Origin: Verrucomicrobiota bacterium
GTDB taxonomy: Bacteria > Verrucomicrobiota > Verrucomicrobiia > Verrucomicrobiales > V1-33
Assembly: GCA_003402705.1 (NCBI GenBank)
Contig: QQNF01000006.1
Span: 1-64,000, forward strand
DNA length: 64,000 bases
Direction of reading: 5' to 3'
This document shows positions 1-64,000 of this stretch, in pieces. Below the pieces are notes generated by a model. That model was given only the letters and a program-made list of their open reading frames with translations. It ran no database searches and was not told the DNA's origin. Within the stretch, counting starts at the first letter, position 1. Each line of letters opens with the position of its first letter. A program made the translations under genes and the position numbers.

Positions 1-365
1 AGCAAAGTGGCACGGGCATCTTGCCTGTGACCTCACCCCACAAGCCACCACAACAACACCCTCCCGGCCTTGTCATCCGCACCAGCCCCCCAATCCCAAC
101 GGGATTGCGCCCCAAAGCCCAAGCAAAGTGGCACGGGCATCTTGCCTGTGACCCCACCCCACAAGCCACCATAACAACACCCTCCCGGCCTTGTCATCCG
201 TACCAGCTCCCCCCCAATCCCAACGGGATTGCGCCCCAAAGCCCAAGCAAAGTGGCACGGGCATCTTGCCTGTGACCTCACCCCACAAGCCACCATAACA
301 ACACCCTCCCGGCCTTGTCATCCGTACCAGCTCCCCACCAATCCCAACGGGATTGCGTCCCCTAG
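1..365. repeat. Three tandem copies of a ~122-bp extragenic repeat
   Basis: Copies begin at 1, 122 and 246 (spacings 121 and 124 bp) and are nearly identical. Each holds a block reading GCACGGGCATCTTGCCTGTG, then a CCACAACAACACCC-like stretch, then ATCCCAACGGGATTGCG, itself a short inverted repeat (ATCCC/GGGAT). Open frames across it are artefacts of the repetition and have no coding character. A single 34-bp match to the first block recurs at 51099-51132, so this is a dispersed family, not a local satellite only. The window starts inside the array, so the true copy number is unknown. Confidence 0.85.
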
Positions 366-645
366 CCCAGGGTTGGACTGCGGCACGCAGGCCTACCCTG
401 GGTCCCCCGCAAAAAAACCCCCAACCCCAAGGGGGTTGCGTCCCCACAGACACTACCCTGACGCTTCACACCGCCCGCAAGAACGATCACCCACCCCTGA
501 CACGATTCCGCCCACCATCCGCCCAACTGACACCGCACCAACCGCCAGCCCCACGCATTTCACGCCATTTTAACACCAATCCCGCTAACCTATCCAACGA
601 TATCCCCTCACTCCACCAACCCGCGAACGTGAATCGCCCGCCGCC
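366..645. other. Intergenic region with a REP-like hairpin upstream of PEP-CTERM genes
   Basis: No gene seen. CCCAGGG at 366-372 pairs with CCCTGGG at 396-402 around a 23-nt loop, followed by a degenerate copy of the CCCCAAGGGGGTTGCG motif near 424-441 that resembles the end of the tandem repeat. The remainder to 645 is C-rich and shows no clear promoter. It probably contains the promoter of the PEP-CTERM pair. Confidence 0.4.
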
Positions 646-1305
646 ATGAAACTCCCCATGATCGCCATCGGATGCCTTCTGGCGGGCACAGGCCCCCAAT
701 TGATGGCCGCTTCCCTGCTCATGGATGATTTCACCGGGCCTGGATTCACCCTAAGCAGCGATCCTCGACTTCCAAGTGGAATCCAAAGTAGAAATGATGC
801 CCCGGTGCCGGCGAATCGCGATGTCCGTGGCTCATTAGGACCTGCATGGATAGTCACTCAGAATCCCACCGAAGGAACGCTCACCTATTCTTTTGACAAG
901 CTGAGGGGCCAGCCAAGCTCGTTCGACTCGTTGGGTTTCATGTACAGCTACGCCAACCGCCTGGCCAGCTTCGTGGGCCTCGACGCCGTTCAGTTGCAAA
1001 TCGACTCCATGGCGGGAACAGGACTCGTCAGCGCCTACGTTATCACTGCCACCACTGTCGATGAATTTAAGGTCGATCTACTGCCGAACACGACCGTCGT
1101 CCCCCTGTTGAATCCGTCAGGTGCGAACCCGATGCAGAATATCGTCGTCCAGATCTACCCAACCACGCCCAACTTCTCGCTGACCCTGTCCAGCTTGTGG
1201 CTCGTCCCAGAGCCAGGGTCCGCGTTACTCGCAGCAACGGCAGCCATCTGGCTGACATCCCGCCGCCGACGAGCACACCAAACCGCAGCCGCGATACCGC
1301 CATGA
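646..1305 (+). CDS. PEP-CTERM sorting-domain protein, copy 1
   Basis: A 219-aa secreted protein of unknown function. The N-terminus is a signal peptide (positive Lys, hydrophobic stretch, cleavage probable after LMAAS near residue 22). The C-terminus has the PEP-CTERM tripartite signal: the motif VPEPGSALL, a hydrophobic helix (LAATAAIWLT) and a basic cluster SRRRR, which exosortase-type enzymes recognise and process during export to the surface or matrix. The middle is Ser/Thr-rich beta-type sequence with no recognised fold. Its stop overlaps the start of the next gene (ATGA at 1302-1305), so the two are translationally coupled. No exosortase gene lies in the window. Confidence 0.8.
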   Translation: MKLPMIAIGCLLAGTGPQLMAASLLMDDFTGPGFTLSSDPRLPSGIQSRNDAPVPANRDVRGSLGPAWIVTQNPTEGTLTYSFDKLRGQPSSFDSLGFMYSYANRLASFVGLDAVQLQIDSMAGTGLVSAYVITATTVDEFKVDLLPNTTVVPLLNPSGANPMQNIVVQIYPTTPNFSLTLSSLWLVPEPGSALLAATAAIWLTSRRRRAHQTAAAIPP

Positions 1306-1934
1306 AACCCACAACGATCGCCATCGGATGCCTTCTGGCGGGCGCAGGCCCCCAATTGATGGCCGCTTCACTGCTCATGGATGATTTCACCGGGCCTGCC
1401 ATACAGCTCGGCAGCAACCCTCCACTTCCCACAGGGCTCCAAAGTGCCAATGATGCACCAGTCCTGGCATTTCGTTGGATACTCAGCATTGGCAATCCCG
1501 TTTGGCTCGTGACACAGGATCCAGCCGCGGGGACCCTTACCTACTCGCTGAATATGCTCAGAGGGCAACCCGGTGCGTCAGATTACTTGAGCATGATCTA
1601 TTCCTATGGGCAGTCACTCGCGAGCATCGTTGGTCTCAACTCGGTGCGATTGACCGTGGATTCGGTGGTCGGCAGCGCCATGGTGGGCGCGGTTGTCGCT
1701 GTCGGTCCCATCATGGAACAGCAGTTCGTTGCACTCGACACTGCCGGGAATATCGACATACCCCTAGTAAAGCCCTCTCTGCCTGACGCCAGCGCGCGCA
1801 TCGTCATCCGCATCTTCCCAACCACCCCCAACTTCTCGCTGACCCTGTCCAGCTTGTGGCTCGTCCCAGAACCCGGGTCCGCGTTGCTCGCAGCAACGGC
1901 AGCCGTCTGGCTGACATCCCGCCGTCGACGTTGA
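1302..1934 (+). CDS. PEP-CTERM sorting-domain protein, copy 2
   Basis: A 210-aa paralogue of the preceding gene. The ATG at 1302 is chosen because it aligns with the first copy's MK...AIGCLLAG signal peptide and overlaps its stop; the frame is open further upstream only because it runs through copy 1. The first ~30 residues (signal peptide and LLMDDFTGP) and the last ~45 (NFSLTLSSLWLVPEPGSALL plus SRRRR) are almost identical to copy 1, while the central ~130 residues are clearly diverged. This is a tandem duplication with conserved ends and a variable core. The function of the exported domain is unknown. Confidence 0.8.
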   Translation: MKPTTIAIGCLLAGAGPQLMAASLLMDDFTGPAIQLGSNPPLPTGLQSANDAPVLAFRWILSIGNPVWLVTQDPAAGTLTYSLNMLRGQPGASDYLSMIYSYGQSLASIVGLNSVRLTVDSVVGSAMVGAVVAVGPIMEQQFVALDTAGNIDIPLVKPSLPDASARIVIRIFPTTPNFSLTLSSLWLVPEPGSALLAATAAVWLTSRRRR

Positions 1935-1944
1935 CAGCCCCCCT

Positions 1945-3123
1945 TCACTGCACCTCGCCCCGCAGTGTCGCCAGTTGCCGTATCGGCACGGCCTCGATCT
2001 TCTCTCCCAGATCAAACCGGCGTTCGCCTGGATGAATCACGAACACCTGCCTCAGCCCGATATCCTGGATGGACTCGAGCATGGATCGAGTGCGCGCCGG
2101 GACAGGGCCCGCCTTGAACTCAAACCCGACAAGACCGCGGGATGTCTCCACCACCATGTCCATCTCGGTCCCGCTTTGGACCCCATAGCAGAAACAACTG
2201 GATGGCTCGAGTTCAAACCCGCGAATGACCTGCTCAATGCAGAACCCCTCCCACGACGCCCCATGCACCGGGTGGCTCATGACAGAGAGCAAATCCCTCA
2301 ACCCCAGCAGCGCATGTAGCAGCCCGGAGTCGCGGTAGTAATACCGCGACGCCTTGCGCAGCCGCTTCGACACGTTGGCAAAGTAGGGCGGCATCTCGCG
2401 CACGATGAACGCAGCCTTCAGCAGTTCCATGTGCCGCTGCACAGTCTTGTGACTAATGCCGAGAGTGCTGGCCACCGCGGAGTCATTCCACGCCTGCCCG
2501 TGATGGTGCGCCACCAGCAGCAGCAGGCGACGCAGTTGATCGCTGGTCAGTCTCGACTCGGCCAACTCGCGCAAATCACGCTCCGCCAGCGAGCGCAGGT
2601 AGTCGAGCCGCCAGCGGTGTGACAGTTGTCTGTCCGCCTGGAGAAATGACCGGGGATAACCACCGGCCCACCATAGCCGCTCCAGACCCGGCTCCAGTTC
2701 CTCCGGAGGCAGTTCATCCAGATGGAATCCGGCCATGTCGATGAAGCTGATGCGCCCGGCCAGCGACTCAGATGCCTCCTTCAGCAGCGCTGGCGAAGCA
2801 CTGCCGAGAATCAGGAATCGCGCCCGGGGCTCCGGGCGGTCGGCCAGCACTCGCAGGGCAGTGAAGAGATGCGGGCGCCGCTGGATCTCATCAATCACGA
2901 CAGTGCCAGTCAGTCGGTCGAGCACCGATTGCGGCCCGGACTCCAACCGCATCAGCGAGACGTCATCCTCCAGATCAAAATAATTCTCCGGCGGCACCCG
3001 CAGCGTCCGGGCCAGCCACGTTTTGCCCGATTGCCTCGGCCCAAGCAATGCCGTCACCGGCGAGGCCCCAAGGGACGCCATCACCTGCTGCTGGAGCCTG
3101 TGTCTGGGGAAAATCGAATTCAT
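1945..3123 (-). CDS. AAA ATPase with C-terminal DUF4143 domain
   Basis: A 392-aa protein of the AAA_14/DUF4143 type. Walker A GPRQSGKT lies near residues 28-35, Walker B VVIDEIQ near 75-81 and sensor-1-like LGSAS near 105. The C-terminal DUF4143 half ends in a PD-(D/E)XK-like pattern (SGTEMDMVVE...VGFEFK). The ATG at 3123 is preferred over upstream in-frame starts because the Walker region then lies at the normal distance and a 14-bp palindrome sits directly upstream. The family is abundant and poorly characterised, often near mobile or defence genes. It is divergent from the STAND gene at 3167 with only 43 bp between, so the two probably share control. Confidence 0.85.
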   Translation of the reverse strand: MNSIFPRHRLQQQVMASLGASPVTALLGPRQSGKTWLARTLRVPPENYFDLEDDVSLMRLESGPQSVLDRLTGTVVIDEIQRRPHLFTALRVLADRPEPRARFLILGSASPALLKEASESLAGRISFIDMAGFHLDELPPEELEPGLERLWWAGGYPRSFLQADRQLSHRWRLDYLRSLAERDLRELAESRLTSDQLRRLLLLVAHHHGQAWNDSAVASTLGISHKTVQRHMELLKAAFIVREMPPYFANVSKRLRKASRYYYRDSGLLHALLGLRDLLSVMSHPVHGASWEGFCIEQVIRGFELEPSSCFCYGVQSGTEMDMVVETSRGLVGFEFKAGPVPARTRSMLESIQDIGLRQVFVIHPGERRFDLGEKIEAVPIRQLATLRGEVQ

Positions 3124-3125
3124 AC

Positions 3126-3160
3126 CTTGCAAATTGGGAGTACTAATCCCAATTTGCAAG
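3126..3160. promoter_or_regulatory. Perfect 14-bp inverted repeat, probable operator
   Basis: CTTGCAAATTGGGA (3126-3139), a 7-nt centre, then TCCCAATTTGCAAG (3147-3160), perfectly palindromic and A+T-rich in a G+C-rich genome. It fills almost all of the 43 bp between two divergent start codons (3123 on -, 3167 on +). Its position fits a shared operator at which either the ATPase or an unlinked regulator controls both genes. A transcribed hairpin would be possible on either strand, but there is no T tract, so a terminator is unlikely. Confidence 0.6.
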
Positions 3161-3166
3161 CATTCT

Positions 3167-6100
3167 ATGCCCGCACTGCACACCCAGCCTGCGCCACCAC
3201 GGCTCCCATTTGAAGCGGAGAGCTTCGGCTGGGAGCATTTCGAGCGCTTTTGTGGAGCGTGGTTCGTCTCCGGCACCAGCCTGCCAAATTTGAACCTCAC
3301 CACCGAAGGTCCGTCCCGCCTGCAAATCACCGACGCGATGCGCTACGGCCCCGGAGGCGCAAAACAGCGCGGCATCGACATCCTCGCCACCATGGAGAAC
3401 GGCGCCACATGGGTCGTGCAGTGCAAGCACATGTCCAATTTCACCCGAGGCAAGGCGCAAGCCGCCATCACCAAGGCCGTGCAGGAATCCGGCTCACGCC
3501 AGCCCGCACGCTGGCTGCTCTGGGTCACCGGAACGGTCTCTACCGATGCGATCGATCTCGTGCAGGAGAACTACCCGGACTGGACCCTGTGGGACGGCGA
3601 ACGATTATCGCAGGAATTCCTCCTCCACACGCCCCGACGACAATCGTTCCAAATCATTGAGAGCATCTTCGGCACAGAGTGGGCCAAGGCATTCTTCCCG
3701 CTGCCGGACAACCTGCTGATCACTGCCGAGGAATTCTTCGGACGCTGGTCAGGCGAAGAACGGCTTTTCCATCATCGCACGGAATTTGTTGGCCGGAAGG
3801 ATTTGTTGGACCGCGTGACAGCGTTCGGTCATGGCGGCAAGGGCTCGAAGGCACTCATCCTCTCCGCTGCGGGTGGCATCGGCAAAACACGCCTGCTCCG
3901 CGCTGCCGCAGAGCGCATCGCCACCGAAGCCCCCGGCCGTGTCGTGCGATTCACCAATCCCGAAGCCCCGCAGGCCGAGCCGCCTCGCTACGAAGACGCC
4001 GCGACGCTTACCGTTTTCCACGACGACGCCCACCGGATCGAAACCGTGCCACCCTCGCTCCTCGGAGTCATGGCCAAAGCACAAGCCAGCGGCGCGCGAC
4101 TCATCCTCGCCACCCGCCCTGGGGCCGAAGATGCCCTGCGGGAACTCCTCATGCGCAGCGGTTGGCAATCGCAGGACATTGAAACCGCCTCAGTCAAAAA
4201 GCTCACGGAAGCCGAAAGGGTAGAACTCGCCGCCCGCTGTCTCGACGACACCCATCCCGACGCCGTGCGCCCGCTGGCTCAGATCTCAGAAGGATGCGCC
4301 CTCATCACGATCGTCGGCGCTGAACTCCTGCGCCGCGGCGACCTGACAAACCTTGATCTCGTCCGCAGCGACCACTTCCGCACGGAAGTCTTTCACCGCT
4401 TTGAAGGCCAGGAACTGGATCGCATCCGCGGCAGTCTCGACCGCCCACTCATGGAAAAGCTCCTGCGCTCCATCGCGCTGCTTTCACCGTGGCCCGGCAG
4501 CGACTCCGCCACCGCGCAGACAATGGCCGACTTCCTCGGCATCCAGCGCGGTCAGGTGGATGCTGCTTGCGATTCCCTTCTCGCCGGTGGCCTGCTCGTC
4601 CGAACCCGCGACGGCTATCGCATCACGCCAGACTTGTTTTCCGATCATCTCGCCTACGCCGCCTGCTATGATGCCGCCGGAAATACGACCACCTTCGTCG
4701 GTCCCTTCCTCGACCAGTTTGCCGAAGCACACTCGCAAACCGTCCTGAAAAACCTCGCCGAAGCCGAATGGCGCGCGCTGCAACAACACGGCAGCGAAGC
4801 CGCCTCCGTCGTCGCGCCTGTCTGGAACCGGTTCCTCGAGGACTTCACCAAGGCGTCCTTCTGGCAGCGTTCCCTCATGCTCGATCACTGGACAAAGTTT
4901 GCGTTCTACCAGCCGGAGCGATCTTTGGAACTCGCCGGCTGGGCAATGGATCTCGCAACAGCCCCGCCAGACAGGTTCACTTCAGAGTACGATAAACACT
5001 CCACCCTGCTGGAAAAAATCCCGGCGCTGCTCACCCCAGTCGCCATCTGGTCCGACGACTATCGCAATCAGGCTCTCGATCTGCTCTGGCGGCTTCGGCG
5101 TGACTTTCCGTGGACGGAACGCAGCGATGAAAATTCCGGCTACAGCCCCTTCGCCACGATCGCCAGCTTCAAGCACAACTTCCCCAAGGCCACCAATGGC
5201 GTCCTCGACTGGCTGGAGCGCCTCCTCGCCGGTCCCGAGGCCGCCCTCGCCGCAGACCGCCCGTCGTCATTCATCGAGACCGTCTTCGGCCCCTGCTTTG
5301 TCCGGTGCATCGAACAGAACTACATGCAGGACCGGCGAACCTTCGTCCTCAGTAACATCCCGGTCTCCGTCTCCAAAACGAAAGCCGTCCGTCAGCGCGC
5401 GTTCCGCATTCTTACCGAACAAATCATCCCGCGGGGCACCGTCGCTGCCATCAATTCCCTGCCAGCATTAGGCAAAATGCTCCATCAGCCAGCCTGGCAG
5501 TGCGAACTGAGCCCAGCTGAAGTCAAAGCATGGCTGCCGGAACAAAGGCAGGCATTGCAGGCGATTCGGGAAGTCGGTGACCGTTATCGGCATCCGCTGG
5601 TGCATCATCGCATCCGGCGCCTGCTCGCATGGCAAATCGTCTACGGGAAGCATGAAGAATTTCAGCCTGCCTGCATAGACATCGTCAACACGCTTCCGGA
5701 CACGTTGGAACTTCGGCTTGCCCGGCTCACGCTTTCCTACTGCCACGAAGACTGTTTGGGTGTCCATCGAGAAGTCAGTATTCCAGATAGACTGGAACGG
5801 GAGAAAATCCAATGGGCTGAACTTGCCGAGTCAGTCGCCATCCGGATCTTGGCAGACTATTCCAGCGTGGAAGGTATTCATGACCGCCTTGCCCACTGGG
5901 ACAGCCTCTGCCACGAATATGGCAGCAGTCCGCAACTGAGCCATCTGCTCGTAGAGATCGCGCAACAAGAGCCCCAGCGTGCGTTTGCACTCCTGGATCT
6001 GATTCATGCGACCCCAGGTTCCGTGTTGGAACATGATGCCGCAGTGCTGGTAGGTAGAACGGAAGGCGAACCTTCCTCTGCTCAGGAACAGGCCGTTCTT

Positions 6101-7141
6101 CTCGGGCTGGCGTCAGCGAATCCAACAATTGTGTGCAGCTTCTTGCACGCAGTAAAGTTTCGAAAGGATCTGAAGACGGACCGAATACTTGAAGCAGCTA
6201 TTCTCCTCGCAGGAAATGCAGAAGGACCCGTACTCGGATCGTTGATCGGCATGATCGAGTTCTCGCTCAGCCCACCAATGGCGACACGACTGATCCACGC
6301 CATACTACAGCGGACCATCTCAGACCCGGAAGCCACTCACCTATCCATCGCCGCCTGTCGTTGGGCGAGCTTTACGAAGGATGCTGAGATGCACCCTGAA
6401 ACCGCAGCGGCAATTCTCAATCGACTTCAACAATCGCAACACCTTAAAGCCAGCGATTTTGCGCCGGGATTCATTCACCTCGCAGCCGAGCGGTTTCCCC
6501 GACTCTTGTTTGAAATGTTTTACCGTCGCCTTGAACGTGCGGAAGCGCAGGACGATTCAGATTCATCAGACTTTACCCCTCTCCCTTACTACCCTGAACT
6601 GGCGCTGCGGGGACTGGAACAGGAGCCGGATTTCGAGAACCTTGCCCGTGACCTGCTCAAGCGGGTGCAGTCCGCACGGTCCGCCCAAGCACGCGATGCA
6701 TGGGAACGCCTCTTCACAATGTCCGTGGGAAAGATCAGCCCACTGCTGGAGCCATTGCTTCTGGAATGGCTGCCTAAGATCAACGATGTCGAAGAACTCG
6801 CAAATCTGATCGAACTGACCAAATTCGAAAGCTCCCTCGTCATTTTTCGGTTCCCTGCGCTTACGGAAGCAATCCTGCGCAAAGCCAAACAGTTTGGACC
6901 GAAGGCACTGAACCGGATCACGTGGGCACTCATCCACGGTGCCGGACCGCAGGGGCGCGGCTACACCAATGGCGAACTGAACCCCGAGTACCGCTACTTG
7001 CGCGAAGAATCCGAAAAGGCCGTCCGACTCCACGAGACAAACCCGGTTCTCCGCCCCTTCTTTGAGACCGTGCGGGAGAACGAAGTCCGGGACGAGCGGC
7101 TCCACCGAACGCTAATGGAAGTTGACCCAGAAGACTGGTGA
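3167..7141 (+). CDS. Mrr-like nuclease / STAND NTPase, Avs-like defence candidate
   Basis: A 1324-aa three-part protein. Residues 15-160 resemble an Mrr-type restriction endonuclease: GID at 69-71 followed by WVVQCK at 82-87 gives the D...QxK active site of the PD-(D/E)XK fold. After FVGR (207-210) comes a STAND-type P-loop NTPase with Walker A AAGGIGKT at 234-241 and Walker B-like TVFHDD at 282-287. The remaining ~850 residues are helical and Leu/Ala-rich, as in TPR/HEAT-type sensor regions. This order matches Avs (antiviral STAND) proteins, which sense phage proteins and then cut DNA; whether this one does so is inference. ATG 3167 is chosen because earlier in-frame starts would run through the palindrome and the divergent gene. 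Base composition is balanced, unlike the core. Confidence 0.75.
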   Translation: MPALHTQPAPPRLPFEAESFGWEHFERFCGAWFVSGTSLPNLNLTTEGPSRLQITDAMRYGPGGAKQRGIDILATMENGATWVVQCKHMSNFTRGKAQAAITKAVQESGSRQPARWLLWVTGTVSTDAIDLVQENYPDWTLWDGERLSQEFLLHTPRRQSFQIIESIFGTEWAKAFFPLPDNLLITAEEFFGRWSGEERLFHHRTEFVGRKDLLDRVTAFGHGGKGSKALILSAAGGIGKTRLLRAAAERIATEAPGRVVRFTNPEAPQAEPPRYEDAATLTVFHDDAHRIETVPPSLLGVMAKAQASGARLILATRPGAEDALRELLMRSGWQSQDIETASVKKLTEAERVELAARCLDDTHPDAVRPLAQISEGCALITIVGAELLRRGDLTNLDLVRSDHFRTEVFHRFEGQELDRIRGSLDRPLMEKLLRSIALLSPWPGSDSATAQTMADFLGIQRGQVDAACDSLLAGGLLVRTRDGYRITPDLFSDHLAYAACYDAAGNTTTFVGPFLDQFAEAHSQTVLKNLAEAEWRALQQHGSEAASVVAPVWNRFLEDFTKASFWQRSLMLDHWTKFAFYQPERSLELAGWAMDLATAPPDRFTSEYDKHSTLLEKIPALLTPVAIWSDDYRNQALDLLWRLRRDFPWTERSDENSGYSPFATIASFKHNFPKATNGVLDWLERLLAGPEAALAADRPSSFIETVFGPCFVRCIEQNYMQDRRTFVLSNIPVSVSKTKAVRQRAFRILTEQIIPRGTVAAINSLPALGKMLHQPAWQCELSPAEVKAWLPEQRQALQAIREVGDRYRHPLVHHRIRRLLAWQIVYGKHEEFQPACIDIVNTLPDTLELRLARLTLSYCHEDCLGVHREVSIPDRLEREKIQWAELAESVAIRILADYSSVEGIHDRLAHWDSLCHEYGSSPQLSHLLVEIAQQEPQRAFALLDLIHATPGSVLEHDAAVLVGRTEGEPSSAQEQAVLLGLASANPTIVCSFLHAVKFRKDLKTDRILEAAILLAGNAEGPVLGSLIGMIEFSLSPPMATRLIHAILQRTISDPEATHLSIAACRWASFTKDAEMHPETAAAILNRLQQSQHLKASDFAPGFIHLAAERFPRLLFEMFYRRLERAEAQDDSDSSDFTPLPYYPELALRGLEQEPDFENLARDLLKRVQSARSAQARDAWERLFTMSVGKISPLLEPLLLEWLPKINDVEELANLIELTKFESSLVIFRFPALTEAILRKAKQFGPKALNRITWALIHGAGPQGRGYTNGELNPEYRYLREESEKAVRLHETNPVLRPFFETVRENEVRDERLHRTLMEVDPEDW

Positions 7142-7308
7142 CATCGCGTTGCTAGCAGCACATCACCTCAGGTGTCCAGCCCTCGCAGCAATCAAACTGA
7201 AAGCTCTCGCCAATTTCCCCTGCCACGCCGCGCCACGGATCCCAAGGATCGAGGCCGTAATTCCAGCGACGCTACCACTTTGCTTCCCAGAGGTGCCGCA
7301 TCACCCGT

Positions 7309-7929
7309 CTACGGCTCACCGCGCCACACCACCCGAAACTCTAATCCGGTCCAGCCGCGCCACAGGTATTCCTGCAAAAAGGATCGCCAGTCTTCCGGCA
7401 CTGAGCCTTCGGGAGGACTGGCCGCTTCCGGCGGTCCGCCAATCGCGGGAGTCAATTCTGAATCTCTCGCCTGCACGAATAACTGATTCGGGCATTCAGC
7501 AATGGCGAACAGAGCGCAACTGCCGGGAAGGCGGTGCCGTAAGAACTTCGGACTTCCTACCGTCCCATCACCGGCGATGCACGACCGGTCCAGCGAATTG
7601 AAAACACCGCGTGCAGGCAGGTGCCAAATGGTGAATTCCTCCAATGCCGTTCTCACGGAGAGAAGCTCGCCATTCTCAAGGTAAAGCTCCAGTCCAGATG
7701 AGGCCGACAACTCCGAGCGGAAAGCCAGCATGCCGGGAAAGCCCTCCACCTTCAGAAAATCCGTTCCTGCATTGCCCACCACCACGGCATCAGGCACACT
7801 CCAATCACACTCAACTTCCAAGCCCTCAGCCGCACGTTCAAGCAAGGCCCGGGCTGTCCCGTCCTCAACGGTCAACACATCCGCATCGGCAGACAGTGTG
7901 ATGCCAACAACGTTAATCGCGGAATTCAT
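7309..7929 (-). CDS. Hypothetical protein, second gene of a two-gene unit
   Basis: About 206 aa from ATG 7929 (MNSAINVVG). No family recognised. Visible: a beta-strand-rich acidic N-terminal half (GITLSADADVLTVEDG), no signal peptide and no membrane segment. It lies 8 bp downstream of the gene at 7938-8546 on the same strand, so the two are co-transcribed. Small acidic cytosolic proteins in such pairs are often immunity proteins of polymorphic toxin systems, but no toxin is present here, so that remains a guess. Confidence 0.55.
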   Translation of the reverse strand: MNSAINVVGITLSADADVLTVEDGTARALLERAAEGLEVECDWSVPDAVVVGNAGTDFLKVEGFPGMLAFRSELSASSGLELYLENGELLSVRTALEEFTIWHLPARGVFNSLDRSCIAGDGTVGSPKFLRHRLPGSCALFAIAECPNQLFVQARDSELTPAIGGPPEAASPPEGSVPEDWRSFLQEYLWRGWTGLEFRVVWRGEP

Positions 7930-7937
7930 GGCTGCGC

Positions 7938-8546
7938 TTACATGTAGGCTTTCTCCGCCTCGATGAGCTTCAGGCCAGTATAGCCCTGCTTGCGATACCA
8001 CTGGACGAAATCCCTCTCCGGAGGAAGATCAGGGCTATGCACGGCGAAAACCCCCACAGTATATTCGGGTATAGTGAACAGGCCGCCATCCGGCAGACGA
8101 TCATCGTGGAATGCAATCTTGGAAATGGCATAGCCCCATCTCCGCTCAGATCGCTCCAAGTCCACCAATCCTTCCTTCCGTGACGGAAGCAACGGGTTGA
8201 ATGAGTAAATCAACTTCCCTGAGTCGGCGATCTCCATCGGCAACAATTCTCCCGCGACCTCCAATAGTTCGCGCATAATTACATCGCAGTAAACTTTCTC
8301 GGATATGGCAAAACGTCCGGCGAGCGGTGCATTCATGAAATCCGAGGCCGGTAATCGCGGGCTACGGACAAATGCTGCAAATCCCCCAAACCAAGGCGAC
8401 ACCGACTCCAAGTTTCTGCACGCTTCGAACCACCGACGATGCACCGGACTGGAATCGGACTCGGGCATGTCCGGCAAGTAGTCCTGAAACCTAGTATCAA
8501 TGATATCAGCACGATAAGCTCGTTTCATATTTTTTCTTAGCATCAT
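7938..8546 (-). CDS. Hypothetical protein, possible Imm11/DUF1629-type immunity protein
   Basis: About 202 aa. The arrangement of an N-terminal strand region, a middle with AISEKVYCDVIM and a C-terminal end FVQWYRKQGYTGLKLIEAE resembles the DUF1629/Imm11 group, in which a buried aromatic core ends with a GL-phi-F/I motif. This is a weak resemblance by eye. Three starts are possible (ATG 8546, 8543 and 8528); the last has an A-rich AAGAAAAAAT leader. It is co-directional with the 7309-7929 gene. Codon use is less C/G-extreme than in the core genes to the right, in line with an accessory region. Confidence 0.5.
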   Translation of the reverse strand: MMLRKNMKRAYRADIIDTRFQDYLPDMPESDSSPVHRRWFEACRNLESVSPWFGGFAAFVRSPRLPASDFMNAPLAGRFAISEKVYCDVIMRELLEVAGELLPMEIADSGKLIYSFNPLLPSRKEGLVDLERSERRWGYAISKIAFHDDRLPDGGLFTIPEYTVGVFAVHSPDLPPERDFVQWYRKQGYTGLKLIEAEKAYM

Positions 8547-8735
8547 TCATCCCACCACCGGACACCGGGGAATTGAGAGTTGGGATCACTTACTTCGGCA
8601 GCGATTATCTGAAGTTCATCGCGCAAGTCCATCCCTTGGGCCGCCGCCGCTTCAAGCCTATCGACAATCGCAACCGCACACTCGTTATAATGAATCCTGC
8701 TGTGTGGAGGCCCCCCATTCCCCTACTCCCCCCCC

Positions 8736-10178
8736 TCACGCCAGAATCTCCGTCACCACGCGCCCATGCACATCCGTCAGACGGAAATCCCGGCCCTGGA
8801 ACCGGTACGTCAGGCGCTCGTGCGGGATTCCCAGCAGGTGCAGGATCGTCGCCTGCAGATCATGCACATGAACCTTCCCCGACGCCACCGAAAACCCTAG
8901 CTCATCCGTCTCCCCGTGGCTGAAGCCGCCCTTCACGCCACCGCCCGCCAGAAACAGCGAGAACGCATCCGGAAAGTGATCTCTCCCCAGCGCACTGCCG
9001 CCCGCCGTGCGACCTTCCCGGAACGGCGTCCGCCCGAACTCCCCGCCCCACACAATCAGCGTATCATCGAGCAGCCCGCGCTGCCGCAGATCCCGGATCA
9101 ATGCCGCCACCGGCTTGTCCGTCCGCCGCATCTTGTCCGTCAACCCGCCCCGGATGTCCTCACCGGCCCCCGTCCCGTGAAAATCCCAGCCCCAATCAAA
9201 GAGATGCACAAACCGCACGCCCTGCTCCACCAGCCGCCGCGCCAGCAGGCAGTTGTTCGCAAAACTCGAATCCCCCGGCACCGCCCCGTAATCCTCCAGC
9301 ACCTGCTTCGGTTCCTTCGAAATATCCATCACCTCCGGCACACTCGCCTGCATCCGGTACGCCAGCTCATACTGCGCAATCCGCGTCGCCGTCTCCGGAT
9401 GCCCTAACTCCTCACCCTGCTCCGTATTCAGATCCCGCAGCGCATCCAGCGTCTCCCGCCGCAGCTTCCGATCCATCCCCGGCGGATCACTCACATAAAG
9501 CACCGGATCACCCTTCGACCGGCACTGCACACCCTGAAAGACCGACGGAATAAACCCGGTCCCCCAGCAGCTCTGACCGCCGCTCGGCTGCACCCCGCTG
9601 CTGATCAGCACCACAAATCCCGGCAGGTTGTCATTCTCCGACCCTAACCCGTACGTCACCCACGACCCCATCGACGGGCGCCCCTGCCGCGGCGACCCCG
9701 TGAACAGCAGCAGCTCCGCCGGCGCATGGTTGAACTGCTCAGTGTACATCGACTTGATCACACACATCTCGTTCGCCACCGACTGAAAATTCGGCACCGC
9801 ATCCGACATCCAGATCCCACCCTCCCCATGCTGCGTGAACGTCCGCGGCGTCCCCATCAGCTTCGGCACCCCGCTCGTGAACGCAAAGGTCTTCCCCTTG
9901 ATCACCGAATCCGGCGCATCCTGACCATTCCGCTTCACCAGCTCAGGCTTGTAGTCGAAAATGTCCAGATGCGGCGGCCCGCCTGACATGTGCAGATAAA
10001 TCACCCGCTTCACCTTCCCCGCACCGGCCGCCGCCCGCGGCGCAAACGGATTCACCGTCGCCGCCCCGCCCTTCATCGCCAGAGCCTCCATCGCGATCGC
10101 CCCGAGACTGAACTGTCCCGCCCCGCGCAGAAATTGCCGCCGGGTCTGTGCCTGCAGTTGCTGGAAATATTGGTTCAT
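8736..10178 (-). CDS. DUF1501 domain protein with Tat signal
   Basis: A 480-aa exported protein. The N-terminus carries a twin-arginine signal (TRRQFLRGAG, residues 12-21) followed by an Ala/Gly-rich stretch. The mature part has the DUF1501 signature: YLHMSGGPPHLDIFDYKP after the signal, GSWVTYGLGS in the middle, FVHLFDWGWDFHG and VWGGEFGRTP towards the end, which recall the metal-binding core of the alkaline phosphatase/sulfatase superfamily. It is encoded 6 bp downstream of the cytochrome/DUF1553 gene, the usual pairing in Planctomycetota and Verrucomicrobiota. The pair is thought to act on sulfated or complex polysaccharides, but no enzymatic activity is established. Confidence 0.9.
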   Translation of the reverse strand: MNQYFQQLQAQTRRQFLRGAGQFSLGAIAMEALAMKGGAATVNPFAPRAAAGAGKVKRVIYLHMSGGPPHLDIFDYKPELVKRNGQDAPDSVIKGKTFAFTSGVPKLMGTPRTFTQHGEGGIWMSDAVPNFQSVANEMCVIKSMYTEQFNHAPAELLLFTGSPRQGRPSMGSWVTYGLGSENDNLPGFVVLISSGVQPSGGQSCWGTGFIPSVFQGVQCRSKGDPVLYVSDPPGMDRKLRRETLDALRDLNTEQGEELGHPETATRIAQYELAYRMQASVPEVMDISKEPKQVLEDYGAVPGDSSFANNCLLARRLVEQGVRFVHLFDWGWDFHGTGAGEDIRGGLTDKMRRTDKPVAALIRDLRQRGLLDDTLIVWGGEFGRTPFREGRTAGGSALGRDHFPDAFSLFLAGGGVKGGFSHGETDELGFSVASGKVHVHDLQATILHLLGIPHERLTYRFQGRDFRLTDVHGRVVTEILA

Positions 10179-10184
10179 GAGCTG

Positions 10185-13100
10185 TCAGCGTTTCATCAGA
10201 AATTCGTCAAGATTCAGTACCACATTCGCCACCGCCGTCCACGCCGCAAGCCCTGCCGGATCACTCCCCGGCTCCGCTCCCGCCAGTTGCGCCGCCTTCG
10301 CCGGATCGCCCTTCAAGGTCTCCGCCGCCCTCTTCTGCAGCGCCGCCAGTCGCGCCACCTCCCGCGCACTCGGCGCACGCCCCAGTGCCGCACGAAACGC
10401 CCGCCCGATCACTTCTTCCGCACTCCCGCCCACCGCCGTGATCTTCCGCGCAAATGCCTGCGCCGCCTCCACAAACACCGGATCATTCAGCGTCACTAAC
10501 GCCTGCAGCGGCGTGTTCGTCTGGTTCCGCCGGATCGTACACACTTCCCGGTTCGGCGCATCAAACGTCGTCAGCGATGGATAAGGACTCGTCCGCCGCC
10601 ACTCGGTGTACAACGCCCTCCGGTAACGATCCGCCCCCTCGCTCGTCTGCCAGTCCAGTCCGCCCCCGAACGCCGCCGACAACCCCATGTTAGGCCGCAC
10701 CGGTCGCACCGGCGGCCCGTAAAGCTTCTGCGACAGCAACCCGCTCACCGCCAGCGCCTGATCCCTCACCATCTCCCCGGACAACCGCACCCGCGGCCCC
10801 CGCGCCAGCAAGCGGTTGTCAGGATCACGCTCCACCAGTTCCGGCGTCACCCGCGAACTCTGCCGGTACGCCGCCGACGTCACCAGCAATCTCAGAAACC
10901 CTTTCACATCCCACCCGGTCCGCACCAACTCGGTCGCCAGCCAGTCCAGCAACTCCGGATGCGCCGGCAACTCACCCTGACTCCCGAACTCCTCACTCGT
11001 CCTCACAATCCCGATCCCGAACACCGACTCCCAATACCGGTTCGCAATCACCCTCGCCGTCAGCGGATTCTCCGGACTCACCAGCCACTGCGCCAGCGCC
11101 AGCCGGTCCTTCTTCACTCCCTCAGGCAACGCATGAAACGCCGCCGGCACGCCCTCCTCCACTTCATCCCCCTTCGACAGATAATTCCCCCTCAGTTGCA
11201 CCTGAGTCTTCCGACGCTGCCCAGCCGGCAATTCCTTCATCACCGGCACCGTCACCTGCGCCATCCCTTCCATCTGCCGCCGCACTTCCGCCAGCCGCAC
11301 CCGCACCGCTTCCGTCTCCGGACTCACCACCGCCGCATAATGCCTCACAATCTCAGCACGCTGCGCCTCCGTCCGCTTTCCTTCCGGCACCGCTAGCAAT
11401 CCCGCCACCGCCGCCGGAACCGACGCCACTTCCGCCGCCCGCTCCTCCGCCGAAATCCCTAGACGAAACCGCCCCACCGTATGCCCGCTGTGCGGCGACT
11501 GCTGCTCGATGCTCACCTTAAGCACCGACCCCGCTGGAATCTCCACCGCATTCTCCCCCGTCAGAATCAATGTGTGTGCCTTCCCCGGCGCACCGCCCAC
11601 CGCCCATCCCTGCTGCGGCCCGCCGCCCCGCGCCTTCCGGCCACGCTTCGGCACCGGCATCGCCCGCACTAGCGAATCCGCCGTGAACCCGGGCTGCTCA
11701 TAATCCGCCGCCGCCTCCGTAAACTCCACCCCACGCTCACCCGTCAGCGAAAACTCCATCCGCGCCGCCGCAGGATTGTCCTTCTTCTCCCAAACCACCC
11801 GCCGCTCCGCATCCAAGGCCACCACCCGGAACCCAGCCAGCCGTTCGCCCGCCTCCGCCCGATTCCACACCACAATCCGTTCCACCGGCTTCCCGCCCCC
11901 CAGATCCACCTCCCACCACGGATCCGGCGTGTTCAGATTCGTGTGCGCCACTGAACCCTTGTTATACTCTGGATCCGTATTGCCATCATTCGCCCGACCC
12001 GCCCCAGCCTCCGCAAAGGTCGACTTCTGCGTCGCCTTCCCCTTCACCGCCAGATTCACCCCGCCTCCGAACACCTCGACTTCCGCCAACTGCAGCAGTT
12101 TGTCCGCTCCCGGCAGCTCCACCCTCACATACCTAACTTCCCCAGGCTTCGCTCCCTCCGGCGGCAGCACCGTCGCCCGAACCCCCGTAATCACAAAATT
12201 CCCGCCCGCATGCCCCGGCCCGCCTCCCGGCAGGCTCTCGTGCGGCAACGCTTCCAAACGCAACGCCGCCATCCTCATCGCTTCCTTCACCGGCACCGTC
12301 ACCGTCACCGTATCCTTCGCCGCCCCGCCCGCCACCACCACGTCCCCAGCCTCCACCTTCACCGCCACTCCCGCATCCGACTTGATTCCCCCAGGCGTTA
12401 GCGCACCCCACTTCAACGGCACCGCCATCGCCGCCGCCCATTCCATCGCCGCCTTCCGCACCGACTCCGCCGGCGAAGACAGCCCGGCCTCAAGCGACGC
12501 CACCTCCGCAGCCATCTCCCGCTTCTTCGCCGCCAGATCATCCGTTAGGAATCCATGCAGCGGCGCTTCATCCCGCTGGTCCGCATCCGCCGTGTTGTTC
12601 AGAAACGCAAACACCCGGAAATACTCATGCTGCGTGATCGGATCATACTTGTGCGTGTGACACTGCGCACACGCCATCGATGTCCCCATCCACACCGACA
12701 AGGTCGTGTTCACCCGGTCCACCACCGCCGCATTCCGGAACTCCTCATCGTTCGTCCCCCCTTCGCTGTTGGTCATCGTGTTCCGGTGAAACGCTGTCGC
12801 TACTAGCGCTTCCTCCCCGGCCCCCGGCAGCAGGTCCCCAGCCATCTGCTCGATCGTAAACCGGTCGAACGGCTTGTTCGCGTTGAACGCCCGGATCACA
12901 TAATCCCGGTACGCCCAGATCGTCCGCGGCGGATCATCCGCATACCCCGCCGAATCCGCATAGCGCGCCAGATCCAGCCACACCCGCGCCCAATGCTCCC
13001 CGTACGCCGGCGATGCCAGCAACCGGTCCACCAACCGCTCCCACGCCCCCGCCCCCGCGTCATTCACGAACGCCGCCGTCTCCTCTTCGCTCGGCGGCAA

Positions 13101-13649
13101 TCCCGTCAAATCCAAGGTAACCCGCCGGATCAATGCCGCCCGATCCGCCTCCGGCTGCATCTTCAATCCCTCCCGCTCCAGCCGCTCCATCAGAAACGCA
13201 TCCACCGGATGCCCCCCAATCTTCGGCACCTCCCGCCGCACCGGCTTCTCGTACGACCAATGCTTCGTCTGCACCGCCCCACCCGCAATCCACTCCCGCA
13301 CCCGCTCAATCTCCGCCGCACTCAGCCGCTTCCCCGACTTCGCCGGCGGCATCAGATCATCCGCATCATGCGTCTCCATCCGCGCCAGCAACTCGCTTTG
13401 CTCCGGATGCCCCGGCACCACCACCTTGCGACCACCCAGATCCATCCCCAATCCCTCCGCCGTATCCAGCCGCAACCCGCCACTCCCCTCAGGCCCACCT
13501 TTCCGCTCCGCCTCATCCGGCCCGTGACAGTGAAAACAATTGTTCGCCAGCAGCGGCCGAATGTCCTGCCCGAACGTCACCGGCCTCGGTGCCGCCTCCG
13601 CAGCAGTCGCAATTACGATCGATAGTAACGGGGTAACTCGGAACATCAT
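10185..13649 (-). CDS. PSCyt1-DUF1549-DUF1553 protein with discoidin-like insert
   Basis: A 1154-aa exported protein from ATG 13649; the next upstream alternative is TTG at 13664. After a short signal peptide (cleavage near AEAA, residue 20), a Planctomycete cytochrome C domain has the haem-binding CFHCH at 38-42. DUF1549 follows (HWARVWLDLARYADS), with a second CAQCH motif near residue 330. The middle holds an F5/8 type C-like segment (VRYVRVELPGAD...WWEVDLGGG), then C-terminal DUF1553 (NRYWESVFGIGIV, NPLTARVIANRYW, RRNQTNTPLQAL). It forms an operon with the DUF1501 gene. It is probably a periplasmic or surface redox partner in polysaccharide breakdown; the discoidin-like insert may bind sugar. 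Confidence 0.88.
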   Translation of the reverse strand: MMFRVTPLLSIVIATAAEAAPRPVTFGQDIRPLLANNCFHCHGPDEAERKGGPEGSGGLRLDTAEGLGMDLGGRKVVVPGHPEQSELLARMETHDADDLMPPAKSGKRLSAAEIERVREWIAGGAVQTKHWSYEKPVRREVPKIGGHPVDAFLMERLEREGLKMQPEADRAALIRRVTLDLTGLPPSEEETAAFVNDAGAGAWERLVDRLLASPAYGEHWARVWLDLARYADSAGYADDPPRTIWAYRDYVIRAFNANKPFDRFTIEQMAGDLLPGAGEEALVATAFHRNTMTNSEGGTNDEEFRNAAVVDRVNTTLSVWMGTSMACAQCHTHKYDPITQHEYFRVFAFLNNTADADQRDEAPLHGFLTDDLAAKKREMAAEVASLEAGLSSPAESVRKAAMEWAAAMAVPLKWGALTPGGIKSDAGVAVKVEAGDVVVAGGAAKDTVTVTVPVKEAMRMAALRLEALPHESLPGGGPGHAGGNFVITGVRATVLPPEGAKPGEVRYVRVELPGADKLLQLAEVEVFGGGVNLAVKGKATQKSTFAEAGAGRANDGNTDPEYNKGSVAHTNLNTPDPWWEVDLGGGKPVERIVVWNRAEAGERLAGFRVVALDAERRVVWEKKDNPAAARMEFSLTGERGVEFTEAAADYEQPGFTADSLVRAMPVPKRGRKARGGGPQQGWAVGGAPGKAHTLILTGENAVEIPAGSVLKVSIEQQSPHSGHTVGRFRLGISAEERAAEVASVPAAVAGLLAVPEGKRTEAQRAEIVRHYAAVVSPETEAVRVRLAEVRRQMEGMAQVTVPVMKELPAGQRRKTQVQLRGNYLSKGDEVEEGVPAAFHALPEGVKKDRLALAQWLVSPENPLTARVIANRYWESVFGIGIVRTSEEFGSQGELPAHPELLDWLATELVRTGWDVKGFLRLLVTSAAYRQSSRVTPELVERDPDNRLLARGPRVRLSGEMVRDQALAVSGLLSQKLYGPPVRPVRPNMGLSAAFGGGLDWQTSEGADRYRRALYTEWRRTSPYPSLTTFDAPNREVCTIRRNQTNTPLQALVTLNDPVFVEAAQAFARKITAVGGSAEEVIGRAFRAALGRAPSAREVARLAALQKRAAETLKGDPAKAAQLAGAEPGSDPAGLAAWTAVANVVLNLDEFLMKR

Positions 13650-13701
13650 GGCAGCTTCAGGCAACAGTCGTGCCCCCTGTACGCTCCCAATTCACCAATT
13701 C

Positions 13702-14607
13702 TTAGCCCCACTTGTCCCCGCGCCCCTTCACTCCTCCCCCACCCTCACCCATCTCCTCCGCCCCCTCTTCCGCCACCACCTCATCCTCCGCCTCAAGAAA
13801 CACCACCGTCTCCTCCTCTTCCACAGCCTCCACCTTCTCCGCCTTCTCCGCCTTCTCCGCCTTCTCCACCGCATCAGCCTCCGCCACCACACCCTCCACT
13901 TTCTCCACCTTCTTCTTCCTCGGCTTCTTCTTCGCCACCGCTTCCCCGCCCTCGCCCAGCGTCAATTCATCCTGCGACCCCGCAGCCACCTCCGCCGCCG
14001 GCGCTTCAGGCTCGGGCAGCTTCACCGACCGCAACTCCGCCGCATTCGGCAGGTCATCAATCGTCCGCACCCCGAAATGCTCCAGAAACAACTCCGTCGT
14101 CTCATAAAGCAGCGGCCGCCCCGGCAGATCCGCACGACCCGCAATCCGCACCACATTCCGATCCATCAGGGTCTGCAGCGGCCCGTCCACACTCACCCCA
14201 CGCACCGCCTCAATCCCGCTCTTCGTCATCGGCTGCCGGTACGCAATGATCGCCAGCGTCTCCAGCGCACTCGGCGTCAATCGCTGCGGCTTCTTGTCAG
14301 GAAACAACTCCCGCACCCACTGCGCCCAGTCCGGCCGGCTCACAATCCGCCACCCGGCCGGCCGCTCCACTAGCTGAAACGCACGCCCGCTCTCGATATA
14401 CTCCAGATTCAACCGCCCGATCGCCGCCGCAATCGCCTCCTCCGTCACCGACGCATGCCGCGTCACACTCTCCGACGCGTTCTCCCCCTCCGCCTCCCGC
14501 ACCGTCGCCACCGCCGACTTCACACAGCGCACCAGTTCCTTAGTCGACGCCCCTTCCGGCGACGCAAAAATCAGCCCCTCAATAATGCTTTCCAGCTCGG
14601 TAATCAT
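13702..14607 (-). CDS. scpB: Segregation and condensation protein B
   Basis: A 301-aa ScpB, the kleisin-associated subunit of the Smc-ScpAB condensin that organises and segregates the chromosome. The first ~200 residues contain two winged-helix domains typical of the family: ESIIEGLIFASPEG at the start, LTPSALETLAIIAYRQPMTK and the wing around VSVDGPLQTLMDRN, ending with GRPLLYETTELFLEHFG. The last ~85 residues form a low-complexity Lys/Glu/Ala/Val tail (KKKPRKKKVEKVE and EKAEKAEKAEKVE), longer than in most ScpB proteins and probably disordered. It lies 43 bp downstream of scpA on the same strand, the expected operon. Confidence 0.95.
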   Translation of the reverse strand: MITELESIIEGLIFASPEGASTKELVRCVKSAVATVREAEGENASESVTRHASVTEEAIAAAIGRLNLEYIESGRAFQLVERPAGWRIVSRPDWAQWVRELFPDKKPQRLTPSALETLAIIAYRQPMTKSGIEAVRGVSVDGPLQTLMDRNVVRIAGRADLPGRPLLYETTELFLEHFGVRTIDDLPNAAELRSVKLPEPEAPAAEVAAGSQDELTLGEGGEAVAKKKPRKKKVEKVEGVVAEADAVEKAEKAEKAEKVEAVEEEETVVFLEAEDEVVAEEGAEEMGEGGGGVKGRGDKWG

Positions 14608-14650
14608 GTGTCGTCAGACAATGCGTTGAATTCCCTCACAATCCCTCACC

Positions 14651-15382
14651 TCACGTGTTCTCATTCCGGAACAAGGTGATCTCTCCCAGCAGGTGATCCT
14701 GATTCACCCGGAACTGCCGCAGCTTGATCAGCTCCAGCATCGCCACAAAGGTCACAATCACTTCCTCCCGCGTCGTCGCCGCCGCAAACAGATTCATGAA
14801 CGCAATCTGCGTCCCCGGCGTCAACGCGCCCAGCAGATACTCGATCTTGTCCGCCACCGTGAAATGATCGTCCGCAATCTCCCGCAGATCCACCTTCTCA
14901 AACCGCGCCAGCACTTTCTGAAACGCACGGATCAGATCAAAAATCCCCAACTCCGGCAACCCGCCCGGCTCCGCCTCCTTCTGCATGTCCGGCACCTCAG
15001 GCGTCGCCGGATACACATGCTCCATCTGCAACTGCCGCTTCTGCAGGAATGACGCCGCATCCTTGAACTTCTTGTACTCAATCAGCTGCCGGATCAACTC
15101 CCACCTCGGATCCTCATCCTCCCCTTCCTCCTCCGGCGGCTGCACCGGCTTCGGAATCAGCATCCGGCTCTTCAAATACATCAGCGTCGCCGCCATCACA
15201 ATGAACTCCCCCGCCAGATCAATGTTCAGCATCTTGAACGTGTCGATGTACGCAATGTACTGACGCGTGATGCGCTCGATGTTCACATCAAGGATGTCCA
15301 CCTCGTCTTTCTTGATGAGGTAGAGCAGAAGATCGAGAGGACCTTCGAAGATGTCGAGCTTGACCTTGTAGGAATCGTCCAC
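14651..15382 (-). CDS. scpA: Segregation and condensation protein A (kleisin)
   Basis: The kleisin subunit of Smc-ScpAB, about 243 aa. Diagnostic sequence: FEGPLDLLLYLIKKDEVDILDV near the N-terminus, EFIVMAATLMYLKSRMLIP, and a C-terminal winged helix with VIVTFVAMLELIKLRQ. I chose the GTG at 15382 (start of VDDSYKVKLDIF), which gives the normal ScpA beginning. In-frame GTG 15469 or ATG 15460 would add 26-29 residues not expected in the family. None of these has a clear ribosome-binding site. It lies upstream of scpB and is divergent from the secreted protein at 15546. Confidence 0.93.
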   Translation of the reverse strand: MDDSYKVKLDIFEGPLDLLLYLIKKDEVDILDVNIERITRQYIAYIDTFKMLNIDLAGEFIVMAATLMYLKSRMLIPKPVQPPEEEGEDEDPRWELIRQLIEYKKFKDAASFLQKRQLQMEHVYPATPEVPDMQKEAEPGGLPELGIFDLIRAFQKVLARFEKVDLREIADDHFTVADKIEYLLGALTPGTQIAFMNLFAAATTREEVIVTFVAMLELIKLRQFRVNQDHLLGEITLFRNENT

Positions 15383-15545
15383 GGCTGTTTGAAAATGGAT
15401 CGTCAGTATGCACCGCCATCCCGCGTTGCCAGCGGTAAATTCCTCCCCGGATCCCTCCATCCCGCTCACCCCCGCCTACGCAAACGTGTCTTGCCCCCCG
15501 GCCAGATTCCCGCAATCCTTCACCCGCAATCCCTTCCGACCCCCC

Positions 15546-17147
15546 ATGAAACCCTCCCTGCTCCACCTCGCCTCCGCTGCCCTCCTCACCGGCACCTCCC
15601 ACGCCGCCCCCTACGCCTCCGGCCTCTCCACCTCCGGCAGCACCATCTCCTTCATCCTCAACGAGTCCGCCGATAAGGTCACCGTCTCCCTCAACAACGG
15701 CGCTTCCACCCTCAACCTCGGCCCGCGCCCCGCAGGCACCCACTCGTTCGATTCCGCCGGGGCCACCTCATGGCAGATCATCGTCGAAAAAGCCGCCCCT
15801 CCAGGCTGGCGCTCCGGCACCCTCCAGCAGATCAGCTCCGACGCCAACCCGCTCAACCAGTTCGTCAACGGCCGAGGGGTCTGCATCGCCCGATCCCCAA
15901 AAAGCCGCTCCTTCGGCCGGGTCTACGTCTCCGTCGGTTCCTCCGGCACCACCCTCACCGGCCGCTCCGTCCCAGAAGGCATCTACCCCCTCAACGCCGA
16001 CCTCTCCGCCACTGCACTGGGCACCAACCCGCTCACCGGCGGCCTCAACTTCACCGCCAGCACCGAAAGCCCCTACCGTCTCACCGCAGGCGACGACGGC
16101 ACGCTCTACATCGCCGACTGGTCCGACCAAACCGGCTCGCTCTACGCCACCGACGCCGATGTCGCCAACGGCACCAATCTCCTCGCCGGACCCGTCGGTT
16201 CCCCCTTCCCAGTCACCGACTCCCGCATCCACGGCTCCATCGCCGCCGTCGCCGTCGCAGGCTCCCTCGCCACCAGCGACCTCAATCTCTGGGTCATCGA
16301 CGAAGACCTCCAGGACGACAGACTCGCCGCCACCCAGTCCCAGACCAACAGTCTCTGGGAATGGCGCCTCAACCCGGAAGCCCCGTTCGTCCCTCTCAAC
16401 GGCCCTCCCCTCCGTCTCTCCAGCGCCGGCATCACCTTCGCCTCCCAGACCGCCGACCTCGTCCGCTCCAAAACCGGCACATTCTACAAAACCCAGCGCC
16501 GCTCCAACGGCAACGAATCCGGGGTCTTCATCATCGACTCCACCGGCATCACACTCGACAGCTCCCTGACATCATGGCGGAACTTCAAAGGCGACCTCAC
16601 GCTCCGCGATGTCTTCACCGAAACCGTCGCCGCCGACCTAACCGATGACGGCCAGTTCCTCGCCGTCCTCCGCCGCGACAACGCCTTCCACATCGTCCAC
16701 GTCGGCACCGGGCTCTTCGACTTCAACCGCTACTCGCTCCTCACCACCACCCCAGTCACCGTCGCCGCACGCGACATCGCATTCGACCCCGCCGGCAATG
16801 TCTACACGCTCAGCTCAGGCAACCAACTCCTCCGCGTCTTCGCCCCTGGCGGCACCTCCAAAGCCACCACCGGCTCCGACGCCACCTTCGCCATCGCCTT
16901 CGAACCGCTCCCGCCTCCCACCCCAGTCATCACCGCCGTCACCGGCACCCCCAACGCCGTCGTCATCGACTTCTCCGCTCCCGGCGCGTCCCTAGCCGAC
17001 TTCACCCTCGAACGCTCCCCGGACCTCGCCACATGGCTCCCCGACGCCTCCGCCCAGTTCGCCGGCGAATCCCCGTCCTTCTCCGTCAACGCCGTCGGCA
17101 TCACCCCCGGCTCCAAGGAATTCTTCCGCGTCCGCCGTCTCCGCTGA
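15546..17147 (+). CDS. Secreted propeller-like protein with C-terminal Ig/FN3-like domain
   Basis: A 533-aa exported protein with no family recognised. ATG 15546 gives a normal signal peptide (MKPSLLHLASAALLTGTSHAA, cleavage after HAA). The body has repeated blade-like segments (DDGTLYIADWSD, AVAVAGSLATSDLNLWVIDE, IAFDPAGNVYTLSSGNQ), suggesting an NHL/SMP-30-type beta-propeller. The C-terminus (PPPTPVITAVTG...DFTLERSPDLATW...FFRVRRLR) is the Ig-like tail frequent in secreted Verrucomicrobia proteins. Codons end mostly in C, matching the strand bias of the core. Substrate and role are unknown. Confidence 0.7.
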   Translation: MKPSLLHLASAALLTGTSHAAPYASGLSTSGSTISFILNESADKVTVSLNNGASTLNLGPRPAGTHSFDSAGATSWQIIVEKAAPPGWRSGTLQQISSDANPLNQFVNGRGVCIARSPKSRSFGRVYVSVGSSGTTLTGRSVPEGIYPLNADLSATALGTNPLTGGLNFTASTESPYRLTAGDDGTLYIADWSDQTGSLYATDADVANGTNLLAGPVGSPFPVTDSRIHGSIAAVAVAGSLATSDLNLWVIDEDLQDDRLAATQSQTNSLWEWRLNPEAPFVPLNGPPLRLSSAGITFASQTADLVRSKTGTFYKTQRRSNGNESGVFIIDSTGITLDSSLTSWRNFKGDLTLRDVFTETVAADLTDDGQFLAVLRRDNAFHIVHVGTGLFDFNRYSLLTTTPVTVAARDIAFDPAGNVYTLSSGNQLLRVFAPGGTSKATTGSDATFAIAFEPLPPPTPVITAVTGTPNAVVIDFSAPGASLADFTLERSPDLATWLPDASAQFAGESPSFSVNAVGITPGSKEFFRVRRLR

Positions 17148-17158
17148 CACCCCTCCAC

Positions 17159-17656
17159 TCACCAGTCCTCAAACGGCCCTAGCGTCTTCAAATCAGGGTC
17201 GCCCTTCGCATACCGTCGCAGCGCCGGCCTCGCCGCAAACGCCACCCGCAGGCTCACCTCCGCATTCTGCGGATCCCCCAGCACCGCCAGATAGCACGCC
17301 ATGTTGTAGTGATACAACGGATCGCGCCGCACCACGTCGTGCGCCGACAGCAGCAGCGCACACGCATCCCGCGTCCTCCCCGCCTCATGCAGCGCAAACG
17401 CCGTATGCAGCCACCCCCCCGCACACTCAGGCTCGTCCCGGCACAACGCATGCCCTTCCTCAATCGCTTCCTCCCACTGCTTCAGCTGAATCCTCGCCGC
17501 CACCCGCAGCTCTCTAACCGCCGCATCCCTGCGCCCAGCCTCGCCTAACTCCTCCAGTTCCTCCAGCGCCAGATCCGCCAGCCCTAACTCCAGATAACCG
17601 CACGCCGCCACAAACGCGCGCGGCCTCGGCTCCGGCAACTCACTCTCCTCATCCAT
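17159..17656 (-). CDS. TPR-repeat protein
   Basis: A 165-aa soluble protein. Helical pairs such as AVRELRVAARIQLKQWEEAI, AGGWLHTAFALHEAGRTRDA and PLYHYNMACYLAVLGDPQNA are tetratricopeptide repeats of the type that bind protein partners. The start at 17656 (MDEESELPEP) has a good Shine-Dalgarno, GGGAGGA, about 9 nt upstream, inside the spacer just after the permease stop. It is co-directional with the interrupted permease at 17673 and probably co-transcribed with it. The function is not known. Confidence 0.8.
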   Translation of the reverse strand: MDEESELPEPRPRAFVAACGYLELGLADLALEELEELGEAGRRDAAVRELRVAARIQLKQWEEAIEEGHALCRDEPECAGGWLHTAFALHEAGRTRDACALLLSAHDVVRRDPLYHYNMACYLAVLGDPQNAEVSLRVAFAARPALRRYAKGDPDLKTLGPFEDW

Positions 17657-17672
17657 CAGCTTGCTCCTCCCT

Positions 17673-18992
17673 TCATCGCTTCTTTCCCTTCCCCTCACCC
17701 GACTTGCTGAACAGATACACCAGAACCCCGATCATCACCAGCCCAGCCCCCCACTTCGCCTCGTCCGGCCGCTGCCTCACCATGATCCCCATGATCATCC
17801 CCGTCGCCGCCAGAAACAGCACCGTCGTCACCGGATAACCCCACGCACGATACGGCCGCTCCATCATCGGATCACTCCGCCGCAGCTTCACCACCCCCCA
17901 CACCGTCAGCAGCAGAAACACCTGCAGCACAAACTCAGTCCGGATCATCAACTGCTCCACCGTACTCGAAAAAATCAGCGCCAGCACCAGCACATACTGC
18001 ACCAGCACCGCCGTCCGCGGCACCCCCTCACGCGTCGTCGCCCCCAGAAACCCTAGCGCCGCACAATCCCGACCCATCGCCTGCGCCACCCGCGGCCCAG
18101 TCCACGTCATCGCACTCACCGTCGATACCAACCCAGCCGCCACCAGCAACCCCACCACCCCGCCACCCGCTGGCCCAAACCACCGCCCCGCCGCCACCAC
18201 CGCCGGATCCGGACGCCCCGCCAGTTCCGCCAGCGGAGCCGCCCGCAGCATCGCCGCATTCAATAACGTATATAACACCATCACCAGCCCAGTCCCCAGC
18301 AGCAGCGCCCGCGGCACGTTCCGCTGCGGATCCTCCACCTCCCCAGCCACATAACACGCCGCATTCCACCCGGCATACGCAAACATCACATAAAACAACG
18401 CCAGCACAAACCCAGGCCCCGCAACAAGCGCCCCATCCCCTGCCACCGGCACAAATCTCACCTCCCCCGCTCCCCCAGCCACCATCCCCACCACAATCAA
18501 CCCGCCCATCAGCACCACCTTCGCCCCGGTAATCACTGTCTGAAACCTCCCCGACGCCCGTACCGACACCAGATGCGCCCCCGTCAGCACCGTCACCAAC
18601 CCCGCCGCCATCAGCTTCTCCCCCATCGGCCACGTCACCTGCAGCGCCGACGTCAGATACGCCGAAAACAACAGCGCCGACGACGCCACCGGCGCCGGAA
18701 ACCCCGCCGTCAGCGACACCCAGCCTCCCACAAAACCAACCCCCGGATGCTACAACTCCGACAACAACGCATACTCACCCCCCGACCTCGGCATCGCCGC
18801 ACTCAACTCCGCATAATTCACCGCCCCGCAAAACGCCAGCAACCCACCGACCACCCACAGCAGCACAATCACAAACCCCGACGGCAACGCCGCCACCTGG
18901 TACCCCAGCGCCCCGAATACCCCCGTCCCAATCATGTTCCCCACCACTAACGCAACCGCTGACGCAAGAGAAGCTCGGTGAAAACTGGACAC
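17673..18992 (-). pseudogene. APC-family amino acid permease interrupted by an in-frame amber codon
   Basis: Read through, this is a ~439-residue amino acid/polyamine antiporter of the APC superfamily: [18 protein letters not shown] (TM1 motif with the GxG break), [58 protein letters not shown] and PYRAWGYPVTTVLF, about 12 hydrophobic segments. A single in-frame TAG at 18752-18750 splits it after residue ~80, exactly where homologues have Tyr (LSEL-Y-HPGVGF). Both halves are in the same frame and otherwise intact, so the lesion is recent, or is a base-call error (TAC or TAT to TAG). The start is probably GTG 18992. An internal restart at 18731 would lack TM1-TM2. Confidence 0.85.
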
Positions 18993-19097
18993 CCTCCGCC
19001 CTACACCCGCTTCTCCCCCGGACACAACGCGAATTCCACCCGCACCACCCCAAGCCACGCCCTTGCACCGCCCCACCCCACGCTCTCTCCATCCCCC

Positions 19098-19721
19098 ATG
19101 ACGCCTCGCAACATCCTCTTCGACTGGTCCGGCACCCTCGTCGACGATCTGCCCCCAGTCCTCGAAGCCACCAACTCCGTCCTCCAGCACTTCGGCCGCG
19201 AACCCATGTCCCGCGACCAGTTCCGCCGCTCGTTCCGCCTCCCCTTCTCAGGCTATTACGAGGAACACCTCCCCGGCGTCACCCTCGAAGAACTCGACCC
19301 CATCTGGCACCGCGCTTTCCGCGCCTCCCGCCAACCCGTCACCATCATCCCCCACGCCCGCGAATACCTCGAAGCCTGCGCCGCCCGCAATCTCCGCCTC
19401 TTCGTCCTCTCCAGCGCACCCCAGGACGCCGTCGAACGCCAGGCCGCCAACCTCCGCCTCGACCACTTCTTCGAACGCATCCACGCCGGTGTCTTCGATA
19501 AACGCGAACGCATCGCCTCCCTTCTCGCCGAACACAATCTCGCCACCCACGACACCATCATGATCGGCGACATGCGCCACGATGTCCACACCGCCAAGGC
19601 CGGCGGCATCCGCTCGGTCGCCGTCCTCACCGGCTACGAATTCCCGGAAGTCATCGCCACCGCCGAACCTGACCTCATGGTCGATAACCTCGACGTCCTC
19701 CTCAATCTCCACTTCTCCTGA
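19098..19721 (+). CDS. HAD-superfamily hydrolase (phosphoglycolate phosphatase-like)
   Basis: A 207-aa cytosolic haloacid dehalogenase-type phosphatase. Motif I is DWSGTL near residue 9 (usual DxDGTL with Asp to Ser at the second position; the general acid Asp is thus missing from the classic place), motif II LSSAP near residue 100, the motif III lysine in the AVFDKRERI region and motif IV IGDMRHD near 156-162. A helical cap lies between motifs I and II, as in subfamily IA. The Asp to Ser change could lower or alter phosphatase activity. It is followed after 1 nt by a truncated second HAD start, which suggests a former tandem pair. Confidence 0.85.
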
Positions 19722-19722
19722 C

Positions 19723-19806
19723 ATGTCCTCTCACCCACCCCTCGGCGTCCTCTTCGACTGGGACGGTGTCGTCGTCGACTCCCTGTTCTTCTGGCCCGCT
19801 CCGTAA
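19723..19806 (+). pseudogene. Truncated second HAD-hydrolase gene, first ~20 codons only
   Basis: ATG 19723 opens a 27-codon frame whose first 20 residues (MSSHPPLGVLFDWDGVVVDS) are a textbook HAD motif I with both catalytic Asp residues. It then runs into LFFWPAP and a TAA, with no homologous continuation before the next gene at 19876. It starts 1 nt after the stop of the preceding HAD gene, so the pair was probably an operon. The rest has been deleted. It is unlikely to make a functional protein. Confidence 0.7.
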
Positions 19807-19875
19807 ACGCGCCCGCCCGCCCCGTCGCATCACCCCCGCTCCCCAGCCATTGCTGGCCTCACGCCTCCCACCCGC

Positions 19876-21144
19876 ATGAACCTCTCTCTCCCCCTCTTCC
19901 TCGCCCTAGCCCTCCCAACCCTCGCCGCCGATTCATGGCAGGGCTTCCGCGGCTCCCACGGCACCGGCCACGCCGACGCCTCCAACCTCCCCGTCACATG
20001 GAGCGAATCCCAGAACGTGAAGTGGAAAACCCCCATCCCCCACCGCGGCTGGTCCACCCCTCTCATCCTCGGCAACCAGATCTGGCTCACCACCGCCACC
20101 GAAGACGGTCACGACTTCTTCGCCCTCTGCCTCGACCGCTCCACCGGTGCCATCATCCACGAATCAAAACTCTTCCACGCCGACAAACCGGAACCACTCG
20201 CCAACGACCTCAACTGCTACGCCTCACCCACCGGCTGGCTCGATGAAGGCCGCGTCTTCCTCCACTTCGGTTCCTACGGCACCGCCTGCCTCGACACCGT
20301 CTCCTTCAAGGAAATCTGGCGCCGCACCGACCTCCCCTGCCGCCACTACCGTGGCCCCGGTTCCTCCCTCTTCAACTGGAAGGACTCCATCATCCTAACC
20401 ATGGATGGGGTCGACGTCCAGTACCTCTGCGCCCTCGACAAAAAAACCGGCACCACCATCTGGCGCACCGACCGCAATACCCAATTCGACGACCTCGGAG
20501 CCGACGGCAAACCCGTCGACAATGGCGACTACCGCAAATCCTACACCACTCCGCTCCTCATCCAGCCCGACGGCAAACCCCAAATCGTCAGCTCCAGCAG
20601 CAAAGCCACCGTCGCCTACGACCCGGACTCCGGCCGCGAACTCTGGCGCACCACCTACAAGGGCTTCTCCAACGCCTCCCTCCCCGCATGGATCAACGGC
20701 ACCCTCGCCATCAACACCGGCCACGGCAAAGCCAATCTCCAGGCCTTCTCCATCACTAGCACCACCTCCGGCGACCTCACCGGCAAGCTCCTCTGGGAAC
20801 AAACCAAAAACATCCCCACCCGCTCCTCCCCAGTCGTCGCCGCCGACCTCATCTTCCTCGTCTCCGACCCAGGCCTCATCTCCGCCGTCGACCCCAAAGA
20901 CGGCACCCTCCTCTTCAGCGAACGCACCAGCGGCAACACCAGCGCCTCTCCCCTCGCCGCCGACGGCAAACTCTTCTTCTGCTCGGAACGCGGCGACACC
21001 ACCGTCGTCATCCCCGGCCGCTCTTTCCAGAAAGCCGCCGTCAATCAGCTCGACTCAGGCATCATGGCCTCCCCCGTCGCCGTCGGCCGCTCGCTCTTCA
21101 TCCGCACCAAGACTCACCTTTATTGTCTCGAGAATCCGCAGTAA
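19876..21144 (+). CDS. Secreted PQQ-type beta-propeller protein
   Basis: A 422-aa exported protein with signal peptide MNLSLPLFLALALPTLAA. The mature part is built of PQQ/BamB-like blades: WQGFRGSHGTGHA, VKWKTPIPHRGWSTPLILGN, YLCALDKKTGTTIWRTDRN, VAYDPDSGRELWRTTY, ISAVDPKDGTLLF. The WxxFRG beginning and the interspersed L-D-x-x-T-G-x-x-x-W pattern are typical of the large Planctomycetota/Verrucomicrobiota paralogue family. These are not proven dehydrogenases and no PQQ-binding residues could be assigned. It is similar in length and layout to the gene at 43000. Confidence 0.85.
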   Translation: MNLSLPLFLALALPTLAADSWQGFRGSHGTGHADASNLPVTWSESQNVKWKTPIPHRGWSTPLILGNQIWLTTATEDGHDFFALCLDRSTGAIIHESKLFHADKPEPLANDLNCYASPTGWLDEGRVFLHFGSYGTACLDTVSFKEIWRRTDLPCRHYRGPGSSLFNWKDSIILTMDGVDVQYLCALDKKTGTTIWRTDRNTQFDDLGADGKPVDNGDYRKSYTTPLLIQPDGKPQIVSSSSKATVAYDPDSGRELWRTTYKGFSNASLPAWINGTLAINTGHGKANLQAFSITSTTSGDLTGKLLWEQTKNIPTRSSPVVAADLIFLVSDPGLISAVDPKDGTLLFSERTSGNTSASPLAADGKLFFCSERGDTTVVIPGRSFQKAAVNQLDSGIMASPVAVGRSLFIRTKTHLYCLENPQ

Positions 21145-21182
21145 GCTCCTCCATCCCCCCAGCTCTAACGATTCCCGAAAAT

Positions 21183-22100
21183 ATGAAAGTCATCGCCGCC
21201 TACGACGCCGAACCCTGCTCGCGCCTCGCCCTCGAACAACTCGCCGACGCCGCCCTCCCCGACCACGCCGAAATCATCGTCGTCAGCTTCGCCGACCTCC
21301 TCCTCCCTCCAGGCACCGCCATCGGCGACATGGCCCTCGGCATCGGGCTCCCGGAACCTGTCATCGACATGCACCGCGCCGCCAAGGCCCTCGCAGACAT
21401 CGCCACAGAACGCGCCGAAGAAGGCGCCGCCATCGTCCGCTCCCTCGGCAAACCATGGGCCGTCTCCTCTCGCAGCATCTCCGACACGCCCTCATGGGGC
21501 CTCGTCCAACTCGCCGAAGACGAAAAAGCCAACCTCATCATCACCGGCTCCCACAACCGCTCCGGCGTCGCCCGATTCTTCCTCGGCAGCGTCGCCCAGA
21601 AGGCCATCCAGGAAGCCCCCTGCTCAGTCCGCATCGTCCGCCCTCTCCCTTCCCCAGCCTCCCACCGCATCCTCATCGGCGTCGACGGCTCCGCCGCCTG
21701 CACCGCCGCCATCAAGGCCATCGCCGCTCGCCCATGGCCCGCTGACACCGAATTCTCCTGCATCACCGTCATCGACTCCCAGTTCATCTCCGCCTCGCTC
21801 TGGCAAACCTTCACCGGCACCCCCATCCTCGCCGCATCCGTCCGCCACGAATCCGAAGCCGCACGCGCCGTCCTCGACGACGCCACCGCCATCCTCGCCG
21901 CACACGGCTTCTCCGCCGCCACCATCATCGCCCACGGCGACCCGCGCGAAATCATCCCCCAGCACGCCGAAGACCTCGGGGTCTCCTGTCTCATGATCGC
22001 CGCTCGCGGCCGCCACCACGCCGAACGCCGCCACCTCGGCACCGTCGCCGCCGCCATCCCGAACCGCGCCCACTGCACGGTCGAAGTCGTCCGCGCCTAA
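21183..22100 (+). CDS. Tandem universal stress protein (two UspA domains)
   Basis: A 305-aa cytosolic protein of two UspA domains. The first (residues 1-150) begins MKVIAAYDAEPCSRLALEQ and ends with the nucleotide-binding signature TGSHNRSGVARFFLGSVAQK. The second (about 160-305) begins RILIGVDGSAACTAAI and ends IAARGRHHAERRHLGTVAAA, with a degraded glycine loop. UspA domains bind ATP or AMP and help survival under stress. ATG 21183 is preferred to upstream starts because it yields the standard first beta strand. The last 4 nt overlap the convergent methyltransferase stop. Confidence 0.9.
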   Translation: MKVIAAYDAEPCSRLALEQLADAALPDHAEIIVVSFADLLLPPGTAIGDMALGIGLPEPVIDMHRAAKALADIATERAEEGAAIVRSLGKPWAVSSRSISDTPSWGLVQLAEDEKANLIITGSHNRSGVARFFLGSVAQKAIQEAPCSVRIVRPLPSPASHRILIGVDGSAACTAAIKAIAARPWPADTEFSCITVIDSQFISASLWQTFTGTPILAASVRHESEAARAVLDDATAILAAHGFSAATIIAHGDPREIIPQHAEDLGVSCLMIAARGRHHAERRHLGTVAAAIPNRAHCTVEVVRA

Positions 22101-23275
22101 CAACCCAGCCGCTCCTCCAGCGCATGCCGGGCCAATCCCGCATGCGCCTTCAACTGCGCAATCTCCTCGTCAATCACACCAACGGGCCGCACCGGCTCGT
22201 CCTCCTTCACCGCCGTAATCATCACGTTCTTCGCCGTGTGCTCCGCACTGATGAACTCGAACACCTGCGTCCTGTATCCCTCACGCTCCAGATACAGCGC
22301 CCGCAACGCATCCGTCACCATCTCCGCATAACGCTCCCGCAGAATCCCGTGCCGCAGCAGCGACGCCATCGCCGGATGCGCCGCCCTAACCTCCATGCTC
22401 TGCCTCACCTGCTGATGACAGCACGGAGCCAGCACCATCAGCCCCGCCCCGCCCTTCACCCCCGCCGCAATCGCATCGTCCGTCGCCGTATCGCACGCAT
22501 GCAGCGCAATCAGCAACTCCAGCGGCTCTCCACCCCAATCGCTGATCCCTCCCTCACGAAACTCCAGTCCCTCACAACCACAGCGCCGCGCCGTCCGCTC
22601 GCACAACCCCACTAGCTCCCCCCGCCGCTCGATCCCCGTCACCGCCGCCTTCACCCCCCGCGCCACCAGCAACGCATGCAGCGCAAACGTCAGGTACCCT
22701 TTCCCGCTCCCCATGTCCGCCGCCCGCACCGTCTCCGGCAACTCCGTCTTCTTCAGCAATCCATCCACAATCTCCGTGAACTTATTGATCTGCCGCCACT
22801 TGTCCTGCGCCGACGGCAGGATGCTCCCCGCCAGCCCCGTAATCCCCAGCTCCCGCCAGCACGCCGCCGCCGCATCCACCGTCGTGTGCTTCACCCGGTC
22901 ATGCCGCAAATCCTCCGCCGTCAGCACCGCCGACCCAGTCTGCCGGAAATGCACCGCCGGCTCCCCTCGCTTGTTGAACCTCAACGTCGCCGCCCTCCCC
23001 GCACTCTCCGCATCCAGATGCAGAAACGTCGCCCCCGCCAGATCCGCCACCTCTCGCATCGTCTGCGCCGCCGTCAGATTCTTCACCTCATCCCGCGTGC
23101 TCATCCGCCGCGTCCACGCCACCAGCGTCTCCCCCCGAATCACCACCGGCCGCAGATAAACCGACCGCAAATCCGCCGGCGCCGCCCGACCCGGCTTCGA
23201 CAAGGTCGCCCGCACAAAGGTCCGGTCCCCAAGGCTCTGCGCTAGAAAATCTAAAAAGGTGGCTGCTGACGTCAT
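22097..23275 (-). CDS. Class I SAM-dependent methyltransferase
   Basis: A 392-aa protein. An N-terminal ~170-residue domain (LRPVVIRGETLVAWTRRMSTRDEVKNLT) is followed by a Rossmann-like methyltransferase: motif I AADMGSGKGYLTFALHALL, an acidic end of strand 2 (TGIERRGEL), LIALHACDTATDDAI and the tail motif VLAPCCHQQ. The ALHACDTATD...APCCHQ pattern places it near the METTL25/Trm13-like group that modifies RNA or protein; the substrate is not known. ATG 23275 is preceded by several GGAGG blocks. The stop codon overlaps that of the convergent Usp gene. Confidence 0.82.
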   Translation of the reverse strand: MTSAATFLDFLAQSLGDRTFVRATLSKPGRAAPADLRSVYLRPVVIRGETLVAWTRRMSTRDEVKNLTAAQTMREVADLAGATFLHLDAESAGRAATLRFNKRGEPAVHFRQTGSAVLTAEDLRHDRVKHTTVDAAAACWRELGITGLAGSILPSAQDKWRQINKFTEIVDGLLKKTELPETVRAADMGSGKGYLTFALHALLVARGVKAAVTGIERRGELVGLCERTARRCGCEGLEFREGGISDWGGEPLELLIALHACDTATDDAIAAGVKGGAGLMVLAPCCHQQVRQSMEVRAAHPAMASLLRHGILRERYAEMVTDALRALYLEREGYRTQVFEFISAEHTAKNVMITAVKEDEPVRPVGVIDEEIAQLKAHAGLARHALEERLGC

Positions 23276-23329
23276 ACCTCCCAACTCCTCCACTCCTCCC
23301 GCCCGCGCAAGCTCCCAAGCCACTCTCCT

Positions 23330-24133
23330 TCACCGCCCCGCCGCTCGCTTCACAAACGCCACCAGCTCCGCACTCCGGAAAAATCCCTCCCACATGTTGT
23401 GCCCCTGACCATTCGGCACCACCAGCTCCATCTCCCCGCCCAGCGCCCGATACCGCTCCGCCACCAACCCCGAATTCCGCTCCAGCGGCACCACCGTGTC
23501 CACATCCCCGTGAATCGCAAAAAACGGCACCTTCGCCTTCGCTAACCCTTCCAGCCGATCCACCGGATTGTGCTCCTTCAGCACCGCCCGCAACCCGTCC
23601 GCCGTCAGATGATAGGCCCCGCACGCCTTCTCCACCGTCGGATAACTCGTCAGATCACACACCGGATAAATCCCCGCAAATCCCCCACAACGCTCCGGAT
23701 GCTCCGCCGCCCAGCTCAAGGTCATCAATCCCCCCCGACTCCGCCCCAGCATCACCGGCCGCTTCCCCATCCCCCGACGCTCGGTCAGCTCCGCATACAG
23801 CAAATCATACACTTTCCGCCCATCCGGACTCCCATAACTCTCCCCAGCATCAATCCCCGCTATCCCAATCCCGCTCGCCAGCAACTGCTCGAACAACCAC
23901 CTTTCCTCCACCCCAGGCAACCCCGGCAAGGTCGGCGCATACCACACCCACGGCATCCCATCCTTCTCCGCTTTCTCTCCCTTCTCCTCCTTCGGACGGA
24001 TCAGAAACGCCTCGCGCCCGCCTAACTCAAAACTCTCCCCAGCCACCGGCAGCTTCTTCCCTTTCCCCTCTTCCCCTCCCGCCATCGCCGCCAGCGTCAA
24101 TCCAAGGGCCTGTATAAATGCCGCGCGTCTCAT
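23330..24133 (-). CDS. Exported alpha/beta hydrolase (prolyl oligopeptidase-like)
   Basis: A 267-aa protein with a short signal-like N-terminus (MRRAAFIQALGLTLAAMAGG). Catalytic triad by position: nucleophile Ser132 in GRSRGG, Asp near 217 in IHGDVDTVVP and His near 247 in NGQGHNMWEG. This is the layout of dienelactone-hydrolase/S9-like serine esterases. It lies 24 bp downstream of the SDR gene on the same strand, part of a leftward run that also includes the genes at 24967 and 27490, a likely carbohydrate-processing cluster. The substrate is unknown. Confidence 0.85.
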   Translation of the reverse strand: MRRAAFIQALGLTLAAMAGGEEGKGKKLPVAGESFELGGREAFLIRPKEEKGEKAEKDGMPWVWYAPTLPGLPGVEERWLFEQLLASGIGIAGIDAGESYGSPDGRKVYDLLYAELTERRGMGKRPVMLGRSRGGLMTLSWAAEHPERCGGFAGIYPVCDLTSYPTVEKACGAYHLTADGLRAVLKEHNPVDRLEGLAKAKVPFFAIHGDVDTVVPLERNSGLVAERYRALGGEMELVVPNGQGHNMWEGFFRSAELVAFVKRAAGR

Positions 24134-24157
24134 ATCATATTCTCAGTGATCTGTTCC

Positions 24158-24925
24158 TCAATGCACCGTCATCCCGCCGTTGATGTGCAGGTTTTGCCCC
24201 GTCACAAACGACGCACTCTCACTCGCCAGAAACACCACCGCCCCCGCCAGATCCTCCGGCACGCCCCACCGCCCCGCCGGTATCCCCGCCAGATACCGGT
24301 CCTTCTCCTCCTGCGGATCCCCAGCATGCCGCTCCACCGGAATCCATCCCGGCGAAATCATATTCACCGTCACCCCCCACCTAGCCACCTCCGTCGCCAG
24401 ACTCCGGTGAAACCCGTTCTGCCCTCCCTTCGCCGCCACATACGCCGTGAAATCAGGGACTCCCCGCGCCACCACCTCCGACCCGATACTGATAATCCTC
24501 CCGTGCCCGCGCCGCTTCATCCCCGGCAGCACCGCCTTCGTCAGCAGCACCGGGCTCTTCACAAAGAAATCCAGCATCTCCTGATAAAACGCCCACTCAT
24601 ACTCCTCCACCGCCCGATGCGGCTGATCCGGCGTCGCATTGATCACCAGAATGTCCACCGGCCCCAGCGCCGCCTCCACTTCCCTAACCAACCGCGGCAC
24701 ATCCTCCTCGCTCGACACATCCCCGCGGAACATCGCCCCACTCCCGCCCGTCGCCGCATACTCCTTCATCACCTCCGCCGCCCGCGCCTCGTTCCGGTGG
24801 TAATTGAACGCCACCCGCGCCCCCGCACCGCCCAGCGCAAACGCCATGGCCTTCCCCAGCCCGGCCGTGCTGCCAGTCACCAGCGCCGTCCGGCCCGCGA
24901 GCGAAAATTCAGGTGCCTTCATCAT
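24158..24925 (-). CDS. Short-chain dehydrogenase/reductase
   Basis: A 255-aa classical SDR. The cofactor loop TGSTAGLG is at 17-24, INATP at 95-99 replaces the usual NNAG, Ser147 or Ser149 lies in ISIGSE and the active-site Tyr162-x3-Lys166 in AYVAAKGG. The C-terminus LASESASFVTGQNLHINGGM is standard. It oxidises or reduces a hydroxyl/keto substrate with NAD(P), possibly a sugar or fatty acyl derivative; the exact reaction cannot be told. Two consecutive ATG codons (24925 and 24922) may both serve. It belongs to the leftward cluster with the hydrolase and the HEAT-repeat protein. Confidence 0.9.
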   Translation of the reverse strand: MMKAPEFSLAGRTALVTGSTAGLGKAMAFALGGAGARVAFNYHRNEARAAEVMKEYAATGGSGAMFRGDVSSEEDVPRLVREVEAALGPVDILVINATPDQPHRAVEEYEWAFYQEMLDFFVKSPVLLTKAVLPGMKRRGHGRIISIGSEVVARGVPDFTAYVAAKGGQNGFHRSLATEVARWGVTVNMISPGWIPVERHAGDPQEEKDRYLAGIPAGRWGVPEDLAGAVVFLASESASFVTGQNLHINGGMTVH

Positions 24926-24966
24926 CCCACCTCATACGCGCCCCAATCCCGCAGGTTTCGCCAACC

Positions 24967-27456
24967 TCACAACCCCGACGCCCCACCCCCGCGAATGCTC
25001 CGCAACTCCGGCACGTCCTTCGCCGCCTCAATCTCCCGAATCGCCGCCGCCACCGCATCCACCCGCCGCGCATTCAATTCCCCACCCGGAAACTCCCCGT
25101 CCTTCACCTGCTTGTTCAACATCGCCATCAGTTCCTTCAACTTCGGCACCGCCCCCCGCGCCGCCGCTCCATACCCCGCGATATCCTTCATGATCTCCCC
25201 AGTCCGGCTCTCGCTCCCATGCCCACCCTGCGTCATCGCCAGATAAATCCCCGCCTCAATCCCTTCCTTGAAACGATAACGCACCAGCGCCTTGAACCCG
25301 CCCATCCGAATCTCATTGCTGAACATCGTGTCCGCTGGACATGGGGTCTTCACCGCCGCCAGAATGTCAGGAGCCAGCTTCACCACTTCCTCCATCGTAA
25401 TCCGGTGATCGAAAAACTCCCGCAAGGTCGCCCGCGCCATCCCGTCAGGCTGCCGCGACACCGCCCTCACCGCAGGAATCAGCAGCACCGGATCCGCATC
25501 CTTCAATCCTTCCTTCAACGGCCCCGAAAACACCGCCGCCGCCAGCTGCCCCTGCGCAATCTGCACCGGATCCGCCCAGTTGATCGGCCTCATCGGCTCC
25601 GCCGTCGCCACCAATGCCTTCAGCAATTCCCCCAGCACAGGCTTCGCACGATCACCCATCTTACGCACCGCCTCCGCCGCCTTGTAACGCACCCACCGGT
25701 TCTCGTGACCCAACCGCTTCACCAGCACCTTAAGCCCCTCTTCCGCCCCGATCAATCCTAGCGCCTCGCAAGCCCCCTGCACCACATGCACATCCTCACC
25801 GCCCGCCAGCCGCACTAGCTCCCCAACCATCGCCCGACCTTCCGGCCGACCCGCCAGTTCCTCCGCCGCCCAGTGCCGCACCACCGGCGACCAATCCCCA
25901 AACGCCGCCAACAGCTCCGCCGCACTCTTCCCTTTCCGCTCCACATCAAACCGCCCCGACACCACCGCCGCCGCCACTTCCGCCTTCCCCAGTTTCGCCT
26001 TCTCGCCGCTCTCACGCCCCGTAATCAGCAGCTTCTTCAACGGCAGCGCATACGTCAGCACATACGTCGCGTTAGGACTCAATCCGTAATAACTGCTCTT
26101 CCCCCAGTACGTCCCATCCTCGGTCTTCCCCGGCCCGTACTGCTCACCGCCATCATACGTGAACGACCCGTCCGCACGCCGCACCAGATCCAGATGCCAC
26201 GACGCCTCCCGGAAAAATGCCGCCGCCGCCCCAGCTCCACCCGCATTCGCCCCCAGCGCCCCCCACAGATAACTGAACCCCTGACCAGTATGCCCGCACT
26301 CCCGGCTCGCATACCCAGCCGTCGCCATCTGCGCAAAAAACTTCGCGTCCCGCTCCCGCCCGCTCTGCAACCCGAAGAACACCGCCGTGATCGAATTCTT
26401 CCCGTTGTTCTCATGATAGGGCCACGGCTCGTGCTCCCCATACGGAATCGCCCCCTTATCCGTGAAATACCCGAAAAACCCAGACGCCCGCCCCACCGCC
26501 GCCTCAATCTCCGGATCCTTCACACCACACTTCTTCGCCAGCAGAATCGCCAGATTCGCCGGCAATCCAGCCATGTTCACAGGCCCGTACGGCGGCACCG
26601 ACCCATGCAGCTTCCCATCCGGCGTCAGCGCCGCAAACCCATGCCCGAAGGTCCCGTACATCCCCTGCCCCCGCGCCATGCTCAACGCACACTCCCGCAT
26701 CCCATGCCGCACCGTCTCATCCCCCGTCACCAGCAGATATTCACAAAGAAACAGGGTCCGATACCCTAACCCCCACGTGTCCCCCGCCGTCTTCCCGCTC
26801 AGATCCAGATCCGCAGGAGCCAGCTTCATCGCCAGTTCCTTGACCCGCGGCAAATACTCCGCCTTCCCCGTCGCCAGCAGCGCCAATCCATTCACCGCCC
26901 CAGTCCAACCCTCATCCAGCGGTTCCTTCTCCAGCACCGCACACGCCGCCTCGAAAACCCGGCGCGACTTCTCACATCCCCACGGCGCTCCCTCACCATA
27001 CGCCCCCAGCACCGGCAATCGGATCTCCACCGCTTCCTCTTTGCCCTCACGAAACACCGTCAGCTTCATCGCCCCTCCACCCTCACCAGCCTCCGCCGCC
27101 TGAATCGCCCGCGCAAAACTCTTCCGCGCATCATCCTCAAACCGCTTCCCGCCCGTCCCCAGAATCACATCGTCCACCCGCAACACTCCCTCCGCCGGCG
27201 TCCCCTTCCCCACGTGCGTCACCAGAATCTGCCGGCTCCGCGCCGTCGTCCTCCCCTGCAGACTGTCCAGATACGTCTCCGGCCGGGTCTCAATCCACCC
27301 GCGCAACCCCGTCGCCCCAAGATTGTACGTCAGCTCCCGATCCACCTCCCGCGTCTTCGTCAGGTCCACCGATTCCTTCGGCGCAGCCCCTAACGAACCA
27401 ATCATCACCACCAGCATCACCCCGCTCAACGTCCATGAACTCATTTGTCTTTTCAT
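24967..27456 (-). CDS. Secreted PDZ / alpha-alpha toroid / HEAT protein, DUF6288-like
   Basis: An 829-aa exported protein. A signal peptide (MKRQMSSWTLSGVMLVVMIGSLGAAP) is followed by a PDZ domain (RSRQILVTHVGKGTPAEGVLRVDDVILG), then ~350 residues of helical, Gly-rich sequence with repeated TGAVNGLALLATGKAEYL-like segments that look like an alpha/alpha toroid, then HEAT-type repeats (VVRHWAAEELAGRPEG, VVQGACEALGLIGAEEGLKV, WVRYKAAEAVRKMGD). The order matches uncharacterised DUF6288-type proteins of Planctomycetota/Verrucomicrobiota; the name is from memory and not checked. It is in a leftward run with an SGNH esterase upstream, suggesting action on acetylated polysaccharide. Confidence 0.7.
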   Translation of the reverse strand: MKRQMSSWTLSGVMLVVMIGSLGAAPKESVDLTKTREVDRELTYNLGATGLRGWIETRPETYLDSLQGRTTARSRQILVTHVGKGTPAEGVLRVDDVILGTGGKRFEDDARKSFARAIQAAEAGEGGGAMKLTVFREGKEEAVEIRLPVLGAYGEGAPWGCEKSRRVFEAACAVLEKEPLDEGWTGAVNGLALLATGKAEYLPRVKELAMKLAPADLDLSGKTAGDTWGLGYRTLFLCEYLLVTGDETVRHGMRECALSMARGQGMYGTFGHGFAALTPDGKLHGSVPPYGPVNMAGLPANLAILLAKKCGVKDPEIEAAVGRASGFFGYFTDKGAIPYGEHEPWPYHENNGKNSITAVFFGLQSGRERDAKFFAQMATAGYASRECGHTGQGFSYLWGALGANAGGAGAAAAFFREASWHLDLVRRADGSFTYDGGEQYGPGKTEDGTYWGKSSYYGLSPNATYVLTYALPLKKLLITGRESGEKAKLGKAEVAAAVVSGRFDVERKGKSAAELLAAFGDWSPVVRHWAAEELAGRPEGRAMVGELVRLAGGEDVHVVQGACEALGLIGAEEGLKVLVKRLGHENRWVRYKAAEAVRKMGDRAKPVLGELLKALVATAEPMRPINWADPVQIAQGQLAAAVFSGPLKEGLKDADPVLLIPAVRAVSRQPDGMARATLREFFDHRITMEEVVKLAPDILAAVKTPCPADTMFSNEIRMGGFKALVRYRFKEGIEAGIYLAMTQGGHGSESRTGEIMKDIAGYGAAARGAVPKLKELMAMLNKQVKDGEFPGGELNARRVDAVAAAIREIEAAKDVPELRSIRGGGASGL

Positions 27457-27489
27457 AAATTTGTCAGTGTTTCATCACCTATCTCCCGC

Positions 27490-29481
27490 TCACCTCGCCC
27501 TGCCGCCCCGCAGCACCCCAGGAATCGCCCCCGCCATCTCCGCCGCCCGCCGCATCGCCCCGTCCTTCGCCGCATCCGGCCAGAAACCATGCCTCTCCTT
27601 CACCACCGGCTTAACCCCCTTCATCAGTCCCTCCATCACCCCCTGCAGCTCCGCATCACCCAGCGGCCGCCCGAAAATCAGAAACCTCCCAATCTGCCCG
27701 TCAAACGACTCATGCCCCGGATGCTGCACCGCATCCCGCTCCTGCCCGATCGCCATCCTCGACGGATTCGCCGCCGCATTCACCGGCAATTCCACCCCAG
27801 CCACCGCCATCCCGCCATCCACAAACAACTCCGCCCTCACCATCCCCGTCCCCGACCCTAACCGCCCCGCCACCACATGATACCGCCCCACCTCAAACTT
27901 CGGACCCGCAACCTTCGGATTGTTCCCGTCAAACCGCCCGAAACTCAGCCCGTTCCGCGGCCCCCACCACACGGTGTTGTCATCATCAAAACATCCCCAC
28001 ACGCCCTCATACATCCCCTCATTCCGCAGGTTCCCGAAAAACGAATTCACATCCTTCAACCCCTCCCGCTGCTCATGCACCCGCAGCAACGCCACCCACG
28101 TGCACCCACCCCCGCGCACCAACCCATCAAACGCATCCTCATCCATGCACACCAGTTCCTGCTGACGGAAATCCAGAATCGCTCGCCCCATCTCATCCTT
28201 CATCAAAGTCGGCCGCCCGCTCCCCGCCTCACCCCGACCCTCATCCCGCGACACAAAATCCTGCCCCGCACTCCCCACCACCTGATTCCGCCACTTCACC
28301 ACCCGCCCCCCATCCACCACCGTCACCCCGCGCCGCGCATCCAGATCCAGCACCAACCCGCCCGGCATCACCTCCACCTCCCGCTCCAGCCACACCCCCA
28401 CCTTCTCCACCCATCGCGCCGCATGCTCCCGCAACCCAGGCCCACTGAAATGCACGCCCTTCCCGCCATTCTCACGCATCAGCCCCTTGATCGCATCACT
28501 GTCCGGTCCCTCCAGCGCCACCCCGTCCCGCCACAACGCCGCCTGCGCCGCCCGAATCTCCGCCGACACCTCGTCACCCGGCACATGATAACTCACCTGC
28601 GCCACAAACCACGGCACTTCCCACCCAATCTCCCGCCGCGTCTCCCCAATCAACCGCCCCATCATCGCCCGATACAAGTCCCCCGGCAGAGTCCGGCTCG
28701 CATCCGCCTGATTCGCATCGCTCTCCCCCTGATGCCACAACACCGCCCGGCATCCCCGCAACCCTAACACCTTCACCCGACCCGTAAAACTCCGGAACGC
28801 CTCGCCCTTGCTCTCCCATTGCCCATCCTCACGCTTCCTCACCCGTCCCTCAATCGTCGGCGGATTCGGAAACACGTCCCCCTCCGGCAGCCACTCCCGC
28901 ACACTCGTCGCCCCAATCCCGCACGCCACCAACCCCACCGGCACCCCAAACCTCCTCACCATCGCATCCCCAAACCCCGGCAAGAAACTCCCACCTCCCC
29001 CACTCGCCCCAGGCTGCGGATCATCCGCCACCCGCCACCGCCCGCCCTCATCACACGACGCCACCCGCCCACTCTCACTCCGCTGCCGCTCCTCCCCGTG
29101 ATTCGCCGAATTCGACTGCCCAGCCACCACAAACACTTCACCCACCCCCACGTGCGCCACCTCCACCCGCGCGCCATCCTTCGCCTTCACTTCCAACCGG
29201 TACCAACCACCAGCAGGCAACCGCACCGTCGTCCCAAACCCGTCCGCCTCCGGCACCACCCGACTCTCCACCACCGGCTCACTCTCACCCTCCCGGAAAA
29301 ATTTCGCCTCCACCGCCTCCGTCCCCGACACCCGACCTCTCAACTCCACCGTCCCAAACCCGTTCCCATCCCGCTGCACCACCGCATAATCCCTCGGCGA
29401 TTCCACCACCACCTCCCCACGCAACCACCCCGCAGCACAGCAGACCCCAGCAAGAAAAACAAAACGCAGCACGGATTTCAT
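27490..29481 (-). CDS. Secreted sialate O-acetylesterase-type SGNH hydrolase with C-terminal LamG-like domain
   Basis: A 663-aa exported enzyme. After the signal peptide, an Ig-like N-terminal domain precedes the SASA catalytic domain: GQSN at 121-124 with nucleophile Ser123, a Gly block (VACGIGATS) near 186-194, and WHQGES at 249-254. Residues ~360-600 form a LamG/concanavalin-like domain (LVLDLDARRGV, MGRAILDFRQQEL, QIGRFLIFGRPL). Family enzymes remove O-acetyl groups from sialic acids or plant polysaccharides. ATG 29481 gives the clean signal peptide MKSVLRFVFLAGVCCAAG. It lies after the rpsT terminator, so it probably has its own promoter. Confidence 0.88.
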   Translation of the reverse strand: MKSVLRFVFLAGVCCAAGWLRGEVVVESPRDYAVVQRDGNGFGTVELRGRVSGTEAVEAKFFREGESEPVVESRVVPEADGFGTTVRLPAGGWYRLEVKAKDGARVEVAHVGVGEVFVVAGQSNSANHGEERQRSESGRVASCDEGGRWRVADDPQPGASGGGGSFLPGFGDAMVRRFGVPVGLVACGIGATSVREWLPEGDVFPNPPTIEGRVRKREDGQWESKGEAFRSFTGRVKVLGLRGCRAVLWHQGESDANQADASRTLPGDLYRAMMGRLIGETRREIGWEVPWFVAQVSYHVPGDEVSAEIRAAQAALWRDGVALEGPDSDAIKGLMRENGGKGVHFSGPGLREHAARWVEKVGVWLEREVEVMPGGLVLDLDARRGVTVVDGGRVVKWRNQVVGSAGQDFVSRDEGRGEAGSGRPTLMKDEMGRAILDFRQQELVCMDEDAFDGLVRGGGCTWVALLRVHEQREGLKDVNSFFGNLRNEGMYEGVWGCFDDDNTVWWGPRNGLSFGRFDGNNPKVAGPKFEVGRYHVVAGRLGSGTGMVRAELFVDGGMAVAGVELPVNAAANPSRMAIGQERDAVQHPGHESFDGQIGRFLIFGRPLGDAELQGVMEGLMKGVKPVVKERHGFWPDAAKDGAMRRAAEMAGAIPGVLRGGRAR

Positions 29482-29589
29482 AATTGGCTCCCATCCAGAC
29501 GGTCGCCAACCCACGCCTTTGTCACACCATCACCTCCCCACAACCCCGGGACGTCCTCCCAACATGGCCACTCCGCGCCCCAGACACAC

Positions 29590-29625
29590 AAAAAACCGGC
29601 CGCCATCCGCAGACAGCAGCCGGTT
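29590..29625 (-). terminator. Rho-independent terminator after rpsT
   Basis: Read on the minus strand, AAACCGGC and GCCGGTTT form an 8-bp stem that extends with wobble pairs to ~13 bp around a short loop, followed by six T residues at 29595-29590. It lies 24 nt past the rpsT stop codon (29649) and ends transcription of rpsT before the esterase gene. Confidence 0.85.
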
Positions 29626-29648
29626 TCCTTGAAATCTTAACCCGAAAC

Positions 29649-29912
29649 TCAGGCGATCGCCGCCACAGCCTTCGCCGCACGCGCCTTGATTCGGTTCGCC
29701 TTGTTCTTGTGAATCACCCCGCGGTTCGCCGCCTTGTCAGCAGCCGACGACAACGCCGCCACCTTCGGAGCCGCTGCCTTGGCATCCTTCGCCGCCACGG
29801 CTTCTCCCACCGCTCGACGCGTGTTCTTCACGCGGGTCTTCATCGACTTGTTGCGAAGCGTGCGGACTTCCGTCTGACGCACGCGCTTTTCGGCGGACTT
29901 GTTATTGGCCAT
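29649..29912 (-). CDS. rpsT: 30S ribosomal protein S20
   Basis: An 87-aa S20, a primary 16S rRNA-binding protein of the small subunit. Typical beginning MANNKSAEKRVRQTEVRTLRNKSMKTRVKN and Ala/Lys-rich helical C-terminus (KAANRGVIHKNKANRIKARAAKA). It is monocistronic: 60 bp from the upstream gene and followed by a clear intrinsic terminator. Confidence 0.98.
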   Translation of the reverse strand: MANNKSAEKRVRQTEVRTLRNKSMKTRVKNTRRAVGEAVAAKDAKAAAPKVAALSSAADKAANRGVIHKNKANRIKARAAKAVAAIA

Positions 29913-29972
29913 GGTATTCTTGGAAAGGGATGGGTTGAAAGGGGGCGGACCATAATGCCCACCGCTCGGCTG

Positions 29973-30464
29973 TCAAGCCGTGGTACAAACTGCCTGCGAA
30001 CTTCCGGAAATCACCTGATACGTGTGAATCGCAGGATTCACAATGTCTCGCACAAAACGCCCAGCCAAGGCCACCGTCTCCGGCGACCCAGCCGCATCAA
30101 ATACATACAGCCGCCGGTTGATCCGCAGGCTCTCCACCCGAAACCCAGCCTCCGCATCCCCTCGATGATGCGCCAGAATCGTCTCTTTCTCCAAATCCAG
30201 CGCCCCACCCTTCATCCCGTAATCCAGAATGAAACTGCTCCCCTCAAACAACGGCGTCCCGCCCACCCGCAATTCATGACTCACCAGATCCGCCAGCACC
30301 TTCGCCAGAAACGCCGTCAGCGCACCCTCATCCCCCGTGTACTCCACCAGATACCGACGCGTCTCACGCACCGTCAACTCCCGAGGCAATGGCGTGTACA
30401 GAAGACGGTTCGCGTCCCCCGCATGGTCAAATCGACCCGTGACTTCAGCGACCAGCGAGCGCAT
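29973..30464 (-). CDS. Conserved-looking hypothetical protein overlapping purC
   Basis: About 163 aa from ATG 30464 (MRSLVAEVTGRF); in-frame TTG 30470 is two codons earlier. No family recognised. It is soluble with alternating strands and helices (RRYLVEYTGDEGALTAFLAKVLADLVSHEL, SFILDYGMKGGALDLEKETIL) and has no signal peptide. It overlaps the 3' end of purC by 20 bp, so translational coupling is likely. A role in purine synthesis cannot be claimed from sequence alone. Confidence 0.65.
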   Translation of the reverse strand: MRSLVAEVTGRFDHAGDANRLLYTPLPRELTVRETRRYLVEYTGDEGALTAFLAKVLADLVSHELRVGGTPLFEGSSFILDYGMKGGALDLEKETILAHHRGDAEAGFRVESLRINRRLYVFDAAGSPETVALAGRFVRDIVNPAIHTYQVISGSSQAVCTTA

Positions 30465-31164
30465 TTTCAACTCGTTGCAGAACTTCAGAATACCCTTCGA
30501 TCAAGTCACCGAGATCCTGCCGGAACCGATCCTTGTCCAGCTTGTTCCCAGTCACCGAATCCCACAACCGGCACGTGTCCGGGCTGATCTCGTCCGCCAG
30601 CACAATGTTGTGCTTGTCCGGAAACAACCGCCCGTACTCCAGCTTGAAATCCACCAGCGTCAGCCCCGCCTTCGCAAAGAACGCCGACAGCGACCTGTTA
30701 ATCTTCAACGCACTCCGCTTGATCTTCTCCAACTCATCCCCACGCGCCAGATTCAACTCCCGGATGTGCTCGTCATTCACCATCGGATCACCCAGCTCGT
30801 CACTCTTGTAGCAGAACTCAATGATCGGCTGCCGCAACCGCTGCCCCTCAGGCAACCCAGTCCGCTTCTTCAAACTCCCAGCCACAATGTTCCGCACCAC
30901 CACTTCAATCGGAATAATCTCCACCCGCTTCACAATCAGGGTGTCCGGCCCGTCATCACGCACAAAATGCGTCGAAACTCCTTCCTTCTCCAGCAACTGA
31001 TACAAATGCAGGCTCAGGGTCTTGTTCAGCCGCCCCTTCTCCGCAAAGGTGCTCTTCTTCTCGCCATTGAACGCCGTCGCATCATCCTTGAACTTCATGA
31101 GCAACTCGCTCGGGTTCTCAGTCGTGAACAGCTTCTTGGCCTTTCCTTCGTAAATCAGATCCAT
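30445..31164 (-). CDS. purC: Phosphoribosylaminoimidazole-succinocarboxamide synthase
   Basis: A 239-aa SAICAR synthase, which joins CAIR and aspartate using ATP in de novo purine synthesis. Diagnostic stretches: MDLIYEGKAKKLF at the start (ATG 31164), FKDDATAFNGEKK, VVVRNIVAGSLKKRTG, PIIEFCYKSDELGDPMVN, LVDFKLEYGR and DEISPDTCRLWD. The length is that of the bacterial single-domain enzyme. The downstream gene overlaps it by 20 bp. It is divergent from pyrD, 68 bp away, so purine and pyrimidine genes flank a common promoter region. Confidence 0.97.
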   Translation of the reverse strand: MDLIYEGKAKKLFTTENPSELLMKFKDDATAFNGEKKSTFAEKGRLNKTLSLHLYQLLEKEGVSTHFVRDDGPDTLIVKRVEIIPIEVVVRNIVAGSLKKRTGLPEGQRLRQPIIEFCYKSDELGDPMVNDEHIRELNLARGDELEKIKRSALKINRSLSAFFAKAGLTLVDFKLEYGRLFPDKHNIVLADEISPDTCRLWDSVTGNKLDKDRFRQDLGDLIEGYSEVLQRVENALAGR

Positions 31165-31232
31165 CTCGGGTCGGGGAAAATCGTTGGTTGAACCCTTGCC
31201 ACTAGGGGGGTGCCAGCCATGAGTCAAGGGCG

Positions 31233-32351
31233 ATGACCTCCAGCGCCCTGCACCCGCTCCAATCCGCCGCCCGTTTCCTCATGGAAAAATCATGGCCGCT
31301 GCTCCGCCCGCTCGCCTTCTCCATGGACGCAGAACAGGCCCACCACGTCACTCTCGCCGCCCTCAATTCCGCCGTCCGCTGCGGTCTCCCACGCCTCCTC
31401 CCGCCCACCCCAGAAGCCGCCCCGCTCTCCCTCTGGGGGCTCCGCTTCCCGAACCGCGTCGGTCTCGCCGCAGGTCTCGACAAGTCCGGTTCCTCCATCG
31501 ACGGCTTCGCCGCCCTCGGCTTCGGCTTCATCGAAATCGGCACCCTAACCCCCCGCCCCCAGCCCGGCAACCCAGCCCCGCGTCTCTTCCGCATCCCCGA
31601 CCGCGAAGCCATCATCAACCGCATGGGCTTCAATAACGTCGGCATCACCAAGGGCCTCGCCAACGTCGCCCGCCGCTCCTCACCCGCCATCCTCGGCATC
31701 AACATCGGCAAAAATTTCGACACCCCCAACGACCGCGCCAACGACGACTACCTCATCTGTCTCCGCGAAGCCTACCCAGTCGCCGACTACATCGCCGTCA
31801 ACCTCTCCTCACCGAACACCAAAGGGCTCCGCGACCTCCAGCAGGAGGATTCCTGCCGCTCCCTCATCCGCGCCCTCCACGCCGCTCAAGCCCAACTCGC
31901 CCAGCGCCACCAGCGCCACGTCCCCATCCTCATCAAGATCGCCCCGGACCTCGACCCCGCTCACATCGACAGTCTCGCCCGACTCTTCTCCACCGAAAAA
32001 CTCGAGGGCGTCATCGCCACCAACACCACCCTATCAAGGCAATCCGTTGAACACTCGCCCACCTCCCTCCAGGCCGGCGGTCTCAGCGGCGCACCTCTCT
32101 CCTCACGCAGCACCGACGTCATCGCCCGTCTCTGCTCCGCCCTCGACGGATCCATGCCAGTCATCGGAGTCGGCGGCATCATGAACGAAGCCGACGCCAT
32201 CGCCAAACTCCACGCCGGAGCAGCCCTCATCCAGATCTACTCCGGTCTCGTCTACCACGGCCCCGAACTCGTCCGCCGCTGCATCAACGCCGCCGCCGCC
32301 TTCTCCTCCACCCAACCATCCCCTCACTCATCCCCTCACACCTCCGCGTAA
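31233..32351 (+). CDS. pyrD: Dihydroorotate dehydrogenase (quinone), class 2
   Basis: A 372-aa PyrD that oxidises dihydroorotate to orotate with FMN, passing electrons to membrane quinone. Features: an N-terminal helix pair (MEKSWPLLRPLAFSMDAEQAH), NRVGLAAGLDKSGS, GFIEIGTLTPRPQPGNPAPR, NRMGFNN, GINIGKN, NLSSPNTKGLRDLQ with the catalytic Ser region, TNTTLSR and VGGIMNEADA. Class 2 is indicated by the N-terminal helices and the NRMGFNN and SSPNTKGLR forms. The C-terminal ~15 residues are a Ser/Pro tail overlapping the convergent FIST gene by 16 bp. Confidence 0.96.
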   Translation: MTSSALHPLQSAARFLMEKSWPLLRPLAFSMDAEQAHHVTLAALNSAVRCGLPRLLPPTPEAAPLSLWGLRFPNRVGLAAGLDKSGSSIDGFAALGFGFIEIGTLTPRPQPGNPAPRLFRIPDREAIINRMGFNNVGITKGLANVARRSSPAILGINIGKNFDTPNDRANDDYLICLREAYPVADYIAVNLSSPNTKGLRDLQQEDSCRSLIRALHAAQAQLAQRHQRHVPILIKIAPDLDPAHIDSLARLFSTEKLEGVIATNTTLSRQSVEHSPTSLQAGGLSGAPLSSRSTDVIARLCSALDGSMPVIGVGGIMNEADAIAKLHAGAALIQIYSGLVYHGPELVRRCINAAAAFSSTQPSPHSSPHTSA

Positions 32352-33499
32352 ATCAACGCCGCCGACGCCGTGTAACCATGCAGAAAATTCCGCCCAGCCA
32401 CCGGCCCGAATTCCCCACTGCAGAAAAATCCCGCCAGCGGCACCGGACCAAACGCATCCGCCATCAACCCGGCATCGTGATTCGGCACCCCGAACAATCC
32501 CTGCCCCCGCCCCGCACACGCAAACAATAACGCCGCCGCCGGTGCCCCCCACCGATCCGCCGCCGCCGCACAGCGCTGCCGCATGTCCTCATCCGCAGCA
32601 TCCCGCTCCCGGATCTGAAACTGAAGCGTCTGCCCCACCCGCGGCACCGCCCCCAATCGCAACGCCCCACTCTGCGGATCTCCCCCGATGATGTTCCGCA
32701 CCAGAAAATCCCCGCGCCGGAAATCCTCCACATACTCGCTCGCCGCCAGCCCGGCCATGATGTTCCCGCGCGCCTCCGCCTTCTCCGCCTCCGGCAATCC
32801 CTCGACCGCTTCCACCAGCACATCGTAAGCAGGCCGCCCGCCCACCGCATACACCAGATCATTCTGCACCTTCGTGATCGTCAGCGGCTCGCCAATCGGC
32901 TGACATCCCTGACTCACCACCCCGCGCACCACCACACCCTCCAGCTGCACCAGCAACCCCGCCGCATCCCGCCCCCCACCACCATCCTCAAACACAAACA
33001 GGTTCTCATTCTCCCACTGCCCGCCCGCCAATCCCCCGAACACCGCCACCTCAGGCAGGCGGCGATTCAAATCCTCCAGCAGCAGCGCCGCATTCAACCG
33101 CAGCGGATTCCCTAGCAGCAGACAACCGCCCGGAGTCGTCAACCCCGCCGGAATCTGAAACTGCTCGTCGATCGCCCACGTCCGCACCACCGCCCCATTC
33201 CAATCCAGAAACAAAACGCTGCACCCACTCACATCCTCATCTTCCTGTCCCGTCCCAATGATCCCACCCGCAGAACTCCCCACCACCCGCCGCGCATGCC
33301 CCTCAATCTGCAGGATCTCTATCAATTCCCCCAGCTGACCACGCCAGTCCGCACTCACAAACACCACAGCCAAAGCCGCTCCGCCCGTCTCCTCACGCAA
33401 CCCGCGCGCCATCGCCGTCACCGCCCCCTCATCCCACGCCGAAAGCAGAATGCGGGATGCGCTGCGCACCGTCCCTCGCGGTATATCAGTTCGTTCCAT
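32336..33499 (-). CDS. FIST-domain sensory protein
   Basis: A 387-aa cytosolic protein with FIST N (residues ~15-220: VVFVSADWRGQLGELIEIL, VVGSSAGGIIGTGQE, LLLGNPLRLNAALLLEDL) and FIST C (~225-385: ALLFACAGRGQGLFG, FGPVPLAGFFCSGEFGPVAGRNFLHGYT). FIST domains are proposed small-ligand sensors, often linked to signalling, but here no kinase or chemotaxis gene is adjacent. It overlaps pyrD tail-to-tail by 16 bp. It is also seen as a stand-alone gene in many genomes. Confidence 0.9.
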   Translation of the reverse strand: MERTDIPRGTVRSASRILLSAWDEGAVTAMARGLREETGGAALAVVFVSADWRGQLGELIEILQIEGHARRVVGSSAGGIIGTGQEDEDVSGCSVLFLDWNGAVVRTWAIDEQFQIPAGLTTPGGCLLLGNPLRLNAALLLEDLNRRLPEVAVFGGLAGGQWENENLFVFEDGGGGRDAAGLLVQLEGVVVRGVVSQGCQPIGEPLTITKVQNDLVYAVGGRPAYDVLVEAVEGLPEAEKAEARGNIMAGLAASEYVEDFRRGDFLVRNIIGGDPQSGALRLGAVPRVGQTLQFQIRERDAADEDMRQRCAAAADRWGAPAAALLFACAGRGQGLFGVPNHDAGLMADAFGPVPLAGFFCSGEFGPVAGRNFLHGYTASAALIYAEV

Positions 33500-33590
33500 C
33501 AGTTTTTAAATTCGATCGCTCAATCTCAGCCGATTGCCTCACCCTGCCATCCCTCCCGAGAAATCGCAATGCCACAACCGCCCCATCCCT

Positions 33591-33629
33591 GCAAAACAAA
33601 ACCGGCGGCAGGAACTCCCCGCCGCCGGT
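33591..33629 (-). terminator. Rho-independent terminator after ftsH
   Basis: ACCGGCGGC (33601-33609) pairs perfectly with GCCGCCGGT (33621-33629) around an 11-nt loop. On the minus strand it is followed by TTTGTTTTG (33600-33592). It lies 25 nt beyond the ftsH stop. Confidence 0.85.
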
Positions 33630-33653
33630 CAGATCGTCATCAATCCCTCCAAC

Positions 33654-35642
33654 TCACGCCGGAGCACCCGCCAACCCAGGCGGCAATTCCTCCTCCGCAC
33701 TGTCCCGCGCCGATGACTCCACCGGTATCATCGGCGGCGTCGGCGGTTGGCTCGTCGGCGGATTCATCATGCTCCCGTGCTCCATGATGTCCCTCACATT
33801 CGCCCCGTCCAGAGTCTCATACTCCAGCAACGCCTTCGCCAGAGCATCCAGTTCCGCACGGTGCTTCAACAGCAGGACCTTCGCCCTTTGATAGGCATTG
33901 TCGATCAGTTCCCGAATCTCGGAATCAATCTTCTGCGCCGTCGCCTCACTGTAATCACGGCTCCGCGCCAGCATCGGCTGCTCCGCACCATCGCTGTAAT
34001 CCACCATCCCCAGCGCATTGCTCATCCCCCACTCACAAACCATCCGCCGCGCCATCCCCGTCGCCATCTTGATGTCGCCAGACGCACCACTCGTCACGTC
34101 CCCGAACACAATCTCCTCAGCCACCCGGCCACCCATCGCCACCACCAGCGCATCCAGCAGTTCGTTCTTCCGCGTGTTGTACTTGTCCTCCTCTGGCAAC
34201 CACATCGTCGACCCCAACGACGGGCCCCGCGGAATGATCGTCACTTTGTGCAGCGGCTCAGTGTGCTCCAGCACATCCAGCAGAATCGCATGACCCGCCT
34301 CATGATAGGCCGTGTTCTCCTTCTCCTTCTCGGAAATCGCAAGGCTCCGGCGCTCCTTGCCCCAGCGCACTTTATCACGCGCCTCTTCCATCTCCCGCAG
34401 CGTGATCCCCTTCAACCCACGCCGCGCCGCCAGCAGCGCCGCCTCGTTGATCACGTTCGCCAGCTCCGCTCCGGAATACCCAGGCGTCCCGCGCGCAATC
34501 ACCCCAAGCTCCACATCCGCCGCCATCTTCACCTTCTTGGCGTGCACCTTCAGAATCGCCTCGCGACCCTTCACATCCGGCAGGCTCACCGTCACCTGAC
34601 GGTCAAACCGACCCGGCCGCAGCAACGCAGGATCCAGCACGTCCGGCCGGTTCGTCGCCGCAATGATGATCACACCCTCCTGCGTATCAAATCCGTCCAT
34701 CTCCACCAGCAGCGCATTCAGGGTCTGCTCGCGTTCATCATGACCGCCGCCCATCCCGTGACCACGATGCCGCCCCACCGCATCAATTTCATCGATGAAA
34801 ATCAGGCACGGCGCATTCTTCTTGCCCTGCTCAAACATGTCCCGCACCCGGCTCGCGCCCACCCCCACAAACATCTCCACAAAATCCGACCCGCTGATGC
34901 TGAAAAACGGCACGTCCGCTTCCCCGGCAATCGCCTTCGCCAAAAGGGTCTTCCCCGTCCCCGGAGGCCCCACCATCAGCACTCCCTTCGGAATGTGCCC
35001 ACCCAACCGCTGAAACTTCCGCGGGTCCTTCAGAAATTCCACCAGTTCCCACACTTCCTCCTTCGCCTCGTCACACCCAGCCACCTGCTTGAACGTCACC
35101 TTGTTCTTGTCCATCGCCAGCAAACGCGCCCGGCTCTTCCCGAAACTCATCGCCCCGCGCCCCGCCATCTTGATCTGCTGGCGGAAAAAGAACCACAGCA
35201 CCCCCAGCAGCAGCAGCACCGGCAACAGGCTCAACAGGAAGCTCGTCCCCATGTTGTTGTCGTACTCGTAATTCGGCACAATCCCCTTCTCATCGAACAA
35301 CTTGTTCAGCCGCTCCTTCTCCATCAGCGAATCAAACTGCACCCGGTACGTCCGCTTCGCCTGATCCTGCCCAGTCGTGAACGTGATCACTTCCGCTCCC
35401 ACCTCCGTGATCTTCTTCACGCTCTCCTTGTTGATCTCGTCCTTCTGCACCATGTCCACAAACCGCCGGTACTCCAGCTTCTGACCCCCAGCCGAACTCG
35501 GAATCATCAACCCGGCCGCCAGCAGCCCGATCGCGATCGACAATATAATGAGGCCCTTCCAGTTGAACCCTTGCGGCTCATTGCCACCACCACGGCGGTC
35601 TGGATTTTCGGGAGGGCCCGGACGTTGAAGGTTTTCGGACAT
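33654..35642 (-). CDS. ftsH: ATP-dependent zinc metalloprotease FtsH
   Basis: A 662-aa membrane AAA+ protease that removes damaged membrane and regulatory proteins. Order: TM1 ([19 protein letters not shown], ~30-48), a periplasmic FtsH-extracellular domain ([15 protein letters not shown]...), TM2 ([20 protein letters not shown], ~140-160), AAA core with Walker A GPPGTGKT (~222), Walker B IDEIDAVG and the SRH region, and an M41 protease domain with HEAGH (~446). The C-terminal tail is Pro-rich. ATG 35642 ([11 protein letters not shown]) starts a normal cytosolic tail; an ORF start at 35720 would add 26 residues. It has a terminator downstream. Confidence 0.96.
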
Positions 35643-35833
35643 TGCGTTGTTGGGATGAAAGGCCGCAGCCCTGAGTTCGACCGCGGGGATCACGGTAGAC
35701 GCATAACTTACGCGGCGCAACCTCCCGCTGGGAAAGGATTTTTCACACCCCCCCCGCCCCCCTCAAAACCCTCCTCCCCCCGGGAAGATCACGTTTGCCG
35801 CTCGCCCCTTCCACCTCCATCAGTCACCCCATC

Positions 35834-36556
35834 ATGTCTCCTTTCCCAGCATCGGCCGCCGTGCTCGCCACCGCACTCGCCCTGCCGCTGTCCAGCTGCA
35901 ATACCAGCCGCCTCGTCGCCCAAAGCGCCAGCACGGTCACCCGATCCGTCACCACCAGCGTCACCAGCGCAGGCCGCGCCACCGCCAAAGCCACCGCCCT
36001 CGCCACCTCCGCCACCGGCCAGTTCCTCGGCTCCAGCGCCCGCAAAGTCGCAGGCAGCGCCGCCAATCTCTGGCCATGGAAACCCGATTCCGCCACCGCC
36101 GCCACTGATTCCCCTTCTTCCACAGGCACCGCCGCCACCCCCGCCCCCACCGAAAAACGCATCGAAGGCTTCCAGTTCCCCTCCGGCCAACTCACCGTCG
36201 CCGCCTCCGAATTCTCCCCCGACGCCACCCAACTCGACAACGCCGGCGTCACCCTCCCCAGCGGCTGGGACATCAAGGCCTCCTCCATCCGCTACGAACT
36301 CGAACCCGACGGCCTCACCGCCCGAATCCTCCTCGCCTCCGGCAAACCCGCCGCCGCCATCTCCTCCAACGAAGACCGCGCCGAAGCCTCCGAAATCCAC
36401 TTCCGCAACGCCACCGGCGTCCTCCTCCTCCGCGGCAACCCCGTCCTCCGCTCCGGCGCACACTCCGTCCGCGCCGTCAGCCCCTCCACCGTCATCAAAA
36501 TCCACCTCCCCTCCGGCGCAATCGCCGTAGACGGTCCCGCCCAGTGGGGCCAATAA
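35834..36556 (+). CDS. Putative lipoprotein of unknown function
   Basis: A 240-aa exported protein. The signal peptide ends in a lipobox LSSC (Cys at ~25 from ATG 35834), so it is probably lipid-anchored. It is Ala/Ser/Thr-rich to residue ~95, then has a beta-rich domain (GFQFPSGQLTVAASEF, GVTLPSGWDIKASSIRYELEPDGLTARILL, SVRAVSPSTVIKIHLPSGAI). No family recognised. It is followed by heptamer repeats and two more small genes on the same strand. Confidence 0.6.
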   Translation: MSPFPASAAVLATALALPLSSCNTSRLVAQSASTVTRSVTTSVTSAGRATAKATALATSATGQFLGSSARKVAGSAANLWPWKPDSATAATDSPSSTGTAATPAPTEKRIEGFQFPSGQLTVAASEFSPDATQLDNAGVTLPSGWDIKASSIRYELEPDGLTARILLASGKPAAAISSNEDRAEASEIHFRNATGVLLLRGNPVLRSGAHSVRAVSPSTVIKIHLPSGAIAVDGPAQWGQ

Positions 36557-36588
36557 CCCCCCAAAAGTCCCTTCCCTCTTCCTCCCTT

Positions 36589-36684
36589 CCGCCCTCCGCC
36601 CTCCGCCTTCTTCCTTCTCACTTCTCACTTCTCACTTCCTTCCGGCCTTCCCTTTCTCACTTCTCACTTCTCACTTCTCACTTC
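36589..36684. repeat. Heptanucleotide tandem repeats (CCGCCCT and TTCTCAC types)
   Basis: CCGCCCT-type heptamers (~36589-36609) give way to TTCTCAC heptamers (36615-36637), a spacer, and four more TTCTCAC units (36654-36681). The whole stretch is pyrimidine-only on the + strand apart from a few A and G bases. It occupies nearly all of the 132-bp gap between two lipoprotein genes. Such arrays are prone to slippage. Confidence 0.8.
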
Positions 36685-36688
36685 CCAA

Positions 36689-36949
36689 ATGCGCTTCCTC
36701 CCCTTCGCCCTCGCCCTCTGCCTCTCCTCCTGCGGCACCGCCGCCCACTGGCTCGGCCAAGCCACTTCCCTCGTCAGCACCGCCATCAGCCCGGTCACCA
36801 ATATCCTCCACAACGCCGAAGGCGGCACGGAAAAACAATGGGAACAATCCGCCCGCCGCGGCTACCGGCCCGCCCGTTCCCCACTCGCCCAGCCCACCTC
36901 CAAACCGCTGCTGCCACCCGCTCCCTCCCCAACCCATGACCGCCGCTGA
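36689..36949 (+). CDS. Small putative lipoprotein
   Basis: 86 aa. MRFLPFALALCLSSCG is a signal peptide with lipobox LSSC (Cys15). The remainder (HWLGQATSLVSTAISPVTNILHNAE...) has one amphipathic helix and a Pro-rich tail, with no recognised family. It overlaps the next gene by 14 bp (36936-36949), so it is probably coupled to it. Confidence 0.55.
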   Translation: MRFLPFALALCLSSCGTAAHWLGQATSLVSTAISPVTNILHNAEGGTEKQWEQSARRGYRPARSPLAQPTSKPLLPPAPSPTHDRR

Positions 36950-37232
36950 CCTCCTCGCCAGCGTCTCGTCCGACCCCACCCCTCCCTCGGACCTCCCGCC
37001 CCTCGCCAAAGCCCTCTGGCTCGCCAAAAAAGGCGACTGGGACGCCGCTCACAACATCGCCCAGGACGTCCACTCCACCGACGGTTCGTGGGTCCACGCC
37101 CTCCTCCATCTCATCGAGGGCGACTCCGGCAACGCCGCCTACTGGTTCGCCCGCGCCAACCGCCCGACCGTCCCCTCCTCCGCCATCGACGCCGAATGGC
37201 TCCGCATCGCCCGCCACCTTTGCGGCTCTTGA
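36936..37232 (+). CDS. Small conserved-type hypothetical protein
   Basis: 98 aa. The pattern ALWLAKKGDWDAAHNIAQDV...GSWVHALLHLIEGDSGNAAYWFARANRP is the recurring layout of a small helical protein family present in many Gram-negative genomes, without known function; that family link is from memory. It has no signal peptide. It overlaps the lipoprotein gene upstream and is 59 bp from the sulfatase ATG downstream. Confidence 0.7.
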   Translation: MTAADLLASVSSDPTPPSDLPPLAKALWLAKKGDWDAAHNIAQDVHSTDGSWVHALLHLIEGDSGNAAYWFARANRPTVPSSAIDAEWLRIARHLCGS

Positions 37233-37291
37233 CTCGGCAAACGCGGAAACCCTCCCCGTTGCGCCCGCTCCCGCATCCCGCAGGCTGCGTC

Positions 37292-38650
37292 ATGCTCCGC
37301 TGTCTCCTCTTCCACTGCGCCGCACTCGCCCTCCCCGCCGCCACCCAGCCCCTCAACTTCATCGTCATCCTCGTCGATGACATGGGTGCCACCGACCTCG
37401 CCTGCACCGGCAGTCAATTCTACCAGACGCCCCACATCGACCAACTCGCCAAAGAAGGCATGTCCTTCCGCCGCGCCTTCTCCGCCTGCACGGTCTGCTC
37501 CCCCACCCGAGCCGCCCTCCTCACCGGCCAAAGCCCCGCCCGCACCCACATCACCGACTGGATCGCCGGCCACGAACGCCCCGCCGCCAAACTCCTCCCG
37601 CCCGACTGGTGCAAGGAACTCCCCGACGCCCTCACCACTCTCCCCGAAGCCCTCAAATCCCAGAACTACACCGCCGCCTCCATCGGCAAATGGCACCTCG
37701 GCAACGCCTCACCACTCGCCCACGGCTTCTCCCTCAACCTCGGCGGCTACCACCGCGGCCAGCCCGAAAAATGGTTCGCCCCCTATCGCAACCCAGCCCT
37801 CAAAGACGGACCCGACGGCGAATTCCTCACCGAACGCCTCACCTCCGACGCCATCAGCTTCATCAAGGCCTCCCGCGACCGCCCGTTCCTCGTCTACTTC
37901 CCCCAGTACGCCGTCCACACTCCCCTCGGCGGCCAACCAGAGGTCATCGCAAAATACAAGGCCATGGCAAACCCCGCCAAACCTCACAATAACCCGGTTT
38001 ACGCCTCCATGGTCGCCAGCGTCGACGATAGCGTCGGCCGTCTCCGCGCCGCCATCCGCGATCTCAACCTCGCCGACCGCACGGTCTTCATCTTCACCTC
38101 CGACAACGGCGGGCTCCTCGGCAACCCCAAAAACCCTATCACCTCCAATCTCGGCCTCCGCGCCGGCAAAGGCTCGCCATGGGAAGGCGGGGTCGGCGTC
38201 CCGCTCATCATCGACTGGCCAGGCCTCACCAAACCCGGCTCATCCTCCGACGAACCAGTCATCACCATGGACCTCGGCGTCACCATCGCCGCCGCCGCCG
38301 GCTCCCCGCTCCCTCCACCCGTCGACGGCACCGACCTCCGCCCCGCCCTCCGCGGCGAACCCCTAACCCCCCGCCCGCTCTGCTGGCACTACCCGCACTA
38401 CCACCCAGGCGGAGCCACCCCCTACAGCGCCATCCTCGAAAACGGCTGGCGGCTCGTCCGCTTCCACGAGGACCATCACGAGGAACTCTATCACATCACC
38501 ACCGACCCGGAGGAAAAATCCAACCGGCTCGCCTCGGAACCCGACAAAGCCAAGTCCCTCGCCGCTCGTCTCGACGCCTACCTCGCCGCCACCAACGCCC
38601 AACTCCCCGTCCCCAACCCGCGCCACGACGCCGCCAGGGACGCCCGTTAA
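37292..38650 (+). CDS. Secreted type I (formylglycine) sulfatase
   Basis: A 452-aa exported sulfatase. Signal peptide MLRCLLFHCAALALPAA. The metal-binding pair lies in VILVDDMG (Asp29-Asp30) and the catalytic Cys69 in CSPTR (69-73) is the residue converted to formylglycine by a sulfatase-modifying enzyme encoded elsewhere. SIGKWHLG, YFPQYAVHTPL and TSDNGG provide other metal and substrate ligands. It releases sulfate from a sulfated carbohydrate, as is frequent in marine-type Verrucomicrobiota. ATG 37292 is chosen because it gives the signal peptide; the frame is open further upstream through the small gene's antisense composition. Confidence 0.92.
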   Translation: MLRCLLFHCAALALPAATQPLNFIVILVDDMGATDLACTGSQFYQTPHIDQLAKEGMSFRRAFSACTVCSPTRAALLTGQSPARTHITDWIAGHERPAAKLLPPDWCKELPDALTTLPEALKSQNYTAASIGKWHLGNASPLAHGFSLNLGGYHRGQPEKWFAPYRNPALKDGPDGEFLTERLTSDAISFIKASRDRPFLVYFPQYAVHTPLGGQPEVIAKYKAMANPAKPHNNPVYASMVASVDDSVGRLRAAIRDLNLADRTVFIFTSDNGGLLGNPKNPITSNLGLRAGKGSPWEGGVGVPLIIDWPGLTKPGSSSDEPVITMDLGVTIAAAAGSPLPPPVDGTDLRPALRGEPLTPRPLCWHYPHYHPGGATPYSAILENGWRLVRFHEDHHEELYHITTDPEEKSNRLASEPDKAKSLAARLDAYLAATNAQLPVPNPRHDAARDAR

Positions 38651-38669
38651 CCCTCACAACTCCCCGCCC

Positions 38670-41057
38670 TCACCGCACCCGCCCGCTCGCCATCGACCGC
38701 GGCGGCACACTCAATTCCCCGATCTCTTTCTTCCCCTCGAAGAACTTCACCGTCCGCGCCGCCGCCCCCGGATTCCACGCCACCATCGTCCGCACGCCCG
38801 TCTCCGGATGCCCATACACCATCGACACGGGACTCGTCCCGTGACACCGCCAGTCCACCCGCCCTAGCGTCTTCAACGCCGCCGCCTGCCAGTGCACCGA
38901 CGCCATCCACTCATTGTGCGCCACCTTGTCCCCCGGCTCATTCCACAGGGTCTCTAACTCCTTCACCACTTTCGCCGCATCCCCATGCATCCGGAACCCT
39001 AGGTGATAACTCGCCAGTTCCCCGCCCAGCGCCGCCGTCGTCACCGGTTGTCTCCGGTACTCTTTCCTCCGCGCCGTCTCCTTCACCTCAAACGCTTCCT
39101 GCTCCCGCTCGTACCCGCCATACACGCGCTCCACTAACCCAAGCTCCCGCCCGAAAAACGACAGCTGCGGACCCGACGGCACCCACTGAATCCCGTATAT
39201 CCACGACGGACTAGCCGTAAACCACGTCCCCCACACAATACTCCCGCTCCAGATCATCCCGCACGCCTCATGCTCATACGCCGCCGGAAACACGTCCCCA
39301 TGCGGATCAAACCAGTATTCCTCCGCCGCCCGACTCTCAAACACATACCCCATCACCCCGGCCGCCGTCATCTTCTCATCCCCCAGCGCCTCGCCTAGCA
39401 ATATCAGCGCCGCCCAGCTGTTCACCGCCTCGCCCGTCGATTCCTGATTGTTCCCCTCCGGAAACCCATTCCCGTCCGCATAACTGTGCCCGCGCCACAC
39501 ATCAAAGGTCCGCAGTCTCGGAAACCGCTCATCCCCACGATCCCAATTCGCATAGTTCTTCGCCACCAGCGCCGCCATCTCCCCGTACGCCGACGCAAAC
39601 CCTGCATCCAACTGGCTCAGCACCGCCGCCGCATGCACAAAATACCCCTGATGAAAATGCGTGTCCGTGAAATGCTCGGACCCATACGCCGCATTGAACC
39701 CCACCAACCCCTTCCGCCGCGGATACCACGCAAAATACCGCGCCGCCTCTCCCGGCTTGTAACTCAGCCAGTCACTCAGCGACTCCTTCAACCGCGCCTC
39801 AATCGCACCCCTCGATCCATCCCCCGCCTCCGCCGCCACCAGCGCCGCCTGCGCATACCGCTGCAGATCCTTCCCGCCCCAGTACGTGTCCGTCCCTAAC
39901 GGCTTCTTCGTCTCCGCAAAATGCTCGCGCAGCAACCCCGACACCCGCTCCGCCGCCCCGCCCATCTCCCCCACCGCCGGCAACCCCGGCAGCACGCCCC
40001 GAAACGGATGACTCATCCGAAACCGCTCGCCCGCCCCGCACTTCATCACCCCGCGAATCGTCCCGAACTCCGGCCCGCCCAGTTCCAGCGGCTCTCCGTT
40101 GTCCCGCCACTGATGCGGCAGAAATCCCTGAATCACTCCCTTCGCACCCGGCTTCAAAGGCGCCGTCTCCACCACCCACTCCGTCCGCAACTGCCCCGCC
40201 TCCCGATCATACTCCCATTCCAATCGCGTGTCCCGCGGCACCGCATACGCCCGCTCATGACTAACCGCAAAATCCTTCTCCGCAGGCAGCATCGATATCA
40301 CCAGAAACCCTCCCTCCCCCGCAAACGTCACCGCCACCCGCCCATCCGCCCCGATCGCAAACTCCGTCCCCTCAGGCGCAGAAATCCCATAACACCTCCC
40401 CTCATGCCGCATCCCCAGCGCCGCCCCCTTCACCGGCAATGTCACCGGCTTCCCATCCACCCCGAACCACCCAGGCACGCGCTCGGCCCGACTCCCCCCA
40501 CCACCATGCCCGCCCGCCCACAACCGCGGCACCACCCCGCGAAACTCACACCACACCGTCGGCATCCCCTCCCCTAACGTTACATCCATCCACCGCCCCT
40601 CACTCTCATAACTCCGGAACGCCACCGACCAGTCACCCCATCCCTTCACCCGCGAATCCACCGGCCCGAATCCCTCACCTCCCACCACCAGCGGATACTC
40701 CGTCAGCGCCCGCACCCCATCCCCACTGTAACTCGTCGAATGGAAAATCTCGATCCCTTCCTTCGTCGCATCCACCCGATGCGGCATCGCCCACAACCCC
40801 GTCCCGTACTGCTTCAATAACAGATTCTGATACCACTTGTTGCTCGGCACCGCCCGACCCCCATCCTCCACCAGATACACCCGCCGCCCCTCCGTCTCCA
40901 CCACCGCATCCACCTTCGTCTTCCCATCCACCATCTTCCCCACCGGCGGCCCCCCCGCATACGACCCCTCACCCACCCTCACCACTTCCTGCCCAACCAC
41001 AACCATCCCCAACCCAAGGGACACACTCAGATAACTCAGCAGCACAACTCTCTTCAT
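38670..41057 (-). CDS. Secreted GH81 endo-beta-1,3-glucanase
   Basis: A 795-aa exported glycoside hydrolase family 81 enzyme. Signal MKRVVLLSYLSVSLGLGMVVVG. The N-terminal beta-sandwich has PSNKWYQNLLLKQYGTGLWAMPH. The (alpha/alpha)6 catalytic part has FTDTHFHQGYFVHAAAV (~461) and NGFPEGNNQESTGEAVNSW (~534), which include the acid Asp and the Glu residues typical of GH81. The C-terminal WASVHWQAAALKTLG fits the family. It should cut beta-1,3-glucans such as laminarin. The start is supported by GGGGGGAGGG just upstream of ATG 41057. It is convergent with the sulfatase gene. Confidence 0.92.
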   Translation of the reverse strand: MKRVVLLSYLSVSLGLGMVVVGQEVVRVGEGSYAGGPPVGKMVDGKTKVDAVVETEGRRVYLVEDGGRAVPSNKWYQNLLLKQYGTGLWAMPHRVDATKEGIEIFHSTSYSGDGVRALTEYPLVVGGEGFGPVDSRVKGWGDWSVAFRSYESEGRWMDVTLGEGMPTVWCEFRGVVPRLWAGGHGGGGSRAERVPGWFGVDGKPVTLPVKGAALGMRHEGRCYGISAPEGTEFAIGADGRVAVTFAGEGGFLVISMLPAEKDFAVSHERAYAVPRDTRLEWEYDREAGQLRTEWVVETAPLKPGAKGVIQGFLPHQWRDNGEPLELGGPEFGTIRGVMKCGAGERFRMSHPFRGVLPGLPAVGEMGGAAERVSGLLREHFAETKKPLGTDTYWGGKDLQRYAQAALVAAEAGDGSRGAIEARLKESLSDWLSYKPGEAARYFAWYPRRKGLVGFNAAYGSEHFTDTHFHQGYFVHAAAVLSQLDAGFASAYGEMAALVAKNYANWDRGDERFPRLRTFDVWRGHSYADGNGFPEGNNQESTGEAVNSWAALILLGEALGDEKMTAAGVMGYVFESRAAEEYWFDPHGDVFPAAYEHEACGMIWSGSIVWGTWFTASPSWIYGIQWVPSGPQLSFFGRELGLVERVYGGYEREQEAFEVKETARRKEYRRQPVTTAALGGELASYHLGFRMHGDAAKVVKELETLWNEPGDKVAHNEWMASVHWQAAALKTLGRVDWRCHGTSPVSMVYGHPETGVRTMVAWNPGAAARTVKFFEGKKEIGELSVPPRSMASGRVR

Positions 41058-41346
41058 CCCTCCCCCCTCCACCATCCCACCTCCCCCCGCGACGGCAAAT
41101 TTCACCCCCTCCCCCACTCCCCGCTATTCTCCCCCATGCCCCCTCAACCAGACAAAGCCAAAGGGGAAGCCGCCTCCCGCCGCTTAATCTTCAGACCGAG
41201 CAACTTGCCGCCTTTTCACCCAAGGACACCATCTCCGCTGCCGATCCCAAGCGGCACAATACCGCATCTACCCTCCCCCCAACCAGACATCACCTCGCTG
41301 GCGCATTGCAGAACTTTGAGCGACAATTCCTCACCGATTGACCGCC

Positions 41347-41583
41347 ATGAACTTCGACCTCGCCCGAATCCTTGAAAGCAAACGCCAGCACCGCCGAGCA
41401 CTGGCAGCACTGCCCATCGAGGAAATGCTGCGCCTGCTCGATCAAGAACCCGCCGTCGATTCCGAATTCAACTCCTTCTCCGCAATCGCCCGCCACCTCG
41501 CCGAAAACTTCCCCGACACGGAAGCATTCCCCGACCCACCACCTCGCCCATCCCATCACGAACGCCCCATCCCGGAGTTCTGA
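41347..41583 (+). CDS. Small protein of the type found beside type I restriction genes
   Basis: 78 aa: ILESKRQHRRALAALPIEEMLRLLD is a helix-loop-helix seen, to my recollection, in short ORFs adjoining hsdS or nucleotidyltransferase genes; the tail is Pro/His-rich. It is 3 nt upstream of an hsdS remnant. In the 229 bp before it, a short frame ending at 41341 (LAGALQNFERQFLTD) may be another relic. It could be a still-translated leftover of the decayed restriction locus. The function is unknown. Confidence 0.5.
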   Translation: MNFDLARILESKRQHRRALAALPIEEMLRLLDQEPAVDSEFNSFSAIARHLAENFPDTEAFPDPPPRPSHHERPIPEF

Positions 41584-41586
41584 CCC

Positions 41587-41760
41587 ATGCCTCAAAGTCA
41601 TCGATTGAAATCCCGCATGACCACGCCCAGGTCAAAATCCATTAACACCATATTGAGCATGGTCGAAGAACTGGAAGCCGTCGTCACCGCCAATCTCCAG
41701 CGCGCCACCCGCCTGCGGCAGTCCATCCCCCAGAAAGCCTTCACAGGAGAACTCGCATGA
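41587..41760 (+). pseudogene. hsdS: HsdS remnant: C-terminus of a type I restriction specificity subunit
   Basis: A 57-codon frame whose second half, MVEELEAVVTANLQRATRLR then QSIPQKAFTGELA, reproduces the characteristic C-terminal helix of HsdS (usual form ...LRQSILKKAFEGKL). Both target-recognition domains are missing. The last codons overlap the RES toxin start (ATGA at 41757-41760), so what is left is now translationally coupled to the toxin. Paired with the hsdM scraps at 42798-42939, it shows that a type I system once stood here. Confidence 0.7.
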
Positions 41761-42350
41761 TGTTCACGGCGCACCCACAAGCGCCCAAACTAACCGAGCG
41801 TCTCCAAACACTGGGCACGGGCCACGACGCCCCATTTGATGGCGAGCTGTATCGATTCATCAATCCGACCTATTCCAAATCCTCAGACATCCTTGATGGC
41901 GCAGGAGCGCTGCATGCAAATGGAAGGTGGAACGTGAAGGGTGCCGTGCGACTGAGCTACACGGCGCTGGCACCTCAGACCGCGCTCGCCGAAGCGCTCG
42001 CACATGTGAACTATTTCCGCCTTCCCATTAACAAAGCACTGCCTCGTGTGCTGGTGGCCTTGCGACTCAGGGCCAAACGAGTGTTGGACCTGCGTGATGG
42101 AAATGTCCGCAAAACGTTGCGCCTTTCTGAAGACACCATCCGCAAACTGGACTGGCGGGCCGAGAATCAGCACGGCGACGTAGCGGTCACGCAGGCATGG
42201 GGCACTGCGTTTGCTGCCGCCGGTTTCGAGGCAGCAATCGTTCCCAGCGCGGCTGATGCCTCCGGAGCCAATGTGCTGGTCTACCCGGAGAACCTGCACG
42301 CGGGCAGCCGGTTTGATGTCGTGAGTGAGGTGCGATGGCCAGGCAAATAG
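41757..42350 (+). CDS. RES-domain toxin (NAD+-degrading type II toxin)
   Basis: A 197-aa RES-family protein. Landmarks: LYRFINP with Arg33, GGRWN-like NGRWNVKG at 55-62, LSYTALAPQTALAEAL at 67-82 supplying the conserved Tyr and Glu, and the terminal NVLVYPENL...FDVVSEVRW. RES toxins deplete NAD+ and arrest growth until an Xre/MbcA/ParS-type antitoxin binds. Here the antitoxin is downstream, the reverse of the usual order. A second ATG follows directly at 41760. The start overlaps the hsdS remnant. Confidence 0.88.
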   Translation: MMFTAHPQAPKLTERLQTLGTGHDAPFDGELYRFINPTYSKSSDILDGAGALHANGRWNVKGAVRLSYTALAPQTALAEALAHVNYFRLPINKALPRVLVALRLRAKRVLDLRDGNVRKTLRLSEDTIRKLDWRAENQHGDVAVTQAWGTAFAAAGFEAAIVPSAADASGANVLVYPENLHAGSRFDVVSEVRWPGK

Positions 42351-42370
42351 ATCCTGCAATTTTGCAGGAT
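42351..42370. promoter_or_regulatory. Inverted repeat between toxin and antitoxin, probable operator
   Basis: ATCCTGCAA, TT, TTGCAGGAT: a perfect 9-bp inverted repeat beginning directly after the RES stop codon and 40 bp before the antitoxin ATG. It is a good candidate binding site for the Xre antitoxin, which would control its own downstream promoter (TTGGCT near 42371 and AATAAA near 42397 are weak -35/-10 candidates). No T tract, so not a terminator. Confidence 0.55.
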
Positions 42371-42410
42371 TTGGCTTGGACATCAGCACGGGATGGAATA
42401 AAGTGCCCCC

Positions 42411-42785
42411 ATGGGCGAGACCTTGATCCAAAAACCCGTCACTTGGCAGCGCGCCAGGGAGAGCGGCATCGCGCTCTATTCATGGCGGCGGTCGCTCGGT
42501 CTGAACCGTGGCACCTTTGCCGGAATTGCCAACGTTTCGGAACGCTCTCTCGCCACCTATGAAAAGCAGGACGAGTTCCCCGTTTCTGTCCGCCCCCAGG
42601 TCACCGAGGCAGTTCGTCTAGTGAAGGCTTTGCTTGAGATCATCCCCGCAAGGGACCTGCCCGCATGGCTGCAAACGCCAAATCCAGGATTCACAGGACG
42701 GAAACCATGGACACTGATTCAGCAGGGAGAACGCGACATCATCTGGGAAATGATCCATCAGACACGATACGGTGCATTTGCCTGA
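42411..42785 (+). CDS. Xre/MbcA/ParS-type antitoxin (DUF2384)
   Basis: A 124-aa antitoxin partner of the RES toxin. Residues ~15-60 form an Xre-like helix-turn-helix (ALYSWRRSLGLNRGTFAGIANVSERSLATYEK). Residues ~80-124 are the toxin-binding DUF2384 domain (LPAWLQTPNPGFTG, PWTLIQQGERDIIWEMIHQTRYG). In MbcTA/RES-Xre pairs this C-terminal tail blocks the toxin active site and the HTH represses the operon. It is separated by 60 bp from the toxin, so separate transcription of the antitoxin is likely. Confidence 0.88.
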   Translation: MGETLIQKPVTWQRARESGIALYSWRRSLGLNRGTFAGIANVSERSLATYEKQDEFPVSVRPQVTEAVRLVKALLEIIPARDLPAWLQTPNPGFTGRKPWTLIQQGERDIIWEMIHQTRYGAFA

Positions 42786-42797
42786 TCCCTCCTCTCC

Positions 42798-42939
42798 AAG
42801 CTACTCTTCGAAGGCGGTGCCGGCGAAACCATGTGCCGCGAACTCCTCAAGCTAGATGTCCTGCTATTGCGGTGGAAGCAGCATGGAAGACCTCAAGGCA
42901 GCCCTCGAACAATTCGCCACCATCGCCGAAGACCTGAAT
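42798..42939 (+). pseudogene. hsdM: HsdM remnants: two out-of-frame fragments of a type I methyltransferase
   Basis: Fragment 1 (42798-42860) encodes KLLFEGGAGETMCRELLKLD, matching the LFEGGAGE...RRxLL region of HsdM that normally precedes LRLPTGIFY. Fragment 2 (42883-42939), in another frame, encodes MEDLKAALEQFATIAEDLN, matching the C-terminal ALEQF..IAEDL helix of HsdM. The ~200 residues that should separate them are gone. No protein is expected. Identification rests on recognised motifs only. Confidence 0.6.
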
Positions 42940-42999
42940 CCCTGCCCCCCCCGCCTTTTTCCTCGTCCCCGGCCCCCGACCACGCTATCGTCCGTCGCC

Positions 43000-44268
43000 A
43001 TGAAGTCCCTCCTCACCGCCGTCGCCACCCTGCACGCCTCCCTCCTCATCGCCTCCGCCGACTGGCCCACATGGCGCGGCGCACAGCGCGACGGCATCTC
43101 AAAAGACACCGGTCTCCTCAGCGAATGGCCGAAGGACGGTCCTCCGCTCGCATGGAAACTCGAAGGCCTCGGCGAAGGCATGGCCTCCGTCGCCATCGCC
43201 GACGGCCGCCTCTACACCATGGGCCGCCGCCGCCCGACGAACGGCAAACTCGGCACCTCCCTGATCGCTGTCGACGTCGCCACCCACCGTGAACTCTGGT
43301 CCCTCACCACCTGCGAAGGCGGCGACGAACCCAACGGCACCCCGACCATCTCCAACGGTCGCGTCTTCGCCATCGACCGCACCGGAAACATCACTGCCGC
43401 CGACGCCACCACCGGCAAGAAACTCTGGCAGCGCAATCTCGAAAAAGACTTCGGCGGCAAAATGGAGTCAGGCTGGGGCTGGAGCGAATCCCCCCTGGCC
43501 GACGGCGACCGCCTCATCGTCACCCCCGGCGGCCGCAATGCCCTCCTCGCCGCCCTCGACCCCCGCACTGGCAAAACTCTCTGGAAAACCCCCACCCCCA
43601 TGCTAGGCGACAACGGCCTCGACGGCGCAGCCTACTCCAGCGTCGTCATCAGCAACGCCGCCGGTCGCCGCCAGTACGTCCAACTCGTCGGCCGCGCCGT
43701 CGTCGGCATCGACCCCGAAACCGGAAAGGTCCTCTGGCACTACGGCCGCGTCAACAACGGCACCGCTAACATCCCGACGCCCCTCGTCTGGGACGACCAC
43801 GTCTTCGTCTCCACCGGCTACGGCGCAGGTGCCGCCCTCCTCCGCATCGTTCCTGACAAAACCGGCCTCAAAGCCGAAGAGGTCTACTTCCTCGAATCCA
43901 AAACCTTCCAGAACCACCACGGCGGCATGATCTTCCACGACGGCCACATCTACGCCGGCACCGGCCACAACAACGGCTTCCCTGTCTGCCTCAACGCCGC
44001 CACCGGCAAGGTCGTCTGGGGCGGCGAACGCCACAGCACCGGCAAGGAATCCGCCGCCATCACCATGGCCGACGGTCGCCTCTACTTCCGCTATCAGAAC
44101 GGCACCATGGCCCTCATCGACGGCTCACCCGCTTCCTATCAGGAACGCGGGTCCTTCAAACTCGCCGTCGTCGAAGGCCCATCATGGCCCCACCCAGTCG
44201 TCGACAGCGGTCACCTCTGGATCCGCGTCCAGAACTCGCTCCTCTGCTACGACCTCAAGAAGAAGTAA
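43000..44268 (+). CDS. Secreted PQQ-type beta-propeller protein
   Basis: A 422-aa exported protein. Signal MKSLLTAVATLHASLLIASA, then WPTWRGAQRDGISKDTGLLSEWP, the usual opening of this family, and propeller blades with L/V-D-x-x-T-G-x-x-L/V-W repeats (ITAADATTGKKLWQRN, LAALDPRTGKTLWKT, VVGIDPETGKVLWHY, VCLNAATGKVVWGG). The role is unknown; such proteins often accompany secreted catabolic genes. ATG 43000 is supported by the signal peptide; the frame is open upstream through the second hsdM fragment. It is paralogous in layout to the gene at 19876. Confidence 0.85.
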   Translation: MKSLLTAVATLHASLLIASADWPTWRGAQRDGISKDTGLLSEWPKDGPPLAWKLEGLGEGMASVAIADGRLYTMGRRRPTNGKLGTSLIAVDVATHRELWSLTTCEGGDEPNGTPTISNGRVFAIDRTGNITAADATTGKKLWQRNLEKDFGGKMESGWGWSESPLADGDRLIVTPGGRNALLAALDPRTGKTLWKTPTPMLGDNGLDGAAYSSVVISNAAGRRQYVQLVGRAVVGIDPETGKVLWHYGRVNNGTANIPTPLVWDDHVFVSTGYGAGAALLRIVPDKTGLKAEEVYFLESKTFQNHHGGMIFHDGHIYAGTGHNNGFPVCLNAATGKVVWGGERHSTGKESAAITMADGRLYFRYQNGTMALIDGSPASYQERGSFKLAVVEGPSWPHPVVDSGHLWIRVQNSLLCYDLKKK

Positions 44269-44416
44269 TCCCCGGCCGCCGGCGCTCCGACCGCCAGCGC
44301 CGCCATGACAACTTCTTTACACCTCGCCACTGGGCAGAGGCCCCGTCCGCTGTACTCTCGTGCCATCGCCCTTCAAGGCATCACCCCTCCACACCATCAC
44401 CTCACCCCCTCTCACC

Positions 44417-47400
44417 ATGCACCGCCCCTCACTGCTCCTCGCCCCCCTCCTCATCTGCAGCCTCCCTCTCCTCGCCGCCGCCGGCGACACCGGATTCCTC
44501 GAACGATTCTCCCTCGCCGCCGACCGCGAGGCCGTCCTCCGCGAACTCATCCCCGGCACCGACGAATACTTCTACTTCCACGCCCTCCACCTCCAGAACC
44601 AGAACAAGAAACCCGAACTCGCCGCCTTGCTCAAACAATGGAGCGACCGCTTCCAGGACGAAAACCCGCGCCGCCGCGAAATCCAGAACCGTCAGGCCCT
44701 CCTCGACTACTCCGCCGATCCCGCCGCCTCCCTCGCCTACCTCCGCGAACGGCTCGGCATGGCCTACAATCACCAGCGCATCACCCCGGACGCCCGGCCC
44801 GACCTCCCCACCACACTCGACCCCGCCCTCATCTCGTGGGAAGCCTATCTCGCCACCGCCCTCTCCGGCACTGACAACCTTGGCAATCTCACCGCCTCCG
44901 GCCTCGTCACCGCCCTCCGCAACGGCGGCATCGAACTCACCCAACCCCGCCGTCGCGACCTCCTCAACCGCATCCACCGCCCAGACTTCCCTAACCTCGT
45001 CAAGCTCGTCAACGACGAACTCGGCACCCCCGAATCCGCCGGCTTCGGCGAGTTCCCCATCCATGGAAAACTCACGCTCGCCCAACTCGAGGAATTGCTC
45101 CAGCTCCGCCCCGCCCTCCTCCAGAATAGCAACTTCGTCACCACATGGGCCACTCGACTGCGCCCCGCTTTCGGTCAGGATCCCGCCCGCAACCCAGCCG
45201 TCCGCGAAGCATGGCTCGACCGCCTCGAATCCTTCACCGCGCGTCTCGCCCCTTCCTTCAATTCCCTCAAGGCCCACGTCCTCCATCACCGTCTCGTCCA
45301 CGACCTCGCCAAGGGCGTCGTCGATGAAACACGGCTCCTCGCCTACCTCCAACTCCCCCGGCCCGTCGACTACGTCGCTCAGAAATACCGGGAATCCGAC
45401 GTCTTCAAACTCCCCGTCGACCTCAACGCCAACTTCGAGCCCATCTCCGGCTGCGCACCCATCGGAAACGACGAAGGCCTCGTCCGCAGTCTCCTCCTCA
45501 GCATCCTCGCCAACACCGACTCCGCTGACAAATTCGCCCCATGGCTCAACGACCGCTGGCTCAATGCCATCCACGCCGAAGCCAAACTGCTCTCCGGCGC
45601 TCCCGACGCCCAGAAATGGGTCTCCCTCCTCTCGCCCGAATCCTATCAATCCCTGAAGGACCGCGTCGATCTCGACTTCGAACCCTCACTCAAACAGCAA
45701 TGGTCTCCCGCAGACGAGGTCTCCCTCGATCTGTTCGCCAAGAACGTCCCGAAACTCCTCGTCAAGGTCTACGAGATCAACACCGAGAACGTCCACCGCT
45801 CCACCGGCGCTCAGGTCAATACCGACCTCAATCTCGACGGCCTCACCGCCAATAGCGAACAAACCCACGACTTCGCCGACGCCCCGCTGCTCCGCAAAAA
45901 ACGCTCGTTCTCCTTCCCCGAACTCAAAGGCCGCCGCGGTGTCTGGATCATCGAATTCATCGGCGGCGGCAAAAGCAGCCGCGCCCTCGTCCGCAAAGGC
46001 GCCCTCCGCCACCTCGTCACTCACGACTCCGACGGCACCGCCATCCGCGTCTTCGACGAGAACCTCAAGCCTATCGAAAAATCCCACGCCCTCCTCGGCA
46101 CCCGCCGCTTCGACGCCGGCGACGGCGGACGCATCCTCATCCCGTTCAGCGAACGCCCCGGCGACCAACCCGTCATCCTCGCCGACGGCACCGGCTTCAC
46201 CTCGCTCGAATCCATCAATCTCGCCGGCGAATCCTATGAACTCAAAGCCGGCTTCCACGTCGCTCGCGAGTCCCTCCTCCCTAGCCTGACCGCCAGACTC
46301 GCCATCCGCCCAGCCCTCCTCCTCAACGGCCGCCCCACCGCCCTCGGCACGCTCGAAAAGGTCCGCCTCACCATCTCGTCCACCACGCTAGACGGCATTC
46401 CCGCCACCACCACCCACGACTTCGGCGCAAAAGACAAAGACGGCAAACCCGTCGGCCCGCAACTCGCCGAAGACGCCGAAAGCATCATCGAATTCTCCGT
46501 CCCCGACCGCCTCGCCTCGCTCAGCTTCTCCATGGAAGCCGAAGTCAAATCCCTCTCCACCGGCCAACCCGTCAAGCTCGCCGCCGCCGATTCCATCGCC
46601 GTCAACGGCTTCACCCTCACAGATCAGACTAGCGATCTCCACCTCACCTTCGCCGACGGCCGCTTCAGTCTCGAAGAACGCGGGCGCACCGGCGAACCAC
46701 GAGCGGACCGCGAGGTCGTCGTCAACCTCCAGCATCACGACTTCTCACCTGCCAAATCCTTCATGCTCAAAACCGCCGCCGACGGCACCATCCAGCTCGG
46801 CTCACTCAACGGCATCGCCACCATCACCGCCCGCAGCGCCACCGGCGTCGAACGCACCTTCTCCCTCCCGCGCACATGGGCTTCCCTCCCGCCCGTCGTC
46901 AACGCTCGCGCCGGCGACCCGGTCAGCATCTCATGGCGCGGCCCCGCCGAACCCGCCCCCGGAGACGTTAGCGTCCTCGAACTCCGCAACGGGGTCCCCG
47001 TCCGCGACGCCGCCACCGGCGTCACCGTCAAAGGCGGTCTCGTCACAATCACCGGCCTGACACCGGGCGAATACGCCGTCGAAATGGCCCCCACCCTCTC
47101 CGCCACCGTTGTCCGCGTCGGCGAAGGCACCACCGTCACCGGCTCGCTCGTCAGTGACGCCATGACCATGGAGCTATCCAATCCCGCGCCGCTCGCCGTC
47201 AGCGCCATGATCAAAGGCCAGACGCCTCCCCAGGGTGATCAGCCGAAAAAGGACCTCCTCGTCTTCCACATCGCTAACGCCGGCGTCGACACGCGCGTCC
47301 ACGTCCTCGCCAGCCGCTTCCTCCCGGCCTTCAACGCCTTCACTGCCCTCGGCAACGACCACCTCCCGCAGCCGCTGGCATGGACCAATGCCTTCCGCCC

Positions 47401-50400
47401 CAGTCTCTATCAAAGCGCCCGCACCATCGGAGAGGAATACCGCTATGTCCTCGAACGCCGCGGCGCTAAACACTTCGCCGGCAACCTCCTCCCTCGCCCC
47501 GGCCTCCTCCTCAATCCATGGGCCATCTCGGACACCGCCACCCAGCGTCAGGACGCCGCCGCCGGTGAAGACGCCGCTCCCATGATCGCCGAGAAACCCG
47601 CCGCCGCCGCCGCACCCGCTCCCACGGACGCCGCCGCGAAGAAAATGGAAGCTCAGGCCGGCCCCATGGACCCCGACCTCTCCTTCCTCGGCACTCCCGG
47701 TGCCGTCGCCTTCAACCTCAAACCCGACAAGGACGGCAATGTCATCATCGACGCCGCCACGCTAGGCGACCGCCAGATGATCCGCATCGTCGCCATCAAC
47801 AGCGACAGCACCGCCCAGCGCGACTTCACCCTCCCGCAGCAGAAGCTCATCCTCCGCGATCTCCGTCTCGCCGACGGGCTCGACCCGAAACAGCACTTCA
47901 GCCGCCAGAACCGCATCAGTCTCCTCGAAAAAGACGTCCCCTTCGCCTTCAAGGACGCCCTCACCGCCACATGGCAGAACATCGGTCACCTCGGGGCCGC
48001 CCACTCGCTGCTCTTCAATCTCAGCGGCAACGCCACCCTCGCCGAATTCTCATGGCTCCTCGAATGGAACATGCTCACGCCCGAGAAGAAGGCGGATCTC
48101 TACTCCAGATACGCCTGCCACGAACTCCACTTCTTCCTCGCCCGCAAGGACCCTGACTTCTTCAAGCGCGTCATTCAGCCGTTCCTCGCCAACAAGCGCG
48201 ACAAAACGTTCATGGACCAATACCTTCTCGGCTCAGACCTGTCAGGGTTCCTCACCCCATGGCAGTACGGTCGTCTCAATACCGTGGAACGCGTCCTCCT
48301 CTCCCGCCGCATCGAATCCGAAGTGCCCGCCGTGCGCCGTCTCCTCAAGGACTGGCTCGACACCCAGCCAAAAAACCCCCAGCGCGACGCCTTCCTCTTC
48401 GAAACCGCCCTCAACGGCCGCGTCCTCACCACCCTGACCGGTATCGCAGGCGGCGCAGTCGACAGCTATTGGTTCGACTCCGGTGGCATGGCAGCCAACT
48501 CCGCCGGTGGGGCCGATCGTGCCAAGAATGTCGTCACCCGCTTCAGCCGCGACCAGCAGACGGAGTACTTCATGGACGCGCCATCCAGTGCCCCGGGCGC
48601 ACCCCCAACCGACGGTTCGGCAGTGGACAAGCTCGCCCTCGGCGTGCAGCTCCGCGGCGAGATCGCTCAAGCCGAAAAGGCGTCGCTCTCAGATCTCGCA
48701 GTCGAGGAGGATTTCGTTGAGAATGTCCGCGAACTCAAGGAAATGAACGCCCCGGCTCCGGTCGTTTCCGCCCGCGGCATCACCCTCGAGAAGAGCGCGA
48801 AATCCATCGAACGCCGCAGAGCCGGTCTCGCGAAGGCAGTGCGTCTCTTCCGTCAGCTCGACCGCACCAAAGAATGGGCCGAAAACAACTACTACCGTCT
48901 CCTCATCGCCCAGCAACTCGCCGACCTCGTCAAACCCAACCGCTTCTGGCAGGACTACGCCCTCTGGGATGGCGCCCAGCCGTTCGTCTCCCCACATCTC
49001 GCCGAAGCTACCGGCAGCTTCACCGAAATGCTCCTCGCACTCGCCGCCCTCGACCTGCCCTTCCCCTCGGATTACAAAGGCGGCACCACCAAGCGGGATA
49101 ACAACAGCGTCACCCTCACACCAAACGGCAAAGGCATCCTCTTCCACCAGGAAATCAGAGCCGCCGAGGACGACAAGGAAGGCACCCAGCTCCTCGTCAG
49201 CCAGAACTTCTACCGCCACGGCGACCGCTACATCGAACAAGCCGGCGAAAAATCCGACAAGTTCGTCACCGCCGAATTCCTCACCGGGGTCGTCTACGGC
49301 TGCCAGGTCGTCGTCACCAACCCAGCCTCCTCACGCCAGAAGCTCGACCTCCTCTTCCAGATCCCCCGCGGTGCCATCCCCGTCCTCCAGACGCAGGCCA
49401 CCAAATCCCTCCCGGTCGTCCTCGAACCCTATCACACCGGCACCTACGACTTCCACTTCTACTTCCCAGTCGCCGGGCAGTTCGCCCACTACCCGGTCCA
49501 TCTCAGCCGCAACTTCAAAACCGCCGCCAGCGCCGCTCCCTTCACCTTCAATGTCGTCCCGCGCCTGACCCAGGCCGACAAGGCCTCGTGGGAATACGTG
49601 AGCCAGAACAGCGAACCCGCCGAGGTCCTCGCCTTCCTCGAACAGAACAATCTCCTCGCCCTCAACCTCGATCTCATGGCATGGCGTCTCAAAGACCCTG
49701 ACTTCGCCAGAAAGGCCCTCGCCCTCCTCCGCTCCCGCCACATCTGGCACCCCACCTCATGGAGCTACTCGCTCCTCCACGACATCAAAGACGGTGCCTC
49801 CGACTTCCTCATGCACGCCGACGGCTTCCTCGCCCAGTGCGGCACCTTCATCGACTCCCCGCTCGTCAGGATCGATCCCGTTCATCGCCACCTCTACCAG
49901 CACCTCGAATACAGCCCGCTCGTCAACGCCCGCGCCCACCAGCTCGGCGCCTCCCGCACCATCCTCAATGACAAGCTCCGCGCCCAGTTCGACGCCCTCA
50001 TGAAGGTCCTCAGCTACCGCCCAGACCTCACCGAAGAGGACCACCTCGCCGCCGTCTCCTACCTCGCCCTCCAGGACCGCATCGAGGAAGCCATCGCCCG
50101 ATTCGCCTCCGTCGATCCCGCCAGAATCGCCGAGAAACTCCAGTACGACTATCTCAAAGCATGGCTCGCCATGTGCCAGGCCGACACCGCCACCGCACGC
50201 ACCATCGCCACCGCCCACGCCGCCCATCCCGTCGACCACTGGAAGGCCAAATTCACCGAACTCGCCTCGCAACTCGACGAAATCGAAGGCAAAGCCGCCG
50301 CCGCCCCCAAAGACGACGACCGCGACGCCACCCAGGACCGGCTCGCCGCCAAAGAACCTGCCATCAGCGTCAAAATCGAAAACAAAACCGTCGCCCTCGA

Positions 50401-50923
50401 CTACCGCAATCTCACCGAGGTCACCGTCAATTACTACCCCATGGACCTCGAGTTCCTCTTCAGCGCCAATCCCTTCGTCACCCAGGACACCAGCCGCTTC
50501 CGCATGATCCGACCCAACAAATCCGAAAAGGTCATGCTCCCAGCCGGCGGACACCACGTCTTCGCCCTGCCCGCCGAATTCCAGAGCGCTAACGTCCTCG
50601 TCGAAATCACCGGCGCAGGCCTCACCAAAGCCGAAGCCGCCTACGCCAACGAACTCGACGTCCAACTCAGCGAAGGGTTCGGCCGTCTCCAGGTCCGCCA
50701 CGCCACCGACAAACGCCCGCTCTCCAAAGTCTACGTCAAGGTCTTCGCCGACGTCAACGGCACCCCCACCTTCTACAAAGACGGCTACACCGACCTCCGC
50801 GGCAAATTCGACTACGCCAGCCTCTCCACCAGCGACCTCGACGCCACCACCCGCTTCTCCATCCTCATCCTCAGCGACACCCACGGAGCCACCGTCAAAG
50901 AAGTCCAACCCCCAAAACGCTAA
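44417..50923 (+). CDS. Very large secreted protein of unknown function (2168 aa)
   Basis: Signal peptide MHRPSLLLAPLLICSLPLLAAAG, then an N-terminal helical region (to ~430), a beta-rich section (~450-1000) with macroglobulin-like strands (LLVKVYEINTENV, SYELKAGFHVARESLLP, KVRLTISSTTLDG), an Ala/Pro linker (~1044-1075), a long helical part with TPR-like pairs (~1100-1950) and a final beta domain (GFGRLQVRHATDKRPLSKVYVKVFADVNGTPTFYKDGYTDLRGKF). The layout recalls alpha-2-macroglobulin-type envelope proteins, but no thioester CxEQ motif was seen. It is probably periplasmic or surface-exposed. About 450 bp near 48.4-48.9 kb are less codon-skewed than the rest. The last 48 coding bases recur at 61462. 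Confidence 0.75.
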   Translation: MHRPSLLLAPLLICSLPLLAAAGDTGFLERFSLAADREAVLRELIPGTDEYFYFHALHLQNQNKKPELAALLKQWSDRFQDENPRRREIQNRQALLDYSADPAASLAYLRERLGMAYNHQRITPDARPDLPTTLDPALISWEAYLATALSGTDNLGNLTASGLVTALRNGGIELTQPRRRDLLNRIHRPDFPNLVKLVNDELGTPESAGFGEFPIHGKLTLAQLEELLQLRPALLQNSNFVTTWATRLRPAFGQDPARNPAVREAWLDRLESFTARLAPSFNSLKAHVLHHRLVHDLAKGVVDETRLLAYLQLPRPVDYVAQKYRESDVFKLPVDLNANFEPISGCAPIGNDEGLVRSLLLSILANTDSADKFAPWLNDRWLNAIHAEAKLLSGAPDAQKWVSLLSPESYQSLKDRVDLDFEPSLKQQWSPADEVSLDLFAKNVPKLLVKVYEINTENVHRSTGAQVNTDLNLDGLTANSEQTHDFADAPLLRKKRSFSFPELKGRRGVWIIEFIGGGKSSRALVRKGALRHLVTHDSDGTAIRVFDENLKPIEKSHALLGTRRFDAGDGGRILIPFSERPGDQPVILADGTGFTSLESINLAGESYELKAGFHVARESLLPSLTARLAIRPALLLNGRPTALGTLEKVRLTISSTTLDGIPATTTHDFGAKDKDGKPVGPQLAEDAESIIEFSVPDRLASLSFSMEAEVKSLSTGQPVKLAAADSIAVNGFTLTDQTSDLHLTFADGRFSLEERGRTGEPRADREVVVNLQHHDFSPAKSFMLKTAADGTIQLGSLNGIATITARSATGVERTFSLPRTWASLPPVVNARAGDPVSISWRGPAEPAPGDVSVLELRNGVPVRDAATGVTVKGGLVTITGLTPGEYAVEMAPTLSATVVRVGEGTTVTGSLVSDAMTMELSNPAPLAVSAMIKGQTPPQGDQPKKDLLVFHIANAGVDTRVHVLASRFLPAFNAFTALGNDHLPQPLAWTNAFRPSLYQSARTIGEEYRYVLERRGAKHFAGNLLPRPGLLLNPWAISDTATQRQDAAAGEDAAPMIAEKPAAAAAPAPTDAAAKKMEAQAGPMDPDLSFLGTPGAVAFNLKPDKDGNVIIDAATLGDRQMIRIVAINSDSTAQRDFTLPQQKLILRDLRLADGLDPKQHFSRQNRISLLEKDVPFAFKDALTATWQNIGHLGAAHSLLFNLSGNATLAEFSWLLEWNMLTPEKKADLYSRYACHELHFFLARKDPDFFKRVIQPFLANKRDKTFMDQYLLGSDLSGFLTPWQYGRLNTVERVLLSRRIESEVPAVRRLLKDWLDTQPKNPQRDAFLFETALNGRVLTTLTGIAGGAVDSYWFDSGGMAANSAGGADRAKNVVTRFSRDQQTEYFMDAPSSAPGAPPTDGSAVDKLALGVQLRGEIAQAEKASLSDLAVEEDFVENVRELKEMNAPAPVVSARGITLEKSAKSIERRRAGLAKAVRLFRQLDRTKEWAENNYYRLLIAQQLADLVKPNRFWQDYALWDGAQPFVSPHLAEATGSFTEMLLALAALDLPFPSDYKGGTTKRDNNSVTLTPNGKGILFHQEIRAAEDDKEGTQLLVSQNFYRHGDRYIEQAGEKSDKFVTAEFLTGVVYGCQVVVTNPASSRQKLDLLFQIPRGAIPVLQTQATKSLPVVLEPYHTGTYDFHFYFPVAGQFAHYPVHLSRNFKTAASAAPFTFNVVPRLTQADKASWEYVSQNSEPAEVLAFLEQNNLLALNLDLMAWRLKDPDFARKALALLRSRHIWHPTSWSYSLLHDIKDGASDFLMHADGFLAQCGTFIDSPLVRIDPVHRHLYQHLEYSPLVNARAHQLGASRTILNDKLRAQFDALMKVLSYRPDLTEEDHLAAVSYLALQDRIEEAIARFASVDPARIAEKLQYDYLKAWLAMCQADTATARTIATAHAAHPVDHWKAKFTELASQLDEIEGKAAAAPKDDDRDATQDRLAAKEPAISVKIENKTVALDYRNLTEVTVNYYPMDLEFLFSANPFVTQDTSRFRMIRPNKSEKVMLPAGGHHVFALPAEFQSANVLVEITGAGLTKAEAAYANELDVQLSEGFGRLQVRHATDKRPLSKVYVKVFADVNGTPTFYKDGYTDLRGKFDYASLSTSDLDATTRFSILILSDTHGATVKEVQPPKR

Positions 50924-50927
50924 CCCC
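50873..50927 (+). repeat. Direct repeat, left copy: 3' end of the 2168-aa gene
   Basis: 55 bp spanning the last 17 codons, stop codon and 4 bases beyond. It matches 61462-61516 at a constant offset of 10,589 bp with four mismatches. In both copies the encoded tail is SDT-GATVKE-QPPKR followed by a stop (TAA here, TGA there). The pair brackets the CHAT/STAND island. Confidence 0.9.
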
Positions 50928-50941
50928 TCCCACCCCCACCC

Positions 50942-50971
50942 AAAGGCCGCCCCTCACCGGGCGGCCTTTTT
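50942..50971 (+). terminator. Rho-independent terminator of the 2168-aa gene
   Basis: AAAGGCCGCCC pairs with GGGCGGCCTTT (11 bp) around a 6-nt loop, followed by TT; the T run is 50967-50971. It lies 19 nt after the stop codon. The same hairpin occurs again at 51338. Confidence 0.92.
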
Positions 50972-51589
50972 GCTGCCACACTACTGTCCCTCGCACGTCA
51001 CCACACCACCCGCGCCGCCAACCCGTGTGCCATCGGCACACCGCATACCAGCCCAGAGCCACCGCTCTGGGCACCACACCGCCCAACCTCCGCAACATGC
51101 AAAGTGGCACGGGCATCTTGCCTGTGACCTCAATGCCGAAGTCCCAATCCGGAAGCCCGGGGATCCTGAAAGTGACCGCAACCCTCTGGATGACAATCTT
51201 CGCCGCCGCTACAAGCCCTCCCGCAGCGAAGCAGCACCCTATCTGCATCCAGAGTCCGTTTTCATGGCCACAACGGCCTCCATACCGCGCCTCCTTCTTT
51301 TCAAACACAGCCTAACTTCCCACCGCCCCCACACAAAGGCCGCCCCTCACCGGGCGGCCATTTTTTGCCGCCACGCTGCTGCCTGCCCCACCTTCAGAAT
51401 GCGGCACCGCAGATCCACAGAGAGTCCGTGCACCAGGTTTGTCATCATAGACCCCAGTCAATTTCCGGAGTTCGCTGACGCTTCTCCCGCGGGATCAAAC
51501 CCGAGCCACAGGAATGATAGGCACTGACCCAAGAAATCTTACGAAACCCGGGCTTGGGCTGGATTCAATTTGTCCGCAATCCATTCCCC
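50972..51589. other. Gene-free spacer with dispersed repeat and duplicated terminator
   Basis: No convincing gene. It holds a single 34-bp copy of the extragenic repeat from the left end of the window (51099-51132), a GCAAAGTGGCACGGGCATCT-type block, and a second copy of the terminator region (~51311-51388). The right end is the convergent tail of the HD-STAND gene (stop at 51590). Confidence 0.6.
51338..51366 (+). terminator. Second copy of the same terminator hairpin
   Basis: GGCCGCCC (51338-51345) and GGGCGGCC (51352-51359) with the same 6-nt loop as at 50942, then ATTTTTT. Similarity extends on both sides (from a CTAAC resembling the stop-codon area to GCCACGCTGCTG), so about 70 bp were duplicated 392 bp downstream. 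It can also back up termination from the left. Confidence 0.8.
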
Positions 51590-54500
51590 TCAATGGCGGT
51601 TCGAATCCTTATGCCGGAGCAATTCAAGAATCGTTCTGCTCCGCTGGTCCGAGAGCTGGGCTTTAGCGGTGTCGGCGAGCAAGGCATCCACCGCAGCGGC
51701 CCAAGGTTGCCAGCATGCTCGGGAGGCCGCGACGCGCAGCACAGCCGCCGCGGCCTCCAATTCGCCGCGGGCGTGCATCCGGCGCAGCAGGGCGGCCAGC
51801 CGCTGGCGGCTACTCCACAGGAAAGCCTCATTTCCTGTTTTGGGCTCCTGCACCCACGCAGGGAATGCAGTAGCAATGGCTGGCCATCCGTGAGCCCACG
51901 CCTCCACCGCCATGCCAGCTAGCAGGGTGCCGGGGTGGGACGGGTCCACCTTCCCGGCCTCATCTGCCCAGCGCCGGGCCTCCTCGACATTCCCGGAGCT
52001 CCGCAGAGCAACCCAAGCCATGCCGCGCTGCGCAGCGCCGCTGGTTCTATCGAGCGCGAGGGCACGCTGGAATGCCGCAATCGCCTCCACCCATCTTCCC
52101 GCCTCCTGGAAGAGCGCGCCTAGGCCAAGGTGAGGCTGGGCTGATTTCGGATTAAGTTCGATGGCACGGCGGTAGGCCTCTTCGGCTTTCGCGGGCTCTC
52201 CAAGGTAATCCTTGTAAAGACCGCCCAGGCCATAGTGCGGAAAGGCGTTTTCTGGATTGAGTTCGATGGCGCGGCGGTAGGCCTCTTCGGCTTTCGCGGG
52301 CTCTCCAAGGTAATCCTCGTAAAGACTGCCCAAGCCACAGTGCGGGAGGTCAATTTTCGGATTGAGTTCGATGGCGCGGCGGTAGGACGCTTCGGCTTTC
52401 GCGGGCGCCCCGAGGCGATCCCGGTAAAGATTGCCCAAGTCATAGTGCGGGAAGGCGTTTTCCGGATCGAGTTCGATGGCGCGGCGGTAGGCCTCTTCGG
52501 CTTTCGCGGGCTCTCCAAGGTAATCCTCATAAAGCCTCCCCAAGCCACAGTGCGGGAGTCCTAATTTCGGATCGAGTTCGATGGCGCGGCGGTAGGATGC
52601 TTCGGCCTTCGTGGGCTCCCCGATGTGATCCCGGTAAAGGTTGCCAAGGCAATGGTGCAGGACGGCGTTTTCCGGATCGAGTTCGATGGCCCGGCGGCAG
52701 GACGCTTCGGCTTTCGCGGGCTCCCCGAGGTGATCACGGTAAAGATTGCCCAAGTCATAGTGCGGGAAGGCGTTTTCCGGATCGAGTTCGATGGCGCGGC
52801 GGTAGGCCTCTTCAGCTTTCGCGGGCTCTCCGAGGTGATCACGGTAAAGATTTCCCAGGCCATGGTGCGGGGCGGCGTTTTCCGGATCGAGTTCGATGGC
52901 GCGGCGATAGGCCTCTTCGGCTTTCGCGGGCTCCCCGAGGTGATCACGGTAGAGATTTCCCAGGCCATGGTGCGGGGCGGCGTTTTCCGGATCGAGTTCG
53001 ATGGCCCGGCGGTAGGCCTCTTCGGCTTTCGCGGGCTCCTCGAGGTGATCACGGTAAAGACTGACCAAGCAATAGTGCGGAAAGGCATTTCCTGGATCGA
53101 GTTCGATGGCCCGGCGGTAGGCCTCTTCGGCTTTCGCGGGCTCTCCAAGGTAATCCTCGTAAAGACTGCCCAAGCCACAGTGCGGGAGGTCTAATTTCGG
53201 ATCGAGTTCGATGGCGCGGCGGTAGGCCTCTTCGGCTTTCGCGAGCTCCCCAAGGTGATCCCGGTAAAGATTGCCCAGACCATTGTGCGGGAGGGCGTTT
53301 TTCGGATCAAGTTCGATGGCGCGGCGGTAGGCCTCTTCGGCTTTCTCGGGCTCCCCGAGGTGATCCCGGTAAAGATTGCCTAGGCCATGGTGCGGGGCGG
53401 CGTTTTTCGGATCAAGTTCGATGGCGCGGCGGTAGGCCACCTCGGCTTTCTCGGGCTCCCCGTGGTGATACTGGTAAAGATTACCCAGGCCATGGTGCGG
53501 GAAGGCGTTTTCCGAATCGAGTTCGATGGCGCGGCGGTAGGCCTCTTCGGCTTTCGCGGGCTCCCCGAGGTGATCCAAGTAAAGATTGCCCAAGCCATTG
53601 TGCGGAGCGGCAGCTCTCGGTTCGAGTTCGGTGGCGCGGCGGTAGGCCCCTTCGGCTTTCGCGTGCTCCCCGAGGTGATACTGGTAGAGATTGCCTAGGC
53701 CATGGTGCGGGAATCCGTTTTCCGGATCAAGTTCGATGGCGCGGCGGTAGGCCTCTTCGGCTTTCGCGGGCTCCCCGAGGTGCTCAGCGTAAATATTCGC
53801 GACGTTGTTCCATGCAACGGAGGCCAAATGGCCTAGAGCGATGGCGCGCTCGTAGGCCAATGCCGACAGGAATGGCGGGTGATTGCGGTTAGCATTCGAG
53901 GGGGAAAAGGGATCTAGCCCATGTGCAATTTCGAAAAACGCCTCGCCTGCGGCGATGGAGATTGGGAGGAGGTCGATGGTGAAATGAGCGACGGCAGTCT
54001 CCAGATGGCGGTGGGCCGCAAGCAGCGTCTCGGGCTGTGCTGTGCTGGAGATGCCGGTGGTACCGGAGAGCAGCGAGAGGGCGGCCGATTCCTCTGCGGA
54101 CCACATCGGGCGGGCGGTGTCGCAGGAACGCCGCAACCAGGGGAGTATGATTTGCATGCTAGGGCTCTCATCGAAATCCCGCGGCCAAAGGGCGCGGGCG
54201 GCGGCATTGGCGGGACCGGCGAGCGGGAGTTCTCTTAGGAGGGACTCGAGCGGGAGCGAGTCCACTTCATACACCCGGGCGAGACAGAGCACTCTGGCAG
54301 CATCGGCCGTGATGGCATCGCCCTCGTCCCATGAGCGGAGATTCAACTCGGCAATGGTGCGGGTGACGCGCTCTGCCGGGGTCGGGTTTTCGAACTCTCC
54401 ACCCGCGATGGTGAAGCAACAACGCAGGCCGGAGAGCACGTCAGTAAAGCAGTCTGGGCGCTCGTCTTCGCTGCGCCAGAAGCGCCGGAGGTAGCTGCGC

Positions 54501-56944
54501 ACACTGGGATGGAGGTCGCCATCCGAAACGAGGGAGTAGCGGCGGGCGAGTTCCCGCAGGCGCTCCCTCGCCGGCTTGGGATTCCAATGGAGGCGGAGCA
54601 GGCCGGTGTCTACGCCCGGAAGAATCGCAAGGGCCACAATATCGCGCAAGTCCTCCGCCCGCTCGGGGTGGTCAACCAGATTGAGCAGAAACCGGCGGCA
54701 GACTTGGCCGACGGCATGTCGGATGGCCTCGCGCTCTGCGAGCGGCACATCGTCATCTGCTGGGGCTGTAAGGGAAGTTAGTAAGGAGTCGCCATCTCGG
54801 TGCAGGTCCAGCAGGCCGCGCACGGCGAGAGGCACGCCGAGGGTGATGCGGTGCAGGCTTTCGGCGAGAGTCCCTAGGTCGCCCTCCACTGGCGGGGCGA
54901 GTAGGCCAAGTGCGAAAGTAATCTCCGAAACCGTGAACCGCAAGTTTTCCCCGAAATCCTCCACTCGGAGCACTGCCTGCGGAATTTCAACACGCCAGCC
55001 ATGCTTGGTAGCTGGCGGCTGATGGAGATCCGGCCTTAGCCGGCTGCCGACGAGGACGAGCAACGGGAGGGGCTCGCGGAAGAGGGGGGCGAGGAGTTCC
55101 CGCAGCCAATTGTCGAGGTCATCTGAGAGTACCTCGCAGGTATCCAGCAGCAGGATGAGGGGGTGGCGCTCCATGGCAGCGCGCAGAACGGCCCGCAGCC
55201 CCTCCGCGCGCTCGCGGTGGGGGCAGATGACGGGGCCGTCGGTAAGGCCCGTCTCCCGGCACCATGCGGCGAAGAGTTCGCGATGCCTCCGAGGATCACG
55301 GCGCAGGGTGTCTATGTGTTTCGTTCTCCTGCCCAAGTCATCGTGCCACTGCCCTCCAGCGGTGAGGAGTTGGAGGAGCACGGAGTCTGTGCGCCCGCCG
55401 TCGGTGGTGGCCAACTGGAGCTGGGACTCGAATTTGTCCATCGTGGCGCGGTGCTCCTTAGCCGACGCTCGGACGCGGGCTTCTGCCAGCCAGTAGGGAT
55501 CGGCCACCTCCATGCCCAGCTGCTGGGCCAGGCGGATCGCGAGGACACGGAAAAGTTCCTCCGGGCTGCGCGGCTCGCCGGTAAGCGGAGCCCGCCAGTC
55601 GCCTTTGTCCCAGTCCACAAGGAGTGGGCGGACTTCCGGGTGTGCGTCCTGAGCCAGGCATCGGACGCGGTGGAGGAACCAGCTCTTCCCCATGCCGCCA
55701 AACCCGTGAGCCCATATCAGCCGAATGCCGCGGCTGCCCGCGTCAGCATTGCCAGTCCGGAAGCGGCTCATGAGCCCCTCTACGGCGTCCACGCCCAGTC
55801 CGAGCTGGGACTCGCGCCCGATGAAGCTACCAGCGGTCTCCGGATAAAAGTCATCCGGCGGCGGCGGAAGACTCTCCGGGCGGCAGGGCTGTAGCGTGGA
55901 TGATACTGGGGCAGGCGGAGCTGCCACAGGAAGGTCTCCGACTTTTTTGAGCTTCGACCGGTCAAACTTGAGTGCGCCCATCCGACAGCGCTGCTGATAC
56001 TCAGGGAGCCCCAGGGTCGCGACGAAGCGGGTGCAGTCTCTGATCTCAAGTTCGATCCAGTTCGTCCAGTCCGTTGCGAGCTGGTACGCCGCAGCGGTCG
56101 TTGCGCCGCCGCGGGCAATGTCAAACGTACCGCCGACTTCGATGACGTCAGAGGTGCAGTTCCTCACTTGGAGGAGGTTTTCCTTGCGCCAGTGCGCCTC
56201 CGATAACGGATTGAGCGGGCGCAGGTAGGACCAGACCAAGGTCGAGATGCGTTTCTCGCCGAGGTCCAGAAGGTCTCCCAGACGTAGAAGGGCCGCAAGG
56301 AAACGGAGATTGACCGGGTCCTCCCCGATCTCGTGGGGATCGAGAGCTTCATCATTCAGCACCCGGGAACGGTCCCACGAGTGCGCGACAGCAACATGGA
56401 CAAGCGGCTCAATGAACTTCTCACCGATCAGAACTCGGAGGCTGGAGCCGGCAGGAGAGGCGTCTGTGAGCACGAATGAGCCCAAGCGGCCCGGATGCTG
56501 AAGGCGGAACCAGTCCGCGGCCAATTGGCGCAGTCCCATTTCACCCATCCATTTCCTCGCGTCGTCGCCCAGGTCCTCTTTTACCTGCTTCCACTTATCT
56601 GCATTCTCAGAGCTTGCCCAATTGGTGAAGTCGGAATCCTTGGGTAGGCCGAGCACTTCTTCCTTTGGCCCCCACATACCGGAATCGTGGAGGAGAACGG
56701 CAAGCAGAAGCAGATAAAGTTCGGTGCCATTGAGCACACACGAATCCGGGAGAAGCTGGCCGATCCTGTGAGCTACCCGGCAGGAATGCAGCAGGTCGTG
56801 GTCTGTAAAGTCTTCTGCGCCGATGGGCCGCGTGTGCCCGAGCAACGGCTTAACATGGTCGTGCACAGCAATTAGCTTCCCGTGCAGGCCCCTGTTTTTC
56901 GTCCCGAGTCGTCTTACAAGTTCTAGGGAATGCCAGTCATCCAT
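51590..56944 (-). CDS. HD domain-STAND NTPase-TPR protein, conflict-system candidate
   Basis: 1784 aa. Residues ~40-240 form an HD-type hydrolase domain: FTDHD (His49-Asp50), LLHDSG (His86-Asp87), VAHSW (His188) and LLRLGDLLDL (Asp224), the spacing of HD phosphohydrolases used as effectors. After FIGRE (~374) comes a STAND NTPase with Walker A GFGGMGKS (414-421) and Walker B LILLLDTCE (596-604), then a winged-helix region. Residues ~1040-1600 are 16 near-identical 35-residue TPRs, followed by diverged TPR-like helices. ATG 56944 (MDDWHSLEL) is chosen because sequence upstream to 57124 is Arg/Pro-rich and unlike a fold. It lies 190 bp downstream of the CHAT/STAND gene on the same strand. Confidence 0.8.
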   Translation of the reverse strand: MDDWHSLELVRRLGTKNRGLHGKLIAVHDHVKPLLGHTRPIGAEDFTDHDLLHSCRVAHRIGQLLPDSCVLNGTELYLLLLAVLLHDSGMWGPKEEVLGLPKDSDFTNWASSENADKWKQVKEDLGDDARKWMGEMGLRQLAADWFRLQHPGRLGSFVLTDASPAGSSLRVLIGEKFIEPLVHVAVAHSWDRSRVLNDEALDPHEIGEDPVNLRFLAALLRLGDLLDLGEKRISTLVWSYLRPLNPLSEAHWRKENLLQVRNCTSDVIEVGGTFDIARGGATTAAAYQLATDWTNWIELEIRDCTRFVATLGLPEYQQRCRMGALKFDRSKLKKVGDLPVAAPPAPVSSTLQPCRPESLPPPPDDFYPETAGSFIGRESQLGLGVDAVEGLMSRFRTGNADAGSRGIRLIWAHGFGGMGKSWFLHRVRCLAQDAHPEVRPLLVDWDKGDWRAPLTGEPRSPEELFRVLAIRLAQQLGMEVADPYWLAEARVRASAKEHRATMDKFESQLQLATTDGGRTDSVLLQLLTAGGQWHDDLGRRTKHIDTLRRDPRRHRELFAAWCRETGLTDGPVICPHRERAEGLRAVLRAAMERHPLILLLDTCEVLSDDLDNWLRELLAPLFREPLPLLVLVGSRLRPDLHQPPATKHGWRVEIPQAVLRVEDFGENLRFTVSEITFALGLLAPPVEGDLGTLAESLHRITLGVPLAVRGLLDLHRDGDSLLTSLTAPADDDVPLAEREAIRHAVGQVCRRFLLNLVDHPERAEDLRDIVALAILPGVDTGLLRLHWNPKPARERLRELARRYSLVSDGDLHPSVRSYLRRFWRSEDERPDCFTDVLSGLRCCFTIAGGEFENPTPAERVTRTIAELNLRSWDEGDAITADAARVLCLARVYEVDSLPLESLLRELPLAGPANAAARALWPRDFDESPSMQIILPWLRRSCDTARPMWSAEESAALSLLSGTTGISSTAQPETLLAAHRHLETAVAHFTIDLLPISIAAGEAFFEIAHGLDPFSPSNANRNHPPFLSALAYERAIALGHLASVAWNNVANIYAEHLGEPAKAEEAYRRAIELDPENGFPHHGLGNLYQYHLGEHAKAEGAYRRATELEPRAAAPHNGLGNLYLDHLGEPAKAEEAYRRAIELDSENAFPHHGLGNLYQYHHGEPEKAEVAYRRAIELDPKNAAPHHGLGNLYRDHLGEPEKAEEAYRRAIELDPKNALPHNGLGNLYRDHLGELAKAEEAYRRAIELDPKLDLPHCGLGSLYEDYLGEPAKAEEAYRRAIELDPGNAFPHYCLVSLYRDHLEEPAKAEEAYRRAIELDPENAAPHHGLGNLYRDHLGEPAKAEEAYRRAIELDPENAAPHHGLGNLYRDHLGEPAKAEEAYRRAIELDPENAFPHYDLGNLYRDHLGEPAKAEASCRRAIELDPENAVLHHCLGNLYRDHIGEPTKAEASYRRAIELDPKLGLPHCGLGRLYEDYLGEPAKAEEAYRRAIELDPENAFPHYDLGNLYRDRLGAPAKAEASYRRAIELNPKIDLPHCGLGSLYEDYLGEPAKAEEAYRRAIELNPENAFPHYGLGGLYKDYLGEPAKAEEAYRRAIELNPKSAQPHLGLGALFQEAGRWVEAIAAFQRALALDRTSGAAQRGMAWVALRSSGNVEEARRWADEAGKVDPSHPGTLLAGMAVEAWAHGWPAIATAFPAWVQEPKTGNEAFLWSSRQRLAALLRRMHARGELEAAAAVLRVAASRACWQPWAAAVDALLADTAKAQLSDQRSRTILELLRHKDSNRH
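52156..53835 (-). repeat. Sixteen 105-bp near-identical TPR-coding repeats
   Basis: GTTCGATGGC-type anchors recur at exact 105-bp spacing (52156, 52261, 52366, 52471 and so on to 53731), 16 units, encoding YRRAIELDPENAAPHHGLGN with GEPAKAEEA before it. Length variation between units is nil; substitutions concentrate at the DPxxAxPH positions. Identity at DNA level, including synonymous sites, indicates recent expansion or gene conversion. Confidence 0.92.
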
Positions 56945-57134
56945 AAAGAAGTCAGATAGTTGTGTCCGGGAGGCATTACAGAGGCGCACAAGAGCACCGG
57001 CACGACGGAGGCGAGCAGAAGTACGGGGGTTGTGGCGAAGCGGAGGCGGAGTTCGCGCATGGCTGACGACTGGACTAGCGTACGGCGTCGCGGGCGTCCA
57101 CAGACTTTCCAGAGGTCTGGCCAACCTGCGGCGT

Positions 57135-60116
57135 TCACAACTTCTCCGCCTCCTTCGCCAACACCACCAACGACAGGCCGAGCGGCGTGGCGATTTCTTC
57201 GATCCGTCCCGCCTCCGGAAGCCCCATCCGCCGCGCCTCCCGCCACGCCCATGCTAGGTGGGTCACGATTTCCATGACGTCCTCTTTGTTCCCGCGAATG
57301 ACCAGCATTTGCGCGACCATGACCCGTCCGGCGATCAGCGATCGCACATCGCCGAGTTTCTCATAAACGGGTAACTCTTCCTCGCGGCGCATCCGCAGGG
57401 CCTCGTCGAGCTGGCCACGAGCCCTCAGAATGTCCGCAATTTTTCCGAGCGCCATCGCGCGGAAGCGCACGTCACGGAGTTTCTCAAAGACGGGCAACAC
57501 TTCCTCTCGGAGCATGAACAGTGCCTCGTCCAGCTGGCCGCAGACCCTGAAAATGTCCGCGATCTGCGCTAGCGTTAACGCGCAGGAACGCACTTCGCCG
57601 AGTTTCTCATAAACCGGCAACACTTCCTCGCGGCGGATCCGCAGGGCCTCTTCGAGTTGGCCGTGGGCGCTGAGAATGTCCGCGATCTTCCCCAGCGTCA
57701 CCGCACGCTCGCGAACGTCGCCGAGTTTCTCAACGACGGGCAACTCTTCCTCGCGGCGGATGCGCAGGGCCTCGTCGAGCTCGCCGCGGGCGCTGAGAAT
57801 GTCCGCGATCTTCCCCAGCGTCACCGCACGATCACGCACTTCTCCGATCTTCTCAAAGACGGGGATCATTTCCTCTCTGCGGATGCGCAGGGCCTCGTCG
57901 AGTTCGCCACGGTCGCCGAGAATGTCCGCGATCTGCCCCATAGTCACCGCGCGGGAGCGCACGTCGCCGAGTTTCTCAAAGACGGGCAACACCTCCTCGC
58001 GGTGGATGTGCAAGGCCTCGTCGAGCTCGCCGCGGGCACTGAGAATGTCCGCGATCTTCCCCTGGGTCAACGCACGGGTGCGCACGTCGCCGAGTTTCTC
58101 AAAAACGGGCAACTGTTCCTCGCGTCGGATGCGCAGGGCCTCATCAAGCTCACCGCGGTCGGTGAGAATGCCCGCGATCTTCCCCAGCGTCATCGCGCAA
58201 GAGCGCACGTCGCCGAGTTTCTCAAAGACGGGCAGCAGTTCCTCGCGTCGGATGCGCAGGGCCTCGTCGAGCTCGCCGCGGGCGCTGAGTATGTCACAGA
58301 TCCTTCCCAGCGTGATCGCACGGGAACGCTCGTCGCCGAGTTTCTCAAAAACGGGTAACACTTGCTCTCGGCGGATGCGCAGGGCCTCGTCGAGTTCGCC
58401 GCGGTCGCCGAGAATATCTGCAATCTTCTCCAGCGTCACCGCGCGGCGGTAGAGGCCGGCTTCACCCTTGTCGGTGAAGAAGGGCAGGAGTTGGTCGCGG
58501 CAAATGCGCTCGGCTTGTTCCACCTTTCCCTGCTGGAGAAGGAGGCCCGAGTGGGTGAAGAGCGTGGCGGCTTTCTCGTCGTCCATGTCGCGGTCCCCGT
58601 GGAGGGCGGCGGCTTCCGCAAAGAGGGCCGCGGAAGCTTCGCCCTCGCCGAGCACCTGGAGGGCGCGGGCAAGATCGCGGACGAGGCGGGGATCACGCCG
58701 GGGCTGGATCGCATCCAGGGTGCTGGCGGCAAGCGCGGCGGCTTCGCGGCTCCGACTATTGAAAAGCCGGACGCTGCAGACCCGATAGGCATACTCACAG
58801 GCTAGGGGGTGATCTCCGGCGGCGAAGGCGAGACGGCGGAGTTCGAGGAGCCGGGATTCAGTGGTTTTGCCACCCAAATCATCCCGCCAATGCTTCTGCA
58901 ACACGAGAAGGACAGCGGGGGCAGCCTCAGCGGGCGGCTCGCCAAGGATGGGCCGGAGGAAGGGAGCAGCGAGCCAGTGAGGTTGGCCCTTTATCTGCCA
59001 AACGTAAACGAGACCCCAAGCGACGGCAGTGGCTAGGTGGGCGGCGACGGCGCTCTCAGTGGCCGGAGACTGCGGACCAGTGTGTAGGGCGAGGGCAGCC
59101 GCGAGCGGCACGGGTTCTTCGCAGACCTGAAGGGCAGCGAGCAAATCTCGCGCGGCAGGGGTGAGGGCGGCACAGAGGGCGGCGGCGAAAACGTCTTCCC
59201 GGAACTCGGCTTCCTTGGCCTCAAGGGCGGCAATTAGGACGGAGTGGTCCAGGCCGGGCTGGTCGAGGACTTTGAAGAGCCACTCAAGGAGCCGGTGATT
59301 GCCTCCAGCGGTCGTGATGGCGCGGTGGCGTAGGTCGTCGGGCTGACCAGCGGCGCGGAGGTAGATGCCGGTAAGGCGGGCGAGGCGCTTTTGCTGGTCC
59401 GCCTCATCCATCGGGGTGATGGGCAATTGTTCCAGCCCGGGCACGCTAGCGGCAGGGAGCTGGTAGCGGGTCGTAATGAGTAGGCGGGCATGCCCATCGT
59501 CTGCCACCGCACGGACGAGGGCGCTCAGCACGGGCGCGACCCCGGGCCTCACGTTGGCGAAGGCTTCGCCAGTGTGGGGAAGGTCCTGGTTTTGCTCGTA
59601 GTCATCGAGCACAAAAAACAGGGGCTTCTCGCAGGCCAAGATGGCAGCGGCGAGGCGGTGGGCGAATTCGCCTGCTCCCTGGAGGGCCAGACGCGCGCCT
59701 TCAGCCTCGTGAGGCAGGGCTTTGGCCAGGGCCTGTGTGAGCGTGGTCTCATCGCAGAGACCAAAGATGGGAACTAGCAGGAAATCGTGCTTAAGGCGGT
59801 CGGCCCAGCGGCTCACGACGCTGCTTTTCCCCAGCCCTCCGGTGCCGTGCAGCACAAGGCCGCCGACGCCATTGCTGCGGAGGAGGCGGATGCCGTGCTG
59901 GAGCAGGCGACGGCGGCCGACGAATTGTTCCAAACCAGGGACTTTCGGTGAGCGATGGTCGCCGGGGATGAGGAAGTGTTCGCTGGGGAGCTTGCCTGCC
60001 GCTTTGACGCGGCCTTTGAAGCCGGGCGCAGTGACGAGCGGCCGGGCACGGCACCGTCGAAATGGAGGCGCAGCAGGTGCCAGCCGTCGGCCCCTTTGTC
60101 GATCATGCCCCGCCAT
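57135..60116 (-). CDS. STAND NTPase-TPR part of a CHAT-STAND-TPR protein, as frameshifted
   Basis: A 993-codon frame. The first ~30 residues (MAGHDRQRGRRLAP) are an out-of-frame reading of the CHAT gene; real homology starts near RPLVTAPGFKGRV (~60040). Then EQFVGRRRLLQ, Walker A HGTGGLGKSS, Walker B LFFVLDDYEQN, a winged-helix/helical arm, and from ~57340-58500 ten 40-residue TPRs (GELDEALRIRREEELPVFEK type). The natural protein is almost certainly one ~1310-residue polypeptide starting at 61066. The 190-bp gap before the HD-STAND gene shows no ORF. Confidence 0.8.
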   Translation of the reverse strand: MAGHDRQRGRRLAPAAPPFRRCRARPLVTAPGFKGRVKAAGKLPSEHFLIPGDHRSPKVPGLEQFVGRRRLLQHGIRLLRSNGVGGLVLHGTGGLGKSSVVSRWADRLKHDFLLVPIFGLCDETTLTQALAKALPHEAEGARLALQGAGEFAHRLAAAILACEKPLFFVLDDYEQNQDLPHTGEAFANVRPGVAPVLSALVRAVADDGHARLLITTRYQLPAASVPGLEQLPITPMDEADQQKRLARLTGIYLRAAGQPDDLRHRAITTAGGNHRLLEWLFKVLDQPGLDHSVLIAALEAKEAEFREDVFAAALCAALTPAARDLLAALQVCEEPVPLAAALALHTGPQSPATESAVAAHLATAVAWGLVYVWQIKGQPHWLAAPFLRPILGEPPAEAAPAVLLVLQKHWRDDLGGKTTESRLLELRRLAFAAGDHPLACEYAYRVCSVRLFNSRSREAAALAASTLDAIQPRRDPRLVRDLARALQVLGEGEASAALFAEAAALHGDRDMDDEKAATLFTHSGLLLQQGKVEQAERICRDQLLPFFTDKGEAGLYRRAVTLEKIADILGDRGELDEALRIRREQVLPVFEKLGDERSRAITLGRICDILSARGELDEALRIRREELLPVFEKLGDVRSCAMTLGKIAGILTDRGELDEALRIRREEQLPVFEKLGDVRTRALTQGKIADILSARGELDEALHIHREEVLPVFEKLGDVRSRAVTMGQIADILGDRGELDEALRIRREEMIPVFEKIGEVRDRAVTLGKIADILSARGELDEALRIRREEELPVVEKLGDVRERAVTLGKIADILSAHGQLEEALRIRREEVLPVYEKLGEVRSCALTLAQIADIFRVCGQLDEALFMLREEVLPVFEKLRDVRFRAMALGKIADILRARGQLDEALRMRREEELPVYEKLGDVRSLIAGRVMVAQMLVIRGNKEDVMEIVTHLAWAWREARRMGLPEAGRIEEIATPLGLSLVVLAKEAEKL
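57340..58500 (-). repeat. 120-bp TPR-coding repeat array, nine clear units and one degenerate
   Basis: Units such as RGELDEALRIRREE plus LPVFEKLGDVRSRAVTLGKI recur every 120 bp (anchors near 57370, 57490, 57610 and so on to 58330); a tenth, weaker unit (QAERICRDQLLPFFTDKGE) lies near 58470. Similarity is high at nucleotide level but lower than in the 105-bp array. This is the standard 40-residue repeat of CHAT- and NB-ARC-linked TPR proteins. Confidence 0.88.
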
Positions 60117-61066
60117 GTGGCGGAGAGAGCGGCGGGTAGCGATTCGCCGGTAGCGAGGGCGCGGTAGAGGATTTCGGCGGCGAGAATGGCGTGGTCGTCG
60201 CGCACAAGGCGGCCCCAGCCGAGGGCGGCGCGAATGCCATGGGCGATCAGGGATTCAGCCAGGGATTGCTCTTCGCCGTGCCCGGGATTCTGCGCGGTGC
60301 GGCAGCCGGAAAGGAAAACGACCCGCGGGCGGCGAGAGCCGAAGGCCTTGGCCAACTGGTCCGCCGTGGCGGGGGCAGGCTGGCCAGTTTCGTCTTCCAG
60401 ATAGAAAACGGGGGTCACGCCCTCATGCCCGGCGTGGCCAATAAGATGAAAAATGTCGAAGGTCCCTGCGGGCTGCACAGAGACAAGCTCCCCGAGGTCG
60501 GGAAGGCATCCGCTTTCCTCGACCGTCAGTTCCATCAGGCGCTTTCCACGGACCTCGGCGGCCCGAAACATGCGGCCTTCTTCGACCTCGAACTGGAGCG
60601 GCGCGCCGCCGCCTTCCGGAGCCGCGGCCATGAAAAGCGTGTGCAGCGGGCGATTCTCCGGTGCAGGCCATGCGGGACCTGTCCGGCCATGCCAGCGGGT
60701 CGGGACAATGGCAGGGTTGGTCTTCGCGACGAGGAAACCCTCATCGTCGGCCATGGTTTCCCACGGGAGGTGAGCGAGCATTCTCTCCGTGTGAATCGCG
60801 AGCACGAGCGGACCGTCCCCATGACGAGCACCCTCGATGGCGCGGGAAAGGGTGCGTTCAGAGCCATCGAGCCAGCGGAAGAGGCGCTGGCCGATCTCGA
60901 GCCGCGCAGTGCCATTATAGTAGTACGTCTCGGCCTGACCGATGAGGTCTTCTATCTCTTCAATCGCGAGATCGCGGTTCGTCGCGGTGTTTTCATTGTC
61001 CGTCCAGAAGCGAAACTGCCAGCAGTCGCGTTGCGGAGACAGGATCCGGAGATGGAGAACATTCAT
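59813..61066 (-). CDS. CHAT-domain protease part of a CHAT-STAND-TPR protein, as frameshifted
   Basis: A 417-codon frame; genuine sequence runs to about HLLRLHFDGAVPG (~60045), after which the reading is frameshifted Ser/Ala-rich sequence. Caspase-like CHAT landmarks: HLIGHAGHEG with catalytic His211 and VVFLSGCRT with Cys255; SLAESLIAHGIRAALGWG and WHLLRLHFDG complete the fold. CHAT proteases are effectors in bacterial conflict systems and cleave target proteins when their sensor is triggered. ATG 61066 overlaps the stop of the 113-aa gene (ATGA), so the two are coupled. Confidence 0.85.
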   Translation of the reverse strand: MNVLHLRILSPQRDCWQFRFWTDNENTATNRDLAIEEIEDLIGQAETYYYNGTARLEIGQRLFRWLDGSERTLSRAIEGARHGDGPLVLAIHTERMLAHLPWETMADDEGFLVAKTNPAIVPTRWHGRTGPAWPAPENRPLHTLFMAAAPEGGGAPLQFEVEEGRMFRAAEVRGKRLMELTVEESGCLPDLGELVSVQPAGTFDIFHLIGHAGHEGVTPVFYLEDETGQPAPATADQLAKAFGSRRPRVVFLSGCRTAQNPGHGEEQSLAESLIAHGIRAALGWGRLVRDDHAILAAEILYRALATGESLPAALSATWRGMIDKGADGWHLLRLHFDGAVPGRSSLRPASKAASKRQASSPANTSSSPATIAHRKSLVWNNSSAAVACSSTASASSAAMASAALCCTAPEGWGKAAS

Positions 61067-61404
61067 GACGCCGGGCGCGTGATGGCTTTGAGGATGGCGG
61101 CGAGTTCCTCTTCCGTGACGGCATTGAGATTAAGCCGCGAGCCGTCCGGGCATTCGATGACGCACGCAAAGTAGGCTCCGCCGGGCTTATCGCGGCGACT
61201 GCGGAACCATGCCAGGAGTTCCCGTGCGAGCACTGGCGCCGAGGCGACCTGGAGGAGATTAGCGGTCAGCGACAGCCAGTCAGTACGCTGCGGCGGATCC
61301 TCGGATGCCACGGCCTCGGCACTGAGGCCGTCGATGCACAGCAATTCTTCCAGCGCAGCATCTGCCGCCGGGCCTTCAAGGAACAGGGTAAGGTTCTTGC
61401 CCAT
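61063..61404 (-). CDS. Small EACC1-like component of the CHAT/STAND operon
   Basis: 113 aa from ATG 61404; an upstream in-frame start at 61497 would only translate the antisense of the duplicated 3' end. An acidic N-terminal half, then DWLSLTANLLQVASAPVLARELLAWFRSRRDKP and ACVIECPDGSRLNLNAVTEEELAAILKAI. The ...LxxWLRSRR...VxGPDGRxxxLxA..(DE)xxALLxAI pattern resembles effector-associated constant component 1 (EACC1), which sits before effector/STAND genes in NTP-dependent conflict systems. This assignment is by recollection and moderately sure. The stop overlaps the CHAT start by 4 nt, indicating stoichiometric production. Confidence 0.65.
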   Translation of the reverse strand: MGKNLTLFLEGPAADAALEELLCIDGLSAEAVASEDPPQRTDWLSLTANLLQVASAPVLARELLAWFRSRRDKPGGAYFACVIECPDGSRLNLNAVTEEELAAILKAITRPAS

Positions 61405-61461
61405 GATGGGCTCCACAATAACGAACCGCGCGGCCCTGTCCAGGCAGACATGCCGTTGCCG

Positions 61462-61516
61462 AGCGACACCCGCGGCGCCACCGTCAAAGAATTCCAACCC
61501 CCAAAACGCTGACCCC
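61462..61516 (+). repeat. Direct repeat, right copy of the 3' end of the 2168-aa gene
   Basis: Mismatches to 50873-50927 lie at four positions; the frame (DTRGATVKEFQPPKR, then TGA) is intact. No coding context of the 2168-aa protein exists upstream, where the minus-strand 113-aa gene runs. It marks the right boundary of the island. Confidence 0.9.
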
Positions 61517-61549
61517 GGAAGCGCTACTCCGCTCGCCGCAAATGAAAAC

Positions 61550-61578
61550 GGCCCTCTGTCCCGCGCAGACAGAGGGCC
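61550..61578. terminator. Bidirectional intrinsic terminator-like hairpin
   Basis: GGCCCTCTGT (61550-61559) pairs perfectly with ACAGAGGGCC (61569-61578) around a 9-nt loop. On the + strand ACTTTGTTTC follows; on the - strand GTTTTCATTT follows. It lies 34 nt after the duplicated stop codon, as a gene terminator would, and separates the island from the PIN pair. Confidence 0.7.
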
Positions 61579-61627
61579 ACTTTGTTTCAGAAGTTGCCTT
61601 TCGTACGGAATAAGTCACTGTTTCGCC

Positions 61628-61870
61628 ATGAGTTCCATCTGCGTTGATCTCGAGAACGCCCTAGCCCGGCTCGATCCCGGTTCAGCCGCGGCGCTGGAAC
61701 GTCTTGTCAGGGACTCGCTGGCGTTGCTTGAGTCGCGTGTGGTCCATGCTCAGGAACTGGACGCCCGGGGCTGGCCGGTGGGTTACTTTGACCGCACCGA
61801 AGGCAGCTTTTCCGGTCAGCCACTTGAAGCACCCGAAGATCCTCCCGCGGAATCCTTGCCCCGGTGGTGA
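61628..61870 (+). CDS. Antitoxin of a PIN-type toxin-antitoxin pair
   Basis: 80 aa. An N-terminal helical region (ALARLDPGSAAALERLVRDSLALLE) is followed by DARGWPVGYFDRTEGSFSGQPLE, the form of toxin-wrapping tail found in antitoxins preceding PIN toxins. No DNA-binding ribbon-helix-helix is evident. The stop TGA at 61868-61870 overlaps the toxin ATG, typical coupling that keeps antitoxin in excess. Confidence 0.75.
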   Translation: MSSICVDLENALARLDPGSAAALERLVRDSLALLESRVVHAQELDARGWPVGYFDRTEGSFSGQPLEAPEDPPAESLPRW

Positions 61871-62280
61871 TGCGTTACCTGCTCGACACCAACATCTGGA
61901 TTCTCTACCTCAAAGGCGGGCACCCCATGCTGCGCGCAAAACTGGAGGTGACAGACCGCCGTGACATCGTGACCTGTCCTGTCGTCTGGGCCGAATTGCT
62001 CTACGGAGCCCGGCGTTACGAGAAACGCAGTGAACGTGAAGCCAAAGTAGAGGCCGCCCTCTCCGCGCTGGTGTGCCTGCCCTTCGATGTCACTGCCGCG
62101 CGGCATTACGCCAGGGTGCGTGACGATCTGGAATCCCACGGCCTCGTCATCGGAGGCAATGATCTCATCATCGCCAGCATCGCGCTCACTCACGGACTCA
62201 CCGTCGTGACACACAACTCTGATGAATTCGGCAGAGTCCCGGGCCTCGCCGTGGAAGATTGGGTTGTGTCCGCGTCATGA
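61870..62280 (+). CDS. PIN-domain ribonuclease toxin (VapC-like)
   Basis: 136 aa. The acidic active-site quartet of the PIN fold can be placed: Asp6 in LLDTNIWI, Glu42 in WAELLYGARR, Asp98 in GGNDLIIAS and Asp118 in THNSDEF. Family members cut tRNA, rRNA or mRNA when freed from antitoxin. ATG 61870 is chosen; GTG codons at 61864 and 61867 would add two residues. It lies immediately beyond the island's right repeat, 34 bp before the convergent fasciclin gene. Confidence 0.9.
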   Translation: MRYLLDTNIWILYLKGGHPMLRAKLEVTDRRDIVTCPVVWAELLYGARRYEKRSEREAKVEAALSALVCLPFDVTAARHYARVRDDLESHGLVIGGNDLIIASIALTHGLTVVTHNSDEFGRVPGLAVEDWVVSAS

Positions 62281-62313
62281 CGATCACCCAGAGCTCTGAC
62301 CACTTGCCCCCGA

Positions 62314-64000
62314 TCAACCCGCGACAGCGTGATACGCATAATCGAGGCCCTTCCGGAGTTGCCACGCGCGGTCCCTCGCGTCCTCGATCCCCTTAGCCCG
62401 TTCCAACACCTTCCCGAGAGTCTTGCGCACCTCTGAATCGACCTTTTCGTCGTTCGCCAGAATCTCGAGACAGGTTTTGTAGATGTCCGCGCATTGGGCA
62501 TGGTCGCCATGATTGAAGATAGGGACGCCGCGGCTGATCGCCGCTTCGATGCGTTCGGCTGGCTCCATCGACGCCGTTTTCTCTCCTTTGGCACCCGCTT
62601 CGGGAGCCAGAGGGAGCAGCACCGCATCAATCACATGGATGATTCCGTTATCGCATTGGATGTCGGTTGTTCGGATGGTCGCGTCATTGGCTCTGAGAAC
62701 CCCGTCCTTGATGGCGAAGGCGACCTTGCTCCCATTGAGAGTGGTACCTGACTTCGCATTGAGAGCGTCGCCCGCCGTGACCTTGCCAGCGAAGACATGG
62801 TACTTGAGGATTGCCTGCAGCTGCGCAAGGTTTTCCGGCTTCAGCAGCGTTCCCACAGTGCCTTCCGGGAGCTTCGCGAATGCTTCATCCGTTGGTGCCA
62901 GAATCGTGAAGGGGCCTTCGCCCGCAAGCACAGGGGCCAGCGCGGCAGCTTCGACGGCGGCGAGCAATGTCTTGAAATTCCCTGCCCGTTTCGCCACGCC
63001 AATGAGGTCGTTAGCGACGGCTTCCTTCGCTGGCGCCGGAGGGAGCAGCACCGCATCAATCACATGGATCACGCCATTCGCGCACCCGATGTCAGCGTTG
63101 AGAATAGCCGATTTGCCGACGAGGACTTTGCCGTCGCTGAAGGAAATGGCCAGTTTTCCACCCTCGACGGTGGCGGCCTCTCCAGCCTCTAGCGCCTTGG
63201 CGAGTTTGACCGCACCCGGGACCACATGAAATTTGAGAATCGCCTGCAACTGCGCCTTGTTTTCCGGTTTCAGAAGATTCTCCACCGTTCCCTCCGGCAG
63301 CTTGGCGAAAGCTTCATCCGTCGGCGCGAAGACCGTGAATGGCCCATCGCCCTGAAGCACGCCGACGAGATCCGCCGCAGTCAGGGCCGCCGCTAGGGTT
63401 TTGAATCGACCATCGGCCAGCGCCTGATCAACGACATTCGCCGAATTGGCGCTGTAGGCCCTGATCCAGTCGACCTCCATGGCGAAGGGGCCGGCCTTCT
63501 TGTCGCCGAGCAGCAGGCCGAGGCGGCTGATTTTCGCTGGATTGAAGACTTCGTCCTTGAGCATGGTCCCGCGCCAGCTGCCGACAAAACTGCCAAAAGG
63601 AACCCGAACTTCCGTCCATTCGCCCTTCTTTGTCGCAAACCCGGCCATGAAGGAAACCTCCATGCCCCGATACCGTGCGTCGGTACCGACGCGCATCTGG
63701 TACGTCCGGCCATCCCCTTTGACCCTGATCACAAGGCCCTCGCTGCCTGCGAGATCGAGAGCGAGGTCACCGGTGCGGAGGGATGAAAAGCCACCGTTGT
63801 TCTCAAGCGAAAGCTCACCGCTGAAGCGGAGGATTCCATCCTCACTGAAGGCAAGATTTCCTTTCGAAAGACCGCCCATCACGCCGTCGTCGACAACCTT
63901 CCATCCGAGCTTCTGGTTTTCCTCGGCAGTGAATTCAGATACCGGCTTGTCAGCAGCTCGCGCCTTGGCGGGAATCATCGCCATGGACGCAAGGAAGGCT
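62314..64000 (-). CDS. Secreted CIA30/fasciclin protein, 5' end cut by window edge
   Basis: At least 561 residues visible; the reading frame continues past 64000, and the codons before 63984 (AFLASMAMIPAKARAA) are the end of a signal peptide, so the start lies outside. Order: a CIA30-type beta-sandwich (LGWKVVDDGVMGGLSKGNL...EVDWIRAY), two fasciclin (FAS1) domains with the H-box-like FHVVPGAV and YHVFAGKV and the GDGPFTVFAPTDEAFAKLP / GEGPFTILAPTDEAFAKLP motifs, and a C-terminal ~100-residue helical region (ADIYKTCLEILANDEKVDSEVRKTL). FAS1 proteins mediate adhesion. The CIA30-FAS1-helical combination is unusual. Confidence 0.88.
   Translation of the reverse strand, partial: AFLASMAMIPAKARAADKPVSEFTAEENQKLGWKVVDDGVMGGLSKGNLAFSEDGILRFSGELSLENNGGFSSLRTGDLALDLAGSEGLVIRVKGDGRTYQMRVGTDARYRGMEVSFMAGFATKKGEWTEVRVPFGSFVGSWRGTMLKDEVFNPAKISRLGLLLGDKKAGPFAMEVDWIRAYSANSANVVDQALADGRFKTLAAALTAADLVGVLQGDGPFTVFAPTDEAFAKLPEGTVENLLKPENKAQLQAILKFHVVPGAVKLAKALEAGEAATVEGGKLAISFSDGKVLVGKSAILNADIGCANGVIHVIDAVLLPPAPAKEAVANDLIGVAKRAGNFKTLLAAVEAAALAPVLAGEGPFTILAPTDEAFAKLPEGTVGTLLKPENLAQLQAILKYHVFAGKVTAGDALNAKSGTTLNGSKVAFAIKDGVLRANDATIRTTDIQCDNGIIHVIDAVLLPLAPEAGAKGEKTASMEPAERIEAAISRGVPIFNHGDHAQCADIYKTCLEILANDEKVDSEVRKTLGKVLERAKGIEDARDRAWQLRKGLDYAYHAVAG

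What the first reader, a model, noticed from the sequence alone, without database searches (positions are those of the whole stretch)
3167..7141. Mrr-nuclease STAND protein, Avs-like
N-terminal GID...VQCK nuclease core, a central P-loop and an ~850-residue helical C-terminus copy the plan of antiviral STAND proteins, but at 1324 aa and without clear TPR consensus it may represent a separate subgroup with a different ligand.
Basis: partly seen in the sequence, partly recalled or inferred. Interest (0 to 1): 0.65.

Follow-up and report, generated by a model that had tools for sequence, protein, structure and literature searches.

The report
Immune-type nuclease with paired ATPase regulator
A bacterial gene for a large, Avs-like immune sensor carrying a DNA-cutting domain is locked head-to-head, across a 43-base gap filled by a palindrome, to a very common but functionally unexplained defence-candidate ATPase (PDC-S01), which suggests the two work as one controlled system.

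Summary
The ORF is real: 3167-7141 (+), 1324 aa, ATG start. Its Mrr nuclease core (D71, Q85-C86-K87), P-loop (K240) and Walker B are invariant across 10 homologues. AlphaFold2 gives an Mrr domain, a STAND NTPase with winged helix, and an alpha-solenoid. The N-terminal half matches Avs3, Apaf-1 and Avs4 best in the PDB. No Avs sequence model matches, and the solenoid resembles HEAT/ARM rather than TPR proteins. It is an Avs-like sensor nuclease, outside Avs1-5 by sequence.

Gene 1945-3123 (-), an AAA_14-HTH-DUF4143 ATPase (PADLOC candidate PDC-S01), starts 43 bp away, and a perfect 14-bp inverted repeat fills the gap. This head-to-head pair recurs in 17 distinct loci. Paired ATPases form essentially one clade and co-diverge with their STANDs (Mantel r = 0.91). 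The palindrome also sits at the start of unpaired PDC-S01 genes, so it belongs to the ATPase. STAND relatives in other phyla instead carry a fused HTH.

Best reading: phage-sensing STAND nuclease, probably kept in check by a palindrome-binding PDC-S01 protein. Sensing, cutting and repression are inferred. A sister genome lost the pair at this site and carries a TIR conflict module there.

The parts
3167..7141 (+). Mrr-STAND gene, 1324 aa, ATG start
   Evidence: 91% identical full-length copy in a same-genus genome and 22-53% identical full-length homologues
3209..3631 (+). Mrr-type PD-(D/E)XK nuclease domain, about residues 15-155; active-site D71 (3377-3379), Q85-C86-K87 (3419-3427)
   Evidence: residues invariant; alpha-beta-beta-beta-alpha-beta core in the model; Mrr_cat/Mrr_cat_2 matches
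3779..4201 (+). STAND NTPase core, about residues 205-345; Walker A GGIGK (K240 at 3884-3886), Walker B DDAHR 286-290, R317-P318
   Evidence: nSTAND_NTPase5 and AAA_16; invariant residues; PDB matches Avs3, Apaf-1, Avs4, NLRP3
4442..4666 (+). winged-helix region, about residues 426-500 (H447-457, H461-474, E477-479, E484-486), with conserved R485 and P488-D489-L490..D493
4667..7138 (+). C-terminal alpha-solenoid, residues 501-1324, about 40 helices with one beta hairpin (residues 714-732)
   Evidence: AlphaFold2 pLDDT 87.3, pTM 0.75; HEAT/ARM-type nearest folds
5731..6229 (+). diversified patch of the solenoid, residues 855-1021: 113 of 499 bases differ from the same-genus allele against 131 of 3473 elsewhere
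1945..3123 (-). divergent partner: AAA_14 - HTH - DUF4143 (COG1373) ATPase, 392 aa; PADLOC candidate family PDC-S01
   Evidence: DUF4143 E=7e-36, AAA_14 E=3e-20; PDC-S01 E=1e-78; conserved head-to-head
2107..2583 (-). DUF4143 domain of the partner, with E320, D322, E335, K337 (PD-(D/E)XK-type set), invariant in all 16 paired copies examined; includes the HTH segment (about 2389-2550)
3126..3160 (.). perfect 14-bp inverted repeat CTTGCAAATTGGGA-7-TCCCAATTTGCAAG filling the 43-bp gap between the two start codons; the exact motif is unique in the genome
   Evidence: equivalents in other pairs and at unpaired COG1373 starts

Best explanation
This is a two-gene immune-type module. The STAND protein is a single-chain sensor and effector. 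The HEAT-like solenoid binds an invader-derived protein, ATP-dependent oligomerisation through the NTPase and winged-helix core brings the N-terminal Mrr nucleases together, and these cut DNA, as in Avs1-4. The divergent PDC-S01/COG1373 protein (AAA ATPase, HTH, PD-(D/E)XK-like domain) most likely binds the palindrome that overlaps both start regions, and so limits its own expression and that of the dangerous nuclease. Shown: architecture, invariant active sites, fold, conserved head-to-head pairing, palindrome, co-divergence, and loss and replacement at the locus. Inferred: ligand sensing, oligomerisation, cutting, and repression by the partner.
For: Invariant nuclease and NTPase residues. 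Confident fold, with Avs3/Apaf-1/Avs4 on top for residues 1-620. Divergent COG1373 in 17 distinct loci, although strong matches to this COG1373 profile occur in only 67 of 286 genomes of the class. Paired COG1373s lie in one starred branch of 16 paired and 1 unpaired, and distances co-vary with STAND (Mantel r=0.91, 0 of 10,000 permutations). The palindrome recurs between the start codons (sum score 140 against shuffles 77, max 93) and at 26 further COG1373 starts (15 of 26 score >=10 against 0.8% of control windows). The partner contains an HTH, and relatives in other phyla that lack the partner carry a fused XRE-type HTH. Patchy distribution and gene turnover fit defence. The solenoid has a diversified patch while the NTPase core and COG1373 are under strong constraint.
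Against: No wet data. Avs matches are at fold level only (TM-scores 0.23-0.27 normalised by query). Four Verrucomicrobiota STANDs have no adjacent COG1373 (L059, L017, L019/L066, L022), so the partner is not strictly required. The palindrome is weak in some pairs (L065, L064, L060). HTH family matches of the partner are below Pfam cut-offs, and no operator binding is known. Most COG1373 copies have no STAND beside them.
Confidence: 0.6

Rival explanations
1. The two proteins act together after translation: the PDC-S01 ATPase is a co-effector, second nuclease or inhibitor (antitoxin-like) of the STAND protein, and the palindrome only regulates both genes.
For: The partner's Walker and E320/D322/E335/K337 residues are invariant in all 16 paired copies, so it is probably an active enzyme. 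Strong co-divergence fits physical contact as well as operator recognition. PADLOC lists it as a defence candidate.
Against: The same active residues and palindrome occur in COG1373 copies without a STAND. Some STANDs lack the partner. Distant STANDs carry a DNA-binding HTH instead of an ATPase.
Confidence: 0.25
2. The pairing is only a shared bidirectional promoter: STAND genes settled beside a self-regulated COG1373 gene and are carried along without functional coupling.
For: COG1373 carries the palindrome with or without STAND. In several pairs each palindrome arm reads as a -35-like hexamer one way and a -10-like hexamer the other way at 16-18 bp spacing.
Against: Single-clade, co-diverging partnership across several Verrucomicrobiota families and classes, with the start-to-start gap held mostly at 36-50 bp. 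Neutral linkage would be expected to break more often.
Confidence: 0.15
3. The STAND protein is not an immune protein but a housekeeping DNA-repair or signalling ATPase.
For: Mrr-type and STAND domains also occur outside defence; this is general knowledge and no specific support was found here.
Against: Present in 11 of 142 relatives, reduced to scraps and accompanied by a TIR/MoxR/FGE module at the same site in a sister genome, relatives on plasmids next to AAA ATPase, helicase and HEPN genes, and a diversified solenoid patch.
Confidence: 0.05

Closest known systems
Avs1-Avs4 (AVAST nuclease-STAND phage sensors)
   Same: N-terminal nuclease, central STAND NTPase with winged helix, long alpha-helical C-terminal sensor; Avs3 and Avs4 are top PDB fold matches
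   Different: no sequence-level match to Avs models or PDB chains; HEAT/ARM-like rather than TPR solenoid; divergent PDC-S01 partner; ligand unknown
PDC-S01 (COG1373, AAA_14-DUF4143), PADLOC phage-defence candidate
   Same: the partner gene matches PDC-S01 at E=1e-78; AAA ATPase fused to a PD-(D/E)XK-type domain, as described in PMC12988326
   Different: listed as a single-gene candidate, with experimental validation pending for most such candidates; here it is half of a divergent pair and carries a palindrome at its start
HTH-Mrr-STAND proteins of other phyla (for example on a Rhizobium etli plasmid, WP_080711102.1)
   Same: homologous along the NTPase and solenoid
   Different: carry an XRE-type HTH fused at the N-terminus; no COG1373 pair was seen at the loci examined
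Apaf-1 / NLRP3 and other NLR-type STAND switches
   Same: NTPase plus winged-helix plan by Foldseek
   Different: different effector and sensor domains; bacterial
Self-controlled defence operons with a dedicated regulator (for example CapW/BrxR; from general knowledge, not tested here)
   Same: idea of a DNA-binding protein encoded next to and limiting a toxic defence gene
   Different: the candidate regulator here is an AAA-HTH-nuclease-like protein, not a WYL or XRE protein

Membership tests
Avs1-Avs4 (AVAST) | N-terminal nuclease domain with catalytic residues | tested here: met
   D71, Q85-C86-K87 invariant; nuclease fold in the model
Avs1-Avs4 (AVAST) | STAND NTPase with Walker A/B and winged helix | tested here: met
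Avs1-Avs4 (AVAST) | sequence match to Avs family models or solved Avs chains | tested here: not met
   PADLOC: only weak LmuA and PDC-M58A hits on the nuclease part; no Avs chain by phmmer or profile
Avs1-Avs4 (AVAST) | TPR-type C-terminal sensor | tested here: not met
   no TPR family hit; HEAT/ARM solenoids nearest
Avs1-Avs4 (AVAST) | activation by phage terminase or portal, or another phage protein | not testable with these tools
   ligands as described in PMC12931631; needs co-expression
Avs5 | Sir2 effector and nSTAND3 NTPase | tested here: not met
   effector is Mrr-type and the best NTPase model is nSTAND_NTPase5; definition
nSTAND_NTPase5 (Pfam PF25199) | score over the curated cut-off | tested here: inconclusive
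   25.3 bits against a cut-off of 34; best family member 30.1
PDC-S01 (partner gene) | PADLOC PDC-S01 HMM match over full length | tested here: met
   E=9.6e-79, residues 1-386 of 392
PDC-S01 (partner gene) | acts as a single-gene antiviral system | not testable with these tools
   experimental validation pending for most PDCs according to PMC12988326

The most novel reading that the evidence does not exclude
PDC-S01/COG1373 proteins, counted as one of the most common 'defence systems' in prokaryotes, are in this clade not stand-alone effectors. They are ATP-dependent DNA-binding regulators that sit on a palindrome at their own start. In Verrucomicrobiota one lineage has been recruited as the dedicated, co-evolving switch of a new HEAT-solenoid Mrr-STAND immune family, taking the place of an HTH domain that other phyla fuse to the same protein.
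Probability: 0.35. Interest if true: 0.75.

Novelty: new variant of a known kind. Interest (0 to 1): 0.6.

Why it matters
PDC-S01 is reported as the fourth most common defence entry across prokaryotes, with experimental validation pending for most such candidates (PMC12988326). A fixed genetic partner, a conserved palindrome at its start and a Rosetta-stone-like swap with a fused HTH give a directly testable hypothesis for what it does. The STAND family adds an Avs-like nuclease whose sensor arm is HEAT-like and, in one close pair of alleles, locally diversified, so its ligand can be mapped.

Tried and rejected
Avs membership by sequence: rejected. Palindrome as a STAND-specific element: rejected, because it occurs at unpaired COG1373 starts. 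Palindrome explained wholly as two face-to-face sigma-70 promoters: suggestive in L061, L062 and L018, but the window's own copy scores poorly (6-7 of 12) and unpaired genes keep the palindrome, so it is left as inference. Phage origin: no match in phage records, none in viral contigs with the single protein, and one HTH-fused relative with the profile. Phylum-wide profile hits at E 1e-3 to 1e-8 match only short Mrr or P-loop stretches and were not counted. L068 is cut by its contig end and was not counted for or against pairing. No paper on DUF4143 or COG1373 function was found.

Full report
WHAT IS THERE. The ORF at 3167-7141 (+) encodes 1324 aa. On the single sequence the family matches are weak: nSTAND_NTPase5 E=1.5e-5, AAA_16 E=3e-4 and Mrr_cat_2 E=0.018, all below cut-off. 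Homologues make the case firm. Eleven of 142 related genomes have a match. A profile of ten sequences found 22 loci in the genome collection and two more full-length copies in the class. Across ten aligned proteins (22-91% identity) the invariant columns include D71, Q85-C86-K87, G237/G239/K240, D287-A288-H289-R290, R317-P318 and P488-D489-L490..D493.

FOLD. AlphaFold2 on residues 1-620 with 21 homologues gives pLDDT 87.3 and pTM 0.76: an Mrr-like core at about 15-155, an NTPase at about 205-345, then a helical and winged-helix region, and the first solenoid helices. Its best PDB matches are Avs3 (E=2e-8), Apaf-1, Avs4 (E=5e-7) and the NLRP3 NACHT domain. TM-scores are low because inter-domain placement differs, so this is a match of plan, not a superposition. 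Residues 440-1324 give pLDDT 87.3: about 40 helices forming a solenoid with one beta hairpin. The nearest solved structures are CRM1, CAND1, cohesin SA2 and karyopherins, that is HEAT/ARM solenoids, at E of 1e-4 and worse. No TPR family matched. No Avs model and no Avs PDB chain matched by sequence.

THE MISSED HALF. On the other strand, 1945-3123 encodes a 392-aa AAA_14-HTH-DUF4143 protein (COG1373). PADLOC files it as PDC-S01, a phage-defence candidate (E=1e-78). PMC12988326 reports PDC-S01 as the fourth most common defence entry in prokaryotes, an ATPase fused to a PD-(D/E)XK domain, and says that validation is pending for most such candidates. The two start codons are 43 bp apart, and the gap holds CTTGCAAATTGGGA-7-TCCCAATTTGCAAG, a perfect 14-bp inverted repeat at 3126-3160. 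The exact motif occurs once in the genome.

CONSERVATION OF THE PAIR. The same head-to-head arrangement is found at 17 distinct loci, counting the window and its same-genus copy once. The start-to-start gap is 36-65 bp, mostly 36-50. Two of the 17 (G515, G597) were found from the ATPase side. Strong matches to the ATPase profile occur in only 67 of 286 genomes of the class, so this adjacency cannot be chance. Four Verrucomicrobiota STANDs lack the neighbour (L059, L017, L019/L066, L022). In the ATPase tree, one starred branch holds all 16 paired copies tested plus one unpaired copy. Pairwise distances of the two proteins correlate at r=0.91 over 15 pairs, with 0 of 10,000 permutations as high. 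Much of this could reflect shared descent with the host, but it does show that the pair has stayed together.

THE PALINDROME. Over the 15 gaps tested, the summed inverted-repeat score is 140, against a mean of 77 and a maximum of 93 in 300 dinucleotide shuffles, though three or four single gaps are not above chance. The element is not special to STAND pairs. Among 26 further COG1373 starts in the class (two of them also paired), 15 score at least 10, against 0.8% of 2215 control windows from the same loci, with the common form CTTGAAAAT...ATTTTCAAG just before the start. It is therefore a feature of the ATPase gene, and the simplest reading is an operator for self-control that the divergent STAND gene shares. 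In some pairs each arm also reads as a -35-like hexamer one way and a -10-like hexamer the other way; this is suggestive only.

AN INDEPENDENT HINT. Distant relatives from Chloroflexota, Rhodocyclaceae and two Patescibacteria-type lineages have an XRE-type HTH (PF13560/PF01381, over cut-off) fused in front of the Mrr domain and form one clade. A Rhizobium etli plasmid relative is annotated as an HTH protein and sits among AAA ATPase, helicase and HEPN genes. A viral-contig relative begins with a similar HTH-like sequence. A DNA-binding module thus appears either fused to the protein or in the divergent ATPase, which supports a regulatory role for the partner.

GENE TURNOVER AND DIVERSIFICATION. 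The same-genus genome G001 has the pair at the same place. G003 has the same flanks, but the pair is reduced to three scraps matching window 1936-2189, 2671-2730 and 3129-3226. In that interval lie a TIR protein, a MoxR-like ATPase and two FGE-sulfatase-domain proteins. Against the G001 allele, residues 855-1021 of the STAND solenoid differ at 113 of 499 bases, compared with 131 of 3473 elsewhere. dS rises there as well, so an imported allele segment is likelier than selection alone. dN/dS is about 0.1 in the NTPase core and 0.10 in the ATPase partner.

VERDICT. The new content is the pair: an Avs-like nuclease-STAND outside the known Avs sequence families, fixed head-to-head with a PDC-S01 ATPase across a palindrome. 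Immune function, ligand and repression by the partner remain inference.

Noticed in passing
L136 (G003:C100) 1617-8711: At the same chromosomal site in a same-genus genome, a TIR_2 protein, an AAA_5/MoxR-like ATPase and two FGE-sulfatase-domain proteins (989 and 464 aa) occupy the interval where the pair has been reduced to scraps; looks like another conflict module.
   Followed up: partly
window 51590-60116 (-): An 1844-aa HD-CE + TPR protein followed by a 993-aa AAA_16 + MalT-type TPR protein: a second, unrelated STAND-type or conflict-type gene pair on the same contig.
   Followed up: no
G000:C6:64396-65520, just beyond the window: A second, more distant COG1373/DUF4143 gene on the same contig, without a STAND neighbour.
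   Followed up: partly
window 1-450: A dispersed repeat with more than 60 similar stretches in this genome and its relatives G001 and G003, but none in G002.
   Followed up: no
window 646-1934: Two tandem paralogous genes that look like PEP-CTERM-type surface proteins just upstream of the ATPase partner; only one copy is seen at the G003 site.
   Followed up: no
L074, L075 (Acidobacteriota): Relatives of the NTPase and solenoid whose roughly 250-300-residue N-terminus matched no Mrr or HTH family: possibly a different effector on the same sensor chassis.
   Followed up: no
L161 (G602): Two COG1373-like genes in divergent orientation about 160 bp apart.
   Followed up: no
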